Below, one piece after another: positions 1 to 64,000 of a stretch of DNA of 64,000 bases. The position numbers and the translations under genes were made by a program. The notes under the pieces are model-generated. The model was not told the origin of the DNA. It saw nothing but the letters and a program-made list of their open reading frames with translations, and searched no databases. Positions within the stretch are counted from its first letter, which is position 1. Every line of letters begins with the position of its first letter. Location: contig VYEX01000024.1 in the NCBI GenBank assembly GCA_009842675.1, forward strand, positions 1-64,000, read 5' to 3'. The DNA is from Acidimicrobiia bacterium (GTDB taxonomy: Bacteria > Actinomycetota > Acidimicrobiia > Acidimicrobiales > Bin134).

Positions 1-1350
1 GTGCTGCGACTGCTCGGACCCCGGAGCCGACGGGCGGTGGTGACCATGGTCTTGGCGGTGGCCGGCGCGGCGGTGCTGGAGTCGCTGGTGGTGGATCTGG
101 CCGAGGGGTTGGGGCTGGAAACACTGACCGACCGCCTGTATGCCCGGCGGGGCGGGGTGAACTGGGCCAGTGCCGTGGGCCTGGCCGTGGTGTCGGGCCT
201 GCTGGCCGTGGTGGGCCGGGGCCGGTTCCGCCAGGCACGAGCCCGCGTCGCCGAGCTGGAGGGCACCAAGCGGACCCAGGCCAACGTGGGGCTCATAGTG
301 TTGACCGCCGCGGTGTTGATCGTGCTGCCGCTGTTCGCGGGCAAGCTCACCAACGAGCTGCTGGCCAATGTGGGGCTGTTCGTGCTGTTGGCCCTGGGGC
401 TCAACGTGGTGGTTGGCCTGGCCGGCATCCTCGACTTGGGATACGTGGCCTTCTTCGCCGTGGGCAGCTATTCCGCCGCGGTGCTCACCGCGGCCACCTC
501 TCCGAAGATCGCCCCAGAAATGCCTTGGCTGGCGGCCCTCATCGTGGTGGTGATTATCACCGGCCTCGTAGGGCTGTTCATCGGCGCGCCGGTGATCCGA
601 ATGCGGGGTGACTACCTGGCCATCGTCACCCTCGGTTTCGGCGAGATCATCCGGCTGCTGTTCTTGTCCGACTGGCTGTCGGGGTGGTTCGGGGGGTCGC
701 AGGGCATCACCAACATCCCCGCCGCAGGCATCTTCGGCCTCACCGACGTAGCCGGGACCGACCCGCGCCGGGTGTTCTATCTGGTGCTGGCCTTCTGCGC
801 GCTGGCCATCTACGTGTCGTGGCGGCTGGAGCGTTCTCGGCTGGGGCGGGCCTGGATGGCGGTGCGGGAGGACGAGACGGTGGCCGAGGCCATGGGCATC
901 AACACCGTGAACGTCAAGTTGCTGGCCTTCGTGGTGGGCGCGGTGCTGGGCTCATTCAGCGGCGCCATCTTCGCCGCCAAGGTCGGATCGGTATTTCCGG
1001 CCAGCTTCCTGATCTTGGTTTCGATCGTGATCCTGGTGGTAGTGATCTTCGGAGGCATGGGCAACATCATCGGGGTGATAGCCGGTTCCGCGGTGCTGAT
1101 CGGGGTGCTGGGCGGTCCCAAGCAGCCCGGCCTGCTAGTCGAGTTCTCCGAGTTCAAGCTGCTCATCTACGGAGCGTTGCTGATCTGGATGATGCTGGCC
1201 CGGCCCGAGGGTCTCATTCCCAGCGTGCGGCGCACCCGCGAGCTACGCCAGCACGAGATGGCCCAGGACGCATGGCTGCGGGGTGAAGTCGACGACGACA
1301 ACGGGAACGGCCCCGGCGACGGGGGCTCGCAACGGGCGGTGCAGCCATGA
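1..1350 (+). CDS. livM: Branched-chain-type ABC importer permease LivM (5' end at window edge)
   Basis: Membrane permease subunit of a HAAT-family (branched-chain amino acid/amide) ABC importer. The permease fold covers roughly residues 95-410, with about nine hydrophobic segments, the family motif GLNVVVGL at 133-140 and a cytoplasmic coupling loop AVREDETVAEAMGI at 287-300. The first ~90 residues are an N-terminal extension with two more hydrophobic stretches; LivM of usual length (~300-365 aa) lacks it. The GTG at base 1 is only the first in-frame start inside the window, so the true start may lie upstream. The stop overlaps the livG start (ATGA). The matching livH and binding-protein genes are presumably upstream of the window. 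The substrate cannot be read from sequence. Confidence 0.88.
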   Translation: MLRLLGPRSRRAVVTMVLAVAGAAVLESLVVDLAEGLGLETLTDRLYARRGGVNWASAVGLAVVSGLLAVVGRGRFRQARARVAELEGTKRTQANVGLIVLTAAVLIVLPLFAGKLTNELLANVGLFVLLALGLNVVVGLAGILDLGYVAFFAVGSYSAAVLTAATSPKIAPEMPWLAALIVVVIITGLVGLFIGAPVIRMRGDYLAIVTLGFGEIIRLLFLSDWLSGWFGGSQGITNIPAAGIFGLTDVAGTDPRRVFYLVLAFCALAIYVSWRLERSRLGRAWMAVREDETVAEAMGINTVNVKLLAFVVGAVLGSFSGAIFAAKVGSVFPASFLILVSIVILVVVIFGGMGNIIGVIAGSAVLIGVLGGPKQPGLLVEFSEFKLLIYGALLIWMMLARPEGLIPSVRRTRELRQHEMAQDAWLRGEVDDDNGNGPGDGGSQRAVQP

Positions 1351-2177
1351 CCGACACCCAAGCCGCCGCCGCGGCCGCCGTCCCCGGGGCTGGTCAACCG
1401 CTGTTGGAGACCCGAGGCCTCAGCGTGGACTTCGGTGGTTTGCACGCTTTGGACCAGCTCGCCTTCGAGGTGCGCGAGGGCGAGATCGTATCGGTGATCG
1501 GGCCGAACGGCGCAGGCAAGACCACGCTGTTCAATGCCATCACCGCCACAGTGGAGGTGTCTGGCGGCGACATCGTCTTCGAAGGCCAGTCGCTGCTGGG
1601 GCTGGACCCCAACCGGGTGACGTCTCGGGGCATTGCGCGGACCTTCCAGAACGTCCGCCTGTTCGCCAACATGTCGGTGCTCGAAAACGTCATGGTGTCC
1701 CAGCACTGCCGCACCAAACAGCACGCCTTCGGCGCTCTCCTCTACACCAAAGCCTTCCGCCAGGAAGAAGCCGAGATTCGCCAGCGGGGCGAGGAGATAC
1801 TCAGGTTTTTCGGCACCCGGCTGATCGGCTACCGGATGGACCAGCCCGCCTTCACCCTCTCCTACGCCAACCGGCGCCGCCTGGAGATCGCACGGGCCAT
1901 GGCCACCCAGCCCAAGCTGATCCTGCTCGATGAGCCGGTGGCCGGCATGAACCCGGTGGAGTCGGCCGAGCTAACCGGCCTGATCGGCCGATTGCGCGAT
2001 GAGTGGGGTTTCGCCATCGTGGTGATCGAACACGACATGGGGGTGGTGCGCGAGGTGTCGGACCGGGTGGTGGTGTTGGACCACGGGGTGAAAATCGCCG
2101 AGGGCAACTACGCCGACGTGGCCAACGACCCCCAGGTGATCGAGGCCTACCTCGGCAAGGGAGCCGGGGAGAGATGA
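1347..2177 (+). CDS. livG: ABC importer ATP-binding subunit LivG
   Basis: Cytoplasmic ATPase of the livMGF importer, 276 aa. Walker A GPNGAGKTT starts at residue 52, the Walker B region reads LILLDEPVAGMNP, and the long LivG-specific insertion between them is present (QNVRLFANMSVLENVMV). The signature motif is LSYANRRRLEIARAM rather than the usual LivG LSYGQQRRLEIARA, a mild deviation. The ATG lies inside the livM stop (ATGA) and its own stop overlaps the livF start in the same way, so the three genes are translationally coupled. Confidence 0.93.
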   Translation: MTDTQAAAAAAVPGAGQPLLETRGLSVDFGGLHALDQLAFEVREGEIVSVIGPNGAGKTTLFNAITATVEVSGGDIVFEGQSLLGLDPNRVTSRGIARTFQNVRLFANMSVLENVMVSQHCRTKQHAFGALLYTKAFRQEEAEIRQRGEEILRFFGTRLIGYRMDQPAFTLSYANRRRLEIARAMATQPKLILLDEPVAGMNPVESAELTGLIGRLRDEWGFAIVVIEHDMGVVREVSDRVVVLDHGVKIAEGNYADVANDPQVIEAYLGKGAGER

Positions 2178-2953
2178 ACCCGGGCCACCCAGATCCGACG
2201 GCTGCCTCCGGCGACGGCGTGGTCGGCGCGGCTACCCCGCTGCTGGAGATGCGCTCGGTCAACGCCCACTACGGCGCGGTGCACGCCCTTGTCGACGTGG
2301 ATTTGGCGATATACGAGGGCGAGCTGGTGTGCCTGCTCGGCGGCAACGCCAGCGGCAAGTCCACCACCCTCAAGACCCTGCTGGGAATGCTCAAGCCCAC
2401 CTCAGGGGAGGTGGTGCTTGATGGCGAAGTGGTCAACGACCAGCCCACCAGCTACCGGGTGGCGCGCGGCGTGACGATGGTCCCGGAGAACCGCCGGCTG
2501 TTCAAGCGCCTGACCGTGCGCGAGAACCTCGACCTCGGCGCTTACCTGCGCTCTGATTCCGATCAGATTGCGGCCGACATGGAGCGGGTGTTCGAGCTGT
2601 TTCCCCGGGTCAAGGAGCGTCTCAACCAGAAGTCGGGGACGCTTTCGGGGGGCGAACAGCAGATGGTGGCCATCGGCCGGGCCCTCATGGCCAATCCTAG
2701 GGTGCTGTTGATGGACGAGCCCTCCATGGGCTTGGCACCCGCCCTGGTGCAACAGAACTTCGAGCTCATCCAGCAGATCCACCAGGCCGGGCTGACCGTG
2801 TTCATGGTGGAGCAGAACGCCAACATGGCCCTGTCCATCGCCGATCGGGGCTGGGTGCTGCAAACCGGCCGAGTGGTGCTCGACGACACCGCCGAGAACC
2901 TCCTGGCCCACCCCGACTTACAAGCCTCCTACCTCGGCACGGCCGAGCAGTAG
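2174..2953 (+). CDS. livF: ABC importer ATP-binding subunit LivF
   Basis: Second ATPase of the same importer, 259 aa. Walker A GGNASGKST, signature LSGGEQQMVAIGRAL, Walker B LLMDEPSMGLAP and the LivF-type C-terminus (VEQNANMALSIADRGWVLQTG) are all present. The frame is open further upstream inside livG, but the ATG at 2174 in the ATGA overlap gives the normal LivF length and is chosen as the start. LivF and LivG form a heterodimer on the cytoplasmic face of LivH/LivM. This is the last gene of the transporter block; a 38-nt gap separates it from the next gene. Confidence 0.93.
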   Translation: MNPGHPDPTAASGDGVVGAATPLLEMRSVNAHYGAVHALVDVDLAIYEGELVCLLGGNASGKSTTLKTLLGMLKPTSGEVVLDGEVVNDQPTSYRVARGVTMVPENRRLFKRLTVRENLDLGAYLRSDSDQIAADMERVFELFPRVKERLNQKSGTLSGGEQQMVAIGRALMANPRVLLMDEPSMGLAPALVQQNFELIQQIHQAGLTVFMVEQNANMALSIADRGWVLQTGRVVLDDTAENLLAHPDLQASYLGTAEQ

Positions 2954-2991
2954 GGTTGTCTTCCAACGGGCGAAGGCATTAGGAGGCAGAC

Positions 2992-3624
2992 ATGTCTGAC
3001 AGCCAAGCAATGACTAGCAGCATGGGCGACGTTTACCCGGCACGGTTGAATGTCGACTATCCAGAAGGGGGACTTAGTCGGGTCAAGACGCTTTTTCGGA
3101 TCATTTTGGTTATTCCCATCGCAATCGTGATGGTGTTGATTACCGGATCCGGCACCGACGAAGCAGCCTTGTACGCGGGCGGCGCACTGTTCCTTCCCAC
3201 TCTGTTGATGATCCTGTTTCGCCGCAAGTATCCGCGGTGGTGGTTCGACTGGAACCTCGAAGTCACCAGGTTCACGGCCCGAGTGTGGGCCTACCTGGAC
3301 TTGTTGCGCGACGAATATCCCTCAACCGATGAGGAGCAGGCCGTCCACCTCGACTTGGACTACCCCGACGCGTCCCGCGACTTGAATCGTTGGCTGCCAT
3401 TGGTCAAGTGGATTCTCGCCATTCCCCACTACATCGTTCTGGCCATCCTGGGCATCGGAGCAATCCTGAGCGTTGTGATCGCGTGGTTCGCAATCCTCAT
3501 CACCGGTCGCTACCCACGCCGCCTCTTCGACTACGTGGTCGGCGTCAACCGCTGGTGGCTGCGGGTGGGGGCCTACATGTGGCTGCTCATCACCGACCGC
3601 TATCCCCCCTTCTCGCTGAAGTAA
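2992..3624 (+). CDS. DUF4389 membrane protein
   Basis: Small integral membrane protein of 210 aa. It has two similar halves, each with a YP[ED]...R.....[KR]W.L.IPH/IP pattern followed by hydrophobic segments (about residues 33-75 and 135-170) and a closing 'F.V.RW..RV.AY..L..D.YP' element; this duplicated layout is typical of DUF4389 proteins. It contains no catalytic motif and its function is unknown. A good AGGAGG-like ribosome site (attaggaggcag) lies just before the ATG. It follows livF in the same direction but is more likely an independent gene. Confidence 0.8.
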   Translation: MSDSQAMTSSMGDVYPARLNVDYPEGGLSRVKTLFRIILVIPIAIVMVLITGSGTDEAALYAGGALFLPTLLMILFRRKYPRWWFDWNLEVTRFTARVWAYLDLLRDEYPSTDEEQAVHLDLDYPDASRDLNRWLPLVKWILAIPHYIVLAILGIGAILSVVIAWFAILITGRYPRRLFDYVVGVNRWWLRVGAYMWLLITDRYPPFSLK

Positions 3625-3932
3625 CCCAAACCGGACGAACCAGCAGACCACCGGCCCCCTTCGGGCCGAAGGCGATCCTGCGTTGGGAATCTTGTCGATT
3701 GCCATTTCGAGATACTTGCTGTTCCGCTAGCATGTTGGCTGCCGCTTTGTAGGGGGTACTAGCCCGGTAACTCGGGTTCGCACCAGGGCATGCGGATTTC
3801 GTAACAGACCTTGCGCTGATTGGCGCCAAGGCCTGGTGGAATCTGAAGGAGCCTTTGGTGCGATTTCGCCCTGGTCCCAAGACTTGCGTCTGGGAATCGT
3901 TGGGGGGTCCTCAAGCCCCCAAAACAAAGCGC
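3625..3932. other. 308-nt intergenic stretch with two short hairpins
   Basis: No gene found. A 6-bp G+C hairpin lies 28 nt after the DUF4389 stop (3652-3668). A second, 7-bp inverted repeat (TTGGGGG at 3900-3906 with CCCCCAA at 3916-3922) sits 10 nt before the lipoprotein start, in its leader. An open frame continues upstream of 3933 to 3855, but those residues do not look like protein. Confidence 0.4.
3652..3668 (+). terminator. Possible weak terminator hairpin after the DUF4389 gene
   Basis: CGGCCC, a 5-nt loop, then GGGCCG. No T-tract follows, so the assignment rests only on position and the perfect 6-bp stem. Confidence 0.25.
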
Positions 3933-5261
3933 ATGACCGGTTGCCGGGTGGCCCGGCTCGTTGGTGTCATCGCCCTGGCGGCGGTCGCATCTTCGTGCTT
4001 GCCGGTGGGGAGCGCGTCGACGGACACGCACGCGTCTTCGGCAACAGGAAACGGCCTGTCCGGCGATTCGAGCCCGGCCTCGTCGATTGTCGCGGCGGCA
4101 GCAATTCGGGGCGCCTCCTCAGCGTCTGGGGCTGAGGTCGCATCTGTCAGATTTGATCTAAACGACAACCGCGTCGCCTTGTCCGACTTCGACTTCGAGC
4201 CGGCCGCGACAGCGGGGCAGGCAGCAACACCGACTCCGTTGGCCACTCCTGAGCGCGTGTGGCTGGTGGCCAACGACGAGCAGGCGGCAACTTTGGCGGC
4301 CCACGGCCACCAGATCGGCAATACGGTGATCGTCGCCTCTGGCGACCTCCGAGGACTGCCCTCCCAGACCATGAAGAAGATCCTCGACGCCTCAGAGGTG
4401 GAACTGGATCCGGGCCTCAGCGACGACGCTCTGTGGCAGTTGGAGGTGATCCGCCAGGGCCATCAGATTCCCGGCGGCGGCCTGCTCATGTTCGACTCAG
4501 AAATCGAGCGCCGCATGGTGGCCATCTACGGCCATCCATCGACTTCGGGACTAGGAGTGCTGGGGGAGCAGGGTCCCCAGGAGGGCGCCGAGCGCCTTCG
4601 GTCCATCGCCCAGGGATACGACGCTGACGGCGCGGTGATCTTGCCCACCTTCGAGATCATCGCCACCGTTGCATCGGCCGGCCCCGGAAGCGACGGGGAC
4701 TATTCGGCGATGACCGCTCGGGATGTGATCAGGCCGTGGATCGAGACCGCGGCCGCCAACGACATGTACGTGGTGCTGGACCTCCAGTCGGGACGAAGCG
4801 ACTTCTTGTCGCAGGCGAAGGTCTACGAGGAGTTCCTCCTCCTCCCCCACGTTGGTCTGGCCCTCGATCCCGAGTGGAGGCTCAAGCCCCACGAGGTACA
4901 CCTACAGCAGATCGGCACAGTGGACGCAGCCGAGATCAACCAGGTAGCGGAATGGCTGGCCGGACTGGTACGCGAGCATGCCCTCCCCCAGAAGCTGCTG
5001 ATCGTCCACCAATTCCGCTACTCCATGATCACCAACCGCGAGGCCATAGAGACTCCCCCCGAGCTGGCGGTCCTCATCCACATGGACGGCCAAGGCTCCA
5101 TACAGGCCAAATACAACACCTGGAATGCCTTGACCACCATGGCCGACGCCGACCAGTTCCATTGGGGCTGGAAGAACTTCTACGACGAAGACTCCCCCAT
5201 GGCCACTCCCGAACAAGTCCTAGAACTTTCCCCCAACACGGTGTTCGTATCCTTCCAGTAG
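3933..5261 (+). CDS. Secreted lipoprotein, unknown, possibly barrel-like enzyme
   Basis: Not assigned to a family. The ATG at 3933 is chosen because it begins a clean lipoprotein signal (MTGCRVARLVGVIALAAVA then SSC, lipid Cys at residue 22). A Ser/Ala/Thr-rich tether follows to about residue 80. The remaining ~350 residues alternate predicted strands and helices, with phrases such as YVVLDLQSGRSDF, VGLALDPEWRL, LLIVHQFRYSMI and LIHMDGQGS, in which acidic or His residues end each strand. That pattern would suit a TIM-barrel hydrolase fold, but this is inference. It converges on the oxidoreductase gene with a 4-nt gap. Confidence 0.6.
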   Translation: MTGCRVARLVGVIALAAVASSCLPVGSASTDTHASSATGNGLSGDSSPASSIVAAAAIRGASSASGAEVASVRFDLNDNRVALSDFDFEPAATAGQAATPTPLATPERVWLVANDEQAATLAAHGHQIGNTVIVASGDLRGLPSQTMKKILDASEVELDPGLSDDALWQLEVIRQGHQIPGGGLLMFDSEIERRMVAIYGHPSTSGLGVLGEQGPQEGAERLRSIAQGYDADGAVILPTFEIIATVASAGPGSDGDYSAMTARDVIRPWIETAAANDMYVVLDLQSGRSDFLSQAKVYEEFLLLPHVGLALDPEWRLKPHEVHLQQIGTVDAAEINQVAEWLAGLVREHALPQKLLIVHQFRYSMITNREAIETPPELAVLIHMDGQGSIQAKYNTWNALTTMADADQFHWGWKNFYDEDSPMATPEQVLELSPNTVFVSFQ

Positions 5262-5265
5262 GAGC

Positions 5266-7083
5266 TCAGTCGCTGAAGTCAATGCGGTGGGCGTCGGCTA
5301 TGGCGGTGAGGACGGTGCCGGGGGTGTGGGCATCGCCGATGACGTGGACGGTGAGGTTGGCGGCGGTGAGATCGGCGGAAAGCGGATCGTGGGGGTGTTT
5401 GTCCACGGTGAGGGTTAGGTCGGCCAGGGGCGGAGAATCGACTTTGGTTTGGACATCGACTTCGAGGGTTTGCAGGCGCTCCAAGGCGGGTTGGACCACC
5501 AAGTCGAGCAGGGCGTTGGCCGCTACCCGGCGGCCGGGAGTGGTCAGCGTGACCGCTAGGCCCTGGGTGGCAAGCCACTCGGCCAGGCCAAGGGCTTCGT
5601 AGCCGCCAAAGCGGTCGTCGACCACGGCGGTGGCGCCCTTGGACATGGTGCTGATGTCGGGAATCTCGGCACCGGTGGCGCCAGTGGCCACCACCACCAG
5701 ATCGGGGCGGGCTGAGGTGATAGATTGCCCATCGGCGGTTTGGTTCAGCTGCACATCGACGCCGAGGCGGTCCAGTTCTCGTTCTTGCCAGTCGCAGATG
5801 TCGCCCAGCAACCCCCGGGTGGGCAGCTCTTGGGCCTGCCGGACGGCACCGCCCAAGCGGTTGCGGGCCTCGAACAGCACCACGGAGTGACCCTGTTCAG
5901 CAGCTAGTCGGGCCGCTTCCATGCCGCCGGGTCCGCCGCCGACAACCACTATCCGTCGGGATTGGGAGGTCGAATCCGTGGGCGGGAATTCCAGCTCGCG
6001 TCCCACCGCGGGGTTGACGGCACAGGAGAGGCGGCCCCGGTTGAGGCCGCCGACGCAGCCGTCGTTGCCGGCGATGCAGGGGCGAACCTCGGCCTCTCGG
6101 CCCTCAATGCTCTTGGCTACCAGGTCGGGATCGGCGATGTGGGCTCGGGTGAGGCCCACCATGTCGGCCACTCCGCGGGCGATCAGCTCGTCGGCTTCGG
6201 CCAGGGTGCGGAACCGTCCGGTCACGATGGCGGGCAGGTCGACGGCGGCCACCACCGGGGCGGCCGCCTCCAGCTCGTATCCGGGCGGCTCGTGCATCCC
6301 GCCCATGATCTTGTGGGGCCGCAGGCAGCTTCCGTAGGTGAGGTTCACGTAGTCGATGAGACCGTCGTCGGCCAGCACCTTCACCAGCTCGGCGCAATCG
6401 TGCTCGGTCACTCCCCCGTGGCCCAGCGCTTCTGATCCGATTCGAACTCCCATAGGGATGCCCGGGCCGATCGTTTCCCGCACCGCGCCGACCACCTCGC
6501 GTACCAACCGGATGCGGTTCTCCCATGAGCCGCCGTAGCGGTCGGTGCGCTGGTTGGTGGCCGACGACATGAACTGCTGGAGCAGGTAGCCGTGGGCGAT
6601 GTGGACCTCCACTCCGTGGACTCCGCCCTCGATGCTCCACCGGGCCGCCTGGGCGAAGGCATCGATGAGTTCGGCGATGTCGTCACCGGTCATGGACTTG
6701 GCCGGGCGGCGGATGCTGGGACCGGCCACCTCCGAAGCCGACCACGGCGGCCCTCCGTCGGCCGTCACTCCCTCGTAGCCCAGATGGCCGAGCTGCTGGA
6801 ACACTGCCATGTTGTACGGGGCCAAGCGACCCATCAGCCGGCGGTAGTCGTCTACCACCGAGGCATCGTGCAGTCGCAGCGTGCCCATGTCGGTGGGGTG
6901 GACCGACGCCGCCTCCAGGATGGTGAGCCCGCATCCGCCCGCAGCCCGGGCCTCGTGGTAGGCGATCAGCTCGTCGGTGACCCGGCCCTGGCCAATGTTG
7001 GTGCCGTGCGCGGTGCGCACCACCCGGTTCTTGATCTCCAGCCCATTGATCTCAATCGGCACCAGAACGTGCTCGTAGCTCAT
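5266..7083 (-). CDS. Old-yellow-enzyme/FAD fusion oxidoreductase (2,4-dienoyl-CoA reductase type)
   Basis: 605 aa, laid out like bacterial FadH: an FMN-binding OYE barrel (residues ~1-330, with VEVHIAHGYLLQQF and NQRTDRYGGSWENR), an iron-sulfur segment, then an FAD/NAD(P)-binding module starting IVVVGGGPGGMEAAR. Family members reduce unsaturated CoA esters or related enones with NAD(P)H. The [4Fe-4S] motif is unusual: C336, C343 and C354 are present, but the second Cys of the usual C-x2-C-x3-C is Gly339 (CIAGNDGC). The open frame continues 184 codons upstream across the MFS gene, but the ATG at 7083, inside the MFS stop (ATGA), begins a normal N-terminus (MSYEHVLVPIEING). Substrate unknown. 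Confidence 0.85.
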   Translation of the reverse strand: MSYEHVLVPIEINGLEIKNRVVRTAHGTNIGQGRVTDELIAYHEARAAGGCGLTILEAASVHPTDMGTLRLHDASVVDDYRRLMGRLAPYNMAVFQQLGHLGYEGVTADGGPPWSASEVAGPSIRRPAKSMTGDDIAELIDAFAQAARWSIEGGVHGVEVHIAHGYLLQQFMSSATNQRTDRYGGSWENRIRLVREVVGAVRETIGPGIPMGVRIGSEALGHGGVTEHDCAELVKVLADDGLIDYVNLTYGSCLRPHKIMGGMHEPPGYELEAAAPVVAAVDLPAIVTGRFRTLAEADELIARGVADMVGLTRAHIADPDLVAKSIEGREAEVRPCIAGNDGCVGGLNRGRLSCAVNPAVGRELEFPPTDSTSQSRRIVVVGGGPGGMEAARLAAEQGHSVVLFEARNRLGGAVRQAQELPTRGLLGDICDWQERELDRLGVDVQLNQTADGQSITSARPDLVVVATGATGAEIPDISTMSKGATAVVDDRFGGYEALGLAEWLATQGLAVTLTTPGRRVAANALLDLVVQPALERLQTLEVDVQTKVDSPPLADLTLTVDKHPHDPLSADLTAANLTVHVIGDAHTPGTVLTAIADAHRIDFSD

Positions 7084-8261
7084 TGCACGTCTCCCACTCG
7101 GTTGGTGCGGGCAAAGCAGGCGGCCCCGACTCCGCTGCACAGGGCCATGGCCAGCCAAGCCCAGGTGTAGGTGCCCAGCAAGTCGACCAAAGCGCCGAAA
7201 CTCACCGGAGTGGCCAGCGCCCCCAAGTAATAGCCGGTCATGGTGACACCGGTGGCCCGGGCCACGGCGTGGGGCGCCCGGTCGACTACCGCGGCGTGCA
7301 TGATGCCGATGGCGGCCAATTGGGCAATAAAGCCGACGAACATACCGATGGCGGCAATGGCCACACCTAGTGACAAGCCGCTCATGATGACCAAATTCGA
7401 CGCCGCCAACACCGAACTCAGCCCAACGATGAGCGGCACCCGTCGAGCTCGGCCCAGGTAGTCGGCCCGCAACGCAGTGAGCGACATGCAAATGGCGCCG
7501 ACTCCCGCGGCCAGCCCAGATATCGCCCCGGCCACCGGCTTGGAGGTGCCCAGGGCCTCGTCGAGATACGGAACTGTCCAGGAAAACAGCGGCTGTCCTG
7601 AGCCGACCACGAAGCAAGCCGACACCGCGAACCACCAGAACCCTTTGGGAAGTACCGAAGCACCAGTCTGGGCCCCCCGCTGGGAGGCGCGTATGTCGGG
7701 AATGACGGCCGACGAAATGAGCGCGCTGGCCCCGGCAGCGGTCCCGGCGATCATCAAAATGAGGTTCCAGCTCCAGCGATCAGACGCCCAGGGCACAAGA
7801 GTGGCGCTGATCAATGCCACCATCGGCACCCCGGACGTCTTGGCCGACAATGCCAGGGTTCGGCGGCTTTCGGGCACCGCGGCGGCCACCGCCTCGTTGG
7901 TGGCCGCGTTGGCCAGGGCGTAGCCGAAGCCGGCGAATACCGCGGCTCCAACCAAGGCTGCGTAGCTGTCGAGAACCGCCGCCGTCCACGCGGCAACGGC
8001 CACGATCAATTGGTCGGCAATCACCGCAGTGCGGGTGCCGACTCTCTCGGTGATCCGGGCGCCAATGATCGAGCCCAATCCGGTACAGCCGAAATGGAGG
8101 CTCACCAGCAGCCCTACTTGGGCTCGCGAGATGCCGAGGTCGTCGCGCAACGCGGCGACGAAATAGCCCGGGAAGAATCCCAGGCTCGACCCAAACCCCA
8201 GCACCATCATGCTGGCTGCCACCACGGCTGGGCCTCGGCCAACCTTTGACAGTGCTGTCAT
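7080..8261 (-). CDS. Major facilitator superfamily transporter
   Basis: 393 aa with about twelve hydrophobic segments and an MFS-type loop 2-3 (ITERVGTRTAV). N-terminal TM1 is GFGSSLGFFPGYFVAAL and the second half restarts near residue 210 (GFWWFAVSACFVVGSGQP). Its substrate cannot be predicted. It overlaps the downstream reductase by 4 nt, which suggests that the two form one operon and that the transporter moves the reductase's substrate or product. It is divergent from the phosphotransferase gene. Confidence 0.85.
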   Translation of the reverse strand: MTALSKVGRGPAVVAASMMVLGFGSSLGFFPGYFVAALRDDLGISRAQVGLLVSLHFGCTGLGSIIGARITERVGTRTAVIADQLIVAVAAWTAAVLDSYAALVGAAVFAGFGYALANAATNEAVAAAVPESRRTLALSAKTSGVPMVALISATLVPWASDRWSWNLILMIAGTAAGASALISSAVIPDIRASQRGAQTGASVLPKGFWWFAVSACFVVGSGQPLFSWTVPYLDEALGTSKPVAGAISGLAAGVGAICMSLTALRADYLGRARRVPLIVGLSSVLAASNLVIMSGLSLGVAIAAIGMFVGFIAQLAAIGIMHAAVVDRAPHAVARATGVTMTGYYLGALATPVSFGALVDLLGTYTWAWLAMALCSGVGAACFARTNRVGDVQ

Positions 8262-8365
8262 ATGCCTTGCTTGCCCAACACTCCCGGCGACGTTACTGGG
8301 CAGCAGACCTGGCCCAATGGTTCGCGACGCTCATCGGCTATGAGGTAGCCCGGTACGCTCCACGA

Positions 8366-9256
8366 GTGGACTTGTCGCCCGCAGCAGTGGGTCAAGCGGT
8401 GGCCGGGGTGCTGGACGGGGTGGACGCTGTGCCCCGAGTCGAGCGATTGGACCGGGGGTTTTCGTGGGTGACGCTGGCGGTGAACGACATGATCGTGCGG
8501 GTAGCGCCCCGGGGCGGCTCGCTCGATCCCTACGACCCCCAAGCAGAGGCCGCCAATCTTCGCCGCGTGGAGGGCTTCGTGCCTGCGCCCCGAGTGTTGG
8601 CCGTGCAGGCCGAGAGCGATAACCCCATCGGCAGGCCCTTCGGCGTCCACACCCGGGTGCCGGGGCAGGTCTTGCGACTTGACGACGTGTCCGAGCATCA
8701 ACCGGAATACATATCCGCTGCTGGGCAAGCGCTGGGCGAACTCCACAATCTGACTGCGCCGATGACCGTGGCCGAGGCCTACGACGCCGAGCTGGACCGA
8801 ACCGAGGCCGTCTATAGGCGGGCTGCTCCCGGCCGGCATCCTGAGTTTGAGGCGGCGCTGATGTGGCTGCGAACTCACCGGCCCGACTGCAACGAATCCG
8901 CGGTGTGGTGCCACGGCGACTTCCGGTTCGCCAACCTGAGCTGGACCGGACCGGGGCAGTTGGGCGGAGTCTTGGACTGGGAGCGGGCCTGGGCTGGCGA
9001 CCCAATGTGCGACGTGGCCTTCACCCACCGCTTCTCGGGCTGGTGCACCATCGAAGACTCCACCCACTACGGCCACCCCATTGACCGGGAGCGCCTGGCT
9101 TACGCCGCCCGCTTCGAGCGGGTCCGCTCCTTCACCGCGTCGATGCGGGCCATTCGGGCTTGGCTCGACGGCCGCTCCGACGACCCCCGCCTGCTTACCA
9201 TCGGCCGCCGCGGCGAACATGCCATGAAGGCCGAGTTGGGTTGGGCGACGGGGTAG
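8366..9256 (+). CDS. APH-like phosphotransferase
   Basis: Kinase-fold protein of the aminoglycoside phosphotransferase/choline kinase superfamily, 296 aa. The catalytic loop HGDFRFANL and the metal-binding GVLDWERAWAGDP are intact, and a nucleotide-binding loop equivalent (RLDRGFSWVTL) lies near residue 30. Many actinobacterial members sit beside acyl-CoA catabolic genes, as here; they are not drug-resistance enzymes as a rule. The frame is open to an ATG at 8246, but that would overlap the divergent MFS start. The GTG at 8366 gives VDLSPAAV, the usual family start, and is preferred although no clear ribosome site precedes it. The stop abuts the stop of the opposing thiolase-like gene. Confidence 0.78.
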   Translation: MDLSPAAVGQAVAGVLDGVDAVPRVERLDRGFSWVTLAVNDMIVRVAPRGGSLDPYDPQAEAANLRRVEGFVPAPRVLAVQAESDNPIGRPFGVHTRVPGQVLRLDDVSEHQPEYISAAGQALGELHNLTAPMTVAEAYDAELDRTEAVYRRAAPGRHPEFEAALMWLRTHRPDCNESAVWCHGDFRFANLSWTGPGQLGGVLDWERAWAGDPMCDVAFTHRFSGWCTIEDSTHYGHPIDRERLAYAARFERVRSFTASMRAIRAWLDGRSDDPRLLTIGRRGEHAMKAELGWATG

Positions 9257-10423
9257 TTAGCCGCGCCCCAACACCATCACGTTGTGGTATTGGGCACCGG
9301 AGCCGGCGCCGGAGACCAGGGCAACCCCGGCATCGGCAACTTGACCGGGACCGGCAGTGCCCCGCAGCTGGCGCACGGCCTCGACAATCTTGAGCGTGGG
9401 ACCACCCCAGCCGATGTGGCTGTAGCTGAGCAGGCCGCCGTCGGTGTTGAGGGGATGGCGACCATCGACGCCGATTCCGGCCTCCCATAGGTAGTCGGCC
9501 CCTTCGCCCTCAGCGCACAACCCCAACATCTCGAACTGGCGCACCACCTCATAGGTGTTGATGTCATAGAGCTCAAATACATCCACGTCTTGTGGTCCAA
9601 GCTCTGCCAGCTCGAACGCCCGGCGGGCGGCATCGGCCCCCAAACCCCACACCTCGTCGTAGCGGGGCGGGTTGACGTACTGCTGGCGATGCCATTCTGC
9701 GCCCCCTCCCAGAATGGCCACCGGTGGCTGGGCAAGATCACGGGCCCGCTCGGCGGTGGTGATCACCATGGCTGCGGCCCCTTCGGTGGCCAGGCACAAG
9801 TCGAGCAGACGGAACGGCTCGGCCACCATGGGTGAAGCCAGCACGTCGGCAGCGGTAAAGGGGCCGCGGCCAGACATCACCGCGGCCGGGTTGTTGGAAC
9901 CGGCGTTGCGGATGGCAGCGGCGATGGCGGCCACCCGCTCGGGGTCGGGCGCGAAGCGGTGCCGGTACACCTGGGCCACCAGGGCGAACTGGGCGGCGGT
10001 GAGCGAACCCCAGCAGGCAATGAACTCGTTGTCGGGACGGGTGTAGTCGGCCACTGCCGCCCCGCCCATGACCCCAGCCTGGCCGCCGAACACCAGCGCC
10101 ACCTCACACAGGCCAGCGGCCACCGCGGCGGCCGCGTCCAGGGCACCGGGCACCCCTTGGGGATAGGTGTCGCACACCCAGCGCAGCGGGTGGCCGAACA
10201 CCTCGGCCCAGTCGGCCGAGCCCGGTTGGAACACGGTCCCGCCCGGACCGGGCCAGCGGGCAGCCACCCCGTCGACGTCGGCCACCGACAGCCCGGCGTC
10301 GTCGAGCGCGGCCCGGGCCGCCCGCAGGGAGATCTCCGCCGAGGTGGTGTCGAGTTGGCGGGCCATCTCCGTGGCGGCCACGCCGACAATGGCCACTTGG
10401 TTTAGCGGATGAGAACCGCTCAC
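9257..10423 (-). CDS. Thiolase-like lipid-transfer protein (Ltp/SCP-x type, probable aldolase)
   Basis: 388-aa thiolase-fold protein. The N-terminal thiolase half (VAIVGVAATEM...) lacks the acyl-accepting Cys: where thiolases have C-A-S-G, this protein reads CDTYPQGVPGAL. The C-terminal half keeps the Gly-rich NTDGGLLSYSHIGWGG loop. Loss of the nucleophile is characteristic of Ltp2-like retro-aldolases of steroid side-chain degradation, which work with a DUF35 partner; one is encoded in this operon (11981-12400). The frame opens at a TTG (10444), but the GTG at 10423 has GGGGAGAGGG nine bases upstream and is preferred; that site lies in a short duplication of the preceding gene's end. Confidence 0.8.
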   Translation of the reverse strand: MSGSHPLNQVAIVGVAATEMARQLDTTSAEISLRAARAALDDAGLSVADVDGVAARWPGPGGTVFQPGSADWAEVFGHPLRWVCDTYPQGVPGALDAAAAVAAGLCEVALVFGGQAGVMGGAAVADYTRPDNEFIACWGSLTAAQFALVAQVYRHRFAPDPERVAAIAAAIRNAGSNNPAAVMSGRGPFTAADVLASPMVAEPFRLLDLCLATEGAAAMVITTAERARDLAQPPVAILGGGAEWHRQQYVNPPRYDEVWGLGADAARRAFELAELGPQDVDVFELYDINTYEVVRQFEMLGLCAEGEGADYLWEAGIGVDGRHPLNTDGGLLSYSHIGWGGPTLKIVEAVRQLRGTAGPGQVADAGVALVSGAGSGAQYHNVMVLGRG

Positions 10424-10484
10424 ACCCGCCGGCCCTCTCCCCAATAGCGAACCCGGCTCATACTTTCCGGCCCTCTCCCCAGTA
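10418..10484. repeat. Imperfect 29-bp direct repeat (period 38) at the ligase/thiolase junction
   Basis: Copies at 10418-10446 and 10456-10484 match at 24 of 29 positions. The right copy encodes the last codons of the acyl-CoA ligase (YWGEGRKV, stop). The left copy lies after the stop and supplies the ribosome-binding purine run and the GTG start of the thiolase-like gene. Confidence 0.75.
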
Positions 10485-11984
10485 TTGGGAACGCAGCTCT
10501 TCCTTGGCGATCTTGCCCACCGCGTTCTTGGGTAGCGAGTCGGCGAACTCCACCCGCTCGGGGATCTTGATGGAGGTCAGCTCCGACTGCCGGCACCACA
10601 GCCGTAGCTCCTGGTCGTCGGCTGATGCCCCTTGCTTGAGGGCCACCACGGCCACGATGGCCTCGCCCCACTCGGGGTCGGGCACGCCGATCACCGATGC
10701 CTCCAGCACCGCGGGATGGCGATACAGCACATTCTCGATCTCGGTGGGGGCGATGTTGAGCCCGCCCCGGATGATGAGGTTCTTCATACGGTCGACGATG
10801 TAGATGAAGCCCTCCTCGTCGATCTCGGCCACATCGCCGCTGTGCATCCACCCGTCCCGCAGGGCCTCGGCGGTGCGTTCAGGATCCCGGAAATAGCCCT
10901 TCATCACATGGGGGCCGCCGAAGATCACCTCGCCCCGCTCCCCCACCGCGACGTCCCGGCCGTCGGGGTCCACTACCCGCACGTCCACCGCGTACGACGG
11001 CTGCCCGCACGACGACAGCAGCTCGGGCCGCTCCTCCAAGCCCCGCACATGGTCTTCTTTGCGCAAGATGGTGCCAATGGAGGCAATCTCGGCCATGCCG
11101 TAGAGCTGGTTGAACACCGGGCCGAAACGCTCCACCAACTCGGCCAGGCGGTCGGGCGAGATGGGCGACGAGCCGTAGCCCAGGGTGCGCAGCGAACCCA
11201 GGCGGTGGTCGTCGGTCCGCTCGAGGCGGTCGAGCAGACGCATGAGCTGGGTGGGCACCAGAAACGAATGGCTCACCCCCTGTTCTTCCACCATGCGGGC
11301 GTAGCGCACCGGGTCGAAGTTGCGACTGTCGACAAACCCCTGGGCCGCGCCGATGAGCAGGCACGGCAGGATGGTGATGTTCACGCTGGAGTTGTGGGGT
11401 ATCTGGATGAGGTAGCGGCTGTGGCGGTCGATCTCGTACTCCAGACAGGCCACGGTGGCGTGCTGAAGCACTCGGGCGTGGTCGAAATGCACCCCTTTGG
11501 GCCGCCCGGTGGTTCCGCTGGTGTACACGATGCAGAAGTCGTCTTCGGGGCGGACCTCATGCAGCGTGTCGGGAGGGACCGCCGATGCGGCGTCGGCCAG
11601 GGCGTCAAGGTCGCGGTCAATGTCGATGATGGGCAGGTCGAAGCCGTCTAGCTGGTCGCGGTGCTCGGCATCGGTGATGGCCAGCACTGGATCGGCGTTG
11701 TCGAACACCTGCTCCAGCTCTACCGGGCCCAGTCGGAAGTTGAGTCCCACATAGCAGCCGCCGGCCTTGGCGATGCCGCCGAGAACCTCCACCACCTCGG
11801 GGCGATTAGCCACCAGCAAGGCCACCCGGTCGCCCTTGCCCAGGCCATGGGCTCCGATCAGGGCATTGGCGATGCGGTTGGTGCACTCATCGAGTTGTTG
11901 GTTGGTGAGCTCCCGCTCGCCGAATATGGCGGGGTCGCCGGGATGACGGGCCGCGTTGCGGGCGAAGGCCAAACCGACGTTCAT
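10458..11984 (-). CDS. Acyl-CoA synthetase (ANL superfamily)
   Basis: AMP-forming carboxylate-CoA ligase, 508 aa. The P-loop YTSGTTGRPKGV, the A5-type motif LYGMAEIASIG, the A7 SGDVAEID and the C-terminal catalytic Lys motif PKNAVGKI are all present, so the enzyme should be active. It would activate the acid released or imported in this pathway as its CoA thioester. The ATG overlaps the stop of the DUF35 gene (ATGA). The C-terminus (YWGEGRKV) is part of the short direct repeat at 10418-10484. Chain length or ring specificity cannot be deduced. Confidence 0.92.
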   Translation of the reverse strand: MNVGLAFARNAARHPGDPAIFGERELTNQQLDECTNRIANALIGAHGLGKGDRVALLVANRPEVVEVLGGIAKAGGCYVGLNFRLGPVELEQVFDNADPVLAITDAEHRDQLDGFDLPIIDIDRDLDALADAASAVPPDTLHEVRPEDDFCIVYTSGTTGRPKGVHFDHARVLQHATVACLEYEIDRHSRYLIQIPHNSSVNITILPCLLIGAAQGFVDSRNFDPVRYARMVEEQGVSHSFLVPTQLMRLLDRLERTDDHRLGSLRTLGYGSSPISPDRLAELVERFGPVFNQLYGMAEIASIGTILRKEDHVRGLEERPELLSSCGQPSYAVDVRVVDPDGRDVAVGERGEVIFGGPHVMKGYFRDPERTAEALRDGWMHSGDVAEIDEEGFIYIVDRMKNLIIRGGLNIAPTEIENVLYRHPAVLEASVIGVPDPEWGEAIVAVVALKQGASADDQELRLWCRQSELTSIKIPERVEFADSLPKNAVGKIAKEELRSQYWGEGRKV

Positions 11985-12400
11985 CGGGCTGCCTCGTCAG
12001 GGGCGAACGCCGGAAGGCGATAGCCGTCGGGGCCAGTCACAAAGCGCACGCTCACCGCCATGTCGATGCTCACTTCATCGGGCTGGCACCCCACGATCCA
12101 GGTGAGCAGGTGCCACCCCTCCTCCACATCCACATCGGCCAGCACGTAGGGGGCGTCGAACTCAGGGGTGGGCGGCCGATGGACCGTGGTGTGGCTGTAC
12201 ACCCGACCTCGCCCGGTGCTGGGCTCATAAGCCCAGTTGGTGATCTGACATTGTGGGCAGGCGAATTGGGGGACGAAGAAGCTGCGGCCGCAGTCTGCAC
12301 ACACCGGTCGGACCAACTCACCCCGATCGACCGCAGCCCAGAATTCTCCGGTGAGCGGGCGCAGACTTCGGTCCTCAAGCTGGTCAGTCGGCCCGTCCAT
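11981..12400 (-). CDS. DUF35 OB-fold zinc-ribbon protein (Ltp partner)
   Basis: 139 aa. The N-terminal half has a rubredoxin-like zinc ribbon with two C-x2-C pairs (VCADCGRSF and ACPQCQ), followed by a DUF35 OB-fold (GRGRVYSHTTVHRP, YVLADVDVEEG). Such proteins (ChsH2 C-terminal domain type) bind thiolase-like Ltp proteins and are needed for hydratase or aldolase activity in steroid side-chain breakdown. The frame opens at a GTG (12442) inside the P450 gene, but the ATG at 12400, 14 nt after the P450 stop, fits the family start. It lies in the operon with the P450, ligase and thiolase-like genes. Confidence 0.85.
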   Translation of the reverse strand: MDGPTDQLEDRSLRPLTGEFWAAVDRGELVRPVCADCGRSFFVPQFACPQCQITNWAYEPSTGRGRVYSHTTVHRPPTPEFDAPYVLADVDVEEGWHLLTWIVGCQPDEVSIDMAVSVRFVTGPDGYRLPAFAPDEAAR

Positions 12401-12414
12401 CAGCGATGCGCCTA

Positions 12415-13608
12415 TCAGAACAGCACGGGGTATGTGCCCCACCAGACCCGGGCGATGTTGGGGTCTTGCTGGGGAGGATTGTCGGGGTCGCGCTGAGCAC
12501 CGCGGACCAGCAGGCCCCGCAGGATCAGTGCCACCGTGCCCAGCAAAATGGGCGCCCCGGTGTTCTCATCGGCGGGCACGCCGCCGTCGAGCTCCATGCC
12601 GATGCAGGCGTGGCGTCCCCCGCCGAAGGTGTGGCCCCAGCGGGGCACGTCGTCGCGAATCGAGCGGAGCGGGTTGAAGCCGTCGGCATCGGCCCCGAAC
12701 ACATCGGTGTCCCGATTGGCCGACCACAGGTCGAACATCACCGTGTCGCCCACCGCCATCTCGGTGCCGTCGCGCAGGGTAACCGGCTCCACCGCCTCGC
12801 GGCCGGCTACCGGGCTGGCCGGGTGCAGCCGCATGGACTCATGCACGCAATGCTGGAGGAACACCGGATCTTCGACCATCCGGGCGCGGTCTTCAGGGTG
12901 GTCGTCGAACCAACCGAAAGCGCCGTGAACGGCGTGGGTGGTGGCTGCCCCGGTGGAGTGCATTCCGGCCAGCATGTAGAAGGCCACCTCCCGACGGACC
13001 ACGTCGCGGGGCAGGTCCAGGGAGTCCTGATTGCGCACGAGCACGGTGAGCACATCTCTGGGCAGGTCGTCTTCGGAGACTTCCCCGGCGACGAACCGCT
13101 CGAACAGGTCGGTGCGGCGAGCCAGCGATGGGGCGAAGAACTCCTCGTCCCAGCGCTCCAACGCCTCGGCCACCTCCGCCCTCAGCTCCTCGGGGTCTCT
13201 GGTGCTGTGGACCGCAGTGGCCCCCTCGCTGAACTTGACCGCGTAGGAGTACAGCCGATCAGTTTCTTCCCCCGTACCCTCCGAGTAGTCCACCCCGGCA
13301 GCCGCGGCTGTGAGGTTGACCACGATTCGCCGGGCCAGGGGCACCACATCGCCTTGTCCCGCGGCCGCGGCTGGATCCAGCACTGCGTCCACCGCAATGG
13401 GCAGAAGATCCCGCTCGTAGTGCTCAAACGTCTCCCGGCGAAACAGCCGATTCTCCAGCCGGCGGCGCCGACGGTGATCGTCTCCCCACAGGGTGAGCAG
13501 AGTGTCGGCCATGATCACCCCGGCGGCGTCGTAGAGCGCTTGCTTTAGGCCCTTTTGCCGATAGCCGTCGCGAACGTCGTCGAACCGGGTGAGGGTGAAC
13601 TCTGCCAT
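12415..13608 (-). CDS. Cytochrome P450 (first of two paralogues)
   Basis: Soluble bacterial P450, 397 aa. The heme loop FGGGRHACIG places the thiolate at C335, the ExxR motif is HESMR, and the I-helix reads LAGMHSTGAATTH. It would hydroxylate a hydrophobic substrate with electrons from the ferredoxin encoded 850 nt upstream in the same direction. The open frame runs on across the SDR gene, but the ATG at 13608 has AGGAGG eight bases upstream and starts MAEFTLTRF, matching the paralogue at 25246 (MAEITVTTF; LENRLFRR shared; heme Cys also residue 335). Substrate unknown; context suggests a terpenoid, steroid or alicyclic acid. Confidence 0.93.
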   Translation of the reverse strand: MAEFTLTRFDDVRDGYRQKGLKQALYDAAGVIMADTLLTLWGDDHRRRRRLENRLFRRETFEHYERDLLPIAVDAVLDPAAAAGQGDVVPLARRIVVNLTAAAAGVDYSEGTGEETDRLYSYAVKFSEGATAVHSTRDPEELRAEVAEALERWDEEFFAPSLARRTDLFERFVAGEVSEDDLPRDVLTVLVRNQDSLDLPRDVVRREVAFYMLAGMHSTGAATTHAVHGAFGWFDDHPEDRARMVEDPVFLQHCVHESMRLHPASPVAGREAVEPVTLRDGTEMAVGDTVMFDLWSANRDTDVFGADADGFNPLRSIRDDVPRWGHTFGGGRHACIGMELDGGVPADENTGAPILLGTVALILRGLLVRGAQRDPDNPPQQDPNIARVWWGTYPVLF

Positions 13609-13637
13609 CGGATATTCCTCCTTGGGGCCTTTCAGCC

Positions 13638-14405
13638 CTATTCGTCGATGCCGTCGATGGACGCGGGGCGGGGCATTCCGGCCAGCACGGTCGAAACCAC
13701 ACCACCATCCACCACCAAATTGTGGCCGTTGACGTATTCGGCGTCTTCCGAGCACAGCCACATCACCGCTTTGGCGATGTCGTCGGCTGTGCCCAGGCGC
13801 TGGCTGGGGGTGCGGGCCGATCGGGTGGCCCGCACCTCCGGGTCGGCCAAGACGGGCGCCGACATGCCGTCGTCGATGATGCCGGGGGCCACTGAATTGA
13901 CCCGAATGCCAGCTGGACCCCATTCGATGGCCATCTGACGGGTGAGCTGGATCACCGCGGCCTTGGTTGGGCTGTAGGCCCCGGAATTGGGGCCGGGAGC
14001 GATGCCGTTTATGGAGGCGATGTTGACTATCGATCCCCTTTGGCCCGCGGAGATGAGCCGGCGGGCCACCGCTCGACCGCACACGAACGGGCCGGTGAGG
14101 TTCACATCCACCACTGCCCGCCAATCGTCCTCCGAGTGGTCGACTAGTGGAGTAAAGCGAACAATGCCCGCGTTGTTGACCAGCACATCAGGGGTGCCGA
14201 AGGCATCTAGCGCGGCTTCAACAGCACTGGAGTCGGTGCTTGAGGCCACCAGGGGCACTGCATCGGGGAGCGACTGCGCAATCTGCTCGACGGCCTCGCT
14301 GTTGATGTCCAGCGCCCCCACCCGGTAGCCGGCGGCGGCAGCCTGCCGGGCGATCTCGGCTCCAATGCCGTGTCCGGCCCCCGTCACAATGATCGATTTA
14401 GTCAC
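13638..14405 (-). CDS. Short-chain dehydrogenase/reductase
   Basis: Classical SDR, 255 aa. It has the cofactor motif TGAGHGIG (residues 8-15), NNAGI, a catalytic Ser in NIASING and YSPTK as the active-site Tyr/Lys. The acidic LDINSEA at the end of strand 2 suggests NAD(H) preference. GTG start. Lying 29 nt upstream of the P450 in the same direction, it would oxidise the alcohol that the P450 makes. Exact substrate unknown. Confidence 0.9.
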   Translation of the reverse strand: MTKSIIVTGAGHGIGAEIARQAAAAGYRVGALDINSEAVEQIAQSLPDAVPLVASSTDSSAVEAALDAFGTPDVLVNNAGIVRFTPLVDHSEDDWRAVVDVNLTGPFVCGRAVARRLISAGQRGSIVNIASINGIAPGPNSGAYSPTKAAVIQLTRQMAIEWGPAGIRVNSVAPGIIDDGMSAPVLADPEVRATRSARTPSQRLGTADDIAKAVMWLCSEDAEYVNGHNLVVDGGVVSTVLAGMPRPASIDGIDE

Positions 14406-14461
14406 GAGCGCAAACCTTAGTGGTCCGTCTGCGGTGTGCCGTCTTGTACGTCAGAAGCAAC

Positions 14462-14677
14462 TCACTCCAGGAGGTTGCCGTTGTCGTCGAATACCTGGAT
14501 GGCCCGGGAGGGGCAGTTGCGGGCCGCCCGGAGGAGCTGCTGGTCGGTGAGATTCCCTGCGGTGGATAGCACGGTGGCCAGTTCGTCGTCGTCGAAAGCG
14601 AAAGCCGCGGGATAATCGGCCACGCACCTCCCCGAGCTCATGCACTCGTCCTGGTCGATCTCCACCCGATAGGCCAT
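14462..14677 (-). CDS. [3Fe-4S] ferredoxin
   Basis: 71-aa ferredoxin with cluster ligands C12, C18 and C55 (ECMSSGRC ... NCPSRAI). The position that holds the fourth Cys in [4Fe-4S] proteins is Ser, so a [3Fe-4S] cluster is expected, as in P450-partner ferredoxins of actinobacteria. It is the first gene of the ferredoxin-SDR-P450-DUF35-ligase-thiolase run, with 56 nt to the SDR. It is the only ferredoxin in the window and may also serve the other two P450s. No ferredoxin reductase gene is seen here. Confidence 0.9.
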   Translation of the reverse strand: MAYRVEIDQDECMSSGRCVADYPAAFAFDDDELATVLSTAGNLTDQQLLRAARNCPSRAIQVFDDNGNLLE

Positions 14678-14741
14678 GGCATGACCCTAGCCACCACATG
14701 ACCCTGATGGTCTGACGGCTGCCCAGTAAGGTCGCAAGTCG

Positions 14742-15503
14742 ATGAAGCCCATCGACGGGATGTCCGTATTGATCACAGGAGGCGGTTCGGGCATCGGCGC
14801 GGGGGCGGCCGAGCACTTAGCCGGGCGAGGGGCGCAGGTGACCATCACCGGTCGCCGCCAAGACCGTGTTGATGAGGTGGCGGCTGCCTTGGGCGATCGG
14901 TGTCGGGCGGTGGCCGGAGACGTGACGGTGGCCGCCGACCGCACGGCAATGATCGATGCCGCGGTAGACCACGGAGGCGGGCTGGATGCCCTGATCAGCA
15001 ACGCAGGGAACATGTACCGCGGCCCGGTGGACGAGCTCGACGAGCAAGCCCTCCTCGACGTGTTCCACGCCAACGTGGTCGCCGGAATGATGCTGGTGGG
15101 CGAGTCGCTGCCCCATCTGCGGGAGCGCCAGGGATGCGTGCTGTTCGTGGGCTCGGTACACACCCAGCGGGCCTTTCCCGGCGTGGCCCCCTACGCCGCC
15201 ACCAAAGGAGCGCTGGAGGCGCTCACCGGGGTGCTGGCCGCAGAGCTGGGCCCTCAGGGGGTCCGGGTGGGCTGCGTACGGCCGGGCGCAGTGTTCACCG
15301 AATTGAACCAGCGGGCCGGGCTGATGGGCGACGACGAGGCCAAAGCCCGCTTGGAGGGGCTGGGGTCCGCCCACGCCTTGGGCCGCATTGGCACCGTTAC
15401 CGAGATCGCCGAGGCGTTCGAGTACCTGATGGGCGCTGAATGGACCACCGGATCAGTGCTCACGGTGGACGGGGGCCTCAGCCTCGGCATCACCAATGCG
15501 TGA
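14742..15503 (+). CDS. Short-chain dehydrogenase/reductase
   Basis: 253-aa SDR with TGGGSGIGAG near the N-terminus, SNAGN, a catalytic Ser (VGSVHTQ) and YAATK. The strand-2 end is ITGRRQDR, with basic residues suggesting NADP(H). It is the first gene of a plus-strand trio with the SnoaL-like and flavoprotein genes; its last codons overlap the next start by 8 nt. It is divergent from the ferredoxin gene. Substrate unknown. Confidence 0.9.
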   Translation: MKPIDGMSVLITGGGSGIGAGAAEHLAGRGAQVTITGRRQDRVDEVAAALGDRCRAVAGDVTVAADRTAMIDAAVDHGGGLDALISNAGNMYRGPVDELDEQALLDVFHANVVAGMMLVGESLPHLRERQGCVLFVGSVHTQRAFPGVAPYAATKGALEALTGVLAAELGPQGVRVGCVRPGAVFTELNQRAGLMGDDEAKARLEGLGSAHALGRIGTVTEIAEAFEYLMGAEWTTGSVLTVDGGLSLGITNA

Positions 15504-15834
15504 CCCGCTTGCCACAGTCAAAGACCACCTCGACGCAGTCCACACCGGCGACCCCGAGGCCATGGCCGCCGACTACGCCGCCGATGCGGTGCTGGTGCGG
15601 GAGGTGACCTACCAGGGCAAAGACGCCATCGCCGCCTACTTCACCACCGTGCCCCAGCGTCTGGGCGACGGCCGGGTGGAGTTCGCCGAGCCCCGATTGG
15701 AAGGCGCGCTGGTGGCGGTGGCCTGGAAACTAGTGGGCGGCCCCGGCGACGGAACCTCGGGCACGGATCGCTTCGAGGTGGCCGACGGCATGATCGTCCG
15801 CCAGACGGTGACCCTCGACGGCGGGGACTTCTAG
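15496..15834 (+). CDS. SnoaL-like/DUF4440-type small protein
   Basis: 112-aa protein with the NTF2-like cone-fold pattern of SnoaL proteins: an N-terminal helix (VKDHLDAVHTGDPEAMAADYAAD), 'V..G.DAI..YF', then strands ending in 'F.V.DG.IV'. Such proteins act as small isomerases, hydratases or cyclases, or as non-catalytic binding modules. No residue seen here settles which. It overlaps both neighbours (8 nt with the SDR, 1 nt with the flavoprotein), so all three are translationally coupled. Confidence 0.72.
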   Translation: MRDPLATVKDHLDAVHTGDPEAMAADYAADAVLVREVTYQGKDAIAAYFTTVPQRLGDGRVEFAEPRLEGALVAVAWKLVGGPGDGTSGTDRFEVADGMIVRQTVTLDGGDF

Positions 15835-17315
15835 TGAGCGGTTCACAGCTCTTCGACGAAACCTACGACTTAGTGGTGGTCGGATTCGGCGCCGCGGGCA
15901 CCGCCGCAGCCATCACCGCCAGCGATGCCGGTGCCTCGGTGGTGCTGGTGGAAAAGTGCCCTGAGCACCGCCATACCCCGTCGGCCCGGATGTCGGGGGG
16001 CATGGTCATGACGGTGACCGATGTGGAGGCCGGGGCCCGCTATCTGGATGTCTGCGCGTCGGGAATGGTGCCTTACGACGTATCCCATGCCTGGGCCGAA
16101 CGGGCCGCCTGCCTGTCGCGGTGGTTCGAAGAAGCCATCGGCGGCTTGGACATGGTGCCCTCCGCCGGGGCCGAGCATCCCGATTTTGGGGGCGCGGAGT
16201 CGATAGTGGCCGTGCAGCCCGGCGGAGTGAGCGAACGCTTGGCCGCCGCGGCCGGAGCGGGTCCTCGGTTCTTCGAGGGACTGGCTGCCGCAGTAACCCG
16301 GCGGGACATCCCTATCCGGTGGGAAACCGCCGCCTCCCGGTTAGTCCAAGATGCCGGTGGACGGGTAACCGGGTTGACCGCCATTCGCGACGGCCAGTCA
16401 ATTGCTCTGGGTGCCCGACACGGCGTGGTGCTGGCCTGCGGAGGCTATGAGTTCGACGAGGATCTCAAGCGCGACCACCTGCGGGTGTACCCGGTCCACT
16501 TCTACGGCAACCCCAACAACACCGGCGATGGGGTGCGGATGGCTGCCAGCGCCGGAGCCTCCATGTGGCACATGAACCAGATGATTGGCCGGGCGATCGG
16601 CCACTTCGACCACAACGGACAGCCGTTGAACTTCATCATCGGCATCGACCCGCCCGGCTATGTGATCTGCGACCAAGCTGGCAACCGATTCGCCAACGAG
16701 CACAATCAAGCGCTGCTGCGCCACGACTTCTACTACGACCTGCTGGCCTACGAGCCGGCCACCAACACCTACCCCCGAGTGCCCTGCTATTGGTTCTTCG
16801 ACGAATCCCGGCGCCAGGCGGGGCCGCTCACCTATTCCCACTTCGGCGCGGTGGCCGTAGGACTCTACGACTGGAGCGACGACAACTCCGCCGAAATCGA
16901 ACAGGGCTGGATCGCCCCGGGAGCCACCATCGCCGAGGCGGCAGGGGCCGCGGGAATGACCGAGGAAGCCGCCCGGCAGGCGGCGGCCACCGTGGACGCC
17001 TACAACCATGCCTGTCGCAACGGCGAACCCGACCCGTGGGGACGCCCGGCCGACACCATGGTGCCCATTGATCAACCGCCCTACTACTGCGTGGTGCTGT
17101 GGCCAGGAGGATCGAACACCACCGGGGGTCCCCGCCGCGACCGCCAAGGCCGCATATTGGACGTGTTCGGCGACCCGATCCCCGGACTGTACGGGGCAGG
17201 AGAACTGGGTCAGGCCTCAGGTCTGCTCTATCCCGGCGACGGTTCCAACCTGTCGGAAGCCCTGTGCTTTGGCCAGATCGCCGTAGAACATGCTCTCAGC
17301 GAAGACCAGATCTGA
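15834..17315 (+). CDS. FAD-dependent dehydrogenase (KstD/fumarate reductase flavoprotein type)
   Basis: 493-aa flavoprotein. The N-terminal dinucleotide-binding motif VVGFGAAGTAAA is followed by the acidic VLVEK at strand 2; the C-terminal FAD-closing segment is GLYGAGELGQASGLLYPG. The layout matches the 3-ketosteroid dehydrogenase/fumarate reductase family, which inserts or reduces C-C double bonds next to a carbonyl. The GTG start shares one base with the previous stop. With the SDR and SnoaL-like genes it would form a small oxidation module. A steroid substrate is possible but not shown. Confidence 0.85.
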   Translation: MSGSQLFDETYDLVVVGFGAAGTAAAITASDAGASVVLVEKCPEHRHTPSARMSGGMVMTVTDVEAGARYLDVCASGMVPYDVSHAWAERAACLSRWFEEAIGGLDMVPSAGAEHPDFGGAESIVAVQPGGVSERLAAAAGAGPRFFEGLAAAVTRRDIPIRWETAASRLVQDAGGRVTGLTAIRDGQSIALGARHGVVLACGGYEFDEDLKRDHLRVYPVHFYGNPNNTGDGVRMAASAGASMWHMNQMIGRAIGHFDHNGQPLNFIIGIDPPGYVICDQAGNRFANEHNQALLRHDFYYDLLAYEPATNTYPRVPCYWFFDESRRQAGPLTYSHFGAVAVGLYDWSDDNSAEIEQGWIAPGATIAEAAGAAGMTEEAARQAAATVDAYNHACRNGEPDPWGRPADTMVPIDQPPYYCVVLWPGGSNTTGGPRRDRQGRILDVFGDPIPGLYGAGELGQASGLLYPGDGSNLSEALCFGQIAVEHALSEDQI

Positions 17316-17333
17316 CTAACGGCCAGCGCTGAC

Positions 17334-18653
17334 CTAACTAGCGATGGCCTGGCCGGCTATGCGACCCAGTGTTAGGGCGGCGGTGATCTTCACCCCGCCC
17401 AGACCGATGGCTGGGCTGACTCCGCCGACGCAGTCGCCCACCGCGAACAGGCCGGCAATCGGGTCGCCGAAGACGTCGAGCACTTGCATGTCGGCGTTTA
17501 CCCGGAAGCCTCCGGCCGGGAAGTTGATGCCCACCACCATGGGGGCGGCCCACAGCGGCGGCTCGACTATGCCGGTTCGGGGCTGGCCGAAAATGACCCG
17601 GCTGAATTCGGGGTCGCGGTCGGTGCCCGATCTCACGGTGTGGTTCCAGCGTCCCAGCGTTTGGGAGAGGCCGTTGGCGTCGCACCCGATGGCCGCGGCC
17701 AGCTCGCCCGGATCGGACCCGGAGACCGCCGGTTCGGGCATCTCGGCCACCAGTTGGGCCTTGGCTTGGGCAACCCGATCATCGAACACGTACCACGCCT
17801 GTTGGTCGGGCTGGGCCTCCAGGGCCGTCACCCGATCGTCATAGGGGCCGGCCTCGTCGTGGAAGCGGTGGCCATCACGATTGACGGCGATGGCGTCTTC
17901 CACCAGCGCAGAACCCACCATGACCAGCGGGGGGATCATGGTCATGTTGATCAGGTCGCCGCCTACTGCCAGCCCCATTATGTGTCCATCGCCCCGGCAA
18001 AGCTCGGTACCCAGATAGGGCGTGGTTGCTTTGGCTTCGGGCTGGAAGCGGGTACGTAGATCGGAGTTGGCCTGGTAACCGCCTGCGGCCAGGATGACCC
18101 CGCTGGCCGCCGTAAAGCGCCGACAAGTGTCGGTGTCCACCCCGGAGACTCGTTCACCGTCGCTCCGCAAGCGAATCGCCCGACTCTTATAGCGGATATC
18201 CACCCCGGCATCGACAAGGGCAGGCTCAAAGCAGGTGGTGAACATGGCGGTATCGGCCACGCTGACCATCCGGTCCACGGTGTGCTGTACCGGGCGGGGC
18301 AGAAATCGGTCGAACCGGAAGCCAAGCTCGATGAGCTCCCGGTAGGTGGCCGCCGATTCCTCGGCGTAGCGACGGGCCAAATCCTCGTCGAAGATCAGCC
18401 CGTAGCGGTGTTTTTGACGATCGATCTCGGCCTGCATGTCGGCCAAGAAGTCTTCGGGACTGTCATCGGCGCCGTTGTCGGCTTGCATCTCGAAATCGGC
18501 GAAGGCCAGATAGCCAGTGGAGCGGGCCGCATTGCCCCCGAGCTGATCATCGGCTTCCAACAGCACCACCGATGCGCCGTCTCGGGCGGCGGCCAGAGCA
18601 GCTGCCGAACCCCCCGGACCTCCCCCTACGACGACTACATCGAAGGTTTCCAT
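17334..18653 (-). CDS. FAD-dependent oxidoreductase (flavoprotein, fumarate reductase/KstD-like)
   Basis: 439 aa. VVVGGGPGGSAAA and VVLLEADDQLGGNAARST form the FAD site at the N-terminus; LFAVGDCVGG closes it near the C-terminus. Same broad family as 15834-17315 but clearly divergent and shorter. It is the last gene of the minus-strand run starting at the substrate-binding protein (25154) and follows the VOC gene by 30 nt. It converges on the other flavoprotein gene with an 18-nt gap. Substrate unknown. Confidence 0.83.
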   Translation of the reverse strand: METFDVVVVGGGPGGSAAALAAARDGASVVLLEADDQLGGNAARSTGYLAFADFEMQADNGADDSPEDFLADMQAEIDRQKHRYGLIFDEDLARRYAEESAATYRELIELGFRFDRFLPRPVQHTVDRMVSVADTAMFTTCFEPALVDAGVDIRYKSRAIRLRSDGERVSGVDTDTCRRFTAASGVILAAGGYQANSDLRTRFQPEAKATTPYLGTELCRGDGHIMGLAVGGDLINMTMIPPLVMVGSALVEDAIAVNRDGHRFHDEAGPYDDRVTALEAQPDQQAWYVFDDRVAQAKAQLVAEMPEPAVSGSDPGELAAAIGCDANGLSQTLGRWNHTVRSGTDRDPEFSRVIFGQPRTGIVEPPLWAAPMVVGINFPAGGFRVNADMQVLDVFGDPIAGLFAVGDCVGGVSPAIGLGGVKITAALTLGRIAGQAIAS

Positions 18654-18683
18654 TGCAATTTCAGGCTATCGGCGGATCGTCTA

Positions 18684-19211
18684 TTAGCGGTCGGTGGCGG
18701 CAGGGAAGTCGGCACCGGCCAGCCAGTTGAGGAAGTCCTGGCGGCGGGCAGCGTCCACCAGCTCCACCCGGAGCCCGGTGGTGGGCAACCAGTGGTAGGT
18801 GAATCCCAGCGGACGGCCATCGGCCGCCTCGTAAGTGGCCAGGGGCTCATACCCGGCATCGGCCAGCCGTTGGGCGTCGGCCACCAGGTCGTGGCTCCAA
18901 TAGCCCAGGTGATGGACGCCGCCCGCGGTGGAGGGATCCCACACGGTGCCCGGGGCGGCCCTGATGAACTCGATGTGGGGCGGCCCGGCAATGGAGTAGG
19001 TGAACTGGAAATCGGCCAGCACCACCCCGTTGGGCTGGCGCACCATGAATTCCCGATTCTGGACCGGAGCCCACTCGAAGCCGTGGATGGTGCTCCACTC
19101 GGCCATGGCCGCATCAAGGTCGGTTACCACGATGCCAAAGTGGTAGAAGTCGTCAAGCGGCACCAGGGCCTGAAGAGAACTTGGTGCTGAATCAGGAATC
19201 GAGTCAGGCAT
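18684..19211 (-). CDS. VOC-family (glyoxalase/dioxygenase fold) protein
   Basis: 175 aa with two paired beta-alpha-beta modules of the vicinal-oxygen-chelate fold: YHFGIVVTDLDAAMAEW near residue 22 and VHHLGYWSHDLVADAQRL near residue 92. The two His (F-H-x-G-I type and H-H-L-G) and a Glu in RVELVDA near the C-terminus could bind a metal. Members isomerise, epimerise or cleave C-C bonds, often of CoA esters or catechols. Its ATG overlaps the upstream SDR stop by 8 nt, placing it in the importer/catabolic operon. Confidence 0.8.
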   Translation of the reverse strand: MPDSIPDSAPSSLQALVPLDDFYHFGIVVTDLDAAMAEWSTIHGFEWAPVQNREFMVRQPNGVVLADFQFTYSIAGPPHIEFIRAAPGTVWDPSTAGGVHHLGYWSHDLVADAQRLADAGYEPLATYEAADGRPLGFTYHWLPTTGLRVELVDAARRQDFLNWLAGADFPAATDR

Positions 19212-19890
19212 TTCCGTGCCAACCTCCGTCGGTGAATAGGACTTCGCCCGTGATGTAGGACGACTTGTCGCTGAGCAAGAATGAGATGACTTCGGCGATC
19301 TCGGTGGGCTCGGCCACCCGGCCCATCGGCACCCGGGAGTCCAGCCAGGCGGCCTGCTCCGGATCTCCTAGACGCTCTGCGGTCATGGGCGTGCGCACCG
19401 GCCCCGGTGCCACCGCATTGACCCGCACCCCCAGCGGCGCGGCCTCCACCGCGGCGGCCCGGGTGAGGGCCGACACCGCCCCCTTGGAGGCCACATAGTG
19501 GGCCTGGTCGGGCACCGCGATCTCGGCGTTCACCGACGAAACGTTGACGATGGCCCCCGTTGTGCCGGGCTGGTGGCGGCGCAAGAACCCCCGGATACCC
19601 AGCCAGGTGCCGACCACATTCACCTGCATATGGCGCTGGAATTCCTCGACTGAAGTATCCGTAATCGAGCTGCGGGTGCGGATGCCGGCGCAATTCACCA
19701 GACCGGCCAGCGGCCCCGCCCCGTCCAGCACCTGATCCCAGGCCGCCTCATCGGTCACATCGAGGCGAATTACCCCGTCAGTGGCGGTTACATCGGCAGC
19801 CAACACGTCCCAATCAGCGTCAGCCAATACTCGGCAGGTGGCCGCACCGATACCCGACGCCCCGCCGGTTACCAGCACGCGGCCCGGCAT
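19204..19890 (-). CDS. Short-chain dehydrogenase/reductase
   Basis: 228-aa SDR, somewhat short for the family because the region after strand 1 is compact. TGGASGIGAAT, VNCAG (Cys in place of the usual second Asn of NNAG), a Ser in NVSSVN and YVASK are present; AADVTA at strand 2 suggests NAD(H). It starts 5 nt after the livF stop, which ties it to the importer. It probably oxidises an alcohol in the imported compound or its derivative. Confidence 0.88.
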   Translation of the reverse strand: MPGRVLVTGGASGIGAATCRVLADADWDVLAADVTATDGVIRLDVTDEAAWDQVLDGAGPLAGLVNCAGIRTRSSITDTSVEEFQRHMQVNVVGTWLGIRGFLRRHQPGTTGAIVNVSSVNAEIAVPDQAHYVASKGAVSALTRAAAVEAAPLGVRVNAVAPGPVRTPMTAERLGDPEQAAWLDSRVPMGRVAEPTEIAEVISFLLSDKSSYITGEVLFTDGGWHGNA

Positions 19891-19895
19891 CAGCG

Positions 19896-20606
19896 TCAGT
19901 GGCCCAGATAGGAGCGGACCAGGTCGTGGGAGGCCCGCAGCTCGGCCGAGGGCCCGCTGATGTCGTTGTTTCCGGTGCGCAGTACGTAAGTGCGGTCGGA
20001 TACCTCCAGCACCCCGGCGTTCTGCTCCACCAGCAAGAAGGTGGTGCCGCCCTCTTCCCGCAGGTCCACCACCAACTCGAACAGCTGGTCCACCAGGTTT
20101 GGGGCCAAGCCGAACGACAACTCGTCGATCATCAGCAGCTTGGGTCGGGTGATCATGGCCCGAGCCAGCGCCAGCATCTGCTGCTGTCCGCCCGACAACG
20201 ACGAAGCCTGCTCGCCGATCTTCTCAGCCAGCGCGGGCAGCAGGTCAAACAGCCGGTCGCGGTCGCGGCGAATGGCGGCCGCGCCATCGGATCGCAGACC
20301 CAAGCCCAATTCCAGGTTTTCTTTGACCGATAGGTTCTGGAAGATCCCCCGCCCTTCGGGCAAATGGCCGAGCCCTCGCATGGCCCGGCGCTCGATGGCC
20401 AAGCTGCCCAAATTCTCCCCATCGAGCACCACCGACCCCGACCAGGTGTCCAACACGCCGGAGGCGGCCCGCAGCAGGGTGGTCTTGCCGGCACCGTTGG
20501 CCCCCAGCACCGATACGATCTCGCCCTCTTCCACCGAAAGCGACACGCCGTGCAGCACCTCGAGGCGGCCGTAGCCCGAAACCAGGTCGTTGATCTCGAG
20601 CAGCAT
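19896..20606 (-). CDS. livF: ABC importer ATP-binding subunit LivF (second system)
   Basis: 236 aa with Walker A GANGAGKTT, signature LSGGQQQMLALARAM, Walker B LLMIDELSFGLAP and a LivF-type end (VEQNAGVLEVSDRTYVLRTG). The Walker B Asp-Glu pair is intact; Leu replaces the usual Pro after the catalytic Glu. The ATG overlaps the livG stop by one base (TGATG seen on the minus strand). It is the distal gene of the transporter part of the operon. Confidence 0.92.
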   Translation of the reverse strand: MLLEINDLVSGYGRLEVLHGVSLSVEEGEIVSVLGANGAGKTTLLRAASGVLDTWSGSVVLDGENLGSLAIERRAMRGLGHLPEGRGIFQNLSVKENLELGLGLRSDGAAAIRRDRDRLFDLLPALAEKIGEQASSLSGGQQQMLALARAMITRPKLLMIDELSFGLAPNLVDQLFELVVDLREEGGTTFLLVEQNAGVLEVSDRTYVLRTGNNDISGPSAELRASHDLVRSYLGH

Positions 20607-21553
20607 CAGGAGGGCTCTTCCTGCTCAGTGCCGTCGTCGTCGGTCCACACCTCTTCCAGCGAACTCTCCTCTTCCACGTGGTCGATGTGATGGTGCTCCG
20701 ACAGCGGCCCTTCCACCTCGTGAATCTCGCCGCCCTCTTCGGCCTCAAATCCGTGGCCCAGATAGGCCTCGATGACCGCGGGATCGGAAGTGACGTGCTC
20801 GGGGCTGCCCTCCGAGATGATCTCGCCGAAATGGAGCACGCTGATCTTGGGGCAAAGGCTGGTCACCAATTGCAGGTCGTGCTCGATGATGATCACGCAC
20901 AGGTCGCGCTCAGCTTGGATCTCCCGCAATCCCCGCAGCAGCACGGTCACATCGTCGGCTCCCAAGCCGGCTGCGGGCTCATCGAGCAGCACCACGGTGG
21001 GGTTGGCCACCATGGCCCGAGCCACCTCCACCAGTTTCTGTGAACCTAGCGATAGGGCGCCGGCCTCCTCATGGGCCACGTCGGCTAGCCCAAACCGGTC
21101 GAGCATCTCCATGCAGATCTGGCGGGCCTCGGTTTCCTCCCGGCGCTGCTGGGGCAAGAGCAATAACTCGGCAAAATGTCCCCAGCGGAACAAATGGTGA
21201 CGGCCCAACAGGGTGTTCTCCATCACGGTGGCATCGAGAATCAACCGAGGCGCTTGGAACGTGCGTCCGATTCCGGCTTTGACCCGCTGGGTACGGGACA
21301 TCTGAAGCAATTCCTCACCGTGCAGTCGGACTGCCCCTTCGCTGCTGCGGACGTAGCCGGAGATGACGTTGAACACGGTGGTCTTGCCGGCCCCGTTGGG
21401 TCCGATGAGCCCGTTGAAACCGGGGGTGAAGTTGAGGTCAACCCCTATCAGCACTCGGTTGCCTCCGAAGGCCACATGAAGGTCTTCGACGGCCAGCGAA
21501 GCAGTGGCGCCTGTGGGATTGGCACCCGACGGAGCAGTGTCAACGACGCTCAT
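20606..21553 (-). CDS. livG: ABC importer ATP-binding subunit LivG (second system)
   Basis: 315 aa, about 55 longer than a standard LivG. Walker A GPNGAGKTT, signature LSLGSQKLVEVARAM and Walker B VVLLDEPAAGLGADD are present. The last ~50 residues are an acidic, His-containing tail (EAEEGGEIHEVEGPLSEHHH region and onward) not found in typical LivG. The frame opens at 21604, but the ATG at 21553 in the ATGA overlap with livM gives a plausible N-terminus (MSVVDTAPSG) before the ABC domain at about residue 22. Confidence 0.9.
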   Translation of the reverse strand: MSVVDTAPSGANPTGATASLAVEDLHVAFGGNRVLIGVDLNFTPGFNGLIGPNGAGKTTVFNVISGYVRSSEGAVRLHGEELLQMSRTQRVKAGIGRTFQAPRLILDATVMENTLLGRHHLFRWGHFAELLLLPQQRREETEARQICMEMLDRFGLADVAHEEAGALSLGSQKLVEVARAMVANPTVVLLDEPAAGLGADDVTVLLRGLREIQAERDLCVIIIEHDLQLVTSLCPKISVLHFGEIISEGSPEHVTSDPAVIEAYLGHGFEAEEGGEIHEVEGPLSEHHHIDHVEEESSLEEVWTDDDGTEQEEPS

Positions 21554-22647
21554 AGCGAGAAGTCCGTCAAAGTCCCCAGCCTTCGCTGGAGGTCTTTGAC
21601 CCATCGGCTGTCGCGGAGTTGCTTTGGAAGGGCGGCTATCCCGTTAGGCAGAATCAGCACGGCAAGGATGAGGGTGATGCCCAAGATCAAGAACAGCAGC
21701 TTCTGGGTGTCTTGAAGCTTCTGGCGCAGGAATACAAAGAAAATGGCACCGATCAGCGGGCCCCACTTGCGGCTCACACCGCCAACGATCAGCACCACCA
21801 GCAAGAACACCAACAGGCGGGTTCTAAACGCTGAGGGGTTGGCAAAAGAGCTGTTCTGGGCCCACATTGCGCCGGCCAGCGCAGCAGCAAAGGCAGAGAT
21901 CCCAAAGGCCAGCAACTTGTAATAGGTAGAGGAGATCCCCAGCGGGCCGGTGGCGATGTCGATGTCTCGGACTGCCTTCAGGGTGCGTCCCAGCCTGCGG
22001 TTGGTGAGCACGACATACGCCACCATCGTTATGAACAATGCACCCAATGACAGCATGTAGACGCTGAGGATGCGATCGAGTCCTGGTACTCGGAACTGCG
22101 GGACCTGCTTGCCAGTGCCTCCGTTGGTCTTGAGGCCGTCCCACACCTTTTCGTCAAGCCGGATGATGGTGACGATCAGCTCGCCGAGGGCCAGCGTGGC
22201 GATGGCTAGGAAGAAGCCCTTGAGTCGCGCCGCAGGAAAGCCCACAAGAAAGCCAATGATGGCGGCGGCAATGCAAATGACTGGCAGGGCTATGAAAAAC
22301 GGCCAGTCGTATCCGGCCAGTGCTTCTCGGGCATCGCTGGGAGCCGACAGCACGGCAGTGCCGTACGCCCCCAGAGCGAATAGGCCGGCTATGGCAAGGC
22401 CCAACGTGCCCGAATAGCCCACCAACAGGTTGAACCCCACCCCAGCGACCGCGAACGCAAAGACGAACGCAAGGTTGCCGCGACCGAAGTTGTTGCTGCT
22501 GTCGAAAATATCGGTCCAGCCGATGATGTGCATCCAGGGCAACAAGGCCAGAAAGATGAATATGGCGAAGGTGGAAGCCCATTCGGGCACCGCCCTTCTC
22601 AGAGAACTCTTCTGCGGATACAGCGACGGCAAGGCTTGGTCAGTCAT
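21550..22647 (-). CDS. livM: ABC importer permease LivM (second system)
   Basis: 365 aa, about ten hydrophobic segments. The family motif GVGFNLLVGYSGTLGLA lies near residue 70 and the coupling loop RTLKAVRDIDIATGPLGI near residue 230; LIVGGVSRKWGPLIGA is the conserved late segment. It follows livH by 3 nt and overlaps livG by 4. Normal length, unlike the extended LivM at 1-1350. Confidence 0.92.
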   Translation of the reverse strand: MTDQALPSLYPQKSSLRRAVPEWASTFAIFIFLALLPWMHIIGWTDIFDSSNNFGRGNLAFVFAFAVAGVGFNLLVGYSGTLGLAIAGLFALGAYGTAVLSAPSDAREALAGYDWPFFIALPVICIAAAIIGFLVGFPAARLKGFFLAIATLALGELIVTIIRLDEKVWDGLKTNGGTGKQVPQFRVPGLDRILSVYMLSLGALFITMVAYVVLTNRRLGRTLKAVRDIDIATGPLGISSTYYKLLAFGISAFAAALAGAMWAQNSSFANPSAFRTRLLVFLLVVLIVGGVSRKWGPLIGAIFFVFLRQKLQDTQKLLFLILGITLILAVLILPNGIAALPKQLRDSRWVKDLQRRLGTLTDFSL

Positions 22648-22650
22648 CAG

Positions 22651-23748
22651 CTACACCTCGCGGGTCCTAGCAGTACGGCTGAATCCGCCCGGAGCCACTA
22701 AGAGCACCACTACCACCACCAACAACGCGATGGTGGGCTGCAAGCTGGTGCTGATCTGTCCGCCAGCCAGAGCTTCGCCTACTCCGATCAACAGGCCTCC
22801 GGCAAACGTGCCGCCTAGGGAAGTGAACCCGCCCAGCACTGCGGCGATGAACCCCTTGAGGATGAGCCCCTCAGCGCTGCCCAACTCCAACACCGTAGAA
22901 CTGGTGTTGAGGATCATGGCCGCACCGGCGACGAACGTTCCAATGGCCCAGGCAATGAGCGAGACACGGCCAGCGTTGATGCCCAGCAGCCGAGCGGTAT
23001 GGCCATCCTCGGCTATGGCCCGCATCCGGACCCCCCACTTGGACCAGAAGAACAATGCCATCGCGATGGCAATGGCGATCCCCACCGCAATGGTGATGAC
23101 TTGATCCCATCCAATGCGGGTACTTCCCAAATCGAAGGTCTCGCCCGACCAGGGAGCGTCGAATCGCTTGGGGGTTGATCCCCAGAGGTTTTCGATCACC
23201 GACCCCAGTGCGAAATTCAATCCAATGGTGAGCAGCAAGAGCGGGAAGTGATCCACCTTCGACAGCGGTTTCACCCAGTAGCGAATTATCAAGTAGGTGA
23301 GCGCCACGGTGATGATGGCCAAGATGGTTGCAACCCACAACGGGAAGCCCTCGTCGGAAACTGGGAACCAGTCAAGGAAAGTGGGCAAGCCCTCTTTGTT
23401 GAGGAAAAACACACTGGCGTACCCCAATCCAATTGAGGCACAAACCGCCAGTGGTTGGTTGGACAATCCCGTCAGGGGGCGGACCATCAAGAACTGGGTG
23501 ATGGCTCCGAATACAGCGGCAAAGGCCAAGGCTAGGACTATGGCCAGCCAGAACGGCCACCCGACTCCACCCAGTGCAGGATCTCCGGACAAGAACCACG
23601 CCATGAATGCGGCTACCAGCCCCATCTCGGCCATAGCGAAGTTGGGCACATCGGTGGACTTCATGATGACCACGATGGCCAGGCCGATCAGGCTATAGCT
23701 CGACCCAGACTCCAGTCCGGCCACAATCTGCTGGAGGAGTTGATCCAC
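22651..23748 (-). CDS. livH: ABC importer permease LivH (second system)
   Basis: 365 aa with the LivH opening 'QQIVAGLESGSSYSLIGLA', the later EGLILKGFIAAVLGGFTSLGG segment and about eight hydrophobic stretches; LivH is usually about 290-310 aa, so this one is longer. The frame opens at 23805 inside the upstream hairpin; the GTG at 23748 with TAGGAG nine bases upstream is the better start. It is preceded by a perfect 17-bp hairpin that separates it from the binding-protein gene and probably sets its lower expression. Confidence 0.9.
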   Translation of the reverse strand: MDQLLQQIVAGLESGSSYSLIGLAIVVIMKSTDVPNFAMAEMGLVAAFMAWFLSGDPALGGVGWPFWLAIVLALAFAAVFGAITQFLMVRPLTGLSNQPLAVCASIGLGYASVFFLNKEGLPTFLDWFPVSDEGFPLWVATILAIITVALTYLIIRYWVKPLSKVDHFPLLLLTIGLNFALGSVIENLWGSTPKRFDAPWSGETFDLGSTRIGWDQVITIAVGIAIAIAMALFFWSKWGVRMRAIAEDGHTARLLGINAGRVSLIAWAIGTFVAGAAMILNTSSTVLELGSAEGLILKGFIAAVLGGFTSLGGTFAGGLLIGVGEALAGGQISTSLQPTIALLVVVVVLLVAPGGFSRTARTREV

Positions 23749-23768
23749 CTGCTGTGCTCCTAAATGTT

Positions 23769-23806
23769 GTTGGTCCGGGACCTGCAAATGCAGGTCCCGG
23801 ACCAAC
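23769..23806 (-). terminator. Perfect 17-bp intercistronic hairpin between binding protein and livH
   Basis: Bases 23769-23785 pair completely with 23790-23806 around a 4-nt loop (AAAT). It starts 7 nt after the binding-protein stop and lies 20 nt before the livH start. No T-tract follows, so it is more likely a partial attenuator or mRNA-stabilising stem than a full terminator. This is common after the abundant binding protein in importer operons. Confidence 0.8.
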
Positions 23807-23813
23807 TAGCGAA

Positions 23814-25154
23814 TCAGCTCACCGGCGGGAGGAATTCCCGAACCTGAGTCCACGTCATGGTCTCGGCATCGTACTCGGCAATGCCGGCACCAGAAGCGCA
23901 GCCGTGGCCGCCGGGTAGCGGCCCACAGGCCAACACCGGCATGGCGGGAATCAAGATGGGATCGTCCCCCATTGCCTCGGCAGTGGCGTGGAAGTTCTCG
24001 TAGGAGTAGTCGCCGTCCAGCCGGTCGAACAGCTCGAAGAACGCCCTAGCGATCGAGTAGGTCTGAAGGCTGAAGTTGGGGGCCAAGCTCTCTGCGCCGG
24101 GACCGTCGTAGGCTTCCCACATCCCCAGCCAGTGCTGCACGAACTCCATGTCGGAATCGGGTAGAGCACCCTGAAGGGCTCCCAGGTAGCCGTCAGCTGC
24201 CTCCGGGACGGCGAGGCCAACCGTGGTCTGGCCACCTGCCCCAGCCGAACCCTGGTCGGAGCAAACCAATGGGTTGAAGCCAGCCTCGTGGAACTGGTCA
24301 AGCACCAATCCGTTCTGGGTTCCATCGAGCGCGGTGAGCACTGCATCGGCACCGGAGTCGATGACCGACAAAACAGCAGGGGCGACCGCATCGGAAAGCA
24401 CCTCGACCTCTTCCTTGGCCACGATCTCCATACCGTGAACCGGGGCCTGCATATCGATGGCGTTGAACGCCTCTTCGCCCAGCTCATTGTCCTGGCCAAT
24501 GGCCGCCACCTTGGTGGCACCCTGCTCAGCAAAGTGGTCGATGCAGATGCGACCCTGCTCGGTACGGGTTGGGTTGGTCAGGTACACCTCTTGGATGTCC
24601 TGATCAGCCGGTGACACCGGACCCCACAGCGGGGTGCCAGCGGCCTCGATGTCGGGATAGGTAGACGGAATGGCCTGCGAGCCTGCGGTGCCCACAAAGG
24701 CCCACACGTTGTCTTGCTCGATCATCTTGCGGACGTTGGTGACCATCTGCTCGATCTCGAAGCGGTCGTCTTCCCAAACCAGCTCAAAAGTGCAACCGTC
24801 GATGCCGCCGTTGGCGTTGACCTCTTCGACAGCGATGATGATGCCGGCAATCAGGCCCTCACCAGCGACCGCGGCCCGACCGGTGAATGGCTGGGACGAA
24901 CCGATGGTGATCACGCCGCTTTCCTTGTCCACACCTCTCACATCGCCTTCAGTAGCCCAACCGCAGCCGTCGGCCGGGGAAGGGGCGGGCGCTTCGGTGG
25001 CTACCGGGGCGGGTGCTTCAGTGGCTGCCGGAGCGGGCGCTTCGGTTGCTGCCGGAGCGGGCGCGGCACCGTCGTCGTCGTCATCGTTGCCGCATGCGGC
25101 AGCTACCAGGGCCACCGCGAACAGCAGCGCTAGAACCTTCAAGAGCTTGGACAT
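23814..25154 (-). CDS. Periplasmic-type substrate-binding lipoprotein of the importer
   Basis: 446-aa type I binding protein (Peripla_BP_6, Leu/Ile/Val-binding type). The ATG at 25154 has GGAGGGG upstream and begins a lipoprotein signal (LLFAVALVAAACG, lipid Cys near residue 21). A DDDDD run and an Ala/Pro/Thr/Glu tether from a 24-bp tandem repeat follow, then a WATEGDVRGVD linker and the two-lobed domain starting ITIGSSQPFTGRAAVAGEG. Anchored outside the membrane, it delivers ligand to LivH/LivM. The ligand is not readable from sequence; the co-transcribed SDR, VOC and flavoprotein genes suggest an organic acid or ring compound rather than an amino acid. Confidence 0.9.
   Translation of the reverse strand: MSKLLKVLALLFAVALVAAACGNDDDDDGAAPAPAATEAPAPAATEAPAPVATEAPAPSPADGCGWATEGDVRGVDKESGVITIGSSQPFTGRAAVAGEGLIAGIIIAVEEVNANGGIDGCTFELVWEDDRFEIEQMVTNVRKMIEQDNVWAFVGTAGSQAIPSTYPDIEAAGTPLWGPVSPADQDIQEVYLTNPTRTEQGRICIDHFAEQGATKVAAIGQDNELGEEAFNAIDMQAPVHGMEIVAKEEVEVLSDAVAPAVLSVIDSGADAVLTALDGTQNGLVLDQFHEAGFNPLVCSDQGSAGAGGQTTVGLAVPEAADGYLGALQGALPDSDMEFVQHWLGMWEAYDGPGAESLAPNFSLQTYSIARAFFELFDRLDGDYSYENFHATAEAMGDDPILIPAMPVLACGPLPGGHGCASGAGIAEYDAETMTWTQVREFLPPVS
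24987..25058. repeat. Three 24-bp tandem repeats in the binding-protein tether
   Basis: Units at 24987-25010, 25011-25034 and 25035-25058 encode APAPAATE-type octapeptides on the minus strand. They form the flexible linker between the lipid anchor and the binding domain; copy number could vary between strains. Confidence 0.8.
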
Positions 25155-25245
25155 GGATACCCCTCCAAATCGTTGGACGTGCACTGTTCGGACGTACACA
25201 AGTTCGGGACACTAACAGACAATTCTCTATGGCAAACTACCGAAG
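25155..25245. promoter_or_regulatory. Divergent promoter region, binding protein / P450
   Basis: The 91-nt gap must hold promoters for both the importer operon (left) and the P450 (right). A near direct repeat is visible: GTTGGACGTGCAC (25172-25184) and GTTCGGACGTACAC (25186-25199), with a third partial GTTCGGGACAC at 25202. Such spacing would suit a dimeric regulator site, but no regulator gene is nearby. Confidence 0.35.
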
Positions 25246-26451
25246 ATGGCTGAAATCACTGTGACCACGTTCGCCGACGCCCGGGAGTGCTATCGGAACA
25301 AGAACCTTCGCCAAGCCCTATACGACGCCGGTGAAGTGATTATGAGCGATGTTGTGGTGAACCTCCACGGCGATGAACACCGTGATCGCCGACGCCTCGA
25401 AAACCGCCTTTTCCGCCGGGACACATTCACGCTGTACGAGCAAGACCTGTTCCCGCCCATCATCGAGGCGACGCTGGCTCCCCACTTGGCCGAGGGCAAA
25501 GCGGAGCTGGTCAAGCTCGGCCACCAGCTGATGATGAACCTGGCCGCGTTTACCGCCGGGGTGGACCGGCCCCAGGGCACCCCGGAGGAGACCTTCCACC
25601 TCTACGACTACCTGACCACGTTCATCGAGGGGGCCACTTTGGCCCACTACACCGGCGACAGGAACGCCAAAATCGCCGAGATTGAGGACGCGCTAGCGGC
25701 GTTCGACGCCGAGTTCCTCACTCCGGGCATGGACAGACGACAAGCACTGCTTGACCAGTTTGAGGCCGGGGAATTCGAGGCCGACGATCTGCCCAAAGAC
25801 GTGCTGATGGTGCTCATGCACAACCAAGACCGACTGGAGCTGAGCCACGAGTCCATCCGCCGAGAGATCGCCTTCTACATGCTGGCCGGGGCCCACACCT
25901 CGGCCACCGCCTTCAATCGGGTGGTACACAACATCTTCGGCTGGCTGGCCGAGCACCCCGAGGACGAGCACAGGGTGCGCGAAGACCGGCTCTTTGTGCA
26001 GAAGTGCACCCACGAGACCATACGGCTCCAGCCCTCCAGTCCCACCGGGATGCGCTGGGCGCTGGCCGATATCGACTTGTCCAGCGGGGTGCGCATCGCC
26101 GAAGGCGACCGGGTCACGCTGGATCTACTGTCGGTGAACCGGGACCAGTCAGTGTTCGGCGACGACGCCGCTGACTTCAATCCCGACCGAACCCTGCCCG
26201 AGGGCGTCGCCCCGTGGGGGCTGAGCTTCGGGCAGGGGATGCACGCCTGCATCGGCCAAGACCTAGCCTCAGGAGTCTCGTTCGCGGACGGAGACGATTT
26301 GGATGCCCACCTGTTTGGGCTGGTGCCGGCGGCGGTGCAGACCTTGTTCGACCACGGCTGTCGTCCCGACCCCGACGACCCACCGGAGATGGACGCCTCC
26401 ACCACCCGCCCCTACTTCGGCCGCTACCCGGTGGTTTTCGCCGCGGCTTAG
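25246..26451 (+). CDS. Cytochrome P450 (second of two paralogues)
   Basis: 401 aa. Heme loop FGQGMHACIG with C335, ExxR as HETIR, I-helix LAGAHTSATAFN. The N-terminus (YRNKNLRQALYDAGEVIMSD, DEHRDRRRLENRLFRR) is closely similar to the P450 at 12415-13608, so the two arose by duplication. The I-helix and substrate-recognition regions differ, suggesting different substrates. It is divergent from the importer operon, so the imported compound may be its substrate. The stop shares three bases with the stop of the opposing amidohydrolase gene. Confidence 0.93.
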   Translation: MAEITVTTFADARECYRNKNLRQALYDAGEVIMSDVVVNLHGDEHRDRRRLENRLFRRDTFTLYEQDLFPPIIEATLAPHLAEGKAELVKLGHQLMMNLAAFTAGVDRPQGTPEETFHLYDYLTTFIEGATLAHYTGDRNAKIAEIEDALAAFDAEFLTPGMDRRQALLDQFEAGEFEADDLPKDVLMVLMHNQDRLELSHESIRREIAFYMLAGAHTSATAFNRVVHNIFGWLAEHPEDEHRVREDRLFVQKCTHETIRLQPSSPTGMRWALADIDLSSGVRIAEGDRVTLDLLSVNRDQSVFGDDAADFNPDRTLPEGVAPWGLSFGQGMHACIGQDLASGVSFADGDDLDAHLFGLVPAAVQTLFDHGCRPDPDDPPEMDASTTRPYFGRYPVVFAAA

Positions 26452-27770
26452 TCGAGCAAATCCCGAGTGAGTATCTGGGAGGCCCAGTTGGCCACCTTCT
26501 CGCCGGCGATGGGCGCCCGGGTGGGCCAGGGGCGATCCAGGTCCACCAACTGCCCCCGGCTGATCACGCTGCGGAGGTTGGAACGGTCGGCCAGCACGGT
26601 TACATCAGCAGCCGGGTCGCCGTCTACTACCAGCACGTCGGCGGCCATGCCAGGGGTCAGGGTGCCCACCTCGCCCTCCATTCGCAGGCCGATGGCCCCA
26701 TTGGCGGTGGCGCAGGCGATGGCCTGAAGCGGCGACAGCCCCACCGACTCCACCAGCACCTCCATCTCTCGGGCATGCCAGTGGCCATAGGGAGTGAGGG
26801 CGAACCCCGACTCCGAGCCGCACAGCAGGGGCACTCCGGCGTCGTGGGCCTTGGCCATCATCTTGGCGGTGGCCTCGATCTCGCCCCGGAACACGTCCTG
26901 CATGCCCTCACCGGCGCCTACCAGGTGGCCGTAGTCGGCCAGGTTGGCCAGGAAGGTGAAGGTGGGCATGAGCGCAGCGCCGGCCTCGATCACCGCCTCT
27001 AGGCCGGCTTCGTCCATGAACGAGGCGTGGAGGATGAGGTCGACTCCGGCCTCGGCGCAAGCCCGGGTGCTGTCGGCTGAGCGGGCGTGGGCCATAACCG
27101 GGGTCTCCAGTTCGTGGGCGGTGTCGCACACCGCCTTCAGCTCCTCGGGCTTCCAGGCCAATAGCTCGCCCTTGTGACGGGGGATCGAGCCGGTGGCATG
27201 GATCTTGATCCAATCGGCCCCGTACTTGATGTGGCGGCGGGTCATCTGGATCATCTCGTCGACGGTGGTCACCACCTGGGCGTACCCAACCACCCCGTTG
27301 TCGGGAATGAGCCGCCCGGCGGTGCCGCCCACTGCGGTGACCAAGGCCTGCACTCCGGTGGCCATGCGGGGGCCTTCCACCACGCCGGCGTCCACGGCGT
27401 CGCGCAGCGATGGGCCCATGGAGAACAACGTGTCGGGGTCGCAGAACCCGGTCACCCCGGCCAGAAGCAGCTTTTGGAGGTTCTGGGCGGCAATGAGGGC
27501 AGCCAGGGTGTGGTCGCGGTGGAAGAACAGCTCGTCGTTGGACTGCACGTCGTCGAAGGTGCAGTGGACGTGGGCGTCGATGAGTCCGGGCATGACCGTG
27601 CATCCGGCGGCGTCGATGACGGTGGCGTTCGTCTGGTCAGCCCCAGCATCAGGGCCAATGGCGGCAATCCGGTCGCCCTCCAGCAACACCGCCGTGTTGG
27701 GCTGGGGCGGGGCGCCGGTGCCGTCGATCACAGTTCCCCCGGTGATCACGATGGGCGTCGGCTCAGACAT
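26448..27770 (-). CDS. Metal-dependent amidohydrolase (imidazolonepropionase/prolidase-like)
   Basis: 440 aa, amidohydrolase_1 type. Metal ligands can be followed: HxH in LIDAHVHC, a bridging Lys in WIKIHATG, His in MAHARS and ILHASF. The last ligand, normally Asp in a GTDAG-type loop, is Glu here (GSESG). The C-terminal GTLTPGMAADVLVVDGDP is the usual small beta-sandwich part. Such enzymes hydrolyse cyclic or linear amides. It is the last gene of the SDR - unknown (27786) - amidohydrolase run, 15 nt after the unknown gene. Substrate unknown. Confidence 0.87.
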   Translation of the reverse strand: MSEPTPIVITGGTVIDGTGAPPQPNTAVLLEGDRIAAIGPDAGADQTNATVIDAAGCTVMPGLIDAHVHCTFDDVQSNDELFFHRDHTLAALIAAQNLQKLLLAGVTGFCDPDTLFSMGPSLRDAVDAGVVEGPRMATGVQALVTAVGGTAGRLIPDNGVVGYAQVVTTVDEMIQMTRRHIKYGADWIKIHATGSIPRHKGELLAWKPEELKAVCDTAHELETPVMAHARSADSTRACAEAGVDLILHASFMDEAGLEAVIEAGAALMPTFTFLANLADYGHLVGAGEGMQDVFRGEIEATAKMMAKAHDAGVPLLCGSESGFALTPYGHWHAREMEVLVESVGLSPLQAIACATANGAIGLRMEGEVGTLTPGMAADVLVVDGDPAADVTVLADRSNLRSVISRGQLVDLDRPWPTRAPIAGEKVANWASQILTRDLLD

Positions 27771-27785
27771 CTGGCTCGGTCCTTC

Positions 27786-28649
27786 TCAATCCCCCAGCAG
27801 GGCTGCGGCCGCGTCTTTGACGGACATTCCCACCTCGACGCCCCGGTCGCGGGCCGGCTGGTTGCACGCGCTGATTATCCCCTCATCGTACGCCTTGAAC
27901 GCATCGCCCACCGGAGCACTCCACGCATCGCAGCACGCTCCGGCCAGTCCGTGGGCCTCGGTGATGGCCAATCCGGCGATGCCAGCGTCGTTCTTGCTGC
28001 GGCCCCCGTCGGAGCAGATGAATCCGTGGGGACTCACCTCCAAGAGAAAGTCGGCACCGCTGCGCCCGGTGTGGCCGGCGGTGACCAGCACATTGCGGGA
28101 GTCCTCGGGCAGGGCGAACACGATGGAGTCGGTGACCACGATCTGTCGTCCGGCGTCGGTGGTGGCCTTGACCTCGCGGCGAATCTTGGTGCCCTCGTCC
28201 ACCTCGCCGGGATCGTTGTTCAACAGCAGCTTGGCCGCCTCGGCCACCGCCATGCCCTCCACAACGCCGCAGCGCTCGGCGTAGATGTTGAGCCGGGATA
28301 TGACCCCGGTCTCAAAGAGATCTAGGCCGTTGCCAAGCTCTGCGCTCATCCCGTCGGCGGTGGCCGCGGGAATGCCCAACGCCTCCAGGAACCACAGCCC
28401 GGAGATACCCGCGCCGTCTTTGCCGATGCAACCGTCGTGGCCGATGACCCCCTTAGGCCGATGGGGGGCCATGAGGCGGGCGGGAAGCACGCCCAAATAC
28501 GACGACGGCACCACCACGTCAGTGTCCCGGTTGCGGGCGTCCACATAGCGGGCCGAGTCCATGGTCACGATCCGGCGGTCGCCGTCGGTGTAGACCACCT
28601 CTTGGGGGTGATCCTCCTCGTTGGCCAGCAGTGGGGCTTCTTCAGGCAC
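27786..28649 (-). CDS. Unrecognised internally duplicated protein (paralogue of 36410-37252)
   Basis: 287 aa, family not recognised. Two similar halves (~45-143 and ~186-285) share the pattern '.D.G.....AGIxGL..LEAxG.....D......G......EGIIS..N..A...GV..GM.V..AA..LL'. Examples are HDGCIGKDGAGISGL (71-85) and CSDGGRSKNDAGIAGL (212-227), each about 50 residues before GVVEGMAVAEAAKLLL and GVEVGMSVKDAAAALL. The second half keeps LVTAGHTGRSG. From memory the unit resembles DUF1805/YunC-type domains in its '.GI..GM....AL..L' end, but this is unchecked. It has no signal peptide or membrane segment. GTG start. It lies 15 nt before the amidohydrolase, suggesting a role in the same pathway. Confidence 0.75.
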   Translation of the reverse strand: MPEEAPLLANEEDHPQEVVYTDGDRRIVTMDSARYVDARNRDTDVVVPSSYLGVLPARLMAPHRPKGVIGHDGCIGKDGAGISGLWFLEALGIPAATADGMSAELGNGLDLFETGVISRLNIYAERCGVVEGMAVAEAAKLLLNNDPGEVDEGTKIRREVKATTDAGRQIVVTDSIVFALPEDSRNVLVTAGHTGRSGADFLLEVSPHGFICSDGGRSKNDAGIAGLAITEAHGLAGACCDAWSAPVGDAFKAYDEGIISACNQPARDRGVEVGMSVKDAAAALLGD

Positions 28650-28703
28650 GATTCGACGTTACTCCTTGGATTCTCTTGGTCTTCTCTTTGGAGCCTGCGG
28701 CCA

Positions 28704-29537
28704 CTACAGCCCGGTGCGACCGGCTTCGCGGATCATGGGGGCGTAGTCGGCGAAGCCGGGGGCGTCGGCGCGGGCTCCGGTGGTGAACCCGGCGTCAGTG
28801 GCCAGGGTGTGGCCGCTGGTGTAGCCCGACTCGTCGGAGGCCAGCCACAGAGCGGCGTTGGCCACGTCGGCGGCTAGGCCGGGGCGGCCGATCAGCGGGG
28901 AGTTGGCGGTGAGCTCTTCTCGGGCGCCGTCCATGTTGGTGTGATCGCCGGTGTGGGCGAAGGCCACCATCGGAGTGAGCATCGACGCAGGGGCAATGCA
29001 GTTGACCCGGATGCCGAAGCGGCACAGCTCTGCGGCGGCGTTCTTGGTCAGGCCCACCACGGCGTGCTTGGCCGCGGCATATGCGTGAGGGCCCAAGCCG
29101 CCCATCACCCCGGCGGTGCTGGACATGGAGATGATCGAGCCGGTCATCCGGGGCTTCATCACCCGTGCGGCGTGCTTGACGCCGTAGAACACCCCGTGGA
29201 GCAGCACGTCGATGCTGGCGTGCCACTCATCGGCCGGCGTGGTGTCGACGGGGCCGACCGCGCCGACGATGCCGGCGTTGTTGTACATCACGTCGAGCTG
29301 GCCGAATTCGGCAACCGCGGCGTCCACCAGTCCGGCCACGTCGTCTTCGGAGGTCACGTCGCAATGAACGTAGATGGCGTCGCCCAAGGATTTGGTCAAT
29401 TCTTGGCCGACGTCGTCCTGGATGTCGCCAATGGCCACCCTTGCGCCCTCTTCCACGAAACGCTCAGCCGCGGCCCGCCCGATGCCACTGGACGCCCCGG
29501 TGATGGCTGCCACCCGCCCTTCCAGTCTTCCGCTCAT
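28704..29537 (-). CDS. Short-chain dehydrogenase/reductase
   Basis: 277-aa SDR with TGASSGIG, NNAGI, a catalytic Ser (SMSSTAG) and YAAAK. IGDIQDD at strand 2 points to NAD(H). The frame opens 11 codons earlier, but the ATG at 29537 has AGGAGG six bases upstream. It is the first gene of the minus-strand run with the unknown protein and the amidohydrolase, and divergent from the SnoaL-like gene with a 50-nt gap that must hold both promoters. Confidence 0.9.
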   Translation of the reverse strand: MSGRLEGRVAAITGASSGIGRAAAERFVEEGARVAIGDIQDDVGQELTKSLGDAIYVHCDVTSEDDVAGLVDAAVAEFGQLDVMYNNAGIVGAVGPVDTTPADEWHASIDVLLHGVFYGVKHAARVMKPRMTGSIISMSSTAGVMGGLGPHAYAAAKHAVVGLTKNAAAELCRFGIRVNCIAPASMLTPMVAFAHTGDHTNMDGAREELTANSPLIGRPGLAADVANAALWLASDESGYTSGHTLATDAGFTTGARADAPGFADYAPMIREAGRTGL

Positions 29538-29587
29538 CGTTGCCTCCTGTGAATTGACTGCGCCCGGCACCGTAATCTGAGCGGCCT

Positions 29588-30097
29588 ATGGAGACCAGAT
29601 CAGAAGACGCACAGGGCCTAGACGTGGAGCGCATTCAAGACCTCTTGGATCGCGACGCCATTCGCCACATCCAGATTCGCTACGCCTGGAGTCTGGACAA
29701 CCACCGGTGGGAGGCGCTCAAGGAGGTCTTCTTGCCCGACGCGGTGGCCGACTATCGGGGAGAGCGATTCGAGGGGCTCGAGGCCATCGTGGCCAAGTGC
29801 GCCTCCTCGCTTGAGCCAGCCGACGCCAGCCAGCACATCAACGGCTGTCACTGGGCGCAGGTGGACGGCGACAAGGCCATCGCCGGCTGCTACTTCATCG
29901 CCACCAAGTACATCGCCGACACCCCCGGCGGTGACACCTTCATCGTCGGCGGCAAGTACATCGACCAAATGGTCCGTACTCCCGACGGCTGGCGCATAGC
30001 CCACCGCCTGCTGGAGCAGACCTTCCTCGACGGAAACCCCGAAGTAGAGGCCGTCTCCAACGCCCGCTGGGCCGCCCGCCAGCAAGACGGTGGCTAG
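29588..30097 (+). CDS. SnoaL-like (NTF2-fold) protein, scytalone dehydratase type
   Basis: 169 aa. The opening 'RIQDLLDRDAIRHIQIRYAW..D...W..L..VF.PD.V.DY' is the standard SnoaL_4 start; HINGCHWAQVDGDKA and WRIAHRLLEQTF follow in order. These proteins are small dehydratases, isomerases or cyclases; the Tyr/Asp/His positions are compatible with catalysis but not proof of it. It is a single gene whose stop interlocks with the stop of the opposing amidohydrolase (CTAG). Confidence 0.8.
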   Translation: METRSEDAQGLDVERIQDLLDRDAIRHIQIRYAWSLDNHRWEALKEVFLPDAVADYRGERFEGLEAIVAKCASSLEPADASQHINGCHWAQVDGDKAIAGCYFIATKYIADTPGGDTFIVGGKYIDQMVRTPDGWRIAHRLLEQTFLDGNPEVEAVSNARWAARQQDGG

Positions 30098-31074
30098 AGC
30101 CGGAGCAGGCGGGTGGCGTTGGCGTTGAGGGTTTCGGCCAGGTCGGCCACGTCCGGGCCGGTGCCGCGGTCCCAGCCGCCGAAGTTGGTGCCGTAGACCA
30201 GGCGGTCGGTGCCGTATTGCTCCAGAGCGAGATTGAGCTCGGCGGGGCCGGTGATGTGGCAGTCGAACCATAGGCGGCTGAGAGCTCGGTCGAAAGCCCC
30301 TGGTTCTTTGATCCATTCGGGAGCGGCGGGGCGGCGCTCGGCCAGCTTGCGGAGCTTGGACAAGAGCACCGGCGTGGTGCCCCCGCCATGGGACAGGCAA
30401 AGATCCAAGTCAGGGTGGCGCTCGGTAACCCCGCCGAACACCAGCGTGGCCACCGCCACGGTCTCCTCGTAGGAGTACTCCAGCACCAAGTCGAGGTCCC
30501 AGCGGCGCAGCCGGGGATCGAGCAGCGGGCCGTCGATGCCCGACTGGGTGGGGTGCAAGAAGTGGGGCACGTCCAACTCCATACACAGCGACCACAGTTG
30601 GTCGAGGGCCGGGTCGTCCAGCGGGGTGCCGAAATCGGTGCCGGTGTAGCCGGCCAGCAGGCCCAAGTCCCGCACCGCCCGCTGAAGCTCCGTGCAGGCC
30701 GCGTCCACATCTTGCATGGGCAGCGCGGCCAAGCCGACGAAGCGGTCGGGGTGGGCAGCCACCGCGGCAGCCAGATCATCGTTGTGGCGGCGGCAGAAGT
30801 CGATGGCCAACTGGGGCTCGATGAAGTGCAGGTAGGTGAGCGGATTGGGCGACAGAGCCTGCACTGCTATCCCCTGGGCGTCCATGGCCTCGAGGCGCAT
30901 GTCCAGCTCGATGAACAGCGAACCCCGGTAGGCAACCCCATCGAGCTGGTAGCCGCCCACCCGGAACCAGGGGGTGCCGTCGTCGTGGGCACCGATCTCC
31001 GGGCCGCACGGCCCGGCCGCGCCCATCGTGCCCTCAAGCACGATGTGGGCGTGGACGTCGATGAGCCCGGTCAT
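30094..31074 (-). CDS. Amidohydrolase_2 family hydrolase/decarboxylase
   Basis: 326 aa, ACMSD-type amidohydrolase. The HxH motif is present at the N-terminus (LIDVHAHIV), as are LSHGGG (metal His) and a late WFDCHITG. The conserved Asp of the final YGSD[FY]P-type motif is Asn here (YGTNFGG), confirmed from the codon AAC. The family includes ring-cleavage decarboxylases and hydrolases. The frame is open far upstream, but the ATG at 31074 is preceded by GGAGG and starts MTGLIDVHAH. It is the last gene of the acyl-CoA dehydrogenase-SDR-CMD-amidohydrolase run. Confidence 0.83.
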   Translation of the reverse strand: MTGLIDVHAHIVLEGTMGAAGPCGPEIGAHDDGTPWFRVGGYQLDGVAYRGSLFIELDMRLEAMDAQGIAVQALSPNPLTYLHFIEPQLAIDFCRRHNDDLAAAVAAHPDRFVGLAALPMQDVDAACTELQRAVRDLGLLAGYTGTDFGTPLDDPALDQLWSLCMELDVPHFLHPTQSGIDGPLLDPRLRRWDLDLVLEYSYEETVAVATLVFGGVTERHPDLDLCLSHGGGTTPVLLSKLRKLAERRPAAPEWIKEPGAFDRALSRLWFDCHITGPAELNLALEQYGTDRLVYGTNFGGWDRGTGPDVADLAETLNANATRLLRL

Positions 31075-31117
31075 GGAGGTGAGCCTCCGCTGCCTGCCTT
31101 GGAGGTGGCGGGCAAAC

Positions 31118-31876
31118 CTATTGGCGGCCTTCCATGATCCCGTCGGCGCCGGGCAGCCAGGAGGCCACCCCGGAGATGGGGATGGCGCACACCACCGCCT
31201 CGGTGATCTCGGCCTCGGTGGCCCCGGCGTTGCGGGCGCCATTGGCGTGGATGTTCACAAACCGGCTGGAAAACTCGGCAGCGTTGATGGTGCACAGCAG
31301 CAGCTCCACGTGCTTGGCGTCGAGCATGTTCTCAGCCAGCGACCACTGCCGCATGAGCACGTAGCCCTCCAAGGCCCGAGGGGCGTTGTCGGCCATCACC
31401 TCGATGTAGTCGGGAACGAAGCCGAAATAGCTCTGGAAGTAATCCAGTGCCGCTTGGCGATCCAGTGAGAAATCGGGAATCGGCTCGGTGGACTGGTCGG
31501 CGGCGATGTCGAACGCCTGGTCAATGGCCCGGGCGAAGGCGTTGTAGGTGGCCTCGCCCCGGGAGATGAGCACGGCCAGCGATGCGCCCCGGGCGTCGCT
31601 CAGACTCAACCCCAGCTCGCGAGACCGGGTCATCTCCCTAAGGGTTTGCTCCGGCTGGCACCGAACCGCGGCGGCGCAGGCCATGTACAGCGCCTTGGCC
31701 CACGCGGGGCAGGCGCCGTCGCGGTCGGTCACGTCACGGATGCGGGCGTAGCCCTCGGCAAACTTGGGGGAGATGGCGGCCAGCTCCCCGCCAGCCAGTG
31801 CGGGACTGCCCAACTCAGTGTGGACAGCGTTGTTGGACCCAGCTTGCGCATCTGTTGCAGCAGCTTGCATGGTCAT
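31118..31876 (-). CDS. Carboxymuconolactone decarboxylase-like (AhpD fold) protein
   Basis: 252 aa, two CMD-like helical modules. The first spans ~45-130 (FAEGYARIRD... KALYMACAAAVRCQPE), the second ~140-245 (VMADNAPRALEGYVLMR... ELLLCTINAAEFSSRFVNIHANGARNAG). The AhpD redox pair C-x2-C is absent, so this is unlikely to be a peroxidase partner; CMD-type members act on lactones in aromatic-acid breakdown. GGGAGG lies six bases before the ATG. It sits in the acyl-CoA dehydrogenase operon between the SDR and the amidohydrolase. Confidence 0.75.
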   Translation of the reverse strand: MTMQAAATDAQAGSNNAVHTELGSPALAGGELAAISPKFAEGYARIRDVTDRDGACPAWAKALYMACAAAVRCQPEQTLREMTRSRELGLSLSDARGASLAVLISRGEATYNAFARAIDQAFDIAADQSTEPIPDFSLDRQAALDYFQSYFGFVPDYIEVMADNAPRALEGYVLMRQWSLAENMLDAKHVELLLCTINAAEFSSRFVNIHANGARNAGATEAEITEAVVCAIPISGVASWLPGADGIMEGRQ

Positions 31877-31918
31877 CTCTTGCCTCCCTTGGCCATTTTC
31901 ATTGTCAGAGCCTCAACA

Positions 31919-32677
31919 TCAAAGCTTGGACACTTCTCCGCCGTCGATCACGAAACACGAACCGGTAACGAACCCGGACGCCTCCGATGCTAGGTAACAG
32001 ACCAGCGGTCCGAGCTCATCGGGGTGACCCATGCGGCGGGCGGGAATCTTGCGCAACCGGGCAGCCAGCGTGTCGGGATCGCCCAGCACCGCGGCCTGGG
32101 CATCGGTTTCAAACGCACCGGGGGCGATCACGTTCACCCGGATGTTGTAGCGGGCCCACTCTCCGGCCAGCGCCTCGGTAAGCCGCAACAACCCGCCTTT
32201 AGACGCCGAGTAGGCGGCCAGAGTCGGCTTGCCCTTGAGCCCAGATGTCGAGGCCACGTTGATGACAGATCCGGGCCGCCCGGCGTCGATCCAATGGCGG
32301 GCGGCTCGTCGGGCCAAGGCCGCCGGGGCGGCCAGGTTCACGGCCAGCACCTCGTCGAACACATCGTCGGGCTGGTCGACGAACTTGGAGGCGGGAGCGA
32401 TGCCGGCGTTGTTGACCACTGAGTCGAGTCGGCCGAACCGGCTCACCGCCTCGTCCACCAGCCCGGCCACTGCGTCGCGGTCTCGCATGTCACACGGCAC
32501 GGCAGCCACCGCGTCGCCCAGTTGGTCGGCCAGCGCATCAAGGGCTTTCTCAGAGCGGGCCGCAGCCACCACTTTGGCCCCTTCGGCCACCATGGCCCGG
32601 ACTGCGGCCTCTCCCAAACCCCGGCTGGCCCCGGTCACCACCGTCACGTGGCCGCCAAGGCCCCAATCCAGCGCCAT
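31919..32677 (-). CDS. Short-chain dehydrogenase/reductase
   Basis: 252-aa SDR with TGASRGLGEA, NNAGI, a Ser in VASTSG and YSASK. AARSEKAL at strand 2 suggests NADP(H). It starts 3 nt after the acyl-CoA dehydrogenase stop. Next to an acyl-CoA dehydrogenase and opposite a BadI-like hydrolase and a ligase, it could be the 2-hydroxyacyl-CoA dehydrogenase step of a BadH-like route, but that is inferred only from context. Confidence 0.9.
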   Translation of the reverse strand: MALDWGLGGHVTVVTGASRGLGEAAVRAMVAEGAKVVAAARSEKALDALADQLGDAVAAVPCDMRDRDAVAGLVDEAVSRFGRLDSVVNNAGIAPASKFVDQPDDVFDEVLAVNLAAPAALARRAARHWIDAGRPGSVINVASTSGLKGKPTLAAYSASKGGLLRLTEALAGEWARYNIRVNVIAPGAFETDAQAAVLGDPDTLAARLRKIPARRMGHPDELGPLVCYLASEASGFVTGSCFVIDGGEVSKL

Positions 32678-32680
32678 CGC

Positions 32681-33829
32681 CTACTCCTCGCCTTGCTGGT
32701 CGGCCACTTCGTCGCACAGCCGGGTGGCGATACCCAGCCGAAGCACTTCGGAGGCCCCCTCATAGATGCGCATGGGTCGAGCCTGTCGGTAGTAGCGCTC
32801 GATGTTGGAGCCTCGTATGAGCCCCCATCGGCCCATCACCTGCACGCAGCGGTCCACCACCCGACTGGCCGCCTCGGTGGCGGCCAGCTTGGCCAGCGAC
32901 GACCGGTCGAGGTGGGCCGACGGATCCTCCCGGGCGGCCTCGGCGGTGGCGTAGGCCAGCAGGCGGGTGGCCTCCAACTCGGCCCAAGAGTCGGCCAGAA
33001 GTCCCGCCACCGGTCCCAGCCGCACCAGCGGTCGACCGAACTGCTCTCGGGTGGCCGCGTGGCTGGCGGCACAGGTCAGCGCACCGTCCATCAGCCCCAC
33101 GGCGGCCCCAGCCACCGAGATTCGGAATACCGACAGGGTGGCCAGCACATGGCGGAAACCAGCGCCGGGATCGCCCAGCCGGGCAGAGGCCGGCAATCGC
33201 ACCCCGTCGAAGATCACCTCGCCCAGCACATGGGGGGCGATGATCTCCGGCGAGGGCTCGATCGACACGCCCGGGGCATCGGCGGGCACCAGCACCAGCG
33301 AGAACCGGTTCTCCTCCCGGGCCATGGTGGTGTAGAAGCCGGCCGCCCCGGCGTTGGAGATGAACGATTTTGCCCCGTTCAGCTCCACCTCATCGCCGTG
33401 GTCAATCAACGTGGTCTCGATCCCCCGCAGGTCGGACCCGGCCACCGGTTCGGTCAGGGCCAGCGCGGCCAGCACCTCGGCACGAGCCACTCGGGGCAGC
33501 CACTGCTCACGCTGCTCGTCGGTGCCGGCTACGGCAATGGCGTAGCTGCCGATGCCCTGGAGGGCGAACAACGAGTCCAAGTGCGACGAAGCCCGCATGA
33601 GGGCCTCCCGAACCACGCACACCGCCAGCGGATCCACTCGCTCGTGGCGACCGCCATGAGCGGCCGGCACCATCAGCGAGCAAAGGTCGCTGGCCCGCAG
33701 CACATCGAGGGTGGGCTGGTGGATGTGGCTGGCCTCGTCGGCCTCCGCGGCGAACGCGGCCACTTGGCGGGCCACCGCCCGGGCCTCTTCTTGAATGGCC
33801 CGTGTGTCGGAGTCGAGCTCGAACGCCAT
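32681..33829 (-). CDS. Acyl-CoA dehydrogenase
   Basis: 382-aa FAD enzyme with the standard three-part fold: an N-terminal helical domain, a middle beta domain with ALTEPVAGSDLRG and a flavin-contact FISNAG, and a C-terminal helical domain. The catalytic Glu is in RIYEGASEVLR near residue 364, the medium/short-chain position. It introduces a 2,3 double bond into an acyl-CoA and passes electrons to an electron-transfer flavoprotein not encoded here. It is the first gene of a four-gene minus-strand operon and divergent from the BadI-like gene across 55 nt. Confidence 0.93.
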   Translation of the reverse strand: MAFELDSDTRAIQEEARAVARQVAAFAAEADEASHIHQPTLDVLRASDLCSLMVPAAHGGRHERVDPLAVCVVREALMRASSHLDSLFALQGIGSYAIAVAGTDEQREQWLPRVARAEVLAALALTEPVAGSDLRGIETTLIDHGDEVELNGAKSFISNAGAAGFYTTMAREENRFSLVLVPADAPGVSIEPSPEIIAPHVLGEVIFDGVRLPASARLGDPGAGFRHVLATLSVFRISVAGAAVGLMDGALTCAASHAATREQFGRPLVRLGPVAGLLADSWAELEATRLLAYATAEAAREDPSAHLDRSSLAKLAATEAASRVVDRCVQVMGRWGLIRGSNIERYYRQARPMRIYEGASEVLRLGIATRLCDEVADQQGEE

Positions 33830-33884
33830 ACGATGCCGGACAGTACGCGCTAGGAATTAATCGCGCTACAACAAGGGGATCACC

Positions 33885-34655
33885 GTGAGCGACATCATCG
33901 TCGAGCGAAACGACCGAATCGTCTGGCTGAGGCTGAACCGCCCCGAGCGATTGAACTCCTATGACCGCAACACCATCGACGAGATCATCGCCGCATTCCG
34001 GGAGCACGTCGACGCCGGGGTCGTGGTGATCACTGGCCAAGGCCGGGCGTTTTGCGCCGGCGGGTATCTGGCCAACCTGGCCGAAGCCAACTTCTATGAG
34101 CTGCGGACGATGTTCTACGGCTCGCTGGAGCTGTTCGACGCCATCCGCAACGCCCCCATGCCGGTGATCGCCGCGGTGAACGGCCCCGCCTTCGGGGGCG
34201 GCAACGAACTGGTGGTGGCCTGCGACTTCGCCATCGCCGCCGAGTCGGCCGAGCTGGGCCAGACCGGGGTCAAGGTGGGCAGCGCCCCGGTGCTGGGGGG
34301 CACCAACCTTTTGGCCATGACCGTCGGGGAGAAGCGGGCCAAGGAAGTGGCCTTTTTGTGCCGTAAATACGCCGCCCAGCAGGCCTGCGACATGGGGTGG
34401 ATCAACGCAGTGGTGCCCGACGAAGAACTGGAGGGCGAGGTCTTGCAGTGGTGCGAGGAGCTGCTGGCCATGAGCCCCCGCTATCTGGAGGCGGCCAAGA
34501 TCAGCTCCAACGTGTACTGGAACCAGCTGCGGGACAACATGGCCTCGGGGCTGGGCATTCTGGCCCAGGCCATCGGGTCGCCCGACATGGTCGAGGGTGC
34601 CACCGCGTTCATGGAGAAGCGCCGCCCGCAATTCCCCCCGAGAACCGCCCGATGA
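33885..34655 (+). CDS. Crotonase of the BadI/MenB type (ring-cleaving or ring-forming hydrolase)
   Basis: 256 aa, enoyl-CoA hydratase superfamily. The oxyanion-hole segments are GRAFCAGG and GPAFGGGNEL. It lacks the two Glu of true enoyl-CoA hydratases; instead it has GQTGVKVGS, VGEKRAKEVAFLCRKY and a C-terminal EKRRPQF. These are features of 1,4-dihydroxy-2-naphthoyl-CoA synthase (MenB) and 2-ketocyclohexanecarboxyl-CoA hydrolase (BadI). No other men genes are present, whereas a ligase, acyl-CoA dehydrogenase and SDR are, so a BadI-like ring-opening role is favoured. GTG start with AAGGGG upstream. Confidence 0.82.
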   Translation: MSDIIVERNDRIVWLRLNRPERLNSYDRNTIDEIIAAFREHVDAGVVVITGQGRAFCAGGYLANLAEANFYELRTMFYGSLELFDAIRNAPMPVIAAVNGPAFGGGNELVVACDFAIAAESAELGQTGVKVGSAPVLGGTNLLAMTVGEKRAKEVAFLCRKYAAQQACDMGWINAVVPDEELEGEVLQWCEELLAMSPRYLEAAKISSNVYWNQLRDNMASGLGILAQAIGSPDMVEGATAFMEKRRPQFPPRTAR

Positions 34656-34686
34656 CCCGTCGCGGCCCGAGCCCCTGGCCTGTTCC

Positions 34687-36357
34687 GTGACCCGCTACTA
34701 CGACCAGTACCGGCCCACCTTCGACGACAAGGCGCAGTGGAGCGCGCCGACGGTGCTGGCCGAGCGGGCCCGAACCCACGGCGACAAGACCTACCTAGAG
34801 GTGGGCTGGACCGGCGAGCGGTTCACCTATGCCCAGAGCTACGACATCGCCCAGCGGGTGGGGCGGGGACTGCTGGCCGGCGGGGCCGCTCCCGGCGACC
34901 GGCTGCTCATCATGGCGCCCAACTCGGCGGCCTACATCTGGAGCTGGTTGGGCTCGGCTGTGGCCGGTATGGCCGAGGTGCCGATCAACACCGCCTACCG
35001 GGGATCATTCCTCGAACACCAGACCACCACGGTGTCGCCGTCGGCAGCGGTGATCCACGCCGACTACGCCGACCGGTTTGTCGAGCTGCCCGAGGTGGTG
35101 GGCTCCATCGGCTGCTTCTACCTGCTGGGCGACGACGGCGAGATCGCCAAGGGCGGACGGGTGCTGGACGAGGCCGGGCTGCGGTGGCAGCGCTGGGACA
35201 CCCTGCTGAGCAACGACAGCGCCGATCAAGCCCTGCCCGAGGTGTCGTATCGGGACCTGGGGTCGGTGTTCTTCACGTCGGGCACCACCGGGCTGTCCAA
35301 AGGGGTGATGATGCCCCACGCCCACATGCACCTGTTCGCCGATGAGTGCGTGTCGCTCACTCGGCTGACCGACACAGATGCCTACATGTCGTGCGGTCCG
35401 CTGTTCCACGGCAACTCCCACTTCCTGGCCGCCTATCCGGCGCTGATCGCCGGAGCCCGCTACGTGCTCCAAGAGCGGTTCTCGGCCAGCCATTGGCTCG
35501 ACCAAGTGCAGGAAAGCGGGGCCACCGTCACCAACTTCGTCGGGGTGATGATGGACTTCGTGTGGCAGCAGCCCCCCACCGAAGCCGATGCCGACAACCA
35601 GCTGCGGTGCGTGTTCGCCGCTCCCACCATGTCGAGCGTGCTGGAGGAGTTCAAGGCCCGATTCGGCATCGAGGCATTCGTAGAGGTGTTCGGGCTAACC
35701 GAGACGTGCATGCCCATCCTCACCCCCTACGGGGAGGATCGCCCGGCGGGGGCGGCCGGGCTCTTGAACCGGGACTGGTTCGACATCCGCCTGGTGGACC
35801 CCGACACCGATGAGGAGGTGCCGGTGGGAGAGGTTGGCGAGCTGGTGGTTCGCTCCCGGGTTCCGTGGACCACGTGCATGGGCTACTACGGCATGGCCGA
35901 GCAAACCTGGGACGCCTTCAGGAATCTGTGGTTCCACACCGGCGACGGACTCCGCCGGGATGCCGAGGGCTGGTACTACTGCGTCGACCGCCTCAAAGAC
36001 GCCATCCGCCGCCGGGGGGAGAACATCAGCTCGTTCGAGGTGGAGCAGGCCTTGACGGCCCATGAGGCCATAGCCGAAGTGGCGGTGGTGGCAGTACCCG
36101 CCGACCAGGAAGCCGGAGAGGACGAGGTGCTGGCCGCGGTGGTTCTGGAGCCCGACGCCGCCCTCAGCGCCGATGAGTTCTGGGCGTATGCCGACCGTCG
36201 ACTGCCCTACTTCGCGGTGCCCCGCTACGTGCGCTTCACCCCCGAGCTGCCCAAGACCCCGTCGGAGAAAGTGCGGAAGGTGGAGCTGCGGGACCAGGGG
36301 GTGGACGATCAGACATTCGACCGGGGCCCCATCAGCCGACCGAAGGATCGCAGGTGA
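34687..36357 (+). CDS. Acyl-CoA synthetase (ANL superfamily, crotonobetaine/carnitine-CoA ligase-like)
   Basis: 556 aa. P-loop FTSGTTGLSKGV, VFGLTETCMP, the hinge region YYCVDRLKDAIRRRGENIS and the catalytic-Lys tail LPKTPSEKVRK are intact. IRRRGENISSFEVE is typical of the CaiC-like branch. The frame opens 30 codons earlier inside the crotonase gene; the GTG at 34687, 31 nt after that stop, gives a natural N-terminus (VTRYYDQYRP). It activates a carboxylic acid for the dehydrogenase and crotonase next door. Confidence 0.92.
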   Translation: MTRYYDQYRPTFDDKAQWSAPTVLAERARTHGDKTYLEVGWTGERFTYAQSYDIAQRVGRGLLAGGAAPGDRLLIMAPNSAAYIWSWLGSAVAGMAEVPINTAYRGSFLEHQTTTVSPSAAVIHADYADRFVELPEVVGSIGCFYLLGDDGEIAKGGRVLDEAGLRWQRWDTLLSNDSADQALPEVSYRDLGSVFFTSGTTGLSKGVMMPHAHMHLFADECVSLTRLTDTDAYMSCGPLFHGNSHFLAAYPALIAGARYVLQERFSASHWLDQVQESGATVTNFVGVMMDFVWQQPPTEADADNQLRCVFAAPTMSSVLEEFKARFGIEAFVEVFGLTETCMPILTPYGEDRPAGAAGLLNRDWFDIRLVDPDTDEEVPVGEVGELVVRSRVPWTTCMGYYGMAEQTWDAFRNLWFHTGDGLRRDAEGWYYCVDRLKDAIRRRGENISSFEVEQALTAHEAIAEVAVVAVPADQEAGEDEVLAAVVLEPDAALSADEFWAYADRRLPYFAVPRYVRFTPELPKTPSEKVRKVELRDQGVDDQTFDRGPISRPKDRR

Positions 36358-36409
36358 GCAAAGGGTCGAGCAGGATCGAGCTATCGCCGATGAACCCAGG
36401 GGAGAGACG

Positions 36410-37252
36410 ATGAGCCAGAGCGCTGACAAGCAGACCGAGGTGCTGGCCTCGGCTCGAGGCCGGGTGGTGTGCATGGACTCGGCCTACGACGTGGACGAGG
36501 CCAATCGGGATCGGGACGTGTGCGTCAACTCGTCGTATTGCGGCGTGCTGCCCGCCCGGTTCATCGCCGAGCACCGGCCCCGGGCGGCCATCGGCATGGA
36601 CTGCGGGGTGGGACCGGAGGGCTCGGCCATCGCCGGTCTGTGGTACCTGGAGGCCCTGGGCATTCCCGCCGCGGTGGCCGACGTGATGACCGCCCATCTG
36701 GGCGACGGCGTACACCTCTACGAACACGGAGTGGTCAGCTTCGTCAACCAGCTGGCCCTGGACTGCGGGGTGAGCGCGGGCATGGCCGTGCGGGACGCGG
36801 CCGCCGCGCTGCTTAACAACGATCCGGTTGAGGCTGTCGCCTCGGAGATCACCAACCGCACGGTCATGGAAACTGCCCCCGACGGGCGTTGCGTGGTGGC
36901 CGCCGACTCCATCGCCTTCGGCACCGCCGAGGACACCGGCCGCAATGTGCTGGTCACCGCCGGCCATACCGGCCGCTCCTCGGTGCCCTACCTGCGCCGG
37001 TGCCGCCCCTACGGGTTCATCTGCTCTGACGGCGGCCGGGGCTTGGACGATTCGGGCGTGGCCGGTCTCACCATCGTGGAGGCCGACGGCCTAGCCGGCG
37101 CCTCCGTGGACGCCCGCCGAGCCCGCATGGGAAGCGGCCTTTCCCACTACCACGACGGCATCATCACCGCCGCCAATGCCCACGCCATAGCCGCTGGCGT
37201 GGAAATCGGCATGCCCTGCCCCCAGGCCGCCAGCCTGCTACTGAACCGGTAG
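36410..37252 (+). CDS. Unrecognised internally duplicated protein (paralogue of 27786-28649)
   Basis: 280 aa, same unrecognised family as 27786-28649; by eye roughly half the residues match along the full length (shared: MDSA, GVLPAR, GLW.LEALGIPAA.AD, LLNNDP, NVLVTAGHTGRS, GFICSDGGR). The internal repeat is clear: GLWYLEALG (76-84) and GLTIVEADG (219-227), 143 residues apart, each followed by a GV..GM element (119-124, 263-268). It has Cys44, Cys65 and Cys205 but no known metal motif. The ATG at 36410 with GGGGAGAG upstream is chosen over the longer open frame. It follows the ligase by 52 nt in the same direction. Confidence 0.75.
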   Translation: MSQSADKQTEVLASARGRVVCMDSAYDVDEANRDRDVCVNSSYCGVLPARFIAEHRPRAAIGMDCGVGPEGSAIAGLWYLEALGIPAAVADVMTAHLGDGVHLYEHGVVSFVNQLALDCGVSAGMAVRDAAAALLNNDPVEAVASEITNRTVMETAPDGRCVVAADSIAFGTAEDTGRNVLVTAGHTGRSSVPYLRRCRPYGFICSDGGRGLDDSGVAGLTIVEADGLAGASVDARRARMGSGLSHYHDGIITAANAHAIAAGVEIGMPCPQAASLLLNR

Positions 37253-37304
37253 GGCGTCACTAGAGTGACGAAGCAGTGACTTTCGACGCACGAACTGCGA
37301 ACCG

Positions 37305-38294
37305 ATGACAGCCCTGGCCGCAGCTGATCTGCTGGCGCAGTCGTCCGACGACTCGATCATCGACGAGGCCCTTACCGTGTCCGACTGGATACAGGCCGGG
37401 ATCATCGTGGCGGCCACGATTGTCGTGGCGGTGCTGGCCGCCCGCCTGGTGCGAAGGGTGCTGATCCACGTGGTTGGGCCGGGCTTCGCCGCCATCGTGA
37501 CCGCCAGGCTGGTGGGCTATCTCCTCTTCTTGATCGGGCTGTTCTATGCACTTACCAGCCTTGGGGTGCAGGTTGGGCCGTTGATCGGCGCCATCGGACT
37601 GGGCGGCCTGGTGTTGGCGCTGGCATTGCAGAAGCTGGTGGAGAATTTCTTCTCCGGGCTGATCCTTCAGGCTCGACGGCCTTTCAGGGTGGGCGACACG
37701 GTGCTGCTGGGCGACCACCTCGGAGTGGCCACCGACATCGACTCCCGCACCACCGTGCTGCGCGGTCTCGATGGTTCTGCGGTGCGCGTTCCCAACAGCG
37801 AGGTGGCCGCTGGGCCCATCGTCAACCTCACCAACGAGGAATTGCGGCGCAGCGAGCTGGAAGTGGGCGTGGCCTACGACACCAATCTCCAGGCAGCCAC
37901 GGAGTGCCTGATCGAAGCACTAGACCAGGTAGAACGGGTAAGCGCTGAGCCGCCGGCGCAAGCGCTGCTCACCCGCTTTGGGTCGTCCAGCATCGACTTC
38001 ACCCTCTACTACTGGCACGACAGCGATGTGCCGACGGAGCTGGCCACCCGCCACGACGTGATCCTGTCGGTACACCAGAGCTTTGCCGCCGCGGGCATCA
38101 CCATCGCTTTCCCGCAGGTGGTGGTGTGGTCGGGCGACAACGAGGACGCTCAGCCTTACCGCGGCCGGGCCGGGATCATCTCGGCTACCCCAGGTACCGG
38201 CGCACAGTCCGCCGTGCCCCCCGCCCTCGTCCGCCAGCTCTCCCGGTGGCGGGTCCGCTCCGGCATCCTGCGCCGCTTCAACCCCGGCGACTGA
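37305..38294 (+). CDS. MscS-family mechanosensitive channel
   Basis: 329 aa. Three N-terminal membrane segments (about 28-50, 60-88, 92-112) end in the pore helix region [22 protein letters not shown], the Gly/Ala-rich TM3 of MscS. The beta domain [20 protein letters not shown] and [22 protein letters not shown] follow, then an alpha/beta C-terminal domain to the end. It would release small solutes under hypo-osmotic stress. 52 nt after the unknown gene; probably an independent housekeeping gene. Confidence 0.92.
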
Positions 38295-38321
38295 CCGCGC
38301 CTACGACGCCGACTGCGAACA

Positions 38322-39131
38322 ATGCTGGTTGTGACCGATCTGGATCGGACGTTCTGGGGGCTGGACTGCGTTGCCCCGGAGGCCCATTTGGAGGCGTTGG
38401 CCGAGCTGGAGGCGGCGGGACACACCGTGTTGGCCGCCACCGGTCGACGGTTGCGGAACATATCCCGGCTATTCGAACAAAACGGTCTCGAATTGCCCGC
38501 GGTCGCGCTCGACGGATCGATCGGCATGGACTTCGCCACAAATGAGCGCTTCCACCGCATCGCGTTCGACTCTGAGGCCCTGTGGAAGCTGCTGGACCTC
38601 CTTGACGCCCACGGCATCCGCCCCTGCCTCTACATCGACGACCGTGGTGAGCCCGGCGGAGACGTGGTGTTGCCTGAGAGTGCCTCGAGCGAACCCAGCC
38701 ATCTGAGATTCCTCGACGAAGACGTCAACCACGGCCTCAGCCCCGCCGATGTGGAGGACGATGTGCTGGAGCTGGTGCTGACCGGATTGCCCTCCGATCT
38801 CGCACATTTGGCGGCCAAGGAAGTCCATTTGCGGTCACTGGGCATCGCCCGGGTCGACGAACCCGATCCCCTCTACGGAGGAAGCCGGCTGACGGTATCG
38901 CCCCCCGGAATATCCAAGGTGTCGGGAGTCGAGGCCTTCTGCCGCTGGAAGGGACTCGACATCGACTTCGCCGCCGTCGGCGACGGGGTGAACGACTTAG
39001 AACTGCTGGAAGCCGCCTCAATCAGCTTCGCCATCGCAGGCAGCTACGCCAGCCAAGCCGCCACCCCCGATCACATCATCCCTCCCCCCGAACAATCCGG
39101 CTGGGCCACCATTCCCAAGCTCGTAAGTTGA
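38322..39131 (+). CDS. HAD-superfamily phosphatase (type IIB cap)
   Basis: 269 aa. Motif I is DLDRTFWG (nucleophile Asp6, acid Asp8), motif II ATGR, motif III a Lys in GISKVSG, motif IV GDGVNDLELLEAA. The order and the inserted C2B cap place it with Cof/YidA-like sugar or nucleotide phosphatases. The specific substrate is unknown. It follows mscS by 27 nt in the same direction. An alternating Ala-Gly-Ser stretch close to the end is normal for the family's last helix. Confidence 0.88.
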   Translation: MLVVTDLDRTFWGLDCVAPEAHLEALAELEAAGHTVLAATGRRLRNISRLFEQNGLELPAVALDGSIGMDFATNERFHRIAFDSEALWKLLDLLDAHGIRPCLYIDDRGEPGGDVVLPESASSEPSHLRFLDEDVNHGLSPADVEDDVLELVLTGLPSDLAHLAAKEVHLRSLGIARVDEPDPLYGGSRLTVSPPGISKVSGVEAFCRWKGLDIDFAAVGDGVNDLELLEAASISFAIAGSYASQAATPDHIIPPPEQSGWATIPKLVS

Positions 39132-39174
39132 GGAAGCCAGCAGTGCTGCTCAATGGTCCCGCCTGACAAGGCCT

Positions 39175-39816
39175 CTAGAAAAGCGTTCCCCCTACGACAG
39201 CAAACATCGCTTCGTCAGCCTGATCAATACTGGCGCCGCTGCCGTCGAGAGCGAGGTGGGCATGGTCTTGTGGGGCTTGGTCTGCGATGTAGCGGTCTTC
39301 TGCCGGCATCCAGACGTCAACCCACTTGCTTCTCGCCTCTTCTCCATCACGCTCCATTCCCCGGGCCAATCGGACTGCCCGCGGTGCGGTGACCCAGATC
39401 CTCAAGTCGTAGAAATCTCGAAACATCTGGTGGGTCGAGTAGACGCCCTCGACAATGAGCGGGGCTCCGCTGGCCCCAGTAGCCCGATCTCCAAGCGTTC
39501 CGGCCTCCCAGTCGTAGCGCTGGTAGTAAGGATCCCTGCCCTCGGTGTGAGGGATCAGCACTTGGGAAGCGAGTCGCGAGAGATCGAACAGTCCGGCAAT
39601 TTCGATCGCAGATCGGTTGGAATCCGACTCCGGCCGGTAGAAGTCATCTCCTTCCACGAGAACTGCACTTGGCAAGGCCGCGGCAAGGCCAGCGGCAAGT
39701 GTGCTCTTCCCCGAAGCACCCGGGCCATCGATGCCGACCCTGGCTGCCACTCCTAGGCCACCAGCAATGCGGGCTATGTCGGCAGCGCTAAGAACAGTTC
39801 CAACCTCTATCGGCAT
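39175..39816 (-). CDS. Uridine-kinase-like P-loop protein
   Basis: 213 aa. Walker A GPGASGKST near residue 31, then the uridine kinase DDFY motif (VEGDDFYRPE) and YDWEAGTLG, a LIVEGVYS strand and a lid region with Arg residues (RLARGMERDGEEARSKW). It matches the uridine kinase-like/YfdX-independent group of small nucleoside or pantothenate-type kinases. Substrate unproven. It converges on the HAD gene with a 43-nt gap. Confidence 0.82.
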   Translation of the reverse strand: MPIEVGTVLSAADIARIAGGLGVAARVGIDGPGASGKSTLAAGLAAALPSAVLVEGDDFYRPESDSNRSAIEIAGLFDLSRLASQVLIPHTEGRDPYYQRYDWEAGTLGDRATGASGAPLIVEGVYSTHQMFRDFYDLRIWVTAPRAVRLARGMERDGEEARSKWVDVWMPAEDRYIADQAPQDHAHLALDGSGASIDQADEAMFAVVGGTLF

Positions 39817-39847
39817 CAGACCATTCTGCCTGCCTACGGGCTACCCG

Positions 39848-40720
39848 CTATCTGCTATTTGGTGACGTGTTGTCTGCGATGAATGTGCGGAGGTGGCTGG
39901 TCAGGATTCCGGGTTGGTCGATGGGGATGAGGGTTCGGCTGTCGTCGACCCACACCAACTCGGAGTTGTCGAAGTGGTTGGCCAGTCGTTCGGCGTGGGC
40001 AGGGGGCATGAGCTTGTCGTCGCGGGCCCAAACGATGAGCACTCGGCCCTGAAATGAGCGCTGTTGCTCAGCCCACTCGAGTAGTTGGCTCTTCTTGGGG
40101 ACGTTGCGGAGGTACTTGTCGAGGTCGCGGCGAATCTTGCGGTTGTGGCGGAGGGGATGGACCCAACTCATGAACTGGTCGTCGGGGACCCGCTTCTTGG
40201 TCATGTTGCCGAAGGTGAGCGGAAGATGCCGGATCCAGCGGGGCCGCAACAACTGAGAGGTCAAGAACGTGCCACCCGGCAATGAGGCGTTGAGGCACAG
40301 CAGGCGACCCGGCAATCCGGGCGGGTAGTTGTCGAACGCCTCGCAGGAGACCAAGACAAGGTTCGCCACCCGATCCGACCCGCCAGGGCTGACCACTAGC
40401 TGGGCCCCGCCCCAGTCATTGCTGGCAAGAGTGACATCGTGGAGGTCGAGCTCCACCAGAAACTCGGCGATCAGCTTGGCTAGTGACTCCAGATCGAGCT
40501 CGGCGTCATCGGGCATCGGAGTGCGGTGAGCGCCGAACGGCAACTCCGGCACAATGCAGCGATATCTGTCCCGCAAACCATCGACAACCTCGTCCCACAG
40601 GGTGCCGTTCATCAACACCCCATGGAGCAGCACAACCACCGGCCCATCACCACCAGTGTCCGAATACATCAAACCGGCAGCAGTCGGCCCCTCGAGCTGC
40701 CCTGGCAGACTGCTACTCAC
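39848..40720 (-). CDS. Alpha/beta hydrolase (Asp-nucleophile type)
   Basis: 290 aa. Oxyanion strand VVLLHGVLMNG near residue 30; the nucleophile elbow is ASNDWGG, with Asp where esterases have Ser, as in haloalkane dehalogenases and epoxide hydrolases. The acid is in VWARDDKLMPP. At the place of the catalytic His the sequence reads DDSRTLIPIDQPG, with no His visible. GTG start. Its function is uncertain; it could be a dehalogenase-fold protein with altered chemistry. 31 nt after the P-loop kinase start, same strand. Confidence 0.78.
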   Translation of the reverse strand: MSSSLPGQLEGPTAAGLMYSDTGGDGPVVVLLHGVLMNGTLWDEVVDGLRDRYRCIVPELPFGAHRTPMPDDAELDLESLAKLIAEFLVELDLHDVTLASNDWGGAQLVVSPGGSDRVANLVLVSCEAFDNYPPGLPGRLLCLNASLPGGTFLTSQLLRPRWIRHLPLTFGNMTKKRVPDDQFMSWVHPLRHNRKIRRDLDKYLRNVPKKSQLLEWAEQQRSFQGRVLIVWARDDKLMPPAHAERLANHFDNSELVWVDDSRTLIPIDQPGILTSHLRTFIADNTSPNSR

Positions 40721-40937
40721 TGGGGCTTCTCATTTCCGAAAATCCAACTAGGCGATCAGCCCAGCCATTCTACAAAGCTGTGAAAGAAAGACGCCTGCGT
40801 GTCGAGTCAACACAGTCGGTCTGTCTCAGCAGCGTCGAGAGAGATGCGGATATGCTGTCAAATCTTTTAAAAAGAATCTTTGAGTGGAACCAAATGGGAC
40901 TCTCGTGCGTTTTGTTCATGACAACAGAGGGAAAATC
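40721..40937. promoter_or_regulatory. Divergent, AT-richer intergenic region with a palindrome
   Basis: The 217-nt gap between the hydrolase (left) and the large secreted protein (right) holds no gene. At 40858-40883 an imperfect inverted repeat, TCAAATCTTTT facing AAAGAATCTTTGA, is centred on a TTTTAAAAA run. It lies 55 nt before the secreted-protein start and could be an operator or part of its promoter. A leader ATG at 40884 is in frame, but the ATG at 40938 has the ribosome site. Confidence 0.35.
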
Positions 40938-43900
40938 ATGAAAAACGCAAGGACATTCGATGGCGCAGTCCCATGGGGCCAAGCGCCCAGCCCCGCGAAC
41001 CGGGGACGGTCTAGGCAGCGGTGGGCGTTGCGAGGCGCCTCAATCCTGGTTGTTTCAGCCCTAATTTGGGTCGCCATGGCCGTTGACGGGGAAAGAGCCG
41101 ATGCTCAGAATTCGGGCGGTAGTGGAGTCGCGCTGGCAGATATACAGCTCCGCGACAAATTGATCGCAGACCAGGAGTCGCTCCTCAACGTCTACCGCTG
41201 CCAATACGACGTCGACACGCACATCGTTCCCGGCGGCTGCACCAGTGGGAAGCCCGCCCAAGATCCGGCCACACCCAACCCATTCTCGGGAACACCTACT
41301 CAGCAGGACATGGAGATTCGGGATCAGTTGATCGTGACCCAAGAAGCGCTTCTCAACGCCTACCGCTGTCTATACAACGTCGACACCCATGTCGTTCCCG
41401 GCGGCTGCGTTGGCACCAAGCCCGCCCAAGACCCGACTGAATCCCAGACCACCCCAACCTCCACATCTACCCCCACCCCCACCCCACAAGTCGATAGCTC
41501 CCATCCGCAAGTCCTGGTCAGCTTTGCGTCGGCGTCCTACACCGCCGAAGAAGGAACCGCCGCGCGGGTCACCGTGCAGCTCGACGCAATCCCCAATCGC
41601 ACGGTGGTCGTCCCGCTCACTGCCGCCTTCCACGGCGGTGCCACTACCGCTGACGCAGGGTTGCTGCCACCCAGCGTCACCTTCGGCCCCAACGAGGCCA
41701 CCAAGACCATTGCCGTCGATATCGCCAGCGACAAACTAAGCGATCCCGGCGAAACCATCACGCTCGCAATCGGCCAGAACCTGCCCACCGGAGTTGCCCA
41801 GGGAAGCCCCAGCCAAACCACCATCAGCATCATCGATTTCGGCGTACCGACTGGCTCCCAGCCGGTCATAGATGTGTACGTGTTCTATTGCGCGGCGGCG
41901 AGCCGGGGCTACAACCAGGCCGACTTGACCTTTGAAACCGACAGGATGAATCAGGTAGTCGGTGGCTTCTACTCGAGGGAATCGTCGGGACTATCCACCG
42001 TGCGGTTTGTACCCGGCGACGTAGTCTCACCCGACATCGATTGGAACAACACTGTGCTGGGCAACGAGAGGGACAAGTTGTCCGACCCGAGTTATGAGGG
42101 CATACGCAGTTGTTTCTCGGAGGCAACGACACCTGGTGATTACCAGCAAGTCCTGATGCTGGTGGACATTGCTCCAAGCTTGTTTGTCGGCGCTTTTGCA
42201 TGGAACGGGGCCGAGTTCCCGAATTGGAACATGGGAAAACCCTTCAATGTCGCCGTGGTACCCACTGTCGAACGGAGCTATGGCAGTTGGCATTCTGTTT
42301 GCGTAGAAGAAATTGTTGGGACTCAAAGAGTACGGGACCTGATGAGCACCCTAACGACAAACGTCCAATATACCCAGTTCAACGCAAGTGAATTACTCGA
42401 ATGCCGCTTCGTGACATATTGGGATCATCTCCACTTGGTCGGTCACGAACTCGGCCACACGGTATATGGGCTCGGCCACCCTCCAGGCTGCTCAATAATG
42501 GGCAAGGGATACACGCCGAGCAGCAAGTGCCCAACGATTTCCTTGGACTTGTCGATGCAGATTTCGAGCATCTTGAACGGTTTCTACATCGATTGCGCAG
42601 ACCGCGAAACTCTGGGCTGGCCCGTCGTGCAAGAAGACTGCTCGTCGCCCCCACCGCCTGTCACGGTCGTCTTCGAATCGAGGTCTTTTGCCGCGGAGGA
42701 GGGTACGACCGCGGAGGTTACAATAAAGCTGGACACTGTCCCCTTCCGCAGCCTCACTATCCCGCTGACCTTCACGTTTCAGGGTGGGGCGACAGCCGCC
42801 GACGTGGGAGCACTCCCAACCAGCGTCACTTTCGGGCCAAACGACACTACCAAGACCATCAAATTCGCTGTCATCGACGACAATGACGATGAAACTGGCG
42901 AGCAGGTTCAAATCTCGTTCGGGTCTCCCCTTCCCGCCGATGTCAGCCTAGGTCCCGCCAACTTGTCTACCGTTCCGGTCAGCTTCACCGACGCCGCCCC
43001 GCCACAAGTACAGGTCAGTTTCGCATCGACCTCCTACACAGCCGAAGAAGGAACCTACGCGGAGATAACTGTGCAACTCGACGTCGTACCCGAGCGCACC
43101 CTGGTGATCCCATTGGGGATGCAGCTACAAAACGGAGCGAGCTTCTCCGATCTGATACGAGACAGATCTCCGAATAGATCCCCAAGGCAGGTGACATTCG
43201 CAGCCCACGAGACGACCGCAACATTGCGATTGCCCATCAGCAGCGACAACCTCACCGAGACTGGCGAGACCATCAGAGTTCAGTTCGGAACTCTTCCCGC
43301 CGGCGTCACGATAGGGAGTCCCAGCCATACCATCATCAATCTCACTGACAGCTCGTTGATACCAGTTCAGGTCAGCTTCGGTTCTGCCTCTTACACCGCC
43401 GCCGAGGGAACGAGAGTGAAGATTGCAGTGCAGTTGGATACCGCACCCTGGCGCAGGCTGACCATCCCGCTGGTCTCAATGGGGCAAAACGGCGCACACG
43501 GGAACGACTATGCGAGTCCGCCGACCAGCATCACCTTCGACCCCTTCGAATTCGAAACCGTCAAAACCTTCGAGGTCAGAATCGTCGACGACGACCACAG
43601 GGATCCCGGCGAATCCATCCGACTTTCATTCGGCAGCACCTTGCCCGACGGCGTCACCCAAGGCACTCCCAGCCATACCACCGTCAACATTGACGACCTT
43701 GACACACCCGCGGTGGAAGTGAATTTCGGGGCGATGACTTACGCCGCAACCGAGGGAACCACCGCTCAGGTCACCGTCCAACTCGACAAGGCCCCGAAAC
43801 GCACAGTGACAGTCCCGCTGACTACTGCCTTCAAGGGCGGGGCCACCGCGGCCGACTTCGGAACCCTCCCAACTAGCGTCACCTTCGCCTCCGATGCCAC

Positions 43901-44435
43901 GTCGGCCACTGTGTCGTTTGCCGTCACCGACGACGGCATAAGTGACCCGAACGAATCCATCCAACTCTCCATAGGAACCACCCTGCCCGCCAAATTCACC
44001 GCCGGAACTACCAACCAAACCACTGTCAGCATCACCGACACAGGTGTGCAGCAACTACAGGTGCGGCTCTTCGCAGATTCAAGCACGGCTGCTGAGGGAA
44101 CGGTCGCTCATGTGGGCGTCGCCTTCAGCGCTGACCCCGATCGAATTCTGGTCATCCCGTTCACGGTCACGTTCCAGGGCGGGGCCACTGAAGACGACAT
44201 AGACGAATTGGCCTTGAATAAGGACCCAGTGACGGGAGTCTTGACCGCCACATTCGCGATCGGCGAACGGAACAAACCGATCACCTTCAGTGTATTGACC
44301 GACAGCCTCAGTGAGTCTGGCGAATCAGTCACCATCTCGATCGGCTCTTCACTTCCCGAAGGAGTCACACTCGGCACGCCCAGCCAATTCACCATTACTC
44401 TCACCGACCCACCCGAGGTTGAATCGGCGAATTAG
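40938..44435 (+). CDS. Large secreted protein: YRC repeats, Calx-beta repeats and an embedded zincin-like domain
   Basis: 1165 aa. The ATG at 40938 (AGAGGG upstream) starts a long basic n-region, a hydrophobic core (SILVVSALIWVAMAV) and a likely cleavage site at ADAQ. Two copies of a ~33-residue motif (68-101 and 125-157: QE.LLN.YRC.Y.VDTH.VPGGC) are joined by Pro/Thr linkers. One Calx-beta-like repeat (~192-305) comes before a ~250-residue domain with HELGHTVYGLGH (H503, E504, H507, H514) and a following CSIM. Five more Calx-beta-like repeats run to the end, each opening '.YTAEEGT...VTVQLD'. No C-terminal anchor. Probably a secreted, calcium-stabilised metallopeptidase or a derivative; the His spacing is one residue longer than in metzincins. 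Confidence 0.82.
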   Translation: MKNARTFDGAVPWGQAPSPANRGRSRQRWALRGASILVVSALIWVAMAVDGERADAQNSGGSGVALADIQLRDKLIADQESLLNVYRCQYDVDTHIVPGGCTSGKPAQDPATPNPFSGTPTQQDMEIRDQLIVTQEALLNAYRCLYNVDTHVVPGGCVGTKPAQDPTESQTTPTSTSTPTPTPQVDSSHPQVLVSFASASYTAEEGTAARVTVQLDAIPNRTVVVPLTAAFHGGATTADAGLLPPSVTFGPNEATKTIAVDIASDKLSDPGETITLAIGQNLPTGVAQGSPSQTTISIIDFGVPTGSQPVIDVYVFYCAAASRGYNQADLTFETDRMNQVVGGFYSRESSGLSTVRFVPGDVVSPDIDWNNTVLGNERDKLSDPSYEGIRSCFSEATTPGDYQQVLMLVDIAPSLFVGAFAWNGAEFPNWNMGKPFNVAVVPTVERSYGSWHSVCVEEIVGTQRVRDLMSTLTTNVQYTQFNASELLECRFVTYWDHLHLVGHELGHTVYGLGHPPGCSIMGKGYTPSSKCPTISLDLSMQISSILNGFYIDCADRETLGWPVVQEDCSSPPPPVTVVFESRSFAAEEGTTAEVTIKLDTVPFRSLTIPLTFTFQGGATAADVGALPTSVTFGPNDTTKTIKFAVIDDNDDETGEQVQISFGSPLPADVSLGPANLSTVPVSFTDAAPPQVQVSFASTSYTAEEGTYAEITVQLDVVPERTLVIPLGMQLQNGASFSDLIRDRSPNRSPRQVTFAAHETTATLRLPISSDNLTETGETIRVQFGTLPAGVTIGSPSHTIINLTDSSLIPVQVSFGSASYTAAEGTRVKIAVQLDTAPWRRLTIPLVSMGQNGAHGNDYASPPTSITFDPFEFETVKTFEVRIVDDDHRDPGESIRLSFGSTLPDGVTQGTPSHTTVNIDDLDTPAVEVNFGAMTYAATEGTTAQVTVQLDKAPKRTVTVPLTTAFKGGATAADFGTLPTSVTFASDATSATVSFAVTDDGISDPNESIQLSIGTTLPAKFTAGTTNQTTVSITDTGVQQLQVRLFADSSTAAEGTVAHVGVAFSADPDRILVIPFTVTFQGGATEDDIDELALNKDPVTGVLTATFAIGERNKPITFSVLTDSLSESGESVTISIGSSLPEGVTLGTPSQFTITLTDPPEVESAN

Positions 44436-44439
44436 CGGT

Positions 44440-45336
44440 TCAGTAGCGAATCAACTGAGCAAGCTCATCGACGTGTTGGCGCCATTCGTCGGGGGAGAGG
44501 GCCAAGGGGACCAGCAGCACGTGCTCGAGGCCGGCGTCGATGTAGGGGGCCAGGGTCTCGGCGACGTGATCGACGTCGCCGATCACCATTTCCCGGTCGC
44601 CGTAGCCGTCGCCCACCACCGACCAGCGGCCGGCAGCATCTAGCGGGTCGCCCAACCGCAGCTCCATGTGGATAGAGATGGTGGTCTCACCAGGCGAGCG
44701 GCCAAGGCGATCCTGCTCAGCCCGCAGCACCTCTAGGCGCTCGGCGAACACCTGGGGTGGGGCCCAGGTGCCCATCCACCCGTCGCAGCGAGCCGCTCGG
44801 CGGAGGGCACCGGGGGACGAGCCGCCGATCCAAATCGGGATCGGCGCGGCGGGCTGGGGGTTGATCCGCACGCCGGTGAAGCTGAAGAACTCACTGCGAA
44901 ACTCCGTGGCCCCCGACCAGGCAGCCCGCCACCCGGCGATGTAATCGTCCAGGCGCTCGGCCCGATGCACCATGGGCACGCCGCAGGCCTCGAACTCCGG
45001 CTCCAGCCATCCGGCACCAACGCCGAGAATGGTGCGGCCCGGGGCCAGCCAGTCGAGGGTGGCCCATTGCTTGGCGAACTGCATGGGGTTCCGATAGGCG
45101 GGAATCAGCACCGAGGTGCCCAATCCCACCCGCTGGGTGTGGGCGGCCACCGCCGACAGCAACGGCACCGGCTCGGGGAAAAAGGACGGCATCCCCTCTA
45201 AGTCCACCGGCACGGCCACGTGGTCGGCGGTCCACACGTCATCGAAGCCCGCGGCCTCGGCCTGCTTGGCAATCTCTACCAGCAGATCAAGCGAGGCAGA
45301 CCGGCCCAGTTGGGGTAGGTGGATGCCCCACTTCAT
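44440..45336 (-). CDS. LLM-class F420-dependent oxidoreductase
   Basis: 298 aa, luciferase-like monooxygenase family. It begins KWGIHLPQLG, then AEAAGFDDVWTADHVAVP, ILGVGAGWLEPEFEACG, PIPIWIGGSSPGALRRAA and a C-terminal HVLLVPLA; these are landmarks of the actinobacterial F420-binding branch. It would catalyse a hydride transfer or oxygenation using F420 or FMN. Substrate unknown. It converges on the secreted-protein gene with 4 nt between stops. Confidence 0.88.
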   Translation of the reverse strand: MKWGIHLPQLGRSASLDLLVEIAKQAEAAGFDDVWTADHVAVPVDLEGMPSFFPEPVPLLSAVAAHTQRVGLGTSVLIPAYRNPMQFAKQWATLDWLAPGRTILGVGAGWLEPEFEACGVPMVHRAERLDDYIAGWRAAWSGATEFRSEFFSFTGVRINPQPAAPIPIWIGGSSPGALRRAARCDGWMGTWAPPQVFAERLEVLRAEQDRLGRSPGETTISIHMELRLGDPLDAAGRWSVVGDGYGDREMVIGDVDHVAETLAPYIDAGLEHVLLVPLALSPDEWRQHVDELAQLIRY

Positions 45337-45387
45337 CGGGCCACCTCCCTGCTGACGAAGCCCACAGCCTTCAACCTACGAACCTTC

Positions 45388-46392
45388 TCAGTACCGATAA
45401 CGGGGCCAGGGTGGGTGAATCGAATACTCCACCACCCCGTAGCCCCGCTCGCCGGTCTCCAGTACCTCAAAGTCGAAGAACGGCTCGTGGCAGTCGAGCC
45501 GCACCTCGGCGTCGTTCTCGTCGCGCATGAGCCCGTTGCGGGTATGGGCGTGCTTGCGGCCGGTGCGCACGGTGAGCACCTCACCATCGGTGGTCTCGAA
45601 AGTCATGTCGAAGGCCATGGCGGTGCGCTGGTCCTCCTCCAGGCGAGGAACGCAAGAGGCCGACTTCAAGGCACGGGTGCCATCAGCGTCGCCGATCCAG
45701 CCCCCCACCGACGGCGTGTCACCGGGCAGCGGCTGAGTCGGACTCATCCACCCAAAGGAGTTCAAGTGCCGGTCGGGAAGCTGCACCGACGGCCAGAAGT
45801 GGCCCCACGACTCAGCCTGGGTGCGGCGGTGGCGCACGTCCCATGGGCCGGGCCGCTCGAACCGGTGGGTCCAGGAGTGGTCCCGATGTGACCAGCTCTG
45901 CACCGCCCGGCGCTCCCCGGCCCGAGGCCCGCCCCGGGTCTCCAACTCGCCCCGGCACACCAGGGCCTGCTCGTAGTGCCCGCCATAGCCCTCATAGGCC
46001 CCCAGCGGGTTCCCGCCGAAGCAGTCGTTGTAGTCGAACACTCCGAAGCGATCCTCAAAGGTCAGATCGAAGCCGAAGCGGGGGGCATCAAGCTGCCAGC
46101 GATAGCGGGCAAACGGCTCCTCCACCGAATACGACACCCGGCCGTCGCCCAGCACCGAGAACTCCAAGTCAGCATCAAGCGGCTGGCGGGAGGCCCATTG
46201 CACCGCCACCCCGTCGATCACGTAGAACGCGCTGGCCCGCACATACCCGTGCGACAGACTGGCGTGGATGTGGTTGATTCCGTACACGTCGGCTTCCCGG
46301 TCGCACACCGAAAACCAGAAGTTGTCGCTCCAAAGGGCGTCGCCGCCCGGCGGCGGCGTATGGAGGTACTCGTCGGAGTTGCTGAGCGGCAT
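45388..46392 (-). CDS. CrtC/AttH-like (DUF7064-type) lipocalin-fold protein
   Basis: 334 aa, rich in Trp, Tyr and His: WSDNFWFSVCDREADVYGINHIHAS at the N-terminus (read as two adjoining pieces, WSDNFWFSVCD and READVYGINHI), SWSHRDHSWTHR in the middle, and GERGYGVVEYSI at the end. This resembles the hydroxyneurosporene synthase/AttH superfamily, two lipocalin-like barrels, whose actinobacterial members are uncharacterised. The frame is open to 46956 across the P450 gene, but the ATG at 46392 gives the natural N-terminus (MPLSNSDEYLHTPP). It is divergent from the third P450 across 99 nt, so the two may share a pathway. Confidence 0.65.
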   Translation of the reverse strand: MPLSNSDEYLHTPPPGGDALWSDNFWFSVCDREADVYGINHIHASLSHGYVRASAFYVIDGVAVQWASRQPLDADLEFSVLGDGRVSYSVEEPFARYRWQLDAPRFGFDLTFEDRFGVFDYNDCFGGNPLGAYEGYGGHYEQALVCRGELETRGGPRAGERRAVQSWSHRDHSWTHRFERPGPWDVRHRRTQAESWGHFWPSVQLPDRHLNSFGWMSPTQPLPGDTPSVGGWIGDADGTRALKSASCVPRLEEDQRTAMAFDMTFETTDGEVLTVRTGRKHAHTRNGLMRDENDAEVRLDCHEPFFDFEVLETGERGYGVVEYSIHPPWPRYRY

Positions 46393-46491
46393 CAGGCAAC
46401 GACAATAGGCTTCGAGCCCTCGGGGTGGGAAGACAGGCCCAAACCAGAATGTTGTCGAATTCTGGGCGACGACCGGATAGAAAGGACCCCG

Positions 46492-47778
46492 ATGACCGAA
46501 CTGCCCGCGATCACCCCCATGCCCACCGTGGCCGACTGTGTGCTCCCCTGGGATGGGCCGGTCAGCGACACTGTGGCGGCCATCGGCGCCGCCCGATCCG
46601 CTTGCGGCGATACTTTCGTGATCGACGGCGGCAACGACCGCTATCTGTTCTTGTTCTCCCCAGCCGGCCTCAGAGACTTCTATGCCGTCCCCGAACAGCA
46701 GGCCAGCAAGGGAATCGCCGACTGGAAGATGCTGGTGCGCAAGTTGCCCGATGAGCTGTTCGACGGACGGCGGACCCTGCCCCACGAGCTGTTCACCCGG
46801 CCCAACGTGGCCGGCTACCTCGAGGCGCTGGAAGAGGCCATCTCGATCCAGCTGGCAGAACTGACTCCGGGCGACGAGATCGACCTGTTCGATTTCACCC
46901 GCCGCCTCGGCCACCGCATGGGCCTGGCCAGCTGGGGCGGGCGCGAAATCCTGCACTCGGACCGCTTCGAGGAGCTGATCGAGGCGCTGGATGTGCTCGA
47001 CGGGTCCGAGGCATTCGTGGCCCCTACCCGGATGCGAGAGGTGGCGCAGGCGGGCAAGGCTGCCGAGCGCGAGGCCATGGCCAAGGTCGAGCAGATCCTG
47101 GCCGACTCCATCGCCTCTCGCCGCGAGCCCCTAGGCGACTTGCTGGACATGATCCTCGAACGGTGGGAGGACACCTCCGGCTCAGAACGGCTGACCGGGG
47201 TGGCCCGGGACGTGATCCTGGTCCACCTCGGATCGATGTCCAACCTGTTTGCCGCGCTCGGTTGGTCGCTGGTCCATCTGGTGCAGCATCCCGATGTGCT
47301 CGCCCGAGTGCGGGCCAGCCACGACGCCGACCACGACTTGGTGTCGCGCTGCGTGCTGGAGTCCACCCGGATCGGCCAAAGGTCCATCATGCTTCGCACG
47401 GTGCTCGAACCCGTGACCATCGACGACGGCTCTCAGACCTACGAGGTTTCCCCCGGGGCCTCGCTGGCCACGTTTCTGCCGCTGACCAATATGCAAGCCG
47501 GGCCGGGTTTGGACCGCTATGACCCCGATCGATGGCGGGGCCCCCGCCTGGTGTCTCCCCCGAGGCTTCCCTCCGAGTTGGTCATCACCTTCGGCGTCGG
47601 CCCCCACGCCTGTCCGGCCCGGCCCTTCTCGGTTACCGCGATGTCCAGGGTGATCGAGCGGCTGTTCGACGCCTTCGATCTCGAGCCCCGATTCGACAAT
47701 CCCAAGCCGCGCCCCGACCAAATCGGCGGTGTGGCCCGGGCCGAGGGATCCTGCCTAGTGGCAGTCCGCGCCCGCTAG
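46492..47778 (+). CDS. Cytochrome P450 (third, unrelated subfamily)
   Basis: 428 aa. The heme loop FGVGPHACPARPFS has its thiolate at C374; ExxR is ESTR. The I-helix region (VILVHLGSMSNLFAALGW) lacks the usual AG-x-x-T acid-alcohol pair, having Ser/Asn instead, which is seen in P450s with peroxygenase-like or isomerase-type chemistry. It is not close to the other two P450s. AAAGGA lies six bases before the ATG; the longer open frame upstream is rejected. The stop interlocks with the purM stop (CTAG). Confidence 0.85.
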   Translation: MTELPAITPMPTVADCVLPWDGPVSDTVAAIGAARSACGDTFVIDGGNDRYLFLFSPAGLRDFYAVPEQQASKGIADWKMLVRKLPDELFDGRRTLPHELFTRPNVAGYLEALEEAISIQLAELTPGDEIDLFDFTRRLGHRMGLASWGGREILHSDRFEELIEALDVLDGSEAFVAPTRMREVAQAGKAAEREAMAKVEQILADSIASRREPLGDLLDMILERWEDTSGSERLTGVARDVILVHLGSMSNLFAALGWSLVHLVQHPDVLARVRASHDADHDLVSRCVLESTRIGQRSIMLRTVLEPVTIDDGSQTYEVSPGASLATFLPLTNMQAGPGLDRYDPDRWRGPRLVSPPRLPSELVITFGVGPHACPARPFSVTAMSRVIERLFDAFDLEPRFDNPKPRPDQIGGVARAEGSCLVAVRAR

Positions 47779-48833
47779 GACAAGTCAGCCAGATCAGGCT
47801 CGCCCACCAGTCGAACCTGGCCGTCGCCCTTTTCAACCTCGCCGACGACGGTGGCCCGATGGCCGCCGGTGCGGAGCAGGTCGATGGCCTTGGTGGCGTC
47901 CTTGTCTCTCACCGCCAGGATCATGCCCAACCCAAGATTGAACACCTTGGCCATCTCCTCGTCGGCCACGTCGCCGATTCGCTGCAACTCGGCGAACACC
48001 GGCGGCTGCTCCCAACCGCTCCGGTCGACCACCGCATCAACCTTGTCGGGAAGCACCCGAGCCAAGTTCCCGCCGATGCCCCCGCCGGTCACATGGGCGA
48101 TGGCCTTGGCGTCCACCTTGGCCAGCATGGCCAGCACCGCCGGGGCGTAGATCACCGACGGCAGCAGAAGCTCATCGGCCACCGAGTGGGAGCTTCCCTC
48201 CCATGCGGGATCGTCCAATCCCCGCTCAGCCACCTCGAAATAGAGCCGACGGGCCAGGGAGTAGCCATTGCTCCGCAGACCGGGCGACGGCAGCCCGATG
48301 AGAGTGTCGCCGGGGCGGACCTCGGTCCCGGTGATCAGCCGCGACCGCTCCACCACCCCCACGGCAAACCCCACGAGCTCGAATTCGTCATCGGGCTCGT
48401 CCACAGGGTGCTCGGCCATCTCTCCGCCGATCAGGGCGCAGCCCGCTTGTCGGCACCCTTCAACCACTCCCACCACCAACTGCTCAATCCGCTCGGGATC
48501 GAGTTTCTGCACCGAGATGTAGTCCAAGAAGAACAGCGGCTCGGCCCCCTGGCACACCAGATCGTCCACGCACATGGCCACCAAGTCGATGCCAATGGTG
48601 TTGAACCGTCCGGCCGCGGCGGCCACAAACGCCTTGGTACCCACTCCGTCGGTGGTCGACACCAGCACCGGTTTCTTGTAGCCGTGGCGGGTGAAGTCGA
48701 ACAGTCCCCCGAACCCGCCGATGTCGCCGATGGCCTCGGGCCGGAACGTTGAGCTCACATGCTCCTTGATGCGCCGTACTGCTTCCTCGCCAGCGGCGAT
48801 GTCCACCCCCGAGGTTTCGTAGGTCTCAACCAT
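47775..48833 (-). CDS. purM: Phosphoribosylformylglycinamidine cyclo-ligase (AIR synthetase)
   Basis: 352 aa. It closes the imidazole ring: FGAM + ATP to AIR, step 5 of purine synthesis. It has LVSTTDGVGTKAFVA, GIDLVAMCVDDLVCQGAEP, CALIGGEMAEHP, GLRSNGYSLAR and HVTGGGIGGNLARVLP, all in the family order, and normal length. It is the last gene of the purL-purF-purM run, 29 nt after purF. The stop overlaps that of the opposing P450. Confidence 0.96.
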   Translation of the reverse strand: MVETYETSGVDIAAGEEAVRRIKEHVSSTFRPEAIGDIGGFGGLFDFTRHGYKKPVLVSTTDGVGTKAFVAAAAGRFNTIGIDLVAMCVDDLVCQGAEPLFFLDYISVQKLDPERIEQLVVGVVEGCRQAGCALIGGEMAEHPVDEPDDEFELVGFAVGVVERSRLITGTEVRPGDTLIGLPSPGLRSNGYSLARRLYFEVAERGLDDPAWEGSSHSVADELLLPSVIYAPAVLAMLAKVDAKAIAHVTGGGIGGNLARVLPDKVDAVVDRSGWEQPPVFAELQRIGDVADEEMAKVFNLGLGMILAVRDKDATKAIDLLRTGGHRATVVGEVEKGDGQVRLVGEPDLADLS

Positions 48834-48862
48834 GGCCCACAGCCTCCAACCGGATCACAGCC

Positions 48863-50365
48863 TCAACCGTTGCCGGTGGCCCAGAGCGATGGAGCCGGCT
48901 CGCCTTCATCGGCGAACTGGGCCGCGCCGCGCCCCAAGGAGATCGAACCCGGCGGTGCCACCGGAACCGCCACCGGGTAGTCACCGGTGAGGCAGGCGTT
49001 GCAGAAGCCAGCTCCCACCGCCCCGGTGGCCTGGGTCAGCCCTTCCAGGTCGATGAACGCCAGCGTGTCGGCCCCCACGTAGTCGCACATCTCGGCCACG
49101 CTGAGGTGGGCGGCCAGCAATTCGGTGCGATCGCCGGTGTCCATGCCGAAATAGCAGGGCCAGCGATAGGGCGGCGAGCTGATGCGGAGGTGAACCTCGG
49201 CGGCACCCGCCTCCCGCAGCATGGCTACCAGGGCCCTGGTGGTGGTACCCCGCACGATGGAGTCGTCCACTACCACCAGGCGGTTGCCCTCGATGCTGTC
49301 CCGCAGGGGGTTGAGCTTCATGCGAACCCCCATCGACCGCATCTGCTGGCTCGGAGCGATGAACGTCCGCCCGATGTAGCGATTCTTCACCAGCCCCTGG
49401 CCGTAAGGGATGCCGCTAGCCCGCGAGAATCCCTCGGCCGCGGGCAGCCCCGATTCGGGCACGCCCATCACCAGGTCGGCCTCCACCGGGGACTGCTCGG
49501 CCAGCAGCTCGCCCATGCGCACTCTGGCGTGGTGCACGCTTTGGCCATAGATCACCGAGTCGGGGCGGGAGAAGTACACGAACTCGAAGAGACAGAGGCG
49601 GGGATCCACCCGATCCTCGGGGAATGGGTGCGCCGACTTCACGCCCTCCCCGTTGATCACCACCATCTCCCCCGGCGCTAGCTCACGCAACAGATGGGCG
49701 CCCACGATGTCGAGCGCAGGAGTCTCCGAGGCCAGCACCCACCCCCGATCCAGCCGGCCCAGGCACAAGGGGCGGAATCCGTTGGGGTCGCGAACGCCTA
49801 TCACCCGCTTCTCGTCGGCCAGCACCAGCGAGAACGCCCCCTCCAGGCGGGGCAAGACCCTCTTCAACGCCTCTTCGAGGACCTTGCCATCGGCTCGGCT
49901 CGACGGTGGCATCTGCCCGATCTCAATGGCCAGCAGCTCGGCGATCAGATCGCTGTCTGAGCCGATCATGCCGGGCAGGATCGACGTCTCCTCCGCGAGC
50001 TGGGCAGTGTTGGTGAGGTTGCCGTTGTGGCCCAGCACAAACTGGTGGTCACCTGCGCTGCGAAAGACGGGCTGGGCGTTGCGCCACGTACTGGAGCCCG
50101 CGGTGGAGTAGCGGGTGTGCCCGATGCCCAGGCAGCCCTCGAGAGTGGCCAGCGTGCGGTCGTCGAACACGGTTGCCACCAGGCCCATGTCCTTGACCAC
50201 GGTGATGTTCTCGCCGTCGCTCACCGCAATGCCGGCCGACTCTTGGCCCCGGTGCTGCAACGCGTAGAGGGCCAGATAGTTCAGATGGGCGACGGGATCA
50301 TGGGGTGCGTAGATGCCAACGACCCCGCAGGCCTCCCGGGGAGAGTCGTCCATGGGATCAGCCAC
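48863..50365 (-). CDS. purF: Amidophosphoribosyltransferase
   Basis: 500 aa. Transfers glutamine nitrogen to PRPP, the first committed step of purine synthesis. The propeptide is short and the mature N-terminal nucleophile is Cys13 ([10 protein letters not shown]). The glutaminase domain continues with [11 protein letters not shown] and GHNGNLTN; the PRTase domain has the PRPP loop [17 protein letters not shown]-terminal cysteines (C...[10 protein letters not shown]) could ligate the [4Fe-4S] cluster of B. subtilis-type enzymes. The GTG at 50365 overlaps purL by 8 nt; the ATG at 50353 is an alternative start. Confidence 0.95.
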
Positions 50366-52556
50366 TGCTTAAGTCTGACATGGGCGAGCGCCACCGATCG
50401 GAAATGGCGGCCAAATCAAGATCCAACAGCCCCTTGATGGCGAAGCGATCGCCGGTGGCCAAACCGATGCGGGCCACCGCCACGCCGGTGGCCGCCGCCG
50501 CCGCCTCCACCTCGGGCAGCAGCTCGGGGTCTACTGCCGCCACCACGCGAGAGGGGGCCTCGCTGAACAGCTCTGCGTGGTCGTGTATGCGAGCCCCCCG
50601 AAAGCCCACGCCAGACACAGCAGCCATCTCAGCCAGGGATACTCCCATGCCGCCGCTCGACACATCGTGGACGGCCGACAGCCGATCGTCGGCCACCAGA
50701 CCAGCAACCAGACCGGCCACTCGCCGATGCTGCTCGTAGTCCAGCTCAGGCAGCCGGCCCCGCTTGTGCCCGGCAACAGAAGCAGCCCACAGCGAGCCCG
50801 ACAGCCCCGCGCCGGCCTCCCCGAGAACGATCACCCGGTCGCCGTCCCGCCATGCCAACCCAGGGGGGATCCGCGTCAAGCTGTCGATAAGCCCAAGCAA
50901 ACCGATCACCGGAGTGGGATCGATGTTGTGGCCGTTGGACTCGTTGTAGAGGCTCACGTTGCCGCCCACCACCGGAATGCCAAAGGCATCACAGGCCTCG
51001 GCCATTCCGTCCACCGCCTCGGAGAACTGCCACATCACTTCGGGATGCTCGGGGTTGCCGAAGTTCAGGCAGTTGACCAGGGCCAGCGGTCGGGCCCCGA
51101 CGCAGGCCAGGTTGAGCACCGACTCGGCCACCGTCAGCGCGGTACCGGCCCGGGGGTCGACCGCACACCAGCGATTGTTGCCGTCTGTGGTGAGGGCCAG
51201 TGCCCGGCCGGTGTCGGCCCCGGTGGCGGGGTGCTTGAGCCTCAGCACGGTGGCGTCGCCCCCGGGGCCCGCCACGGTGTTGCAATAGAGCATGTGGTCG
51301 TATTGGCGGTAGATCCAAGAAGGATTGCTCAATAGGCCCAGAAGGTCGGCGCCGACGTCTGCGGGAGGCGGCAGATCGTCGGCAGCGTCAGCCCTGGCCT
51401 CCTCCCAGTCGGAGGGTGGATGGCGGGGCCGGTCATACAGCGGCGCGTCCTCGTGCAAAGAAGCCGCCGGCAACTCCCCCAGCACCGGGCCTTCCAACCC
51501 GTCGCGCACCCGAAGCTGCCCGCCTTCAGACACCCGGCCCACCACCGCAGCCTGCACATCCCAGCGATCGCAAATGGCCAGCACTTCGGCCAATCCGTCC
51601 GGAGCCACAATGGCCAGCATCCGCTCTTGCGATTCGCTGGTGAGAACCTCGAAGGGCTCCATACCTGGCTCACGGCGGGGGACAGCTGCCACGTCCACGT
51701 CCATCCCCACGCCTCCCCGAGAAGCGGTCTCGCTCGTGGCGCAAGTGAGCCCGGCACCTCCGAGATCTTGGATGCCCACCACCAGGCCGGCGTCCAGCAG
51801 AGCCAAGCAGGCCTCGATGAGGCGCTTCTCTTCAAATGGATCGCCCACCTGCACGCTGGGCCGCTTCTCTGCCTCTTTCTCCTCGTCGCCAAAAGACGCC
51901 GAGGCCAGCACGCTCACCCCACCGATGCCGTCGCGCCCGGTGGACGCGCCCAGCAGCACCGCCAGGTTGCCCTCCCCGCTGGCCCGGCCCAGCACCAGCC
52001 GATCGGCCGGCATCAAGCCGAGGCAGAGCACGTTCACCAGAGGGTTGCCGGCATAGGTCTCGTCGAACACCGTCTCGCCCCCCACCGTCGGCACCCCCAC
52101 CGCGTTGCCGTACCCGGAGATACCCGACACCACCCCTTCGGCAATCCAGCGGCTGCGGGGATCGCTGGGGAGGCCAAACCGCAATGAGTCCATCACCGCA
52201 ATCGGGCGAGCGCCCATGGTGAAAATGTCCCGCAGGATTCCGCCCACGCCGGTTGCCGCCCCCTGATATGGCTCTATGGCCGAAGGGTGATTGTGGCTCT
52301 CAATCCGAATGGCAGCGGCAATTCCGTCGCCTACATCTACGACACCGGCATTCTCACCGGGGCCGACCAATACCCAAGGGGCTTCAGTGGGGAGTCGGCG
52401 CAAATGCAACCGAGACGATTTATATGAGCAGTGTTCCGACCACATAACTGCATACATCGCCAATTCGAGATGATTCGGCGGACGATTCAATATCTTCTCG
52501 ATGGCTTTTGCCTCGTCGTCTGTCAGGCCAAGCGACCGATGCAGCGGTTCGCTCAT
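50358..52556 (-). CDS. purL: Phosphoribosylformylglycinamidine synthase, large subunit PurL
   Basis: 732 aa, the small-type PurL that works with separate PurQ and PurS. It converts FGAR to FGAM using ammonia delivered by Pur[55 protein letters not shown] and [11 protein letters not shown] are the expected landmarks. The first ~60 codons are lower in GC than the rest. It is separated from purQ by an oppositely oriented gene and an AT-rich gap, so it must have its own promoter. Confidence 0.96.
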
Positions 52557-52705
52557 TCCAAATAACCCCTATTATTCAAAGGCAAGTAGGCGTTACAAAT
52601 ACAAATGTTTGAACTAGGAGCTTGAAATAGAACGACGAATATAGTTGTATAGATGAGGCTATAGAAACAGCTGAAACTCATCCTTAACTGGACCAAGGAG
52701 AAAAA
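52557..52705. promoter_or_regulatory. AT-rich divergent promoter region (purL / small unknown gene)
   Basis: 149 nt at about 36% GC in a chromosome near 65%. It must hold the promoter of purL-purF-purM (left) and of the gene at 52706 (right). Several TATAG boxes lie between 52640 and 52675 and a TTGAAA at 52622, but no pair has good spacing, so individual promoters are not assigned. No purine riboswitch core is recognisable. Confidence 0.5.
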
Positions 52706-53104
52706 ATGGTATCTGAAGAGGCCAAAGCCGCGCGGACTGCTGGACAGGCTCAAGGCCGCACGGTTAGTCGTTATTTGACTGCGCTTGACTCGACCAAGCC
52801 CAAGCGAGGCCGGCAGCGCTCTCCGGAAAGAATGCAAGCCCGCATCTCCGAGCTTCCGGGCGAGATCGCCCAGGCCAAGCCGTTGAAGCGAGTTCATTTG
52901 ATCCAAGAGCTCATGGACTTGGAAGCCGAGCTCTCCAAAGAAGAAGAAACGGTGGACATCAGCGCGATCGAGAGCGAGTTCATTTCGGTCGCCGCCGAGT
53001 ACAGCGATCGCAAGGGCATCTCCTATGCAGCATGGCGTGAGGTTGGTGTACCGGCCAGCGTGCTGAAAGCTGCCGGAGTGGCCCGCACTCGCTCGACTGA
53101 CTAG
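52706..53104 (+). CDS. Small protein of unknown function inside the purine cluster
   Basis: 132 aa, not recognised. The N-terminus (MVSEEAKAARTAGQAQGRTVSRYLT) and middle are helical and charged (KPKRGRQRSPERMQARISEL, then ELMDLEAELSKEEE). The C-terminus (YSDRKGISYAAWREVGVPASVL, then KAAGVARTRS) looks like a small helix-turn-helix element with a basic tail. A nucleic-acid-binding or partner-protein role is possible. It has a strong ribosome site (AAGGAG) and intermediate GC (55-57%). It lies against the direction of all ten pur genes; its stop interlocks with the purQ stop (CTAG). Confidence 0.75.
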   Translation: MVSEEAKAARTAGQAQGRTVSRYLTALDSTKPKRGRQRSPERMQARISELPGEIAQAKPLKRVHLIQELMDLEAELSKEEETVDISAIESEFISVAAEYSDRKGISYAAWREVGVPASVLKAAGVARTRSTD

Positions 53105-53763
53105 TCAATACCGATCAGTCCTTTCAACATTTGAGCACCATCGGTGCTCCCTAGCAACGGGTGAGCGGCTCGCTCAGGGTGGGGCATAAGCCCCACCACG
53201 TTGCCGTTTTCGTTGCAAATTCCTGCGATATCGGCAGTTGCTCCATTGGGGTTGTCTCGATAAGTGAGCACAATCTGGTTTTTGTCGCGCAATTGAGATA
53301 GCACTTGTTCTGAACAAATAAAGTTGCCTTCAAAGTGATTGATGGGAACGTTGATTTCATCGCCAACGGATAAACCTTGAGTCAAAACCGAGCCTGTTGA
53401 TTCCACCCGCAACACCGCAGGCTCACACAAGAACTTCAGCCCTTGATTCTTGTAAAGAGCTCCGGGCAGCAATTGAGCCTCGGTGAGAATCTGGAACCCA
53501 TTGCAAATGCCCACCACCGGTCCGCCGTCTTGGGCGAATCGGGCCACTGCGTCCATGATCGGGGAAAAACGGGCCATCGCCCCGGTGCGGAGATAGTCCC
53601 CATGGGCGAAGCCGCCGGGCAGCACCACCGCGTCGACATCACCCAACGAGTTGTCTTTGTGCCAGAGAAGCTCGCCGGAACCGCCAACCGCGTCGATCGC
53701 CTCCACTACATCGTGCTCGCAATTTGACCCGGGAAATACCACAACTCCGACTCTGGCAGTCAT
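53101..53763 (-). CDS. purQ: Phosphoribosylformylglycinamidine synthase, glutaminase subunit PurQ
   Basis: 220 aa, class I glutamine amidotransferase. The triad is Cys87 (GICNGFQIL), His195 and Glu197 (PHPERA). PGSNCEHD and PGGFAHGDYLR are typical PurQ landmarks. It supplies ammonia to PurL through the PurLQS complex. The C-terminal half (53101-53460) is only about 50% GC, well below its neighbours, while the N-terminal half is normal. It follows purS by 34 nt and is the last gene of the purA-to-purQ run. Confidence 0.96.
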   Translation of the reverse strand: MTARVGVVVFPGSNCEHDVVEAIDAVGGSGELLWHKDNSLGDVDAVVLPGGFAHGDYLRTGAMARFSPIMDAVARFAQDGGPVVGICNGFQILTEAQLLPGALYKNQGLKFLCEPAVLRVESTGSVLTQGLSVGDEINVPINHFEGNFICSEQVLSQLRDKNQIVLTYRDNPNGATADIAGICNENGNVVGLMPHPERAAHPLLGSTDGAQMLKGLIGID

Positions 53764-53797
53764 TGGTGATTCCTACCGAAGCCAGCCGAAGGAACCG

Positions 53798-54058
53798 TCA
53801 TGCCGACGGGCCCAGGGTGATGTTCACATCTTCAATCACGGGGTTGGCCAAGAATCTCTCGCACATGGACTCCACCTGGCTGCGAGCCTCGGGCTCATCA
53901 GCAGCCTCCACCACAAATCGCAGACTCTTACCCACCCGAATATCGCTCACGCCGTTGAATCCCAGCGCCGGCAGCGCCCGCTCGATGGTTAGCCCCTCGG
54001 GATCGGCGATCCCCTCGCGGAGGCTCACCTCCACGATCACATCAAATTCCTTGCTCAT
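53798..54058 (-). CDS. purS: Phosphoribosylformylglycinamidine synthase subunit PurS
   Basis: 86-aa PurS, the small dimeric subunit that bridges PurL and PurQ. It has the family pattern: beta strand with 'VIVEVSLREGIADPEG.TIERALPALGF', then DIRVGKSLRF and a final CERFLANPVIEDV. Normal length. Its ATG overlaps the purC stop (ATGA). Confidence 0.95.
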   Translation of the reverse strand: MSKEFDVIVEVSLREGIADPEGLTIERALPALGFNGVSDIRVGKSLRFVVEAADEPEARSQVESMCERFLANPVIEDVNITLGPSA

Positions 54059-54945
54059 GAGTTTCCGGGCCAGTCGGCGAAACTGCGGCCGGTGATGATC
54101 TCGTAGGCGCTGATGTAGCGGGCCGCGCTGGCCTCTACTACCTCGTCGGGCAACGGCGGCGGCGGGTACTGCTTGTCCCAGTCCAGGGTGCTGAGGTAGT
54201 CGCGAACCGGCTGCTTGTCGTATGACGGCGGCGTGGCCCCCGGCTCCCAGCCGTCCACCGGCCAGAATCGGGAGGAGTCGGGGGTGAGCACCTCATCGGC
54301 CACCACCAGGGTTCCGTTCACCATGCCCATCTCGAATTTGGTGTCGGCGATGATGATGCCCTTTTCCGCCGCGGCTTCTGACGCTCGGCCGTATAACTCC
54401 AGCGAGGCATCCCGGGCCTGTTCGGCGAGCTCAGGGCCCACCAGTTCCACCGCCTGGTCGTAGGAGATGTTTTCGTCGTGGCCCGACTCGGCCTTGGTGG
54501 AGGGGGTGAACACCGGTTCCGGCAGCTTGTCGGATTCCCGAAGTCCCTCGGGAAGCGCCTGGCCATGCATGGTGCCCTGGCTCTTGTATTCCTTCCAGGC
54601 CGAGCCGCTCAGGTACCCCCTCACGATGCACTCGATGGGCAGCATCTCGGCCCGATGGCACAGCATGGTCCGCCCGGCAACGCCGTTGGCCTGAGCCTCG
54701 GGGGGGAAGTCGGCCACATCGGTGGAGATGAGGTGGCTAGGCAGCACATCAGCCAGGGTCTCGAACCAGTAGGCCGACATGGCGGTCAGCACCCGTCCCT
54801 TCTCGGGCACGGGCTCGTCCATGACCACGTCGAACGCCGAGATTCGGTCGGACGCGATCATCAGCAGCCGGCCTTCGCCGGCGTCGAAGATGTCGCGGAC
54901 TTTGCCGGAATGAACGGGGGGCAGGTTGATGTTCTTGGTGCTCAC
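54055..54945 (-). CDS. purC: SAICAR synthetase
   Basis: 296 aa. Joins CAIR and aspartate with ATP to give SAICAR. HSGKVRDIFDAG near the N-terminus, LMIASDRISAFDVVM, ECIVRGYLSGSAWKEY, ISYDQAVELVG and IIIADTKFEMGMV are the expected motifs in order. GTG start within the purB stop (GTGA). A length near 300 aa is typical of the actinobacterial/eukaryote-like form. Confidence 0.96.
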   Translation of the reverse strand: MSTKNINLPPVHSGKVRDIFDAGEGRLLMIASDRISAFDVVMDEPVPEKGRVLTAMSAYWFETLADVLPSHLISTDVADFPPEAQANGVAGRTMLCHRAEMLPIECIVRGYLSGSAWKEYKSQGTMHGQALPEGLRESDKLPEPVFTPSTKAESGHDENISYDQAVELVGPELAEQARDASLELYGRASEAAAEKGIIIADTKFEMGMVNGTLVVADEVLTPDSSRFWPVDGWEPGATPPSYDKQPVRDYLSTLDWDKQYPPPPLPDEVVEASAARYISAYEIITGRSFADWPGNS

Positions 54946-56342
54946 AGGATCGACTCCGGTTGATAGTGGGCTGCATTGGGATTCTGGGCGGCCAGGTCTT
55001 GGGTCTCGGCTGCAAAGGCTCGGGCTTGACCCGCGGCCGCCCCGGTCAGTGCCAACAGCTGGCTCTCGATCAGATCGACATCGGAGGAAGCAATCGGCAA
55101 CCTCTCGTCTTCGGCAATAGCCGAGAAGAATCCGTCTCCCTTGGGGACATGCTCGGAGATGATGCGATGGGCCTCTTCCCGGCCCGCTCCAGCGGCCACC
55201 GAGGCCATCAGCACCCGAGTTGCGGTGAGCGTTGGCAGATTGGCGGTCAGCTCCGCGGCGATCGCCTCTTCGAACACGGCGAGCTCATTGAGCACCACCA
55301 GCACCGCCTCAAGCTGGCCGTCGAGGGCCAAGAACGCTCCCGGCAGGGCCACTCGGCGAACTACTGAGCAGCTCACGTCACCCTCGTTCCACTGGTCGCC
55401 CACCAGAGACGAAACCATGTCGGCGTAGCCCCGCACCACAGCCGACAGCCCGCCAATGCGCTCAGACGTCCGGGCGTTGCGCTTTCCGGGCATGGCCGAC
55501 GAGCCCACCTGACCGGCTTGGAACCCCTCGGAGATCAAGCCATGGCCAGCCATGAGCCGGATAGTCCGGGCCAGGTTGGCGGGGGCCGACGAAGCCTGCA
55601 CCAGCGCAGACACCACGTCGTAGTCCAGCGACCGGGGATACACCTGCCCCACGCTGCCCATGACAGACGCAAACCCGAGGCTGGCAGCCATGCGCTGCTC
55701 GAGTTCGGCTGCTTTGCTCTCATCGCCAAGAAATAGATCAAGCTGGTCTTGCTGGGTGCCCACCGGGCCCTTCAACCCCCGCAAGCGGTACCGGCCCAAC
55801 AGGTCGTCGATCCGCTCCAGGGCCGCCAGCGCCTCTTCGCCGTAGTTGGCGAACCGCTTGCCCAGGGTGGTGGCCTGAGCGGGCACGTTGTGGGAGCGGC
55901 CCACCATCACCAGCTCGGCATGGGTCTCGGCCTGTCGGCCAAGGGCGCATACCACCGACACCAGCTTGTCCCGCACCTGGCGTAAGGAGTCGCGTACCTG
56001 AAGCTGCTCGATGTTCTCGGTGAGGTCGCGCGACGTCATCCCCTTGTGGATGTGCTCGTGTCCGGCCAACGAGCAGAACTCCTCGATGCGGGCCTTCACA
56101 TCGTGACGGGTGACCCGCTCCCGCTCCCGGATGGAATCCAAGTCCACCCGGTCGACCACCGACCGATAGGCCTCGACCACCCCGTCGGGCACCTCGATGC
56201 CGAGGTCCCGCTGGGCCTCCAGCACCGCCACCCACAGACGGCGCTCGGCTTTGATCTTGCCTTCCGGCGACCAGATGGCCGCCATGGCCGCGCTGGCGTA
56301 GCGATCGGCCAAAACGTCGGGAATCTGGTCCTTGTCAGCCAC
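54942..56342 (-). CDS. purB: Adenylosuccinate lyase
   Basis: 466 aa, fumarase/aspartase superfamily. It cleaves SAICAR and adenylosuccinate, releasing fumarate. The signature loop SSAMPGKRNA is intact, as are the catalytic His region in MTSRDLTEN and GRSHNVPAQATT. Length is as for the longer bacterial form. GTG start overlapping purE by 8 nt. Confidence 0.94.
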   Translation of the reverse strand: MADKDQIPDVLADRYASAAMAAIWSPEGKIKAERRLWVAVLEAQRDLGIEVPDGVVEAYRSVVDRVDLDSIRERERVTRHDVKARIEEFCSLAGHEHIHKGMTSRDLTENIEQLQVRDSLRQVRDKLVSVVCALGRQAETHAELVMVGRSHNVPAQATTLGKRFANYGEEALAALERIDDLLGRYRLRGLKGPVGTQQDQLDLFLGDESKAAELEQRMAASLGFASVMGSVGQVYPRSLDYDVVSALVQASSAPANLARTIRLMAGHGLISEGFQAGQVGSSAMPGKRNARTSERIGGLSAVVRGYADMVSSLVGDQWNEGDVSCSVVRRVALPGAFLALDGQLEAVLVVLNELAVFEEAIAAELTANLPTLTATRVLMASVAAGAGREEAHRIISEHVPKGDGFFSAIAEDERLPIASSDVDLIESQLLALTGAAAGQARAFAAETQDLAAQNPNAAHYQPESIL

Positions 56343-56790
56343 CGGCCATCTCAGCTCGATGGGCAGCCAGCTTGTCGGCCAGCCCGGCGTCGGTCACCGC
56401 CAGAACCTGAATGGCCAGAAGAGCGGCGTTCATGGCCCCGTTGATGGCCACCGTGGCCACCGGGATGCCCTTGGGCATCTGCACCGTGGAATACAGGGAG
56501 TCCACTCCGTTCAGTGCCCCGCCAGCCAAGGGGACGCCGATCACCGGCAAGGTGGTCTGGGCCGCGGTCGCGCCGGCCAGGTGAGCGGCCATGCCCGCAC
56601 CGCAGATGATGGCTCCGAAACCGGCATCGCGGGCCCCGGCCACAAAATGGCGGACTTTCTCCGGCGTGCGATGGGCCGACATAACCTCCCAATGGCACTC
56701 CACCCCGAACTGCTCCAGCGTGGCGCGGGCCGGAGCCATGGTGTCCTCGTCGCTCGACGATCCCATGATGACAGCGACTTTCAAGCTCAT
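56335..56790 (-). CDS. purE: N5-carboxyaminoimidazole ribonucleotide mutase (class I PurE)
   Basis: 151 aa. [20 protein letters not shown] and [10 protein letters not shown] are the substrate-binding loops of class I PurE, which rearranges N5-CAIR to CAIR and normally depends on PurK to make N5-CAIR. purK is not in the window and must lie elsewhere. The ATG overlaps the purD stop (ATGA). Confidence 0.95.
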
Positions 56791-58067
56791 GCCGATTCCC
56801 TCTGTGAAGCGCTCTCAACCGCCGCGGTGGCGATGTCAAAGCGAACGTAGCGGCCCGGCCAATCAATGTGGGTGACCCCGGCGTAAGCCCGCTCTCGGGC
56901 GGTGGCCAAGTCGGGTCCCTGACCGGTGACATTGAGCACTCGGCCCCCGGCGGTGACCAACCCCCGGCCGTTCTGACCAGGCGAAATAGCGCCGAGTTGA
57001 CCTTCGTCGGCTGATGCCACCCCGGCACAGAAGACCGTCACCCCCTCGACGGCATTGGCCGTCTCAATGCCGGCGATGAGATCGCCGGTGCGGGGGGAGG
57101 CGGGATAGCCCTCGGAGGCGCACACCACTGTCACCGCGGCGTCATCGTCGAACACCGGGTCGTCTCCCAGCGATCCGGCGGCAGCGCCCGCCAGCAGGTC
57201 AGCCAGGTCCGACCGCAGTCGGGGCAGCACCACCTGGGCTTCGGGGTCGCCGAAGCGCACGTTGTACTCCAGCACCTTCAAGCCCTGGGGGGTCAGCATG
57301 AGCCCGGCATAGAGCACACCCCGATAGTCAATGCCCTGTCGGCGGAGCTCGCCCAGAGTGGGCACAACCGCCTGGTCCATCACCTCTTGCACCACGGGGG
57401 CGCCAGCCACGGGCACGGGGGAATACGCGCCCATGCCGCCGGTGTTGGGGCCGACATCTCCTTCGCCGATGCGCTTGAAGTCTTGGGCCGGGGCCAGCGG
57501 CACGGCACGATGGCCGTCGCACACCGCCAGCACCGACAGCTCGGGTCCGGTGAGGCCCTCTTCGATCACCACCCGGCGCCCGGCGTCACCGAAGGCCTCC
57601 CCCGACAGATAGGCCCGCACTGCGTCATCGGCCTCCGCCCGATCCTCGGTGACCAGCACCCCTTTGCCTGCGGCTAGACCATCGGTCTTGATCACAAACA
57701 GATCGCCCATTTCGTCAAGAAAGCGGAGGGCCGGTTCAATCTCAGTGAACGATCCGTGACCCGCAGTCGGCACACCGGCGGCCACCAGCAGCTCCTTCAT
57801 CCACGCCTTCGATCCCTCCAATTGGGCACCGTCGGCGCCGGGGCCGAAGACCAGCTGGCCCGCAGCTCTCAATTCGTCAGCCAAGCCGTCAACGAGAGGC
57901 GCCTCTGGGCCGACGACATACAGGTCGGCGTCGATTTCAGTGGCTGGGGCAGGAGTCGAGCCGGGAATGCCGGGATTTCCCGGGGTTACCACCACTTCGC
58001 TCGACCGGCCGAGCACATGGGCCAGGGCGTGCTCCCGACCCCCGCTGCCAACGACGCAGACCCTCAC
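56787..58067 (-). CDS. purD: Phosphoribosylamine-glycine ligase (GAR synthetase)
   Basis: 426 aa, ATP-grasp enzyme joining phosphoribosylamine and glycine. VVGSGGREHALAHVL at the N-terminus, VIKTDGLAAGKGVLV (ATP-grasp Lys loop), GPELSVLAVCDG and VLEYNVRFGDPEAQVVLPRL (metal-binding) are present in order. GTG start with CAGGATCAG upstream; this 9-mer occurs twice in the 64-nt purA-purD gap. Confidence 0.96.
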   Translation of the reverse strand: MRVCVVGSGGREHALAHVLGRSSEVVVTPGNPGIPGSTPAPATEIDADLYVVGPEAPLVDGLADELRAAGQLVFGPGADGAQLEGSKAWMKELLVAAGVPTAGHGSFTEIEPALRFLDEMGDLFVIKTDGLAAGKGVLVTEDRAEADDAVRAYLSGEAFGDAGRRVVIEEGLTGPELSVLAVCDGHRAVPLAPAQDFKRIGEGDVGPNTGGMGAYSPVPVAGAPVVQEVMDQAVVPTLGELRRQGIDYRGVLYAGLMLTPQGLKVLEYNVRFGDPEAQVVLPRLRSDLADLLAGAAAGSLGDDPVFDDDAAVTVVCASEGYPASPRTGDLIAGIETANAVEGVTVFCAGVASADEGQLGAISPGQNGRGLVTAGGRVLNVTGQGPDLATARERAYAGVTHIDWPGRYVRFDIATAAVESASQRESA

Positions 58068-58131
58068 GGGACTGATCCTGACTGCTCAATGGCCACAGCT
58101 GATCCTGTGTACCGGACCATGGGAGGGACGT

Positions 58132-59418
58132 TCACGGGACCGGGCTGAAGGATATGAACTGGTCCCGTCCGGGACCCACGCCGACCAGGGTGGCGGGCAC
58201 ACCGGCCTGTTCCTCGATGAACCGCAGATAGTCCTCAGCCTCCCGGGGCAGCTCCGAGCGATCACCAACCCCGCTCAGATCGGTACACCAACCGGGCAGC
58301 TCCTCATAGATCGGCACCGCCCGGTGGATCTCCGACTGGTGGTAGGGCATCGAGTCGCGGCGCTCGCCGTCCACCTCGTAGGCCACGCACACTTTGATTG
58401 GATCGAGGGCATCGAGCACGTCGAGCTTGGTGATGGCCAAATCCGACAGGGAGTTCACCCGCACCGCCTGGCGCAGCATCACCGTGTCCAGCCAGCCGCA
58501 GCGGCGGCGGCGCTTGGTATTGGTGCCGTACTCCCGGCCCACATCCACCAAGTGGTCGCCAATCTCGTCGGTCAGCTCGCAGGGGAACGGCCCCGACCCC
58601 ACTCGGCTGATGTACGCCTTGGTGACCCCGATCACCCGGTCGATGTGGCGAGGGCCAACCCCCGCCCCAACGCAGACTCCGCCGGCCACCGGGTTCGACG
58701 AGGTGACGAAGGGATATGTGCCGTGGTCCAAGTCCAAGAACATCGCTTGGGCACCCTCGAACAGCACGTTCTGGCCCCCTTCCAGGGCGTCGTGGAGCAA
58801 TCCCACCGTGTCAGCGATGTGGGGCTCCAGGCGAGGGCGGCACTCATCCAGGTACTGGCGGGCCAGTGTTTCGACGTCGAACGGCAGTCGGTTGTACACC
58901 TTGGCCAGCAGCGGGTTCTTCTCGTGCAGCACCACGCCGAGCTTCTCCCGGAAGATCTTGGGATCGAGCAAGTCCTGCACCCGCAGCCCAACTCGGGCCG
59001 CCTTGTCGGCATAGGCCGGGCCGATGCCCCGCTTGGTGGTGCCCAGCTTGTTGCGCCCCAGATGCCGTTCGGCCACCACGTCCAGCGTCTGGTGGTAGGG
59101 CAAGATGAGGTGGGCGTTGCCGCTTATCTTGAGCCGCCCGCAGTCCACACCCGCCTCAGACAGGCGGTCAACCTCGTCGATCAGCACTTTGGGATCGATC
59201 ACCACACCGTTGCCGATGACCGGAGTCACGTGGGGATAGAGAACACCGCTGGGAACGAGCTGGAGCTTGAAAGTCTGGCCCTCCACTACCAGGGTGTGCC
59301 CGGCGTTGTGGCCGCCCTGATAGCGCACCACCATGTCCATGTCGCGGGCTAAGAGGTCGGTGAACTTGCCCTTGCCCTCATCACCCCATTGCGTCCCGAC
59401 GACGACGGTTGCTGGCAA
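58132..59418 (-). CDS. purA: Adenylosuccinate synthetase
   Basis: 428 aa. It makes adenylosuccinate from IMP, aspartate and GTP. The N-terminal [14 protein letters not shown] loop holds the catalytic Asp, followed by [19 protein letters not shown] and [18 protein letters not shown] are normal. The aspartate-binding loop, usually GTTTGRxRR or GATTGRRRR, reads [12 protein letters not shown]: the contact Thr and Arg are kept, but a Gly is replaced by Lys. TTG start with GAGGT seven bases upstream. It is the first gene of the pur run, 111 nt after egtD. Confidence 0.95.
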
Positions 59419-59496
59419 AGCGCTACCTCATCAGCGTGGCTTACGAGTTGACACTACTCGCGCCCAACCGGGGATTGACGAGCAATAAAGGGCATT

Positions 59497-59523
59497 TGGA
59501 CGGGCACGGGAGCCGCCCGCCCA
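59497..59523 (-). terminator. Putative terminator of the dnaK-egtD operon
   Basis: Read on the minus strand just after the egtD stop, a 9-bp stem (TGGGCGGGC with GCCCGTCCA, one G-U pair) encloses a 9-nt loop; a short T-containing tract (CCCTTTATT) follows eight bases later. It sits between egtD and purA, where a boundary is expected. Confidence 0.5.
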
Positions 59524-59529
59524 AGGGAC

Positions 59530-60510
59530 TTATCGCTCTGCCACCATGCGGGACATGGTCAGCGCGTAATCGCCTCGGGCGTCGGTCCACAAGCGCTCCA
59601 TGGCCAGTCCCACACTGGCCAGTTCCGGGCCGATGTTCTCGGGCCGAAACTTGGCGCTGATCTCGGTCCGCATGCGCTCGCCCTGGGCGAAGTCCACCGT
59701 CATTCCCAGTCCGCCGATGGTCACCTGCTGGTCGCAACGCGACCGCAGCCACATCTCGATCCACTCTTCTTCGAGGTCGAAGCGGGCCTCATGCTCAAAC
59801 TGGTCCAGATCGAAGTCGGCGTCGAGGCGGTGGTTGATCACCGACAGCACGTTGCGGTTGAAGGCCGAGGTCACGCCCTCGGGGTCGTCATAGGCCGCGA
59901 TCAACCGATCATGGTCTTTGACCAAGTCGAAGCCCAATAAGAAGGTGTCCCCCGGCACCATGGCGTCGGCCACCGCGGCCAAGAAGTCCTTGCGCGGCGC
60001 CGGCGAGAAGTTGCCGATTGTGCCGCCCAAGAGCATCAAGAGCCGACAACCGCCATCGGGAATGTGCCCCAGATGGTGCTCGAAGTCGCCTACCACCCCG
60101 TGAACGGCCAAGCCCTCATAGGACTGGGCCAATTCGGCGGCCGCGGTCCTGAGGGTGGCCTCGCTGTTGTCGAACGGGACGTAGCGGCGAAGCCGCCCGG
60201 TGGCCGCCAAGGCATCCAGCACGATACGGGTCTTCTCGGAGGTGCCCGACCCCAGCTCCACCACCGTGTCGGCCCCCGACCGCTCGGCTATCGCGTCCAC
60301 CTCGCGCTCGAGGATCTCCCGCTCCCGCCGGGTGGGGTAGTAGTCGGGAAGGCGGGTGATCTGGTCGAACAGCTCGCTGCCCCGGTCGTCGTAGAACCAC
60401 TTGGGAGGGAGCTCCTTGGGCTGGGAGGCGAGTCCTTCGGCCACGTCGGCCCGGAGCGCTCGATCTATCCACGCGCGATCCAAATGGATGTCAACAACCG
60501 GCTCGATCAT
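59530..60510 (-). CDS. egtD: L-histidine N-alpha-methyltransferase EgtD
   Basis: 326 aa. Trimethylates histidine to hercynine with SAM, the first step of ergothioneine synthesis. PPKWFYDDRGSELFDQIT and LPDYYPTRREREIL are the EgtD-specific N-terminal motifs; VVELGSGTSEKTR is the SAM loop; LLGGTIGNF follows. The frame is open to 61290 across egtB, but the ATG at 60510 inside the egtB stop (ATGA) starts MIEPVVDIHLD and gives the family length. Confidence 0.95.
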   Translation of the reverse strand: MIEPVVDIHLDRAWIDRALRADVAEGLASQPKELPPKWFYDDRGSELFDQITRLPDYYPTRREREILEREVDAIAERSGADTVVELGSGTSEKTRIVLDALAATGRLRRYVPFDNSEATLRTAAAELAQSYEGLAVHGVVGDFEHHLGHIPDGGCRLLMLLGGTIGNFSPAPRKDFLAAVADAMVPGDTFLLGFDLVKDHDRLIAAYDDPEGVTSAFNRNVLSVINHRLDADFDLDQFEHEARFDLEEEWIEMWLRSRCDQQVTIGGLGMTVDFAQGERMRTEISAKFRPENIGPELASVGLAMERLWTDARGDYALTMSRMVAER

Positions 60511-61787
60511 TGGGCTAGGCGAACGCCAGAGAAGTGCCAGCGGGTGTGGGGATGGAAGAAGTTGCGGTAGGTGGCCCGAATGTGGCCCGGAGGAGTGACA
60601 CAGGCGCCGCCCCGGAGCACGAACTGGTTGACCATGAACTTGCCGTTGTACTCGCCCACCGCGCCCGGTGCGGGCTGGAAACCGGGATAGGAGCCGTAGG
60701 GGCTGGACGTCCACTCCCACACGTCTCCAAAGAGCTGGCGGAGGCCGTTGCCGGGCGGAGCGGCCGCGGGATGCCATCGGCCCTGGTCGCCCAAGTTGCC
60801 CTCGGGCCTCTGCTTTGCGGCGGCGTGCTCCCACTCGGCCTCGGTGGGAAGCCGAGCGCCGGCCCAGCGGGCGAAAGCATCGGCCTCGTAATACGAAAGA
60901 TGGCACACCGGTTCGTCGAGTGACAGCGGTTGAAGTCCGTGGAGGGTGAAAACCCGCCAGCCGTCGTCGGAGTGGAAGTCCCAGTAGGAGGGCGCGTCCC
61001 AGCCATTTTCCAGCCGCTGGTGCCAGCCGTCCGATAGCCACAGGGTAGGGGTGTCGTAGCCGCCATCGGCCATGAACTCCAACCACTGTCGGCACGTAAC
61101 CAACCGGTTGGCCAACCGATACGGGGGCAGGATGGTCCGATGGCGGGGGCTCTCGTTGTCGAAGGCGAAACCGTCGCCATCGTGGCCCACCCAAACCTCG
61201 CCGCCGTCGAAACTGGTCCAGTCGTCCGCCGGCCGGCCGTTGTCCGTCACCGCGGCCAGCGACGGGGGAAGATCGTGATAGGCCGGCCACATCGCCCGGT
61301 TGGTCGACAGCACATGCTTGATGTCCATGAGCAGCAGTTCCTGATGCTGTTGCTCATGGTTCAGGCCCAGAACCACCAGATCGGTGGTGGCATCGTCTAA
61401 TGGGTCATCGTCCATTGGAACAGCCAGCAGCTCAGCCATGGCCGCATCCACATGGGCTCGGTAGGCGGCCACCTCCTCGCACGACGGACGGGAGAGGTTG
61501 CCCCGCTCGGGCCGGGGGTGTCGGTCGCCGACGGCCTCGTAGTACGAGTTGAATAGGAAGCCGAAGGCCGGGTGGTACTCGCGATAGCCCTTTAGACGGG
61601 GCTTGAGCAGGAAGGTCTCAAAGAACCAGGTGACGTGGGCCCGATGCCACTTGGTGGGGCTGACATCTGGCATCGACTGAATGCACTGGTCTTCGCTGCT
61701 CAGGGGATCGGCGAGCGCGTCGGTGTAGGAGCGGACGGATTGATAGCCCACCAAGAGGTCGGAAGCGAGAGTCGGTGTCACAGTCAC
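60507..61787 (-). CDS. egtB: Hercynine sulfoxide synthase EgtB
   Basis: 426 aa. Iron(II)-dependent C-S bond formation between hercynine and gamma-glutamylcysteine or cysteine. An N-terminal DinB-like domain supplies the iron ligands H51 (KWHRAH), H144 and H148 (NHEQQHQEL); the C-terminal formylglycine-generating-type domain runs from GGEVWVGHDGDGFAF to the end (LPTEAEWEHAA, GDVWEWTSS). The frame opens at 61871, overlapping hspR; the GTG at 61787 is preferred because it starts 34 nt after the hspR stop and puts the first ligand at residue 51, as in characterised EgtB. egtA, egtC and egtE are not in the window. Confidence 0.93.
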   Translation of the reverse strand: MTVTPTLASDLLVGYQSVRSYTDALADPLSSEDQCIQSMPDVSPTKWHRAHVTWFFETFLLKPRLKGYREYHPAFGFLFNSYYEAVGDRHPRPERGNLSRPSCEEVAAYRAHVDAAMAELLAVPMDDDPLDDATTDLVVLGLNHEQQHQELLLMDIKHVLSTNRAMWPAYHDLPPSLAAVTDNGRPADDWTSFDGGEVWVGHDGDGFAFDNESPRHRTILPPYRLANRLVTCRQWLEFMADGGYDTPTLWLSDGWHQRLENGWDAPSYWDFHSDDGWRVFTLHGLQPLSLDEPVCHLSYYEADAFARWAGARLPTEAEWEHAAAKQRPEGNLGDQGRWHPAAAPPGNGLRQLFGDVWEWTSSPYGSYPGFQPAPGAVGEYNGKFMVNQFVLRGGACVTPPGHIRATYRNFFHPHTRWHFSGVRLAQ

Positions 61788-61821
61788 AAAGGTGGCAGTG
61801 CTGAACTCTACCCGCCCTCTT

Positions 61822-62154
61822 TCATTTTCTTCGATACAACACGATGTCGGCCCGCTTTGACTCGAGCTCACGGGTGAGCCGAGCCACTTGCTCCCTGAGC
61901 CGGGCCACCTCAGATTCGAGGGCCAGCACCCGCTCCACGCCGTCGAGGTTCATGCCCTCGCTGGTGAGTTCGTGTACCCGGCGGAGCTTCTCGATGTCGG
62001 CATCGCTGTAGCGCCGGCTACCCCCACCGGTTCGGGCCGGCTGCACCAGGCCCCGGCGGTCGTATATCCGGAGGGTTTGGGGATGGATCCCGGCCAACTC
62101 AGCAGCCACCGAGATGACATACACCGCCCGATCGCGGCCTCGAGGGTCGATCAT
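61822..62154 (-). CDS. hspR: Heat-shock repressor HspR (MerR family)
   Basis: 110 aa. Winged-helix MerR domain: YVISVAAELAGIHPQTLRIY, then DRRGLVQPARTGGGSRRYS, followed by a leucine-rich coiled coil (VERVLALESEVARLREQV). HspR binds HAIR repeats upstream of dnaK and, with DnaK as co-repressor, shuts the operon off; those repeats would lie outside the window. The ATG overlaps the dnaJ stop (ATGA). It is followed by egtB after 34 nt with no terminator seen, so egtBD may fall under HspR control. Confidence 0.93.
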   Translation of the reverse strand: MIDPRGRDRAVYVISVAAELAGIHPQTLRIYDRRGLVQPARTGGGSRRYSDADIEKLRRVHELTSEGMNLDGVERVLALESEVARLREQVARLTRELESKRADIVLYRRK

Positions 62155-63050
62155 GGTCCTGCCTCCATAGCTTTCTCGAATGCCTCTAGGGCTTGGCGCT
62201 GCTCGTCGCTCAGCTCGGCGGGGACTTCCAGGGCCACCGTCACCAGCAGATCGCCGGTGCCCTTGGCGGTCTCCACCCCCTTCCCCCGGACTCGCAGCAC
62301 CTGGCCGGGCTGGCTGCCGGGAGAGAGGCGCAATGTCACCGGGTCGCCCTCGAACGTAGGCACCGAGATCTCCGCTCCCAGCGCGGCCTGGGCGAAGGTC
62401 ACCGGCACGGTGACGGTGAGGTTCTTGCCCTGGCGGCCGAACACCGGGTGCGGATTGACCTTTACCTTCACGTACAGGTCGCCGGGTGGGCCTCCGTTTA
62501 ACCCCGGCTCTCCCTTGCCGGCCAGCTTGATCCTCTGTCCGTTGGCCACCCCGGCGGGGATGCGAACCGAGATGGAGCGCCCAGTCCGGGCGGTGTCGCC
62601 GCTCAGCGTCAAATCGGTGGTGGTGCCTCGCACCGCCTCGGCGAAGTCCAGAGACAGCTGGGCGCTCAGGTCATGCCCCCGCACCGGGCGGGTTTGCCCT
62701 CCGAAGGGGGGGCCGCCCCGGTCGAATCGGCCGCCGCCCATGAAAGCCGAGAAGAGGTCGGCCATATCGCCTTCCATGGTGAAACCACCCGGACCGGCCT
62801 GGAAGTTCATCGGCCCCATGTGGCGCACCTGATCGTATTGGGACCGGCGCTCTCCATCGCCCAACACGTCGTAGGCCGCCGACACCTCCTTGAACCGCTC
62901 CTCGGCCTTGGCATCGTCGGGGTTGGCGTCGGGGTGAAGCTTTCGGGCCAGCTTCCGATAGGCCTTGGTGATCTCCTTGTCTGAGGCCGACGGGGAGACG
63001 CCAAGGACCTTGTAGTAGTCGGTCTCCAGCCATTCCCGCTTCACGTCCAT
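62151..63050 (-). CDS. dnaJ: J-domain co-chaperone, zinc-finger-less (CbpA-type DnaJ)
   Basis: 299 aa. The J domain (residues ~11-75) has the HPD motif at 39-41 (LHPDANPDD). A Gly/Phe-rich stretch follows (MGGGRFDRGGPPFGG), then two beta-barrel client domains (RIPAGVANGQRIKLAGKGEPG, VFGRQGKNLTVTVPVTFAQAALG). The four C-x2-C-x-G-x-G zinc repeats of type I DnaJ are entirely absent, which accounts for the short length. It works with DnaK and GrpE from the same operon. GGAGG lies ten bases before the ATG; the gap to grpE is 18 nt. Confidence 0.93.
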   Translation of the reverse strand: MDVKREWLETDYYKVLGVSPSASDKEITKAYRKLARKLHPDANPDDAKAEERFKEVSAAYDVLGDGERRSQYDQVRHMGPMNFQAGPGGFTMEGDMADLFSAFMGGGRFDRGGPPFGGQTRPVRGHDLSAQLSLDFAEAVRGTTTDLTLSGDTARTGRSISVRIPAGVANGQRIKLAGKGEPGLNGGPPGDLYVKVKVNPHPVFGRQGKNLTVTVPVTFAQAALGAEISVPTFEGDPVTLRLSPGSQPGQVLRVRGKGVETAKGTGDLLVTVALEVPAELSDEQRQALEAFEKAMEAGP

Positions 63051-63068
63051 GCTGCGATCGCCTCCGTC

Positions 63069-63674
63069 CTACCCCCGGACCTTCACCATGGCGGGTCTCA
63101 GAACACGGCTGTTCCATACGTAGCCGGCCCGCAGGACCTCGGCAATAACCGCCTCTCCCTCTCCCGGCTCGTGGGCCACAGCCTCATGGCATGTGGGGTC
63201 GAACGTGGCGCCAGGATCGTCCAACTTGGCCAAGCCCTCCTTCTCCAGCGCGCCGAACAGCGAGTCCCGAATGGGAATGACATCTTCGGCCCCTTGGGCC
63301 ACCGCGGCGTCGCAGGCGTCCAACACCGGCAGCACTTTCTCCACGATGTCGGCCGCGGCCATGGCCACCGTCTCCTGCTGGCGCTCGGCAGCTTTGCGGC
63401 GGTAGTTGGCGAACTCGGCGGTCACCCGCTGGAGGTCGTTGAGATAGCCATCCCGCTGGGCCACCAGCTCATCCATCGAGGGCGCTGGCTCCTGAGGGTC
63501 GCCAGTTTCCTGAGGGTCGCCAGCAGCCTGAGAGTCGCCAGCCTCCTGAAGCTGCTCGTCAGCAGCCTGAGAGTCGCCAGCCTCCTGAAGCTGCTCGTCA
63601 GCAGCCTGCTCGCCAGCAGCCTCTTCGACAGCCTGGTCCTCATCGGCCAGGTCAGCTAGGGGCTCCTCGCTCAC
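63069..63674 (-). CDS. grpE: Nucleotide exchange factor GrpE
   Basis: 201 aa. An acidic, low-complexity N-terminus (1-66) contains a tandemly repeated 13-residue unit (ADEQLQEAGDSQA). The coiled coil (LVAQRDGYLNDLQRVTAEFANYRRKA) and the C-terminal beta domain (FDPTCHEAVAHEPG, VLRAGYVWNSRVLRPAMVKV) are standard. It exchanges ADP for ATP on DnaK. GTG start within the dnaK stop (GTGA). Confidence 0.95.
   Translation of the reverse strand: MSEEPLADLADEDQAVEEAAGEQAADEQLQEAGDSQAADEQLQEAGDSQAAGDPQETGDPQEPAPSMDELVAQRDGYLNDLQRVTAEFANYRRKAAERQQETVAMAAADIVEKVLPVLDACDAAVAQGAEDVIPIRDSLFGALEKEGLAKLDDPGATFDPTCHEAVAHEPGEGEAVIAEVLRAGYVWNSRVLRPAMVKVRG
63521..63598. repeat. Perfect 39-bp tandem repeat, two copies, in grpE
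   Basis: 63521-63559 and 63560-63598 are identical; a 10-nt start of a third copy follows, and shorter degenerate copies (CCTGAGGGTCGCCAG) lie at 63491-63520. It codes for the acidic tail unit and keeps frame; a likely site of copy-number change. Confidence 0.9.
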
Positions 63675-64000
63675 TGGGAGCTTCCGTCTTCTTCGTCTTC
63701 AACGATCTCGGCGTCGACGATGTCGTCGTCATCGGCGGCATCAGCCCCGGCGTCTCCGGCGAAGTCATCCTGTGTATCGCCCGCCGCGGCCGCAGCCTGC
63801 TCGTACATGGCCGCGCCGATCTGCTGGCTGATAGCCGACAGCTCCTCGGTGGCCGAGCGGATGCGGTCCACGTCCTTTTCCTCGATGGCCGACTTCAACT
63901 CGTCCAGCTTGGCCTCAACATCGGCGCGCTGGCCGGCTTCCACCGAGTCGCCAGCATCGGCCAGCAGCTTCTCCACCTGGTACACCAGGCTGTCGGCGTT
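63671..64000 (-). CDS. dnaK: Chaperone DnaK, C-terminal end (gene continues beyond the window)
   Basis: Only the last 109 codons are inside the window. They read NADSLVYQVEKLLADAG, then a helical-lid segment (VEAKLDELKSAIEEKDVDRI, LSAISQQIGAAMYEQ) and an acidic disordered tail ending VDAEIVEDEEDGSSQ, all typical of the DnaK lid and C-terminus. The EEVD of eukaryotic Hsp70 is absent, as expected. It is the first visible gene of the dnaK-grpE-dnaJ-hspR operon. Confidence 0.93.
   Translation of the reverse strand, partial: NADSLVYQVEKLLADAGDSVEAGQRADVEAKLDELKSAIEEKDVDRIRSATEELSAISQQIGAAMYEQAAAAAGDTQDDFAGDAGADAADDDDIVDAEIVEDEEDGSSQ

Follow-up and report, generated by a model that had tools for sequence, protein, structure and literature searches.

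Which kind of protein is encoded at positions 27786 to 28649 of the window, and which task could it fulfill in the catabolic gene cluster that surrounds it? The window is the whole stretch of 64,000 nucleotides that was analyzed, taken from contig VYEX01000024.1 of an Acidimicrobiia bacterium (assembly GCA_009842675.1). Here, an open reading frame on the reverse strand, which begins with GTG and is preceded by the sequence AAGGAG, codes for a protein of 287 amino acids (P0001), called protein A in the following.

Doubled architecture of protein A and its paralogue

The open reading frame is conserved in 155 near relatives, which were confirmed in one scan of genome contigs and range from 97–98% down to about 50% identity. 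An earlier note on this DNA had proposed an internal tandem duplication, and this is borne out by the alignment of the two halves, which extends over most of their length and reaches a local score of 163 (500 shuffles: mean 30.8, sd 5.1, maximum 55). The N-terminal half comprises residues 17 to 148 approximately (28206–28601, reverse strand) and the C-terminal half residues 155 to 287 (27789–28187, reverse strand). Both contain the motifs in the order that had been described, namely DS, S[HY]/GH, a D-G loop, LEA/TEA-x-G, G-[ND], GIIS-x2-N and GV-x2-GM. Judged from its sequence, protein A contains one domain of about 125 residues twice in tandem, as a result of an internal duplication. The doubled layout, for which the earlier note knew no precedent, is thus real in protein A, but it is common across the relatives and not unique. 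Furthermore, single-domain forms of about 131–149 amino acids exist.

A paralogue, protein B, which is absent from the earlier note, is encoded 7.8 kb away on the forward strand (36410–37252), 52 nt after the open reading frame of an acyl-CoA ligase. It has 280 amino acids, is 54% identical to protein A, and its halves align with a score of 149 versus a shuffled maximum of 56. In a tree of 108 doubled proteins of the CoA type, which is the operon type of the window described below, A and B form clades with a support of 100. Each of the seven Actinomycetota whole genomes in which the CoA type was detected carries one A and one B copy, while the Comamonadaceae loci contain B-type copies only. 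Four other genomes that were searched as a whole have two copies, of which either both are doubled or one is doubled and the other a single-domain form. In a tree of the separate halves, N- and C-terminal halves are well separated, but modest support is given to a grouping of the N-terminal with the C-terminal halves of the CoA type. The tree is therefore compatible with a single old duplication as well as with two separate ones.

Family assignment and predicted fold

The family had been left unnamed in the earlier note, which agrees with the database searches: protein A is not covered by any sequence family of Pfam, NCBIfam or the PDB. Beyond the partial Pfam matches to DUF1805 and IMS described below, NCBIfam and PDB sequence searches with P0001 gave nothing of weight, and PDB sequence searches with P0001 and the profiles A4 and A5 yielded only an IMS-like local motif and chance matches. 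No thiolase or OB-fold Pfam match was obtained within protein A; only its operon neighbors match these families. Plasmid-borne relatives whose record includes an annotation are all called "hypothetical protein", and the literature searched on DUF1805/YunC, TA1206, OiaX/apionate as well as the abscisic-acid and apiose routes contained nothing on the unnamed family. Two apparent exceptions among the relatives were discarded, an ABC-transporter match (L006) as a chance match and a long open reading frame resembling a fusion (L151) as read-through of a GC-rich, low-complexity frame.

Similarity to DUF1805 (PF08827) is visible on sequence level and weak. P0001 reaches 23.6 bits, where the curated Pfam cut-off is 29.5, and its match is confined to the final part of the model. 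Paralogue B (17.6 bits) and the other members listed (15.7–24.0 bits) lie under the cut-off as well. A DUF1805 match with E ≤ 0.01 is nevertheless found in 57 of 68 members, the best E-value being 3e-8. The comparison of the half domain with DUF1805 by hhalign resulted in an E-value of 1.2e-4 and a probability of 55% over 79 columns; for the doubled alignment the probability is 18.6%. The GYIMCG-type motif of DUF1805 in front of the conserved helix is missing, and the family has [FL]NDAG, GHDG or CSDGG instead, together with its own motif set DS ... S[HY]/GH ... [ND]D-x-G ... IG[DN] ... S-x2-N in each half. Because of the cut-off and the missing GYIMCG-type motif, protein A is not filed as DUF1805. 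In the genomes of the relatives, the family model detected no DUF1805 protein.

An AlphaFold2 model of protein A, built with 68 relatives, has a pLDDT of 93.7 and a pTM of 0.81. Strands (E) and helices (H) are predicted in the N-terminal half as E17-22, E25-30, E45-48, H54-63, E67-71, H83-90, E95-98, H108-114, E116-120, H122-126 and H135-144, and in the C-terminal half as E158-163, E169-173, E187-193, H196-205, E209-213, H219-231, E237-240, H250-256, E258-262, H264-268 and H277-286. The order of elements is therefore identical in the halves, with one exception: the C-terminal half has an additional short helix (181-185). The same order is predicted for a single-domain relative of 134 amino acids from another genome (L172; pLDDT 94.8, pTM 0.90).

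For protein A, the best match among solved structures is TA1206 (1qw2), aligned to the C-terminal half with a Z-score of 8.6, an rmsd of 2.9 and 93 of 102 residues, followed by the next entry at Z 4.9; a Z-score near 8 is about the typical best value for models without a clear match. For the L172 model, 1qw2 is again the best entry (Z 7.5, 89 residues aligned; next Z 5.9). Foldseek alone gave no significant PDB E-value for either model, and a search of a viral structure library with the model returned nothing. Since such Z-scores are commonplace and the Foldseek E-values not significant, the assignment is based on the gap to the next entries, the coverage and the independent sequence hints. 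1qw2 itself is a DUF1805 protein by Pfam (2e-20). A sequence that we take to be YunC matches 1qw2 at 6e-6 when used as query, and plasmid relatives of this query are annotated as DUF1805. Taken together, a DUF1805-like alpha/beta fold of each half is supported by the models. Of the DUF1805/YunC-like fused pseudo-dimer suggested previously, the fold of the halves hence stands, but the sequence remains under the DUF1805 cut-off.

A structure of DUF1805 was solved in 2004. We know of no function for DUF1805, and none was found in the literature searched, so that the fold gives no reaction for protein A. Protein A may behave as an enzyme or as a ligand-binding pseudo-dimer with this fold.

Gene neighborhood in the window and among the relatives

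In the window, protein A is encoded between a short-chain dehydrogenase gene (28704–29570, reverse strand, PF13561), located 54 nt upstream on the same strand, and an Amidohydrolase_1 gene (26448–27770, reverse strand, PF01979) located 15 nt downstream. The altered metal ligand that had been noticed in this amidohydrolase is confirmed: the position of the final Asp ligand is occupied by Glu (GSES) in every relative checked. Since it is kept in all of these, from two lineages, it represents a trait of a subfamily and not a broken gene. The amidohydrolase gene directly 3' of A is found only in close relatives of the window, where it takes the place of an OB-fold gene. Beyond it lies a cytochrome P450 gene (25246–26451, forward strand, PF00067). 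On the other side follow genes for a SnoaL-like protein (29588–30097, forward, PF13577), an Amidohydrolase_2 protein (30094–31242, reverse, PF04909) and a carboxymuconolactone-decarboxylase-like protein (31118–31876, reverse, PF02627). Next to these are four genes that cluster with annotated genes of L018, encoding a short-chain dehydrogenase (31919–32677, reverse; cluster 5, together with a glucose 1-dehydrogenase), an acyl-CoA dehydrogenase (32681–33829, reverse), an enoyl-CoA hydratase (33885–34655, forward) and, beside paralogue B, the AMP-dependent acyl-CoA ligase (34597–36357, forward; AMP-binding protein in L018), whose true start is probably downstream of the start of the open reading frame at 34597.

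Genes of an ABC transporter of the branched-chain amino-acid type (19896–25199, reverse strand) lie beside the cluster, and this adjacency is kept in close relatives of the window; it is a probable uptake system for the substrate. In the 3.4 Mb genome to which the window belongs, the OB-fold family PF01796 (ChsH2) is matched 18 times, once within the window near 12038–12226 (reverse strand), which suggests many thiolase/OB-fold catabolic modules in this genome.

The matches listed include Acidimicrobiia, Pseudonocardia, Comamonadaceae, Woeseiaceae and Sphingomonas, among others, and members of the family are present on haloarchaeal plasmids as well. Among sampled whole genomes, the family occurs in 36 of 337 from the class of Sphingomonas (Alphaproteobacteria, about 11%), in 4 of 296 from the class of the window (a chance match left out), and in 3 of 321 and 3 of 346 from the classes of Comamonas and Pseudonocardia, respectively, where matches near E 5e-4 covering one motif are left out of the counts.

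A catabolic setting had been anticipated, and the survey of the relatives' neighborhoods revealed three kinds of catabolic operon. In the CoA type, to which the window belongs, the A gene is followed in many Actinomycetota by genes for an OB-fold/ChsH2 protein, an acyl-CoA ligase and a thiolase-like protein; in many of these loci it overlaps the OB-fold or the ligase gene by 1–4 nt. The B gene follows the acyl-CoA ligase gene, with a 4-nt overlap in several loci. In the TPP (thiamine-diphosphate) type, 19 of the 28 alphaproteobacterial loci contain genes for E1-alpha, E1-beta or acetolactate-synthase-like proteins at a distance of up to about 8 kb. One such alphaproteobacterial operon (L162, 7989–16357) encodes an IclR regulator, E1-alpha, E1-beta, a TRAP transporter, an acetolactate-synthase-like enzyme and the doubled protein; it has no E2 gene between its members and would represent an unfamiliar catabolic route. 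In the sugar-acid type, the genes immediately following the doubled members of haloarchaea encode an OiaX-like RuBisCO-like protein and an OiaK-like kinase. The single-domain members of two actinobacterial genomes (L172 and L173) have as neighbors an OiaK-like kinase or a RuBisCO-like protein, together with a zinc alcohol dehydrogenase and a GMC oxidoreductase; these clusters may encode a branched sugar-acid pathway. From these arrangements we infer as the common trait of the three types an adjacent enzyme for carbonyl-directed carbon-carbon cleavage.

Asymmetric halves, proposed role and comparison with known systems

In both halves of the model, the polar residues of protein A that are strongly conserved are found in loops directly behind strands, which is a usual place for an active site or a site of ligand binding. 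Here, the two halves differ. All 47 CoA-type proteins compared, counted beyond the A copy of the window, have S-Y in the N-terminal and G-H in the C-terminal half at the position of the SHG motif, and retain the NDAG aspartate in both. In P0001, this corresponds to S50-Y51 (28497–28502), where the Ser of the presumed ancestral S-H-G is kept and the His lost, to G192-H193 (28071–28076), where the Ser is lost and the His kept, and to the aspartates D72 (28434–28436) and D214 (28008–28010), all on the reverse strand; the latter is invariant in 68 of 68 proteins. On the contrary, 19 TPP-type proteins retain S-H in both halves, and so do the single-domain proteins (5 of 5) in their one domain. Three more distant members are mixed: the S-Y/G-H pattern recurs in L019, both halves of L148 have S-H, and L149 deviates. 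As the opposite decay is fixed within a single clade, it may represent one event and not repeated evidence. The simplest reading of this pattern predicts that a symmetric dimer with two sites became a pseudo-dimer with one site, with the Ser contributed by one half and the His by the other.

The reading we favor, with a probability of roughly 0.4, is that protein A would be an enzyme in which a single, composite active site is left, acting on oxo-acid or acyl-CoA intermediates. Its ancestor would have been a single-domain, dimer-forming protein with sites built from S-H-G, N-D-A-G, S-A-[RK]-I-G-D and S-x2-N, and duplication and fusion would have created the one-chain pseudo-dimer. In the subfamily of the window, one site may have been kept (Ser50 of the N-terminal and His193 of the C-terminal half) and its twin (Tyr51/Gly192) lost. 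The weakest step concerns the chemistry: a soluble enzyme might interconvert or prepare a carbonyl intermediate, most likely by isomerization or tautomerization, for the adjacent carbon-carbon cleaving enzyme, which depending on the subfamily would be the thiolase/OB-fold pair, a thiamine-diphosphate enzyme or a RuBisCO-like protein. The wider proposal is a tentative one and somewhat doubtful, namely that a new enzyme family with DUF1805-like fold carries out carbonyl chemistry of one kind on behalf of three carbon-carbon cleaving systems that are unrelated to each other, and that the fused form obtained its single composite site via complementary loss of residues.

In many loci the gene is translationally coupled to that of the ligase or of the OB-fold protein, and the A/B pair looks like subunits of one complex. 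This would also fit a non-catalytic protein, which would serve to bind the pathway intermediate, an acid or acyl-CoA, or as a scaffold for the acyl-CoA ligase and the thiolase/OB-fold enzymes. OB-fold (DUF35) partners do likewise for thiolase-like aldolases, whose site they shape (PMC12329534). This role is rather unlikely, as a dedicated scaffold is ill-suited to a family whose related forms stand beside unrelated enzymes such as TPP enzymes and RuBisCO-like proteins, and the conserved polar residues behind the strands look like an active site. A hydrolase or lactonase with a Ser-His-Asp set formed by S-H-G and N-D-A-G could also be considered, since Ser, His and Asp are among the most conserved residues in the single-domain and TPP-type members, and amidohydrolases and other hydrolases are encoded in the neighborhood. 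However, the structure searches with both models matched no hydrolase fold with a significant score, and the Ser and the His belong to different halves in the subfamily of the window, which makes a hydrolase improbable.

Even less weight is given to a role as sensor or as regulator of the operon, with a pathway intermediate as ligand: the domain is small, resembles a ligand-binding one and is always found beside catabolic genes, but a DNA-binding domain is missing from the protein, an IclR regulator is already present in several operons of Alphaproteobacteria and haloarchaea, and both paralogues are kept together. The only Pfam match of P0001 above its cut-off is IMS (PF00817; 28.3 versus 23.2), by which protein A would be a fragment of a Y-family polymerase. 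This match covers 28 of 148 profile positions, in the strand-helix stretch GIIS-x2-N-x2-A-x3-GV-x2-GM, and does not extend to a match of the catalytic domain. Polymerase structures match the same 24–30 residues only, and the remaining fold is DUF1805-like, so that the predicted fold contradicts a polymerase and the chance of this origin is negligible.

If the favored enzyme with a composite site is correct, protein A would be a clear case of a fused dimer turned asymmetric. It would fill a gap in the catabolic clusters of sponge-associated and marine Acidimicrobiia and of about a tenth of the sampled Alphaproteobacteria. Since the family is widespread and its genes adjoin those of carbon-degrading enzymes of very different kinds, its role is probably of importance for several degradation routes. 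It comprises single-domain and doubled forms, lies in well-defined catabolic operons and has named neighbors (OiaX-like, TPP enzymes, thiolase/OB-fold), so that its chemistry could be found via known intermediates.

Among known systems, the 3-oxo-isoapionate pathway with the RuBisCO-like decarboxylase OiaX and the kinase OiaK resembles the genes directly after the haloarchaeal doubled members, and a kinase of that type is found near single-domain members. In contrast, no such genes lie near the gene of the window, and in the loci of the relatives the models are matched below their equivalog cut-offs, by which the substrate may differ. With the thiolase-like aldolases Ltp2/ChsH2 and Sal/Shy, the family shares the coupling to genes for an OB-fold (DUF35) protein, an acyl-CoA ligase and a thiolase-like protein in many Actinomycetota. 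Unlike these, protein A is neither a thiolase nor an OB-fold protein, and in the window its gene does not adjoin an OB-fold/thiolase pair. From DUF1805, represented by YunC of Bacillus and TA1206 of Thermoplasma, protein A is distinguished by two fused domains, the additional conserved motifs DS, SHG, NDAG and SARIGD, the lack of the GYIMCG motif, a score under the Pfam cut-off and the setting in a catabolic operon. Both have in common the predicted fold of each half, the C-terminal strand-helix motif G-[VI]-x2-GM with an EA helix, and perhaps a weak similarity of their profiles.
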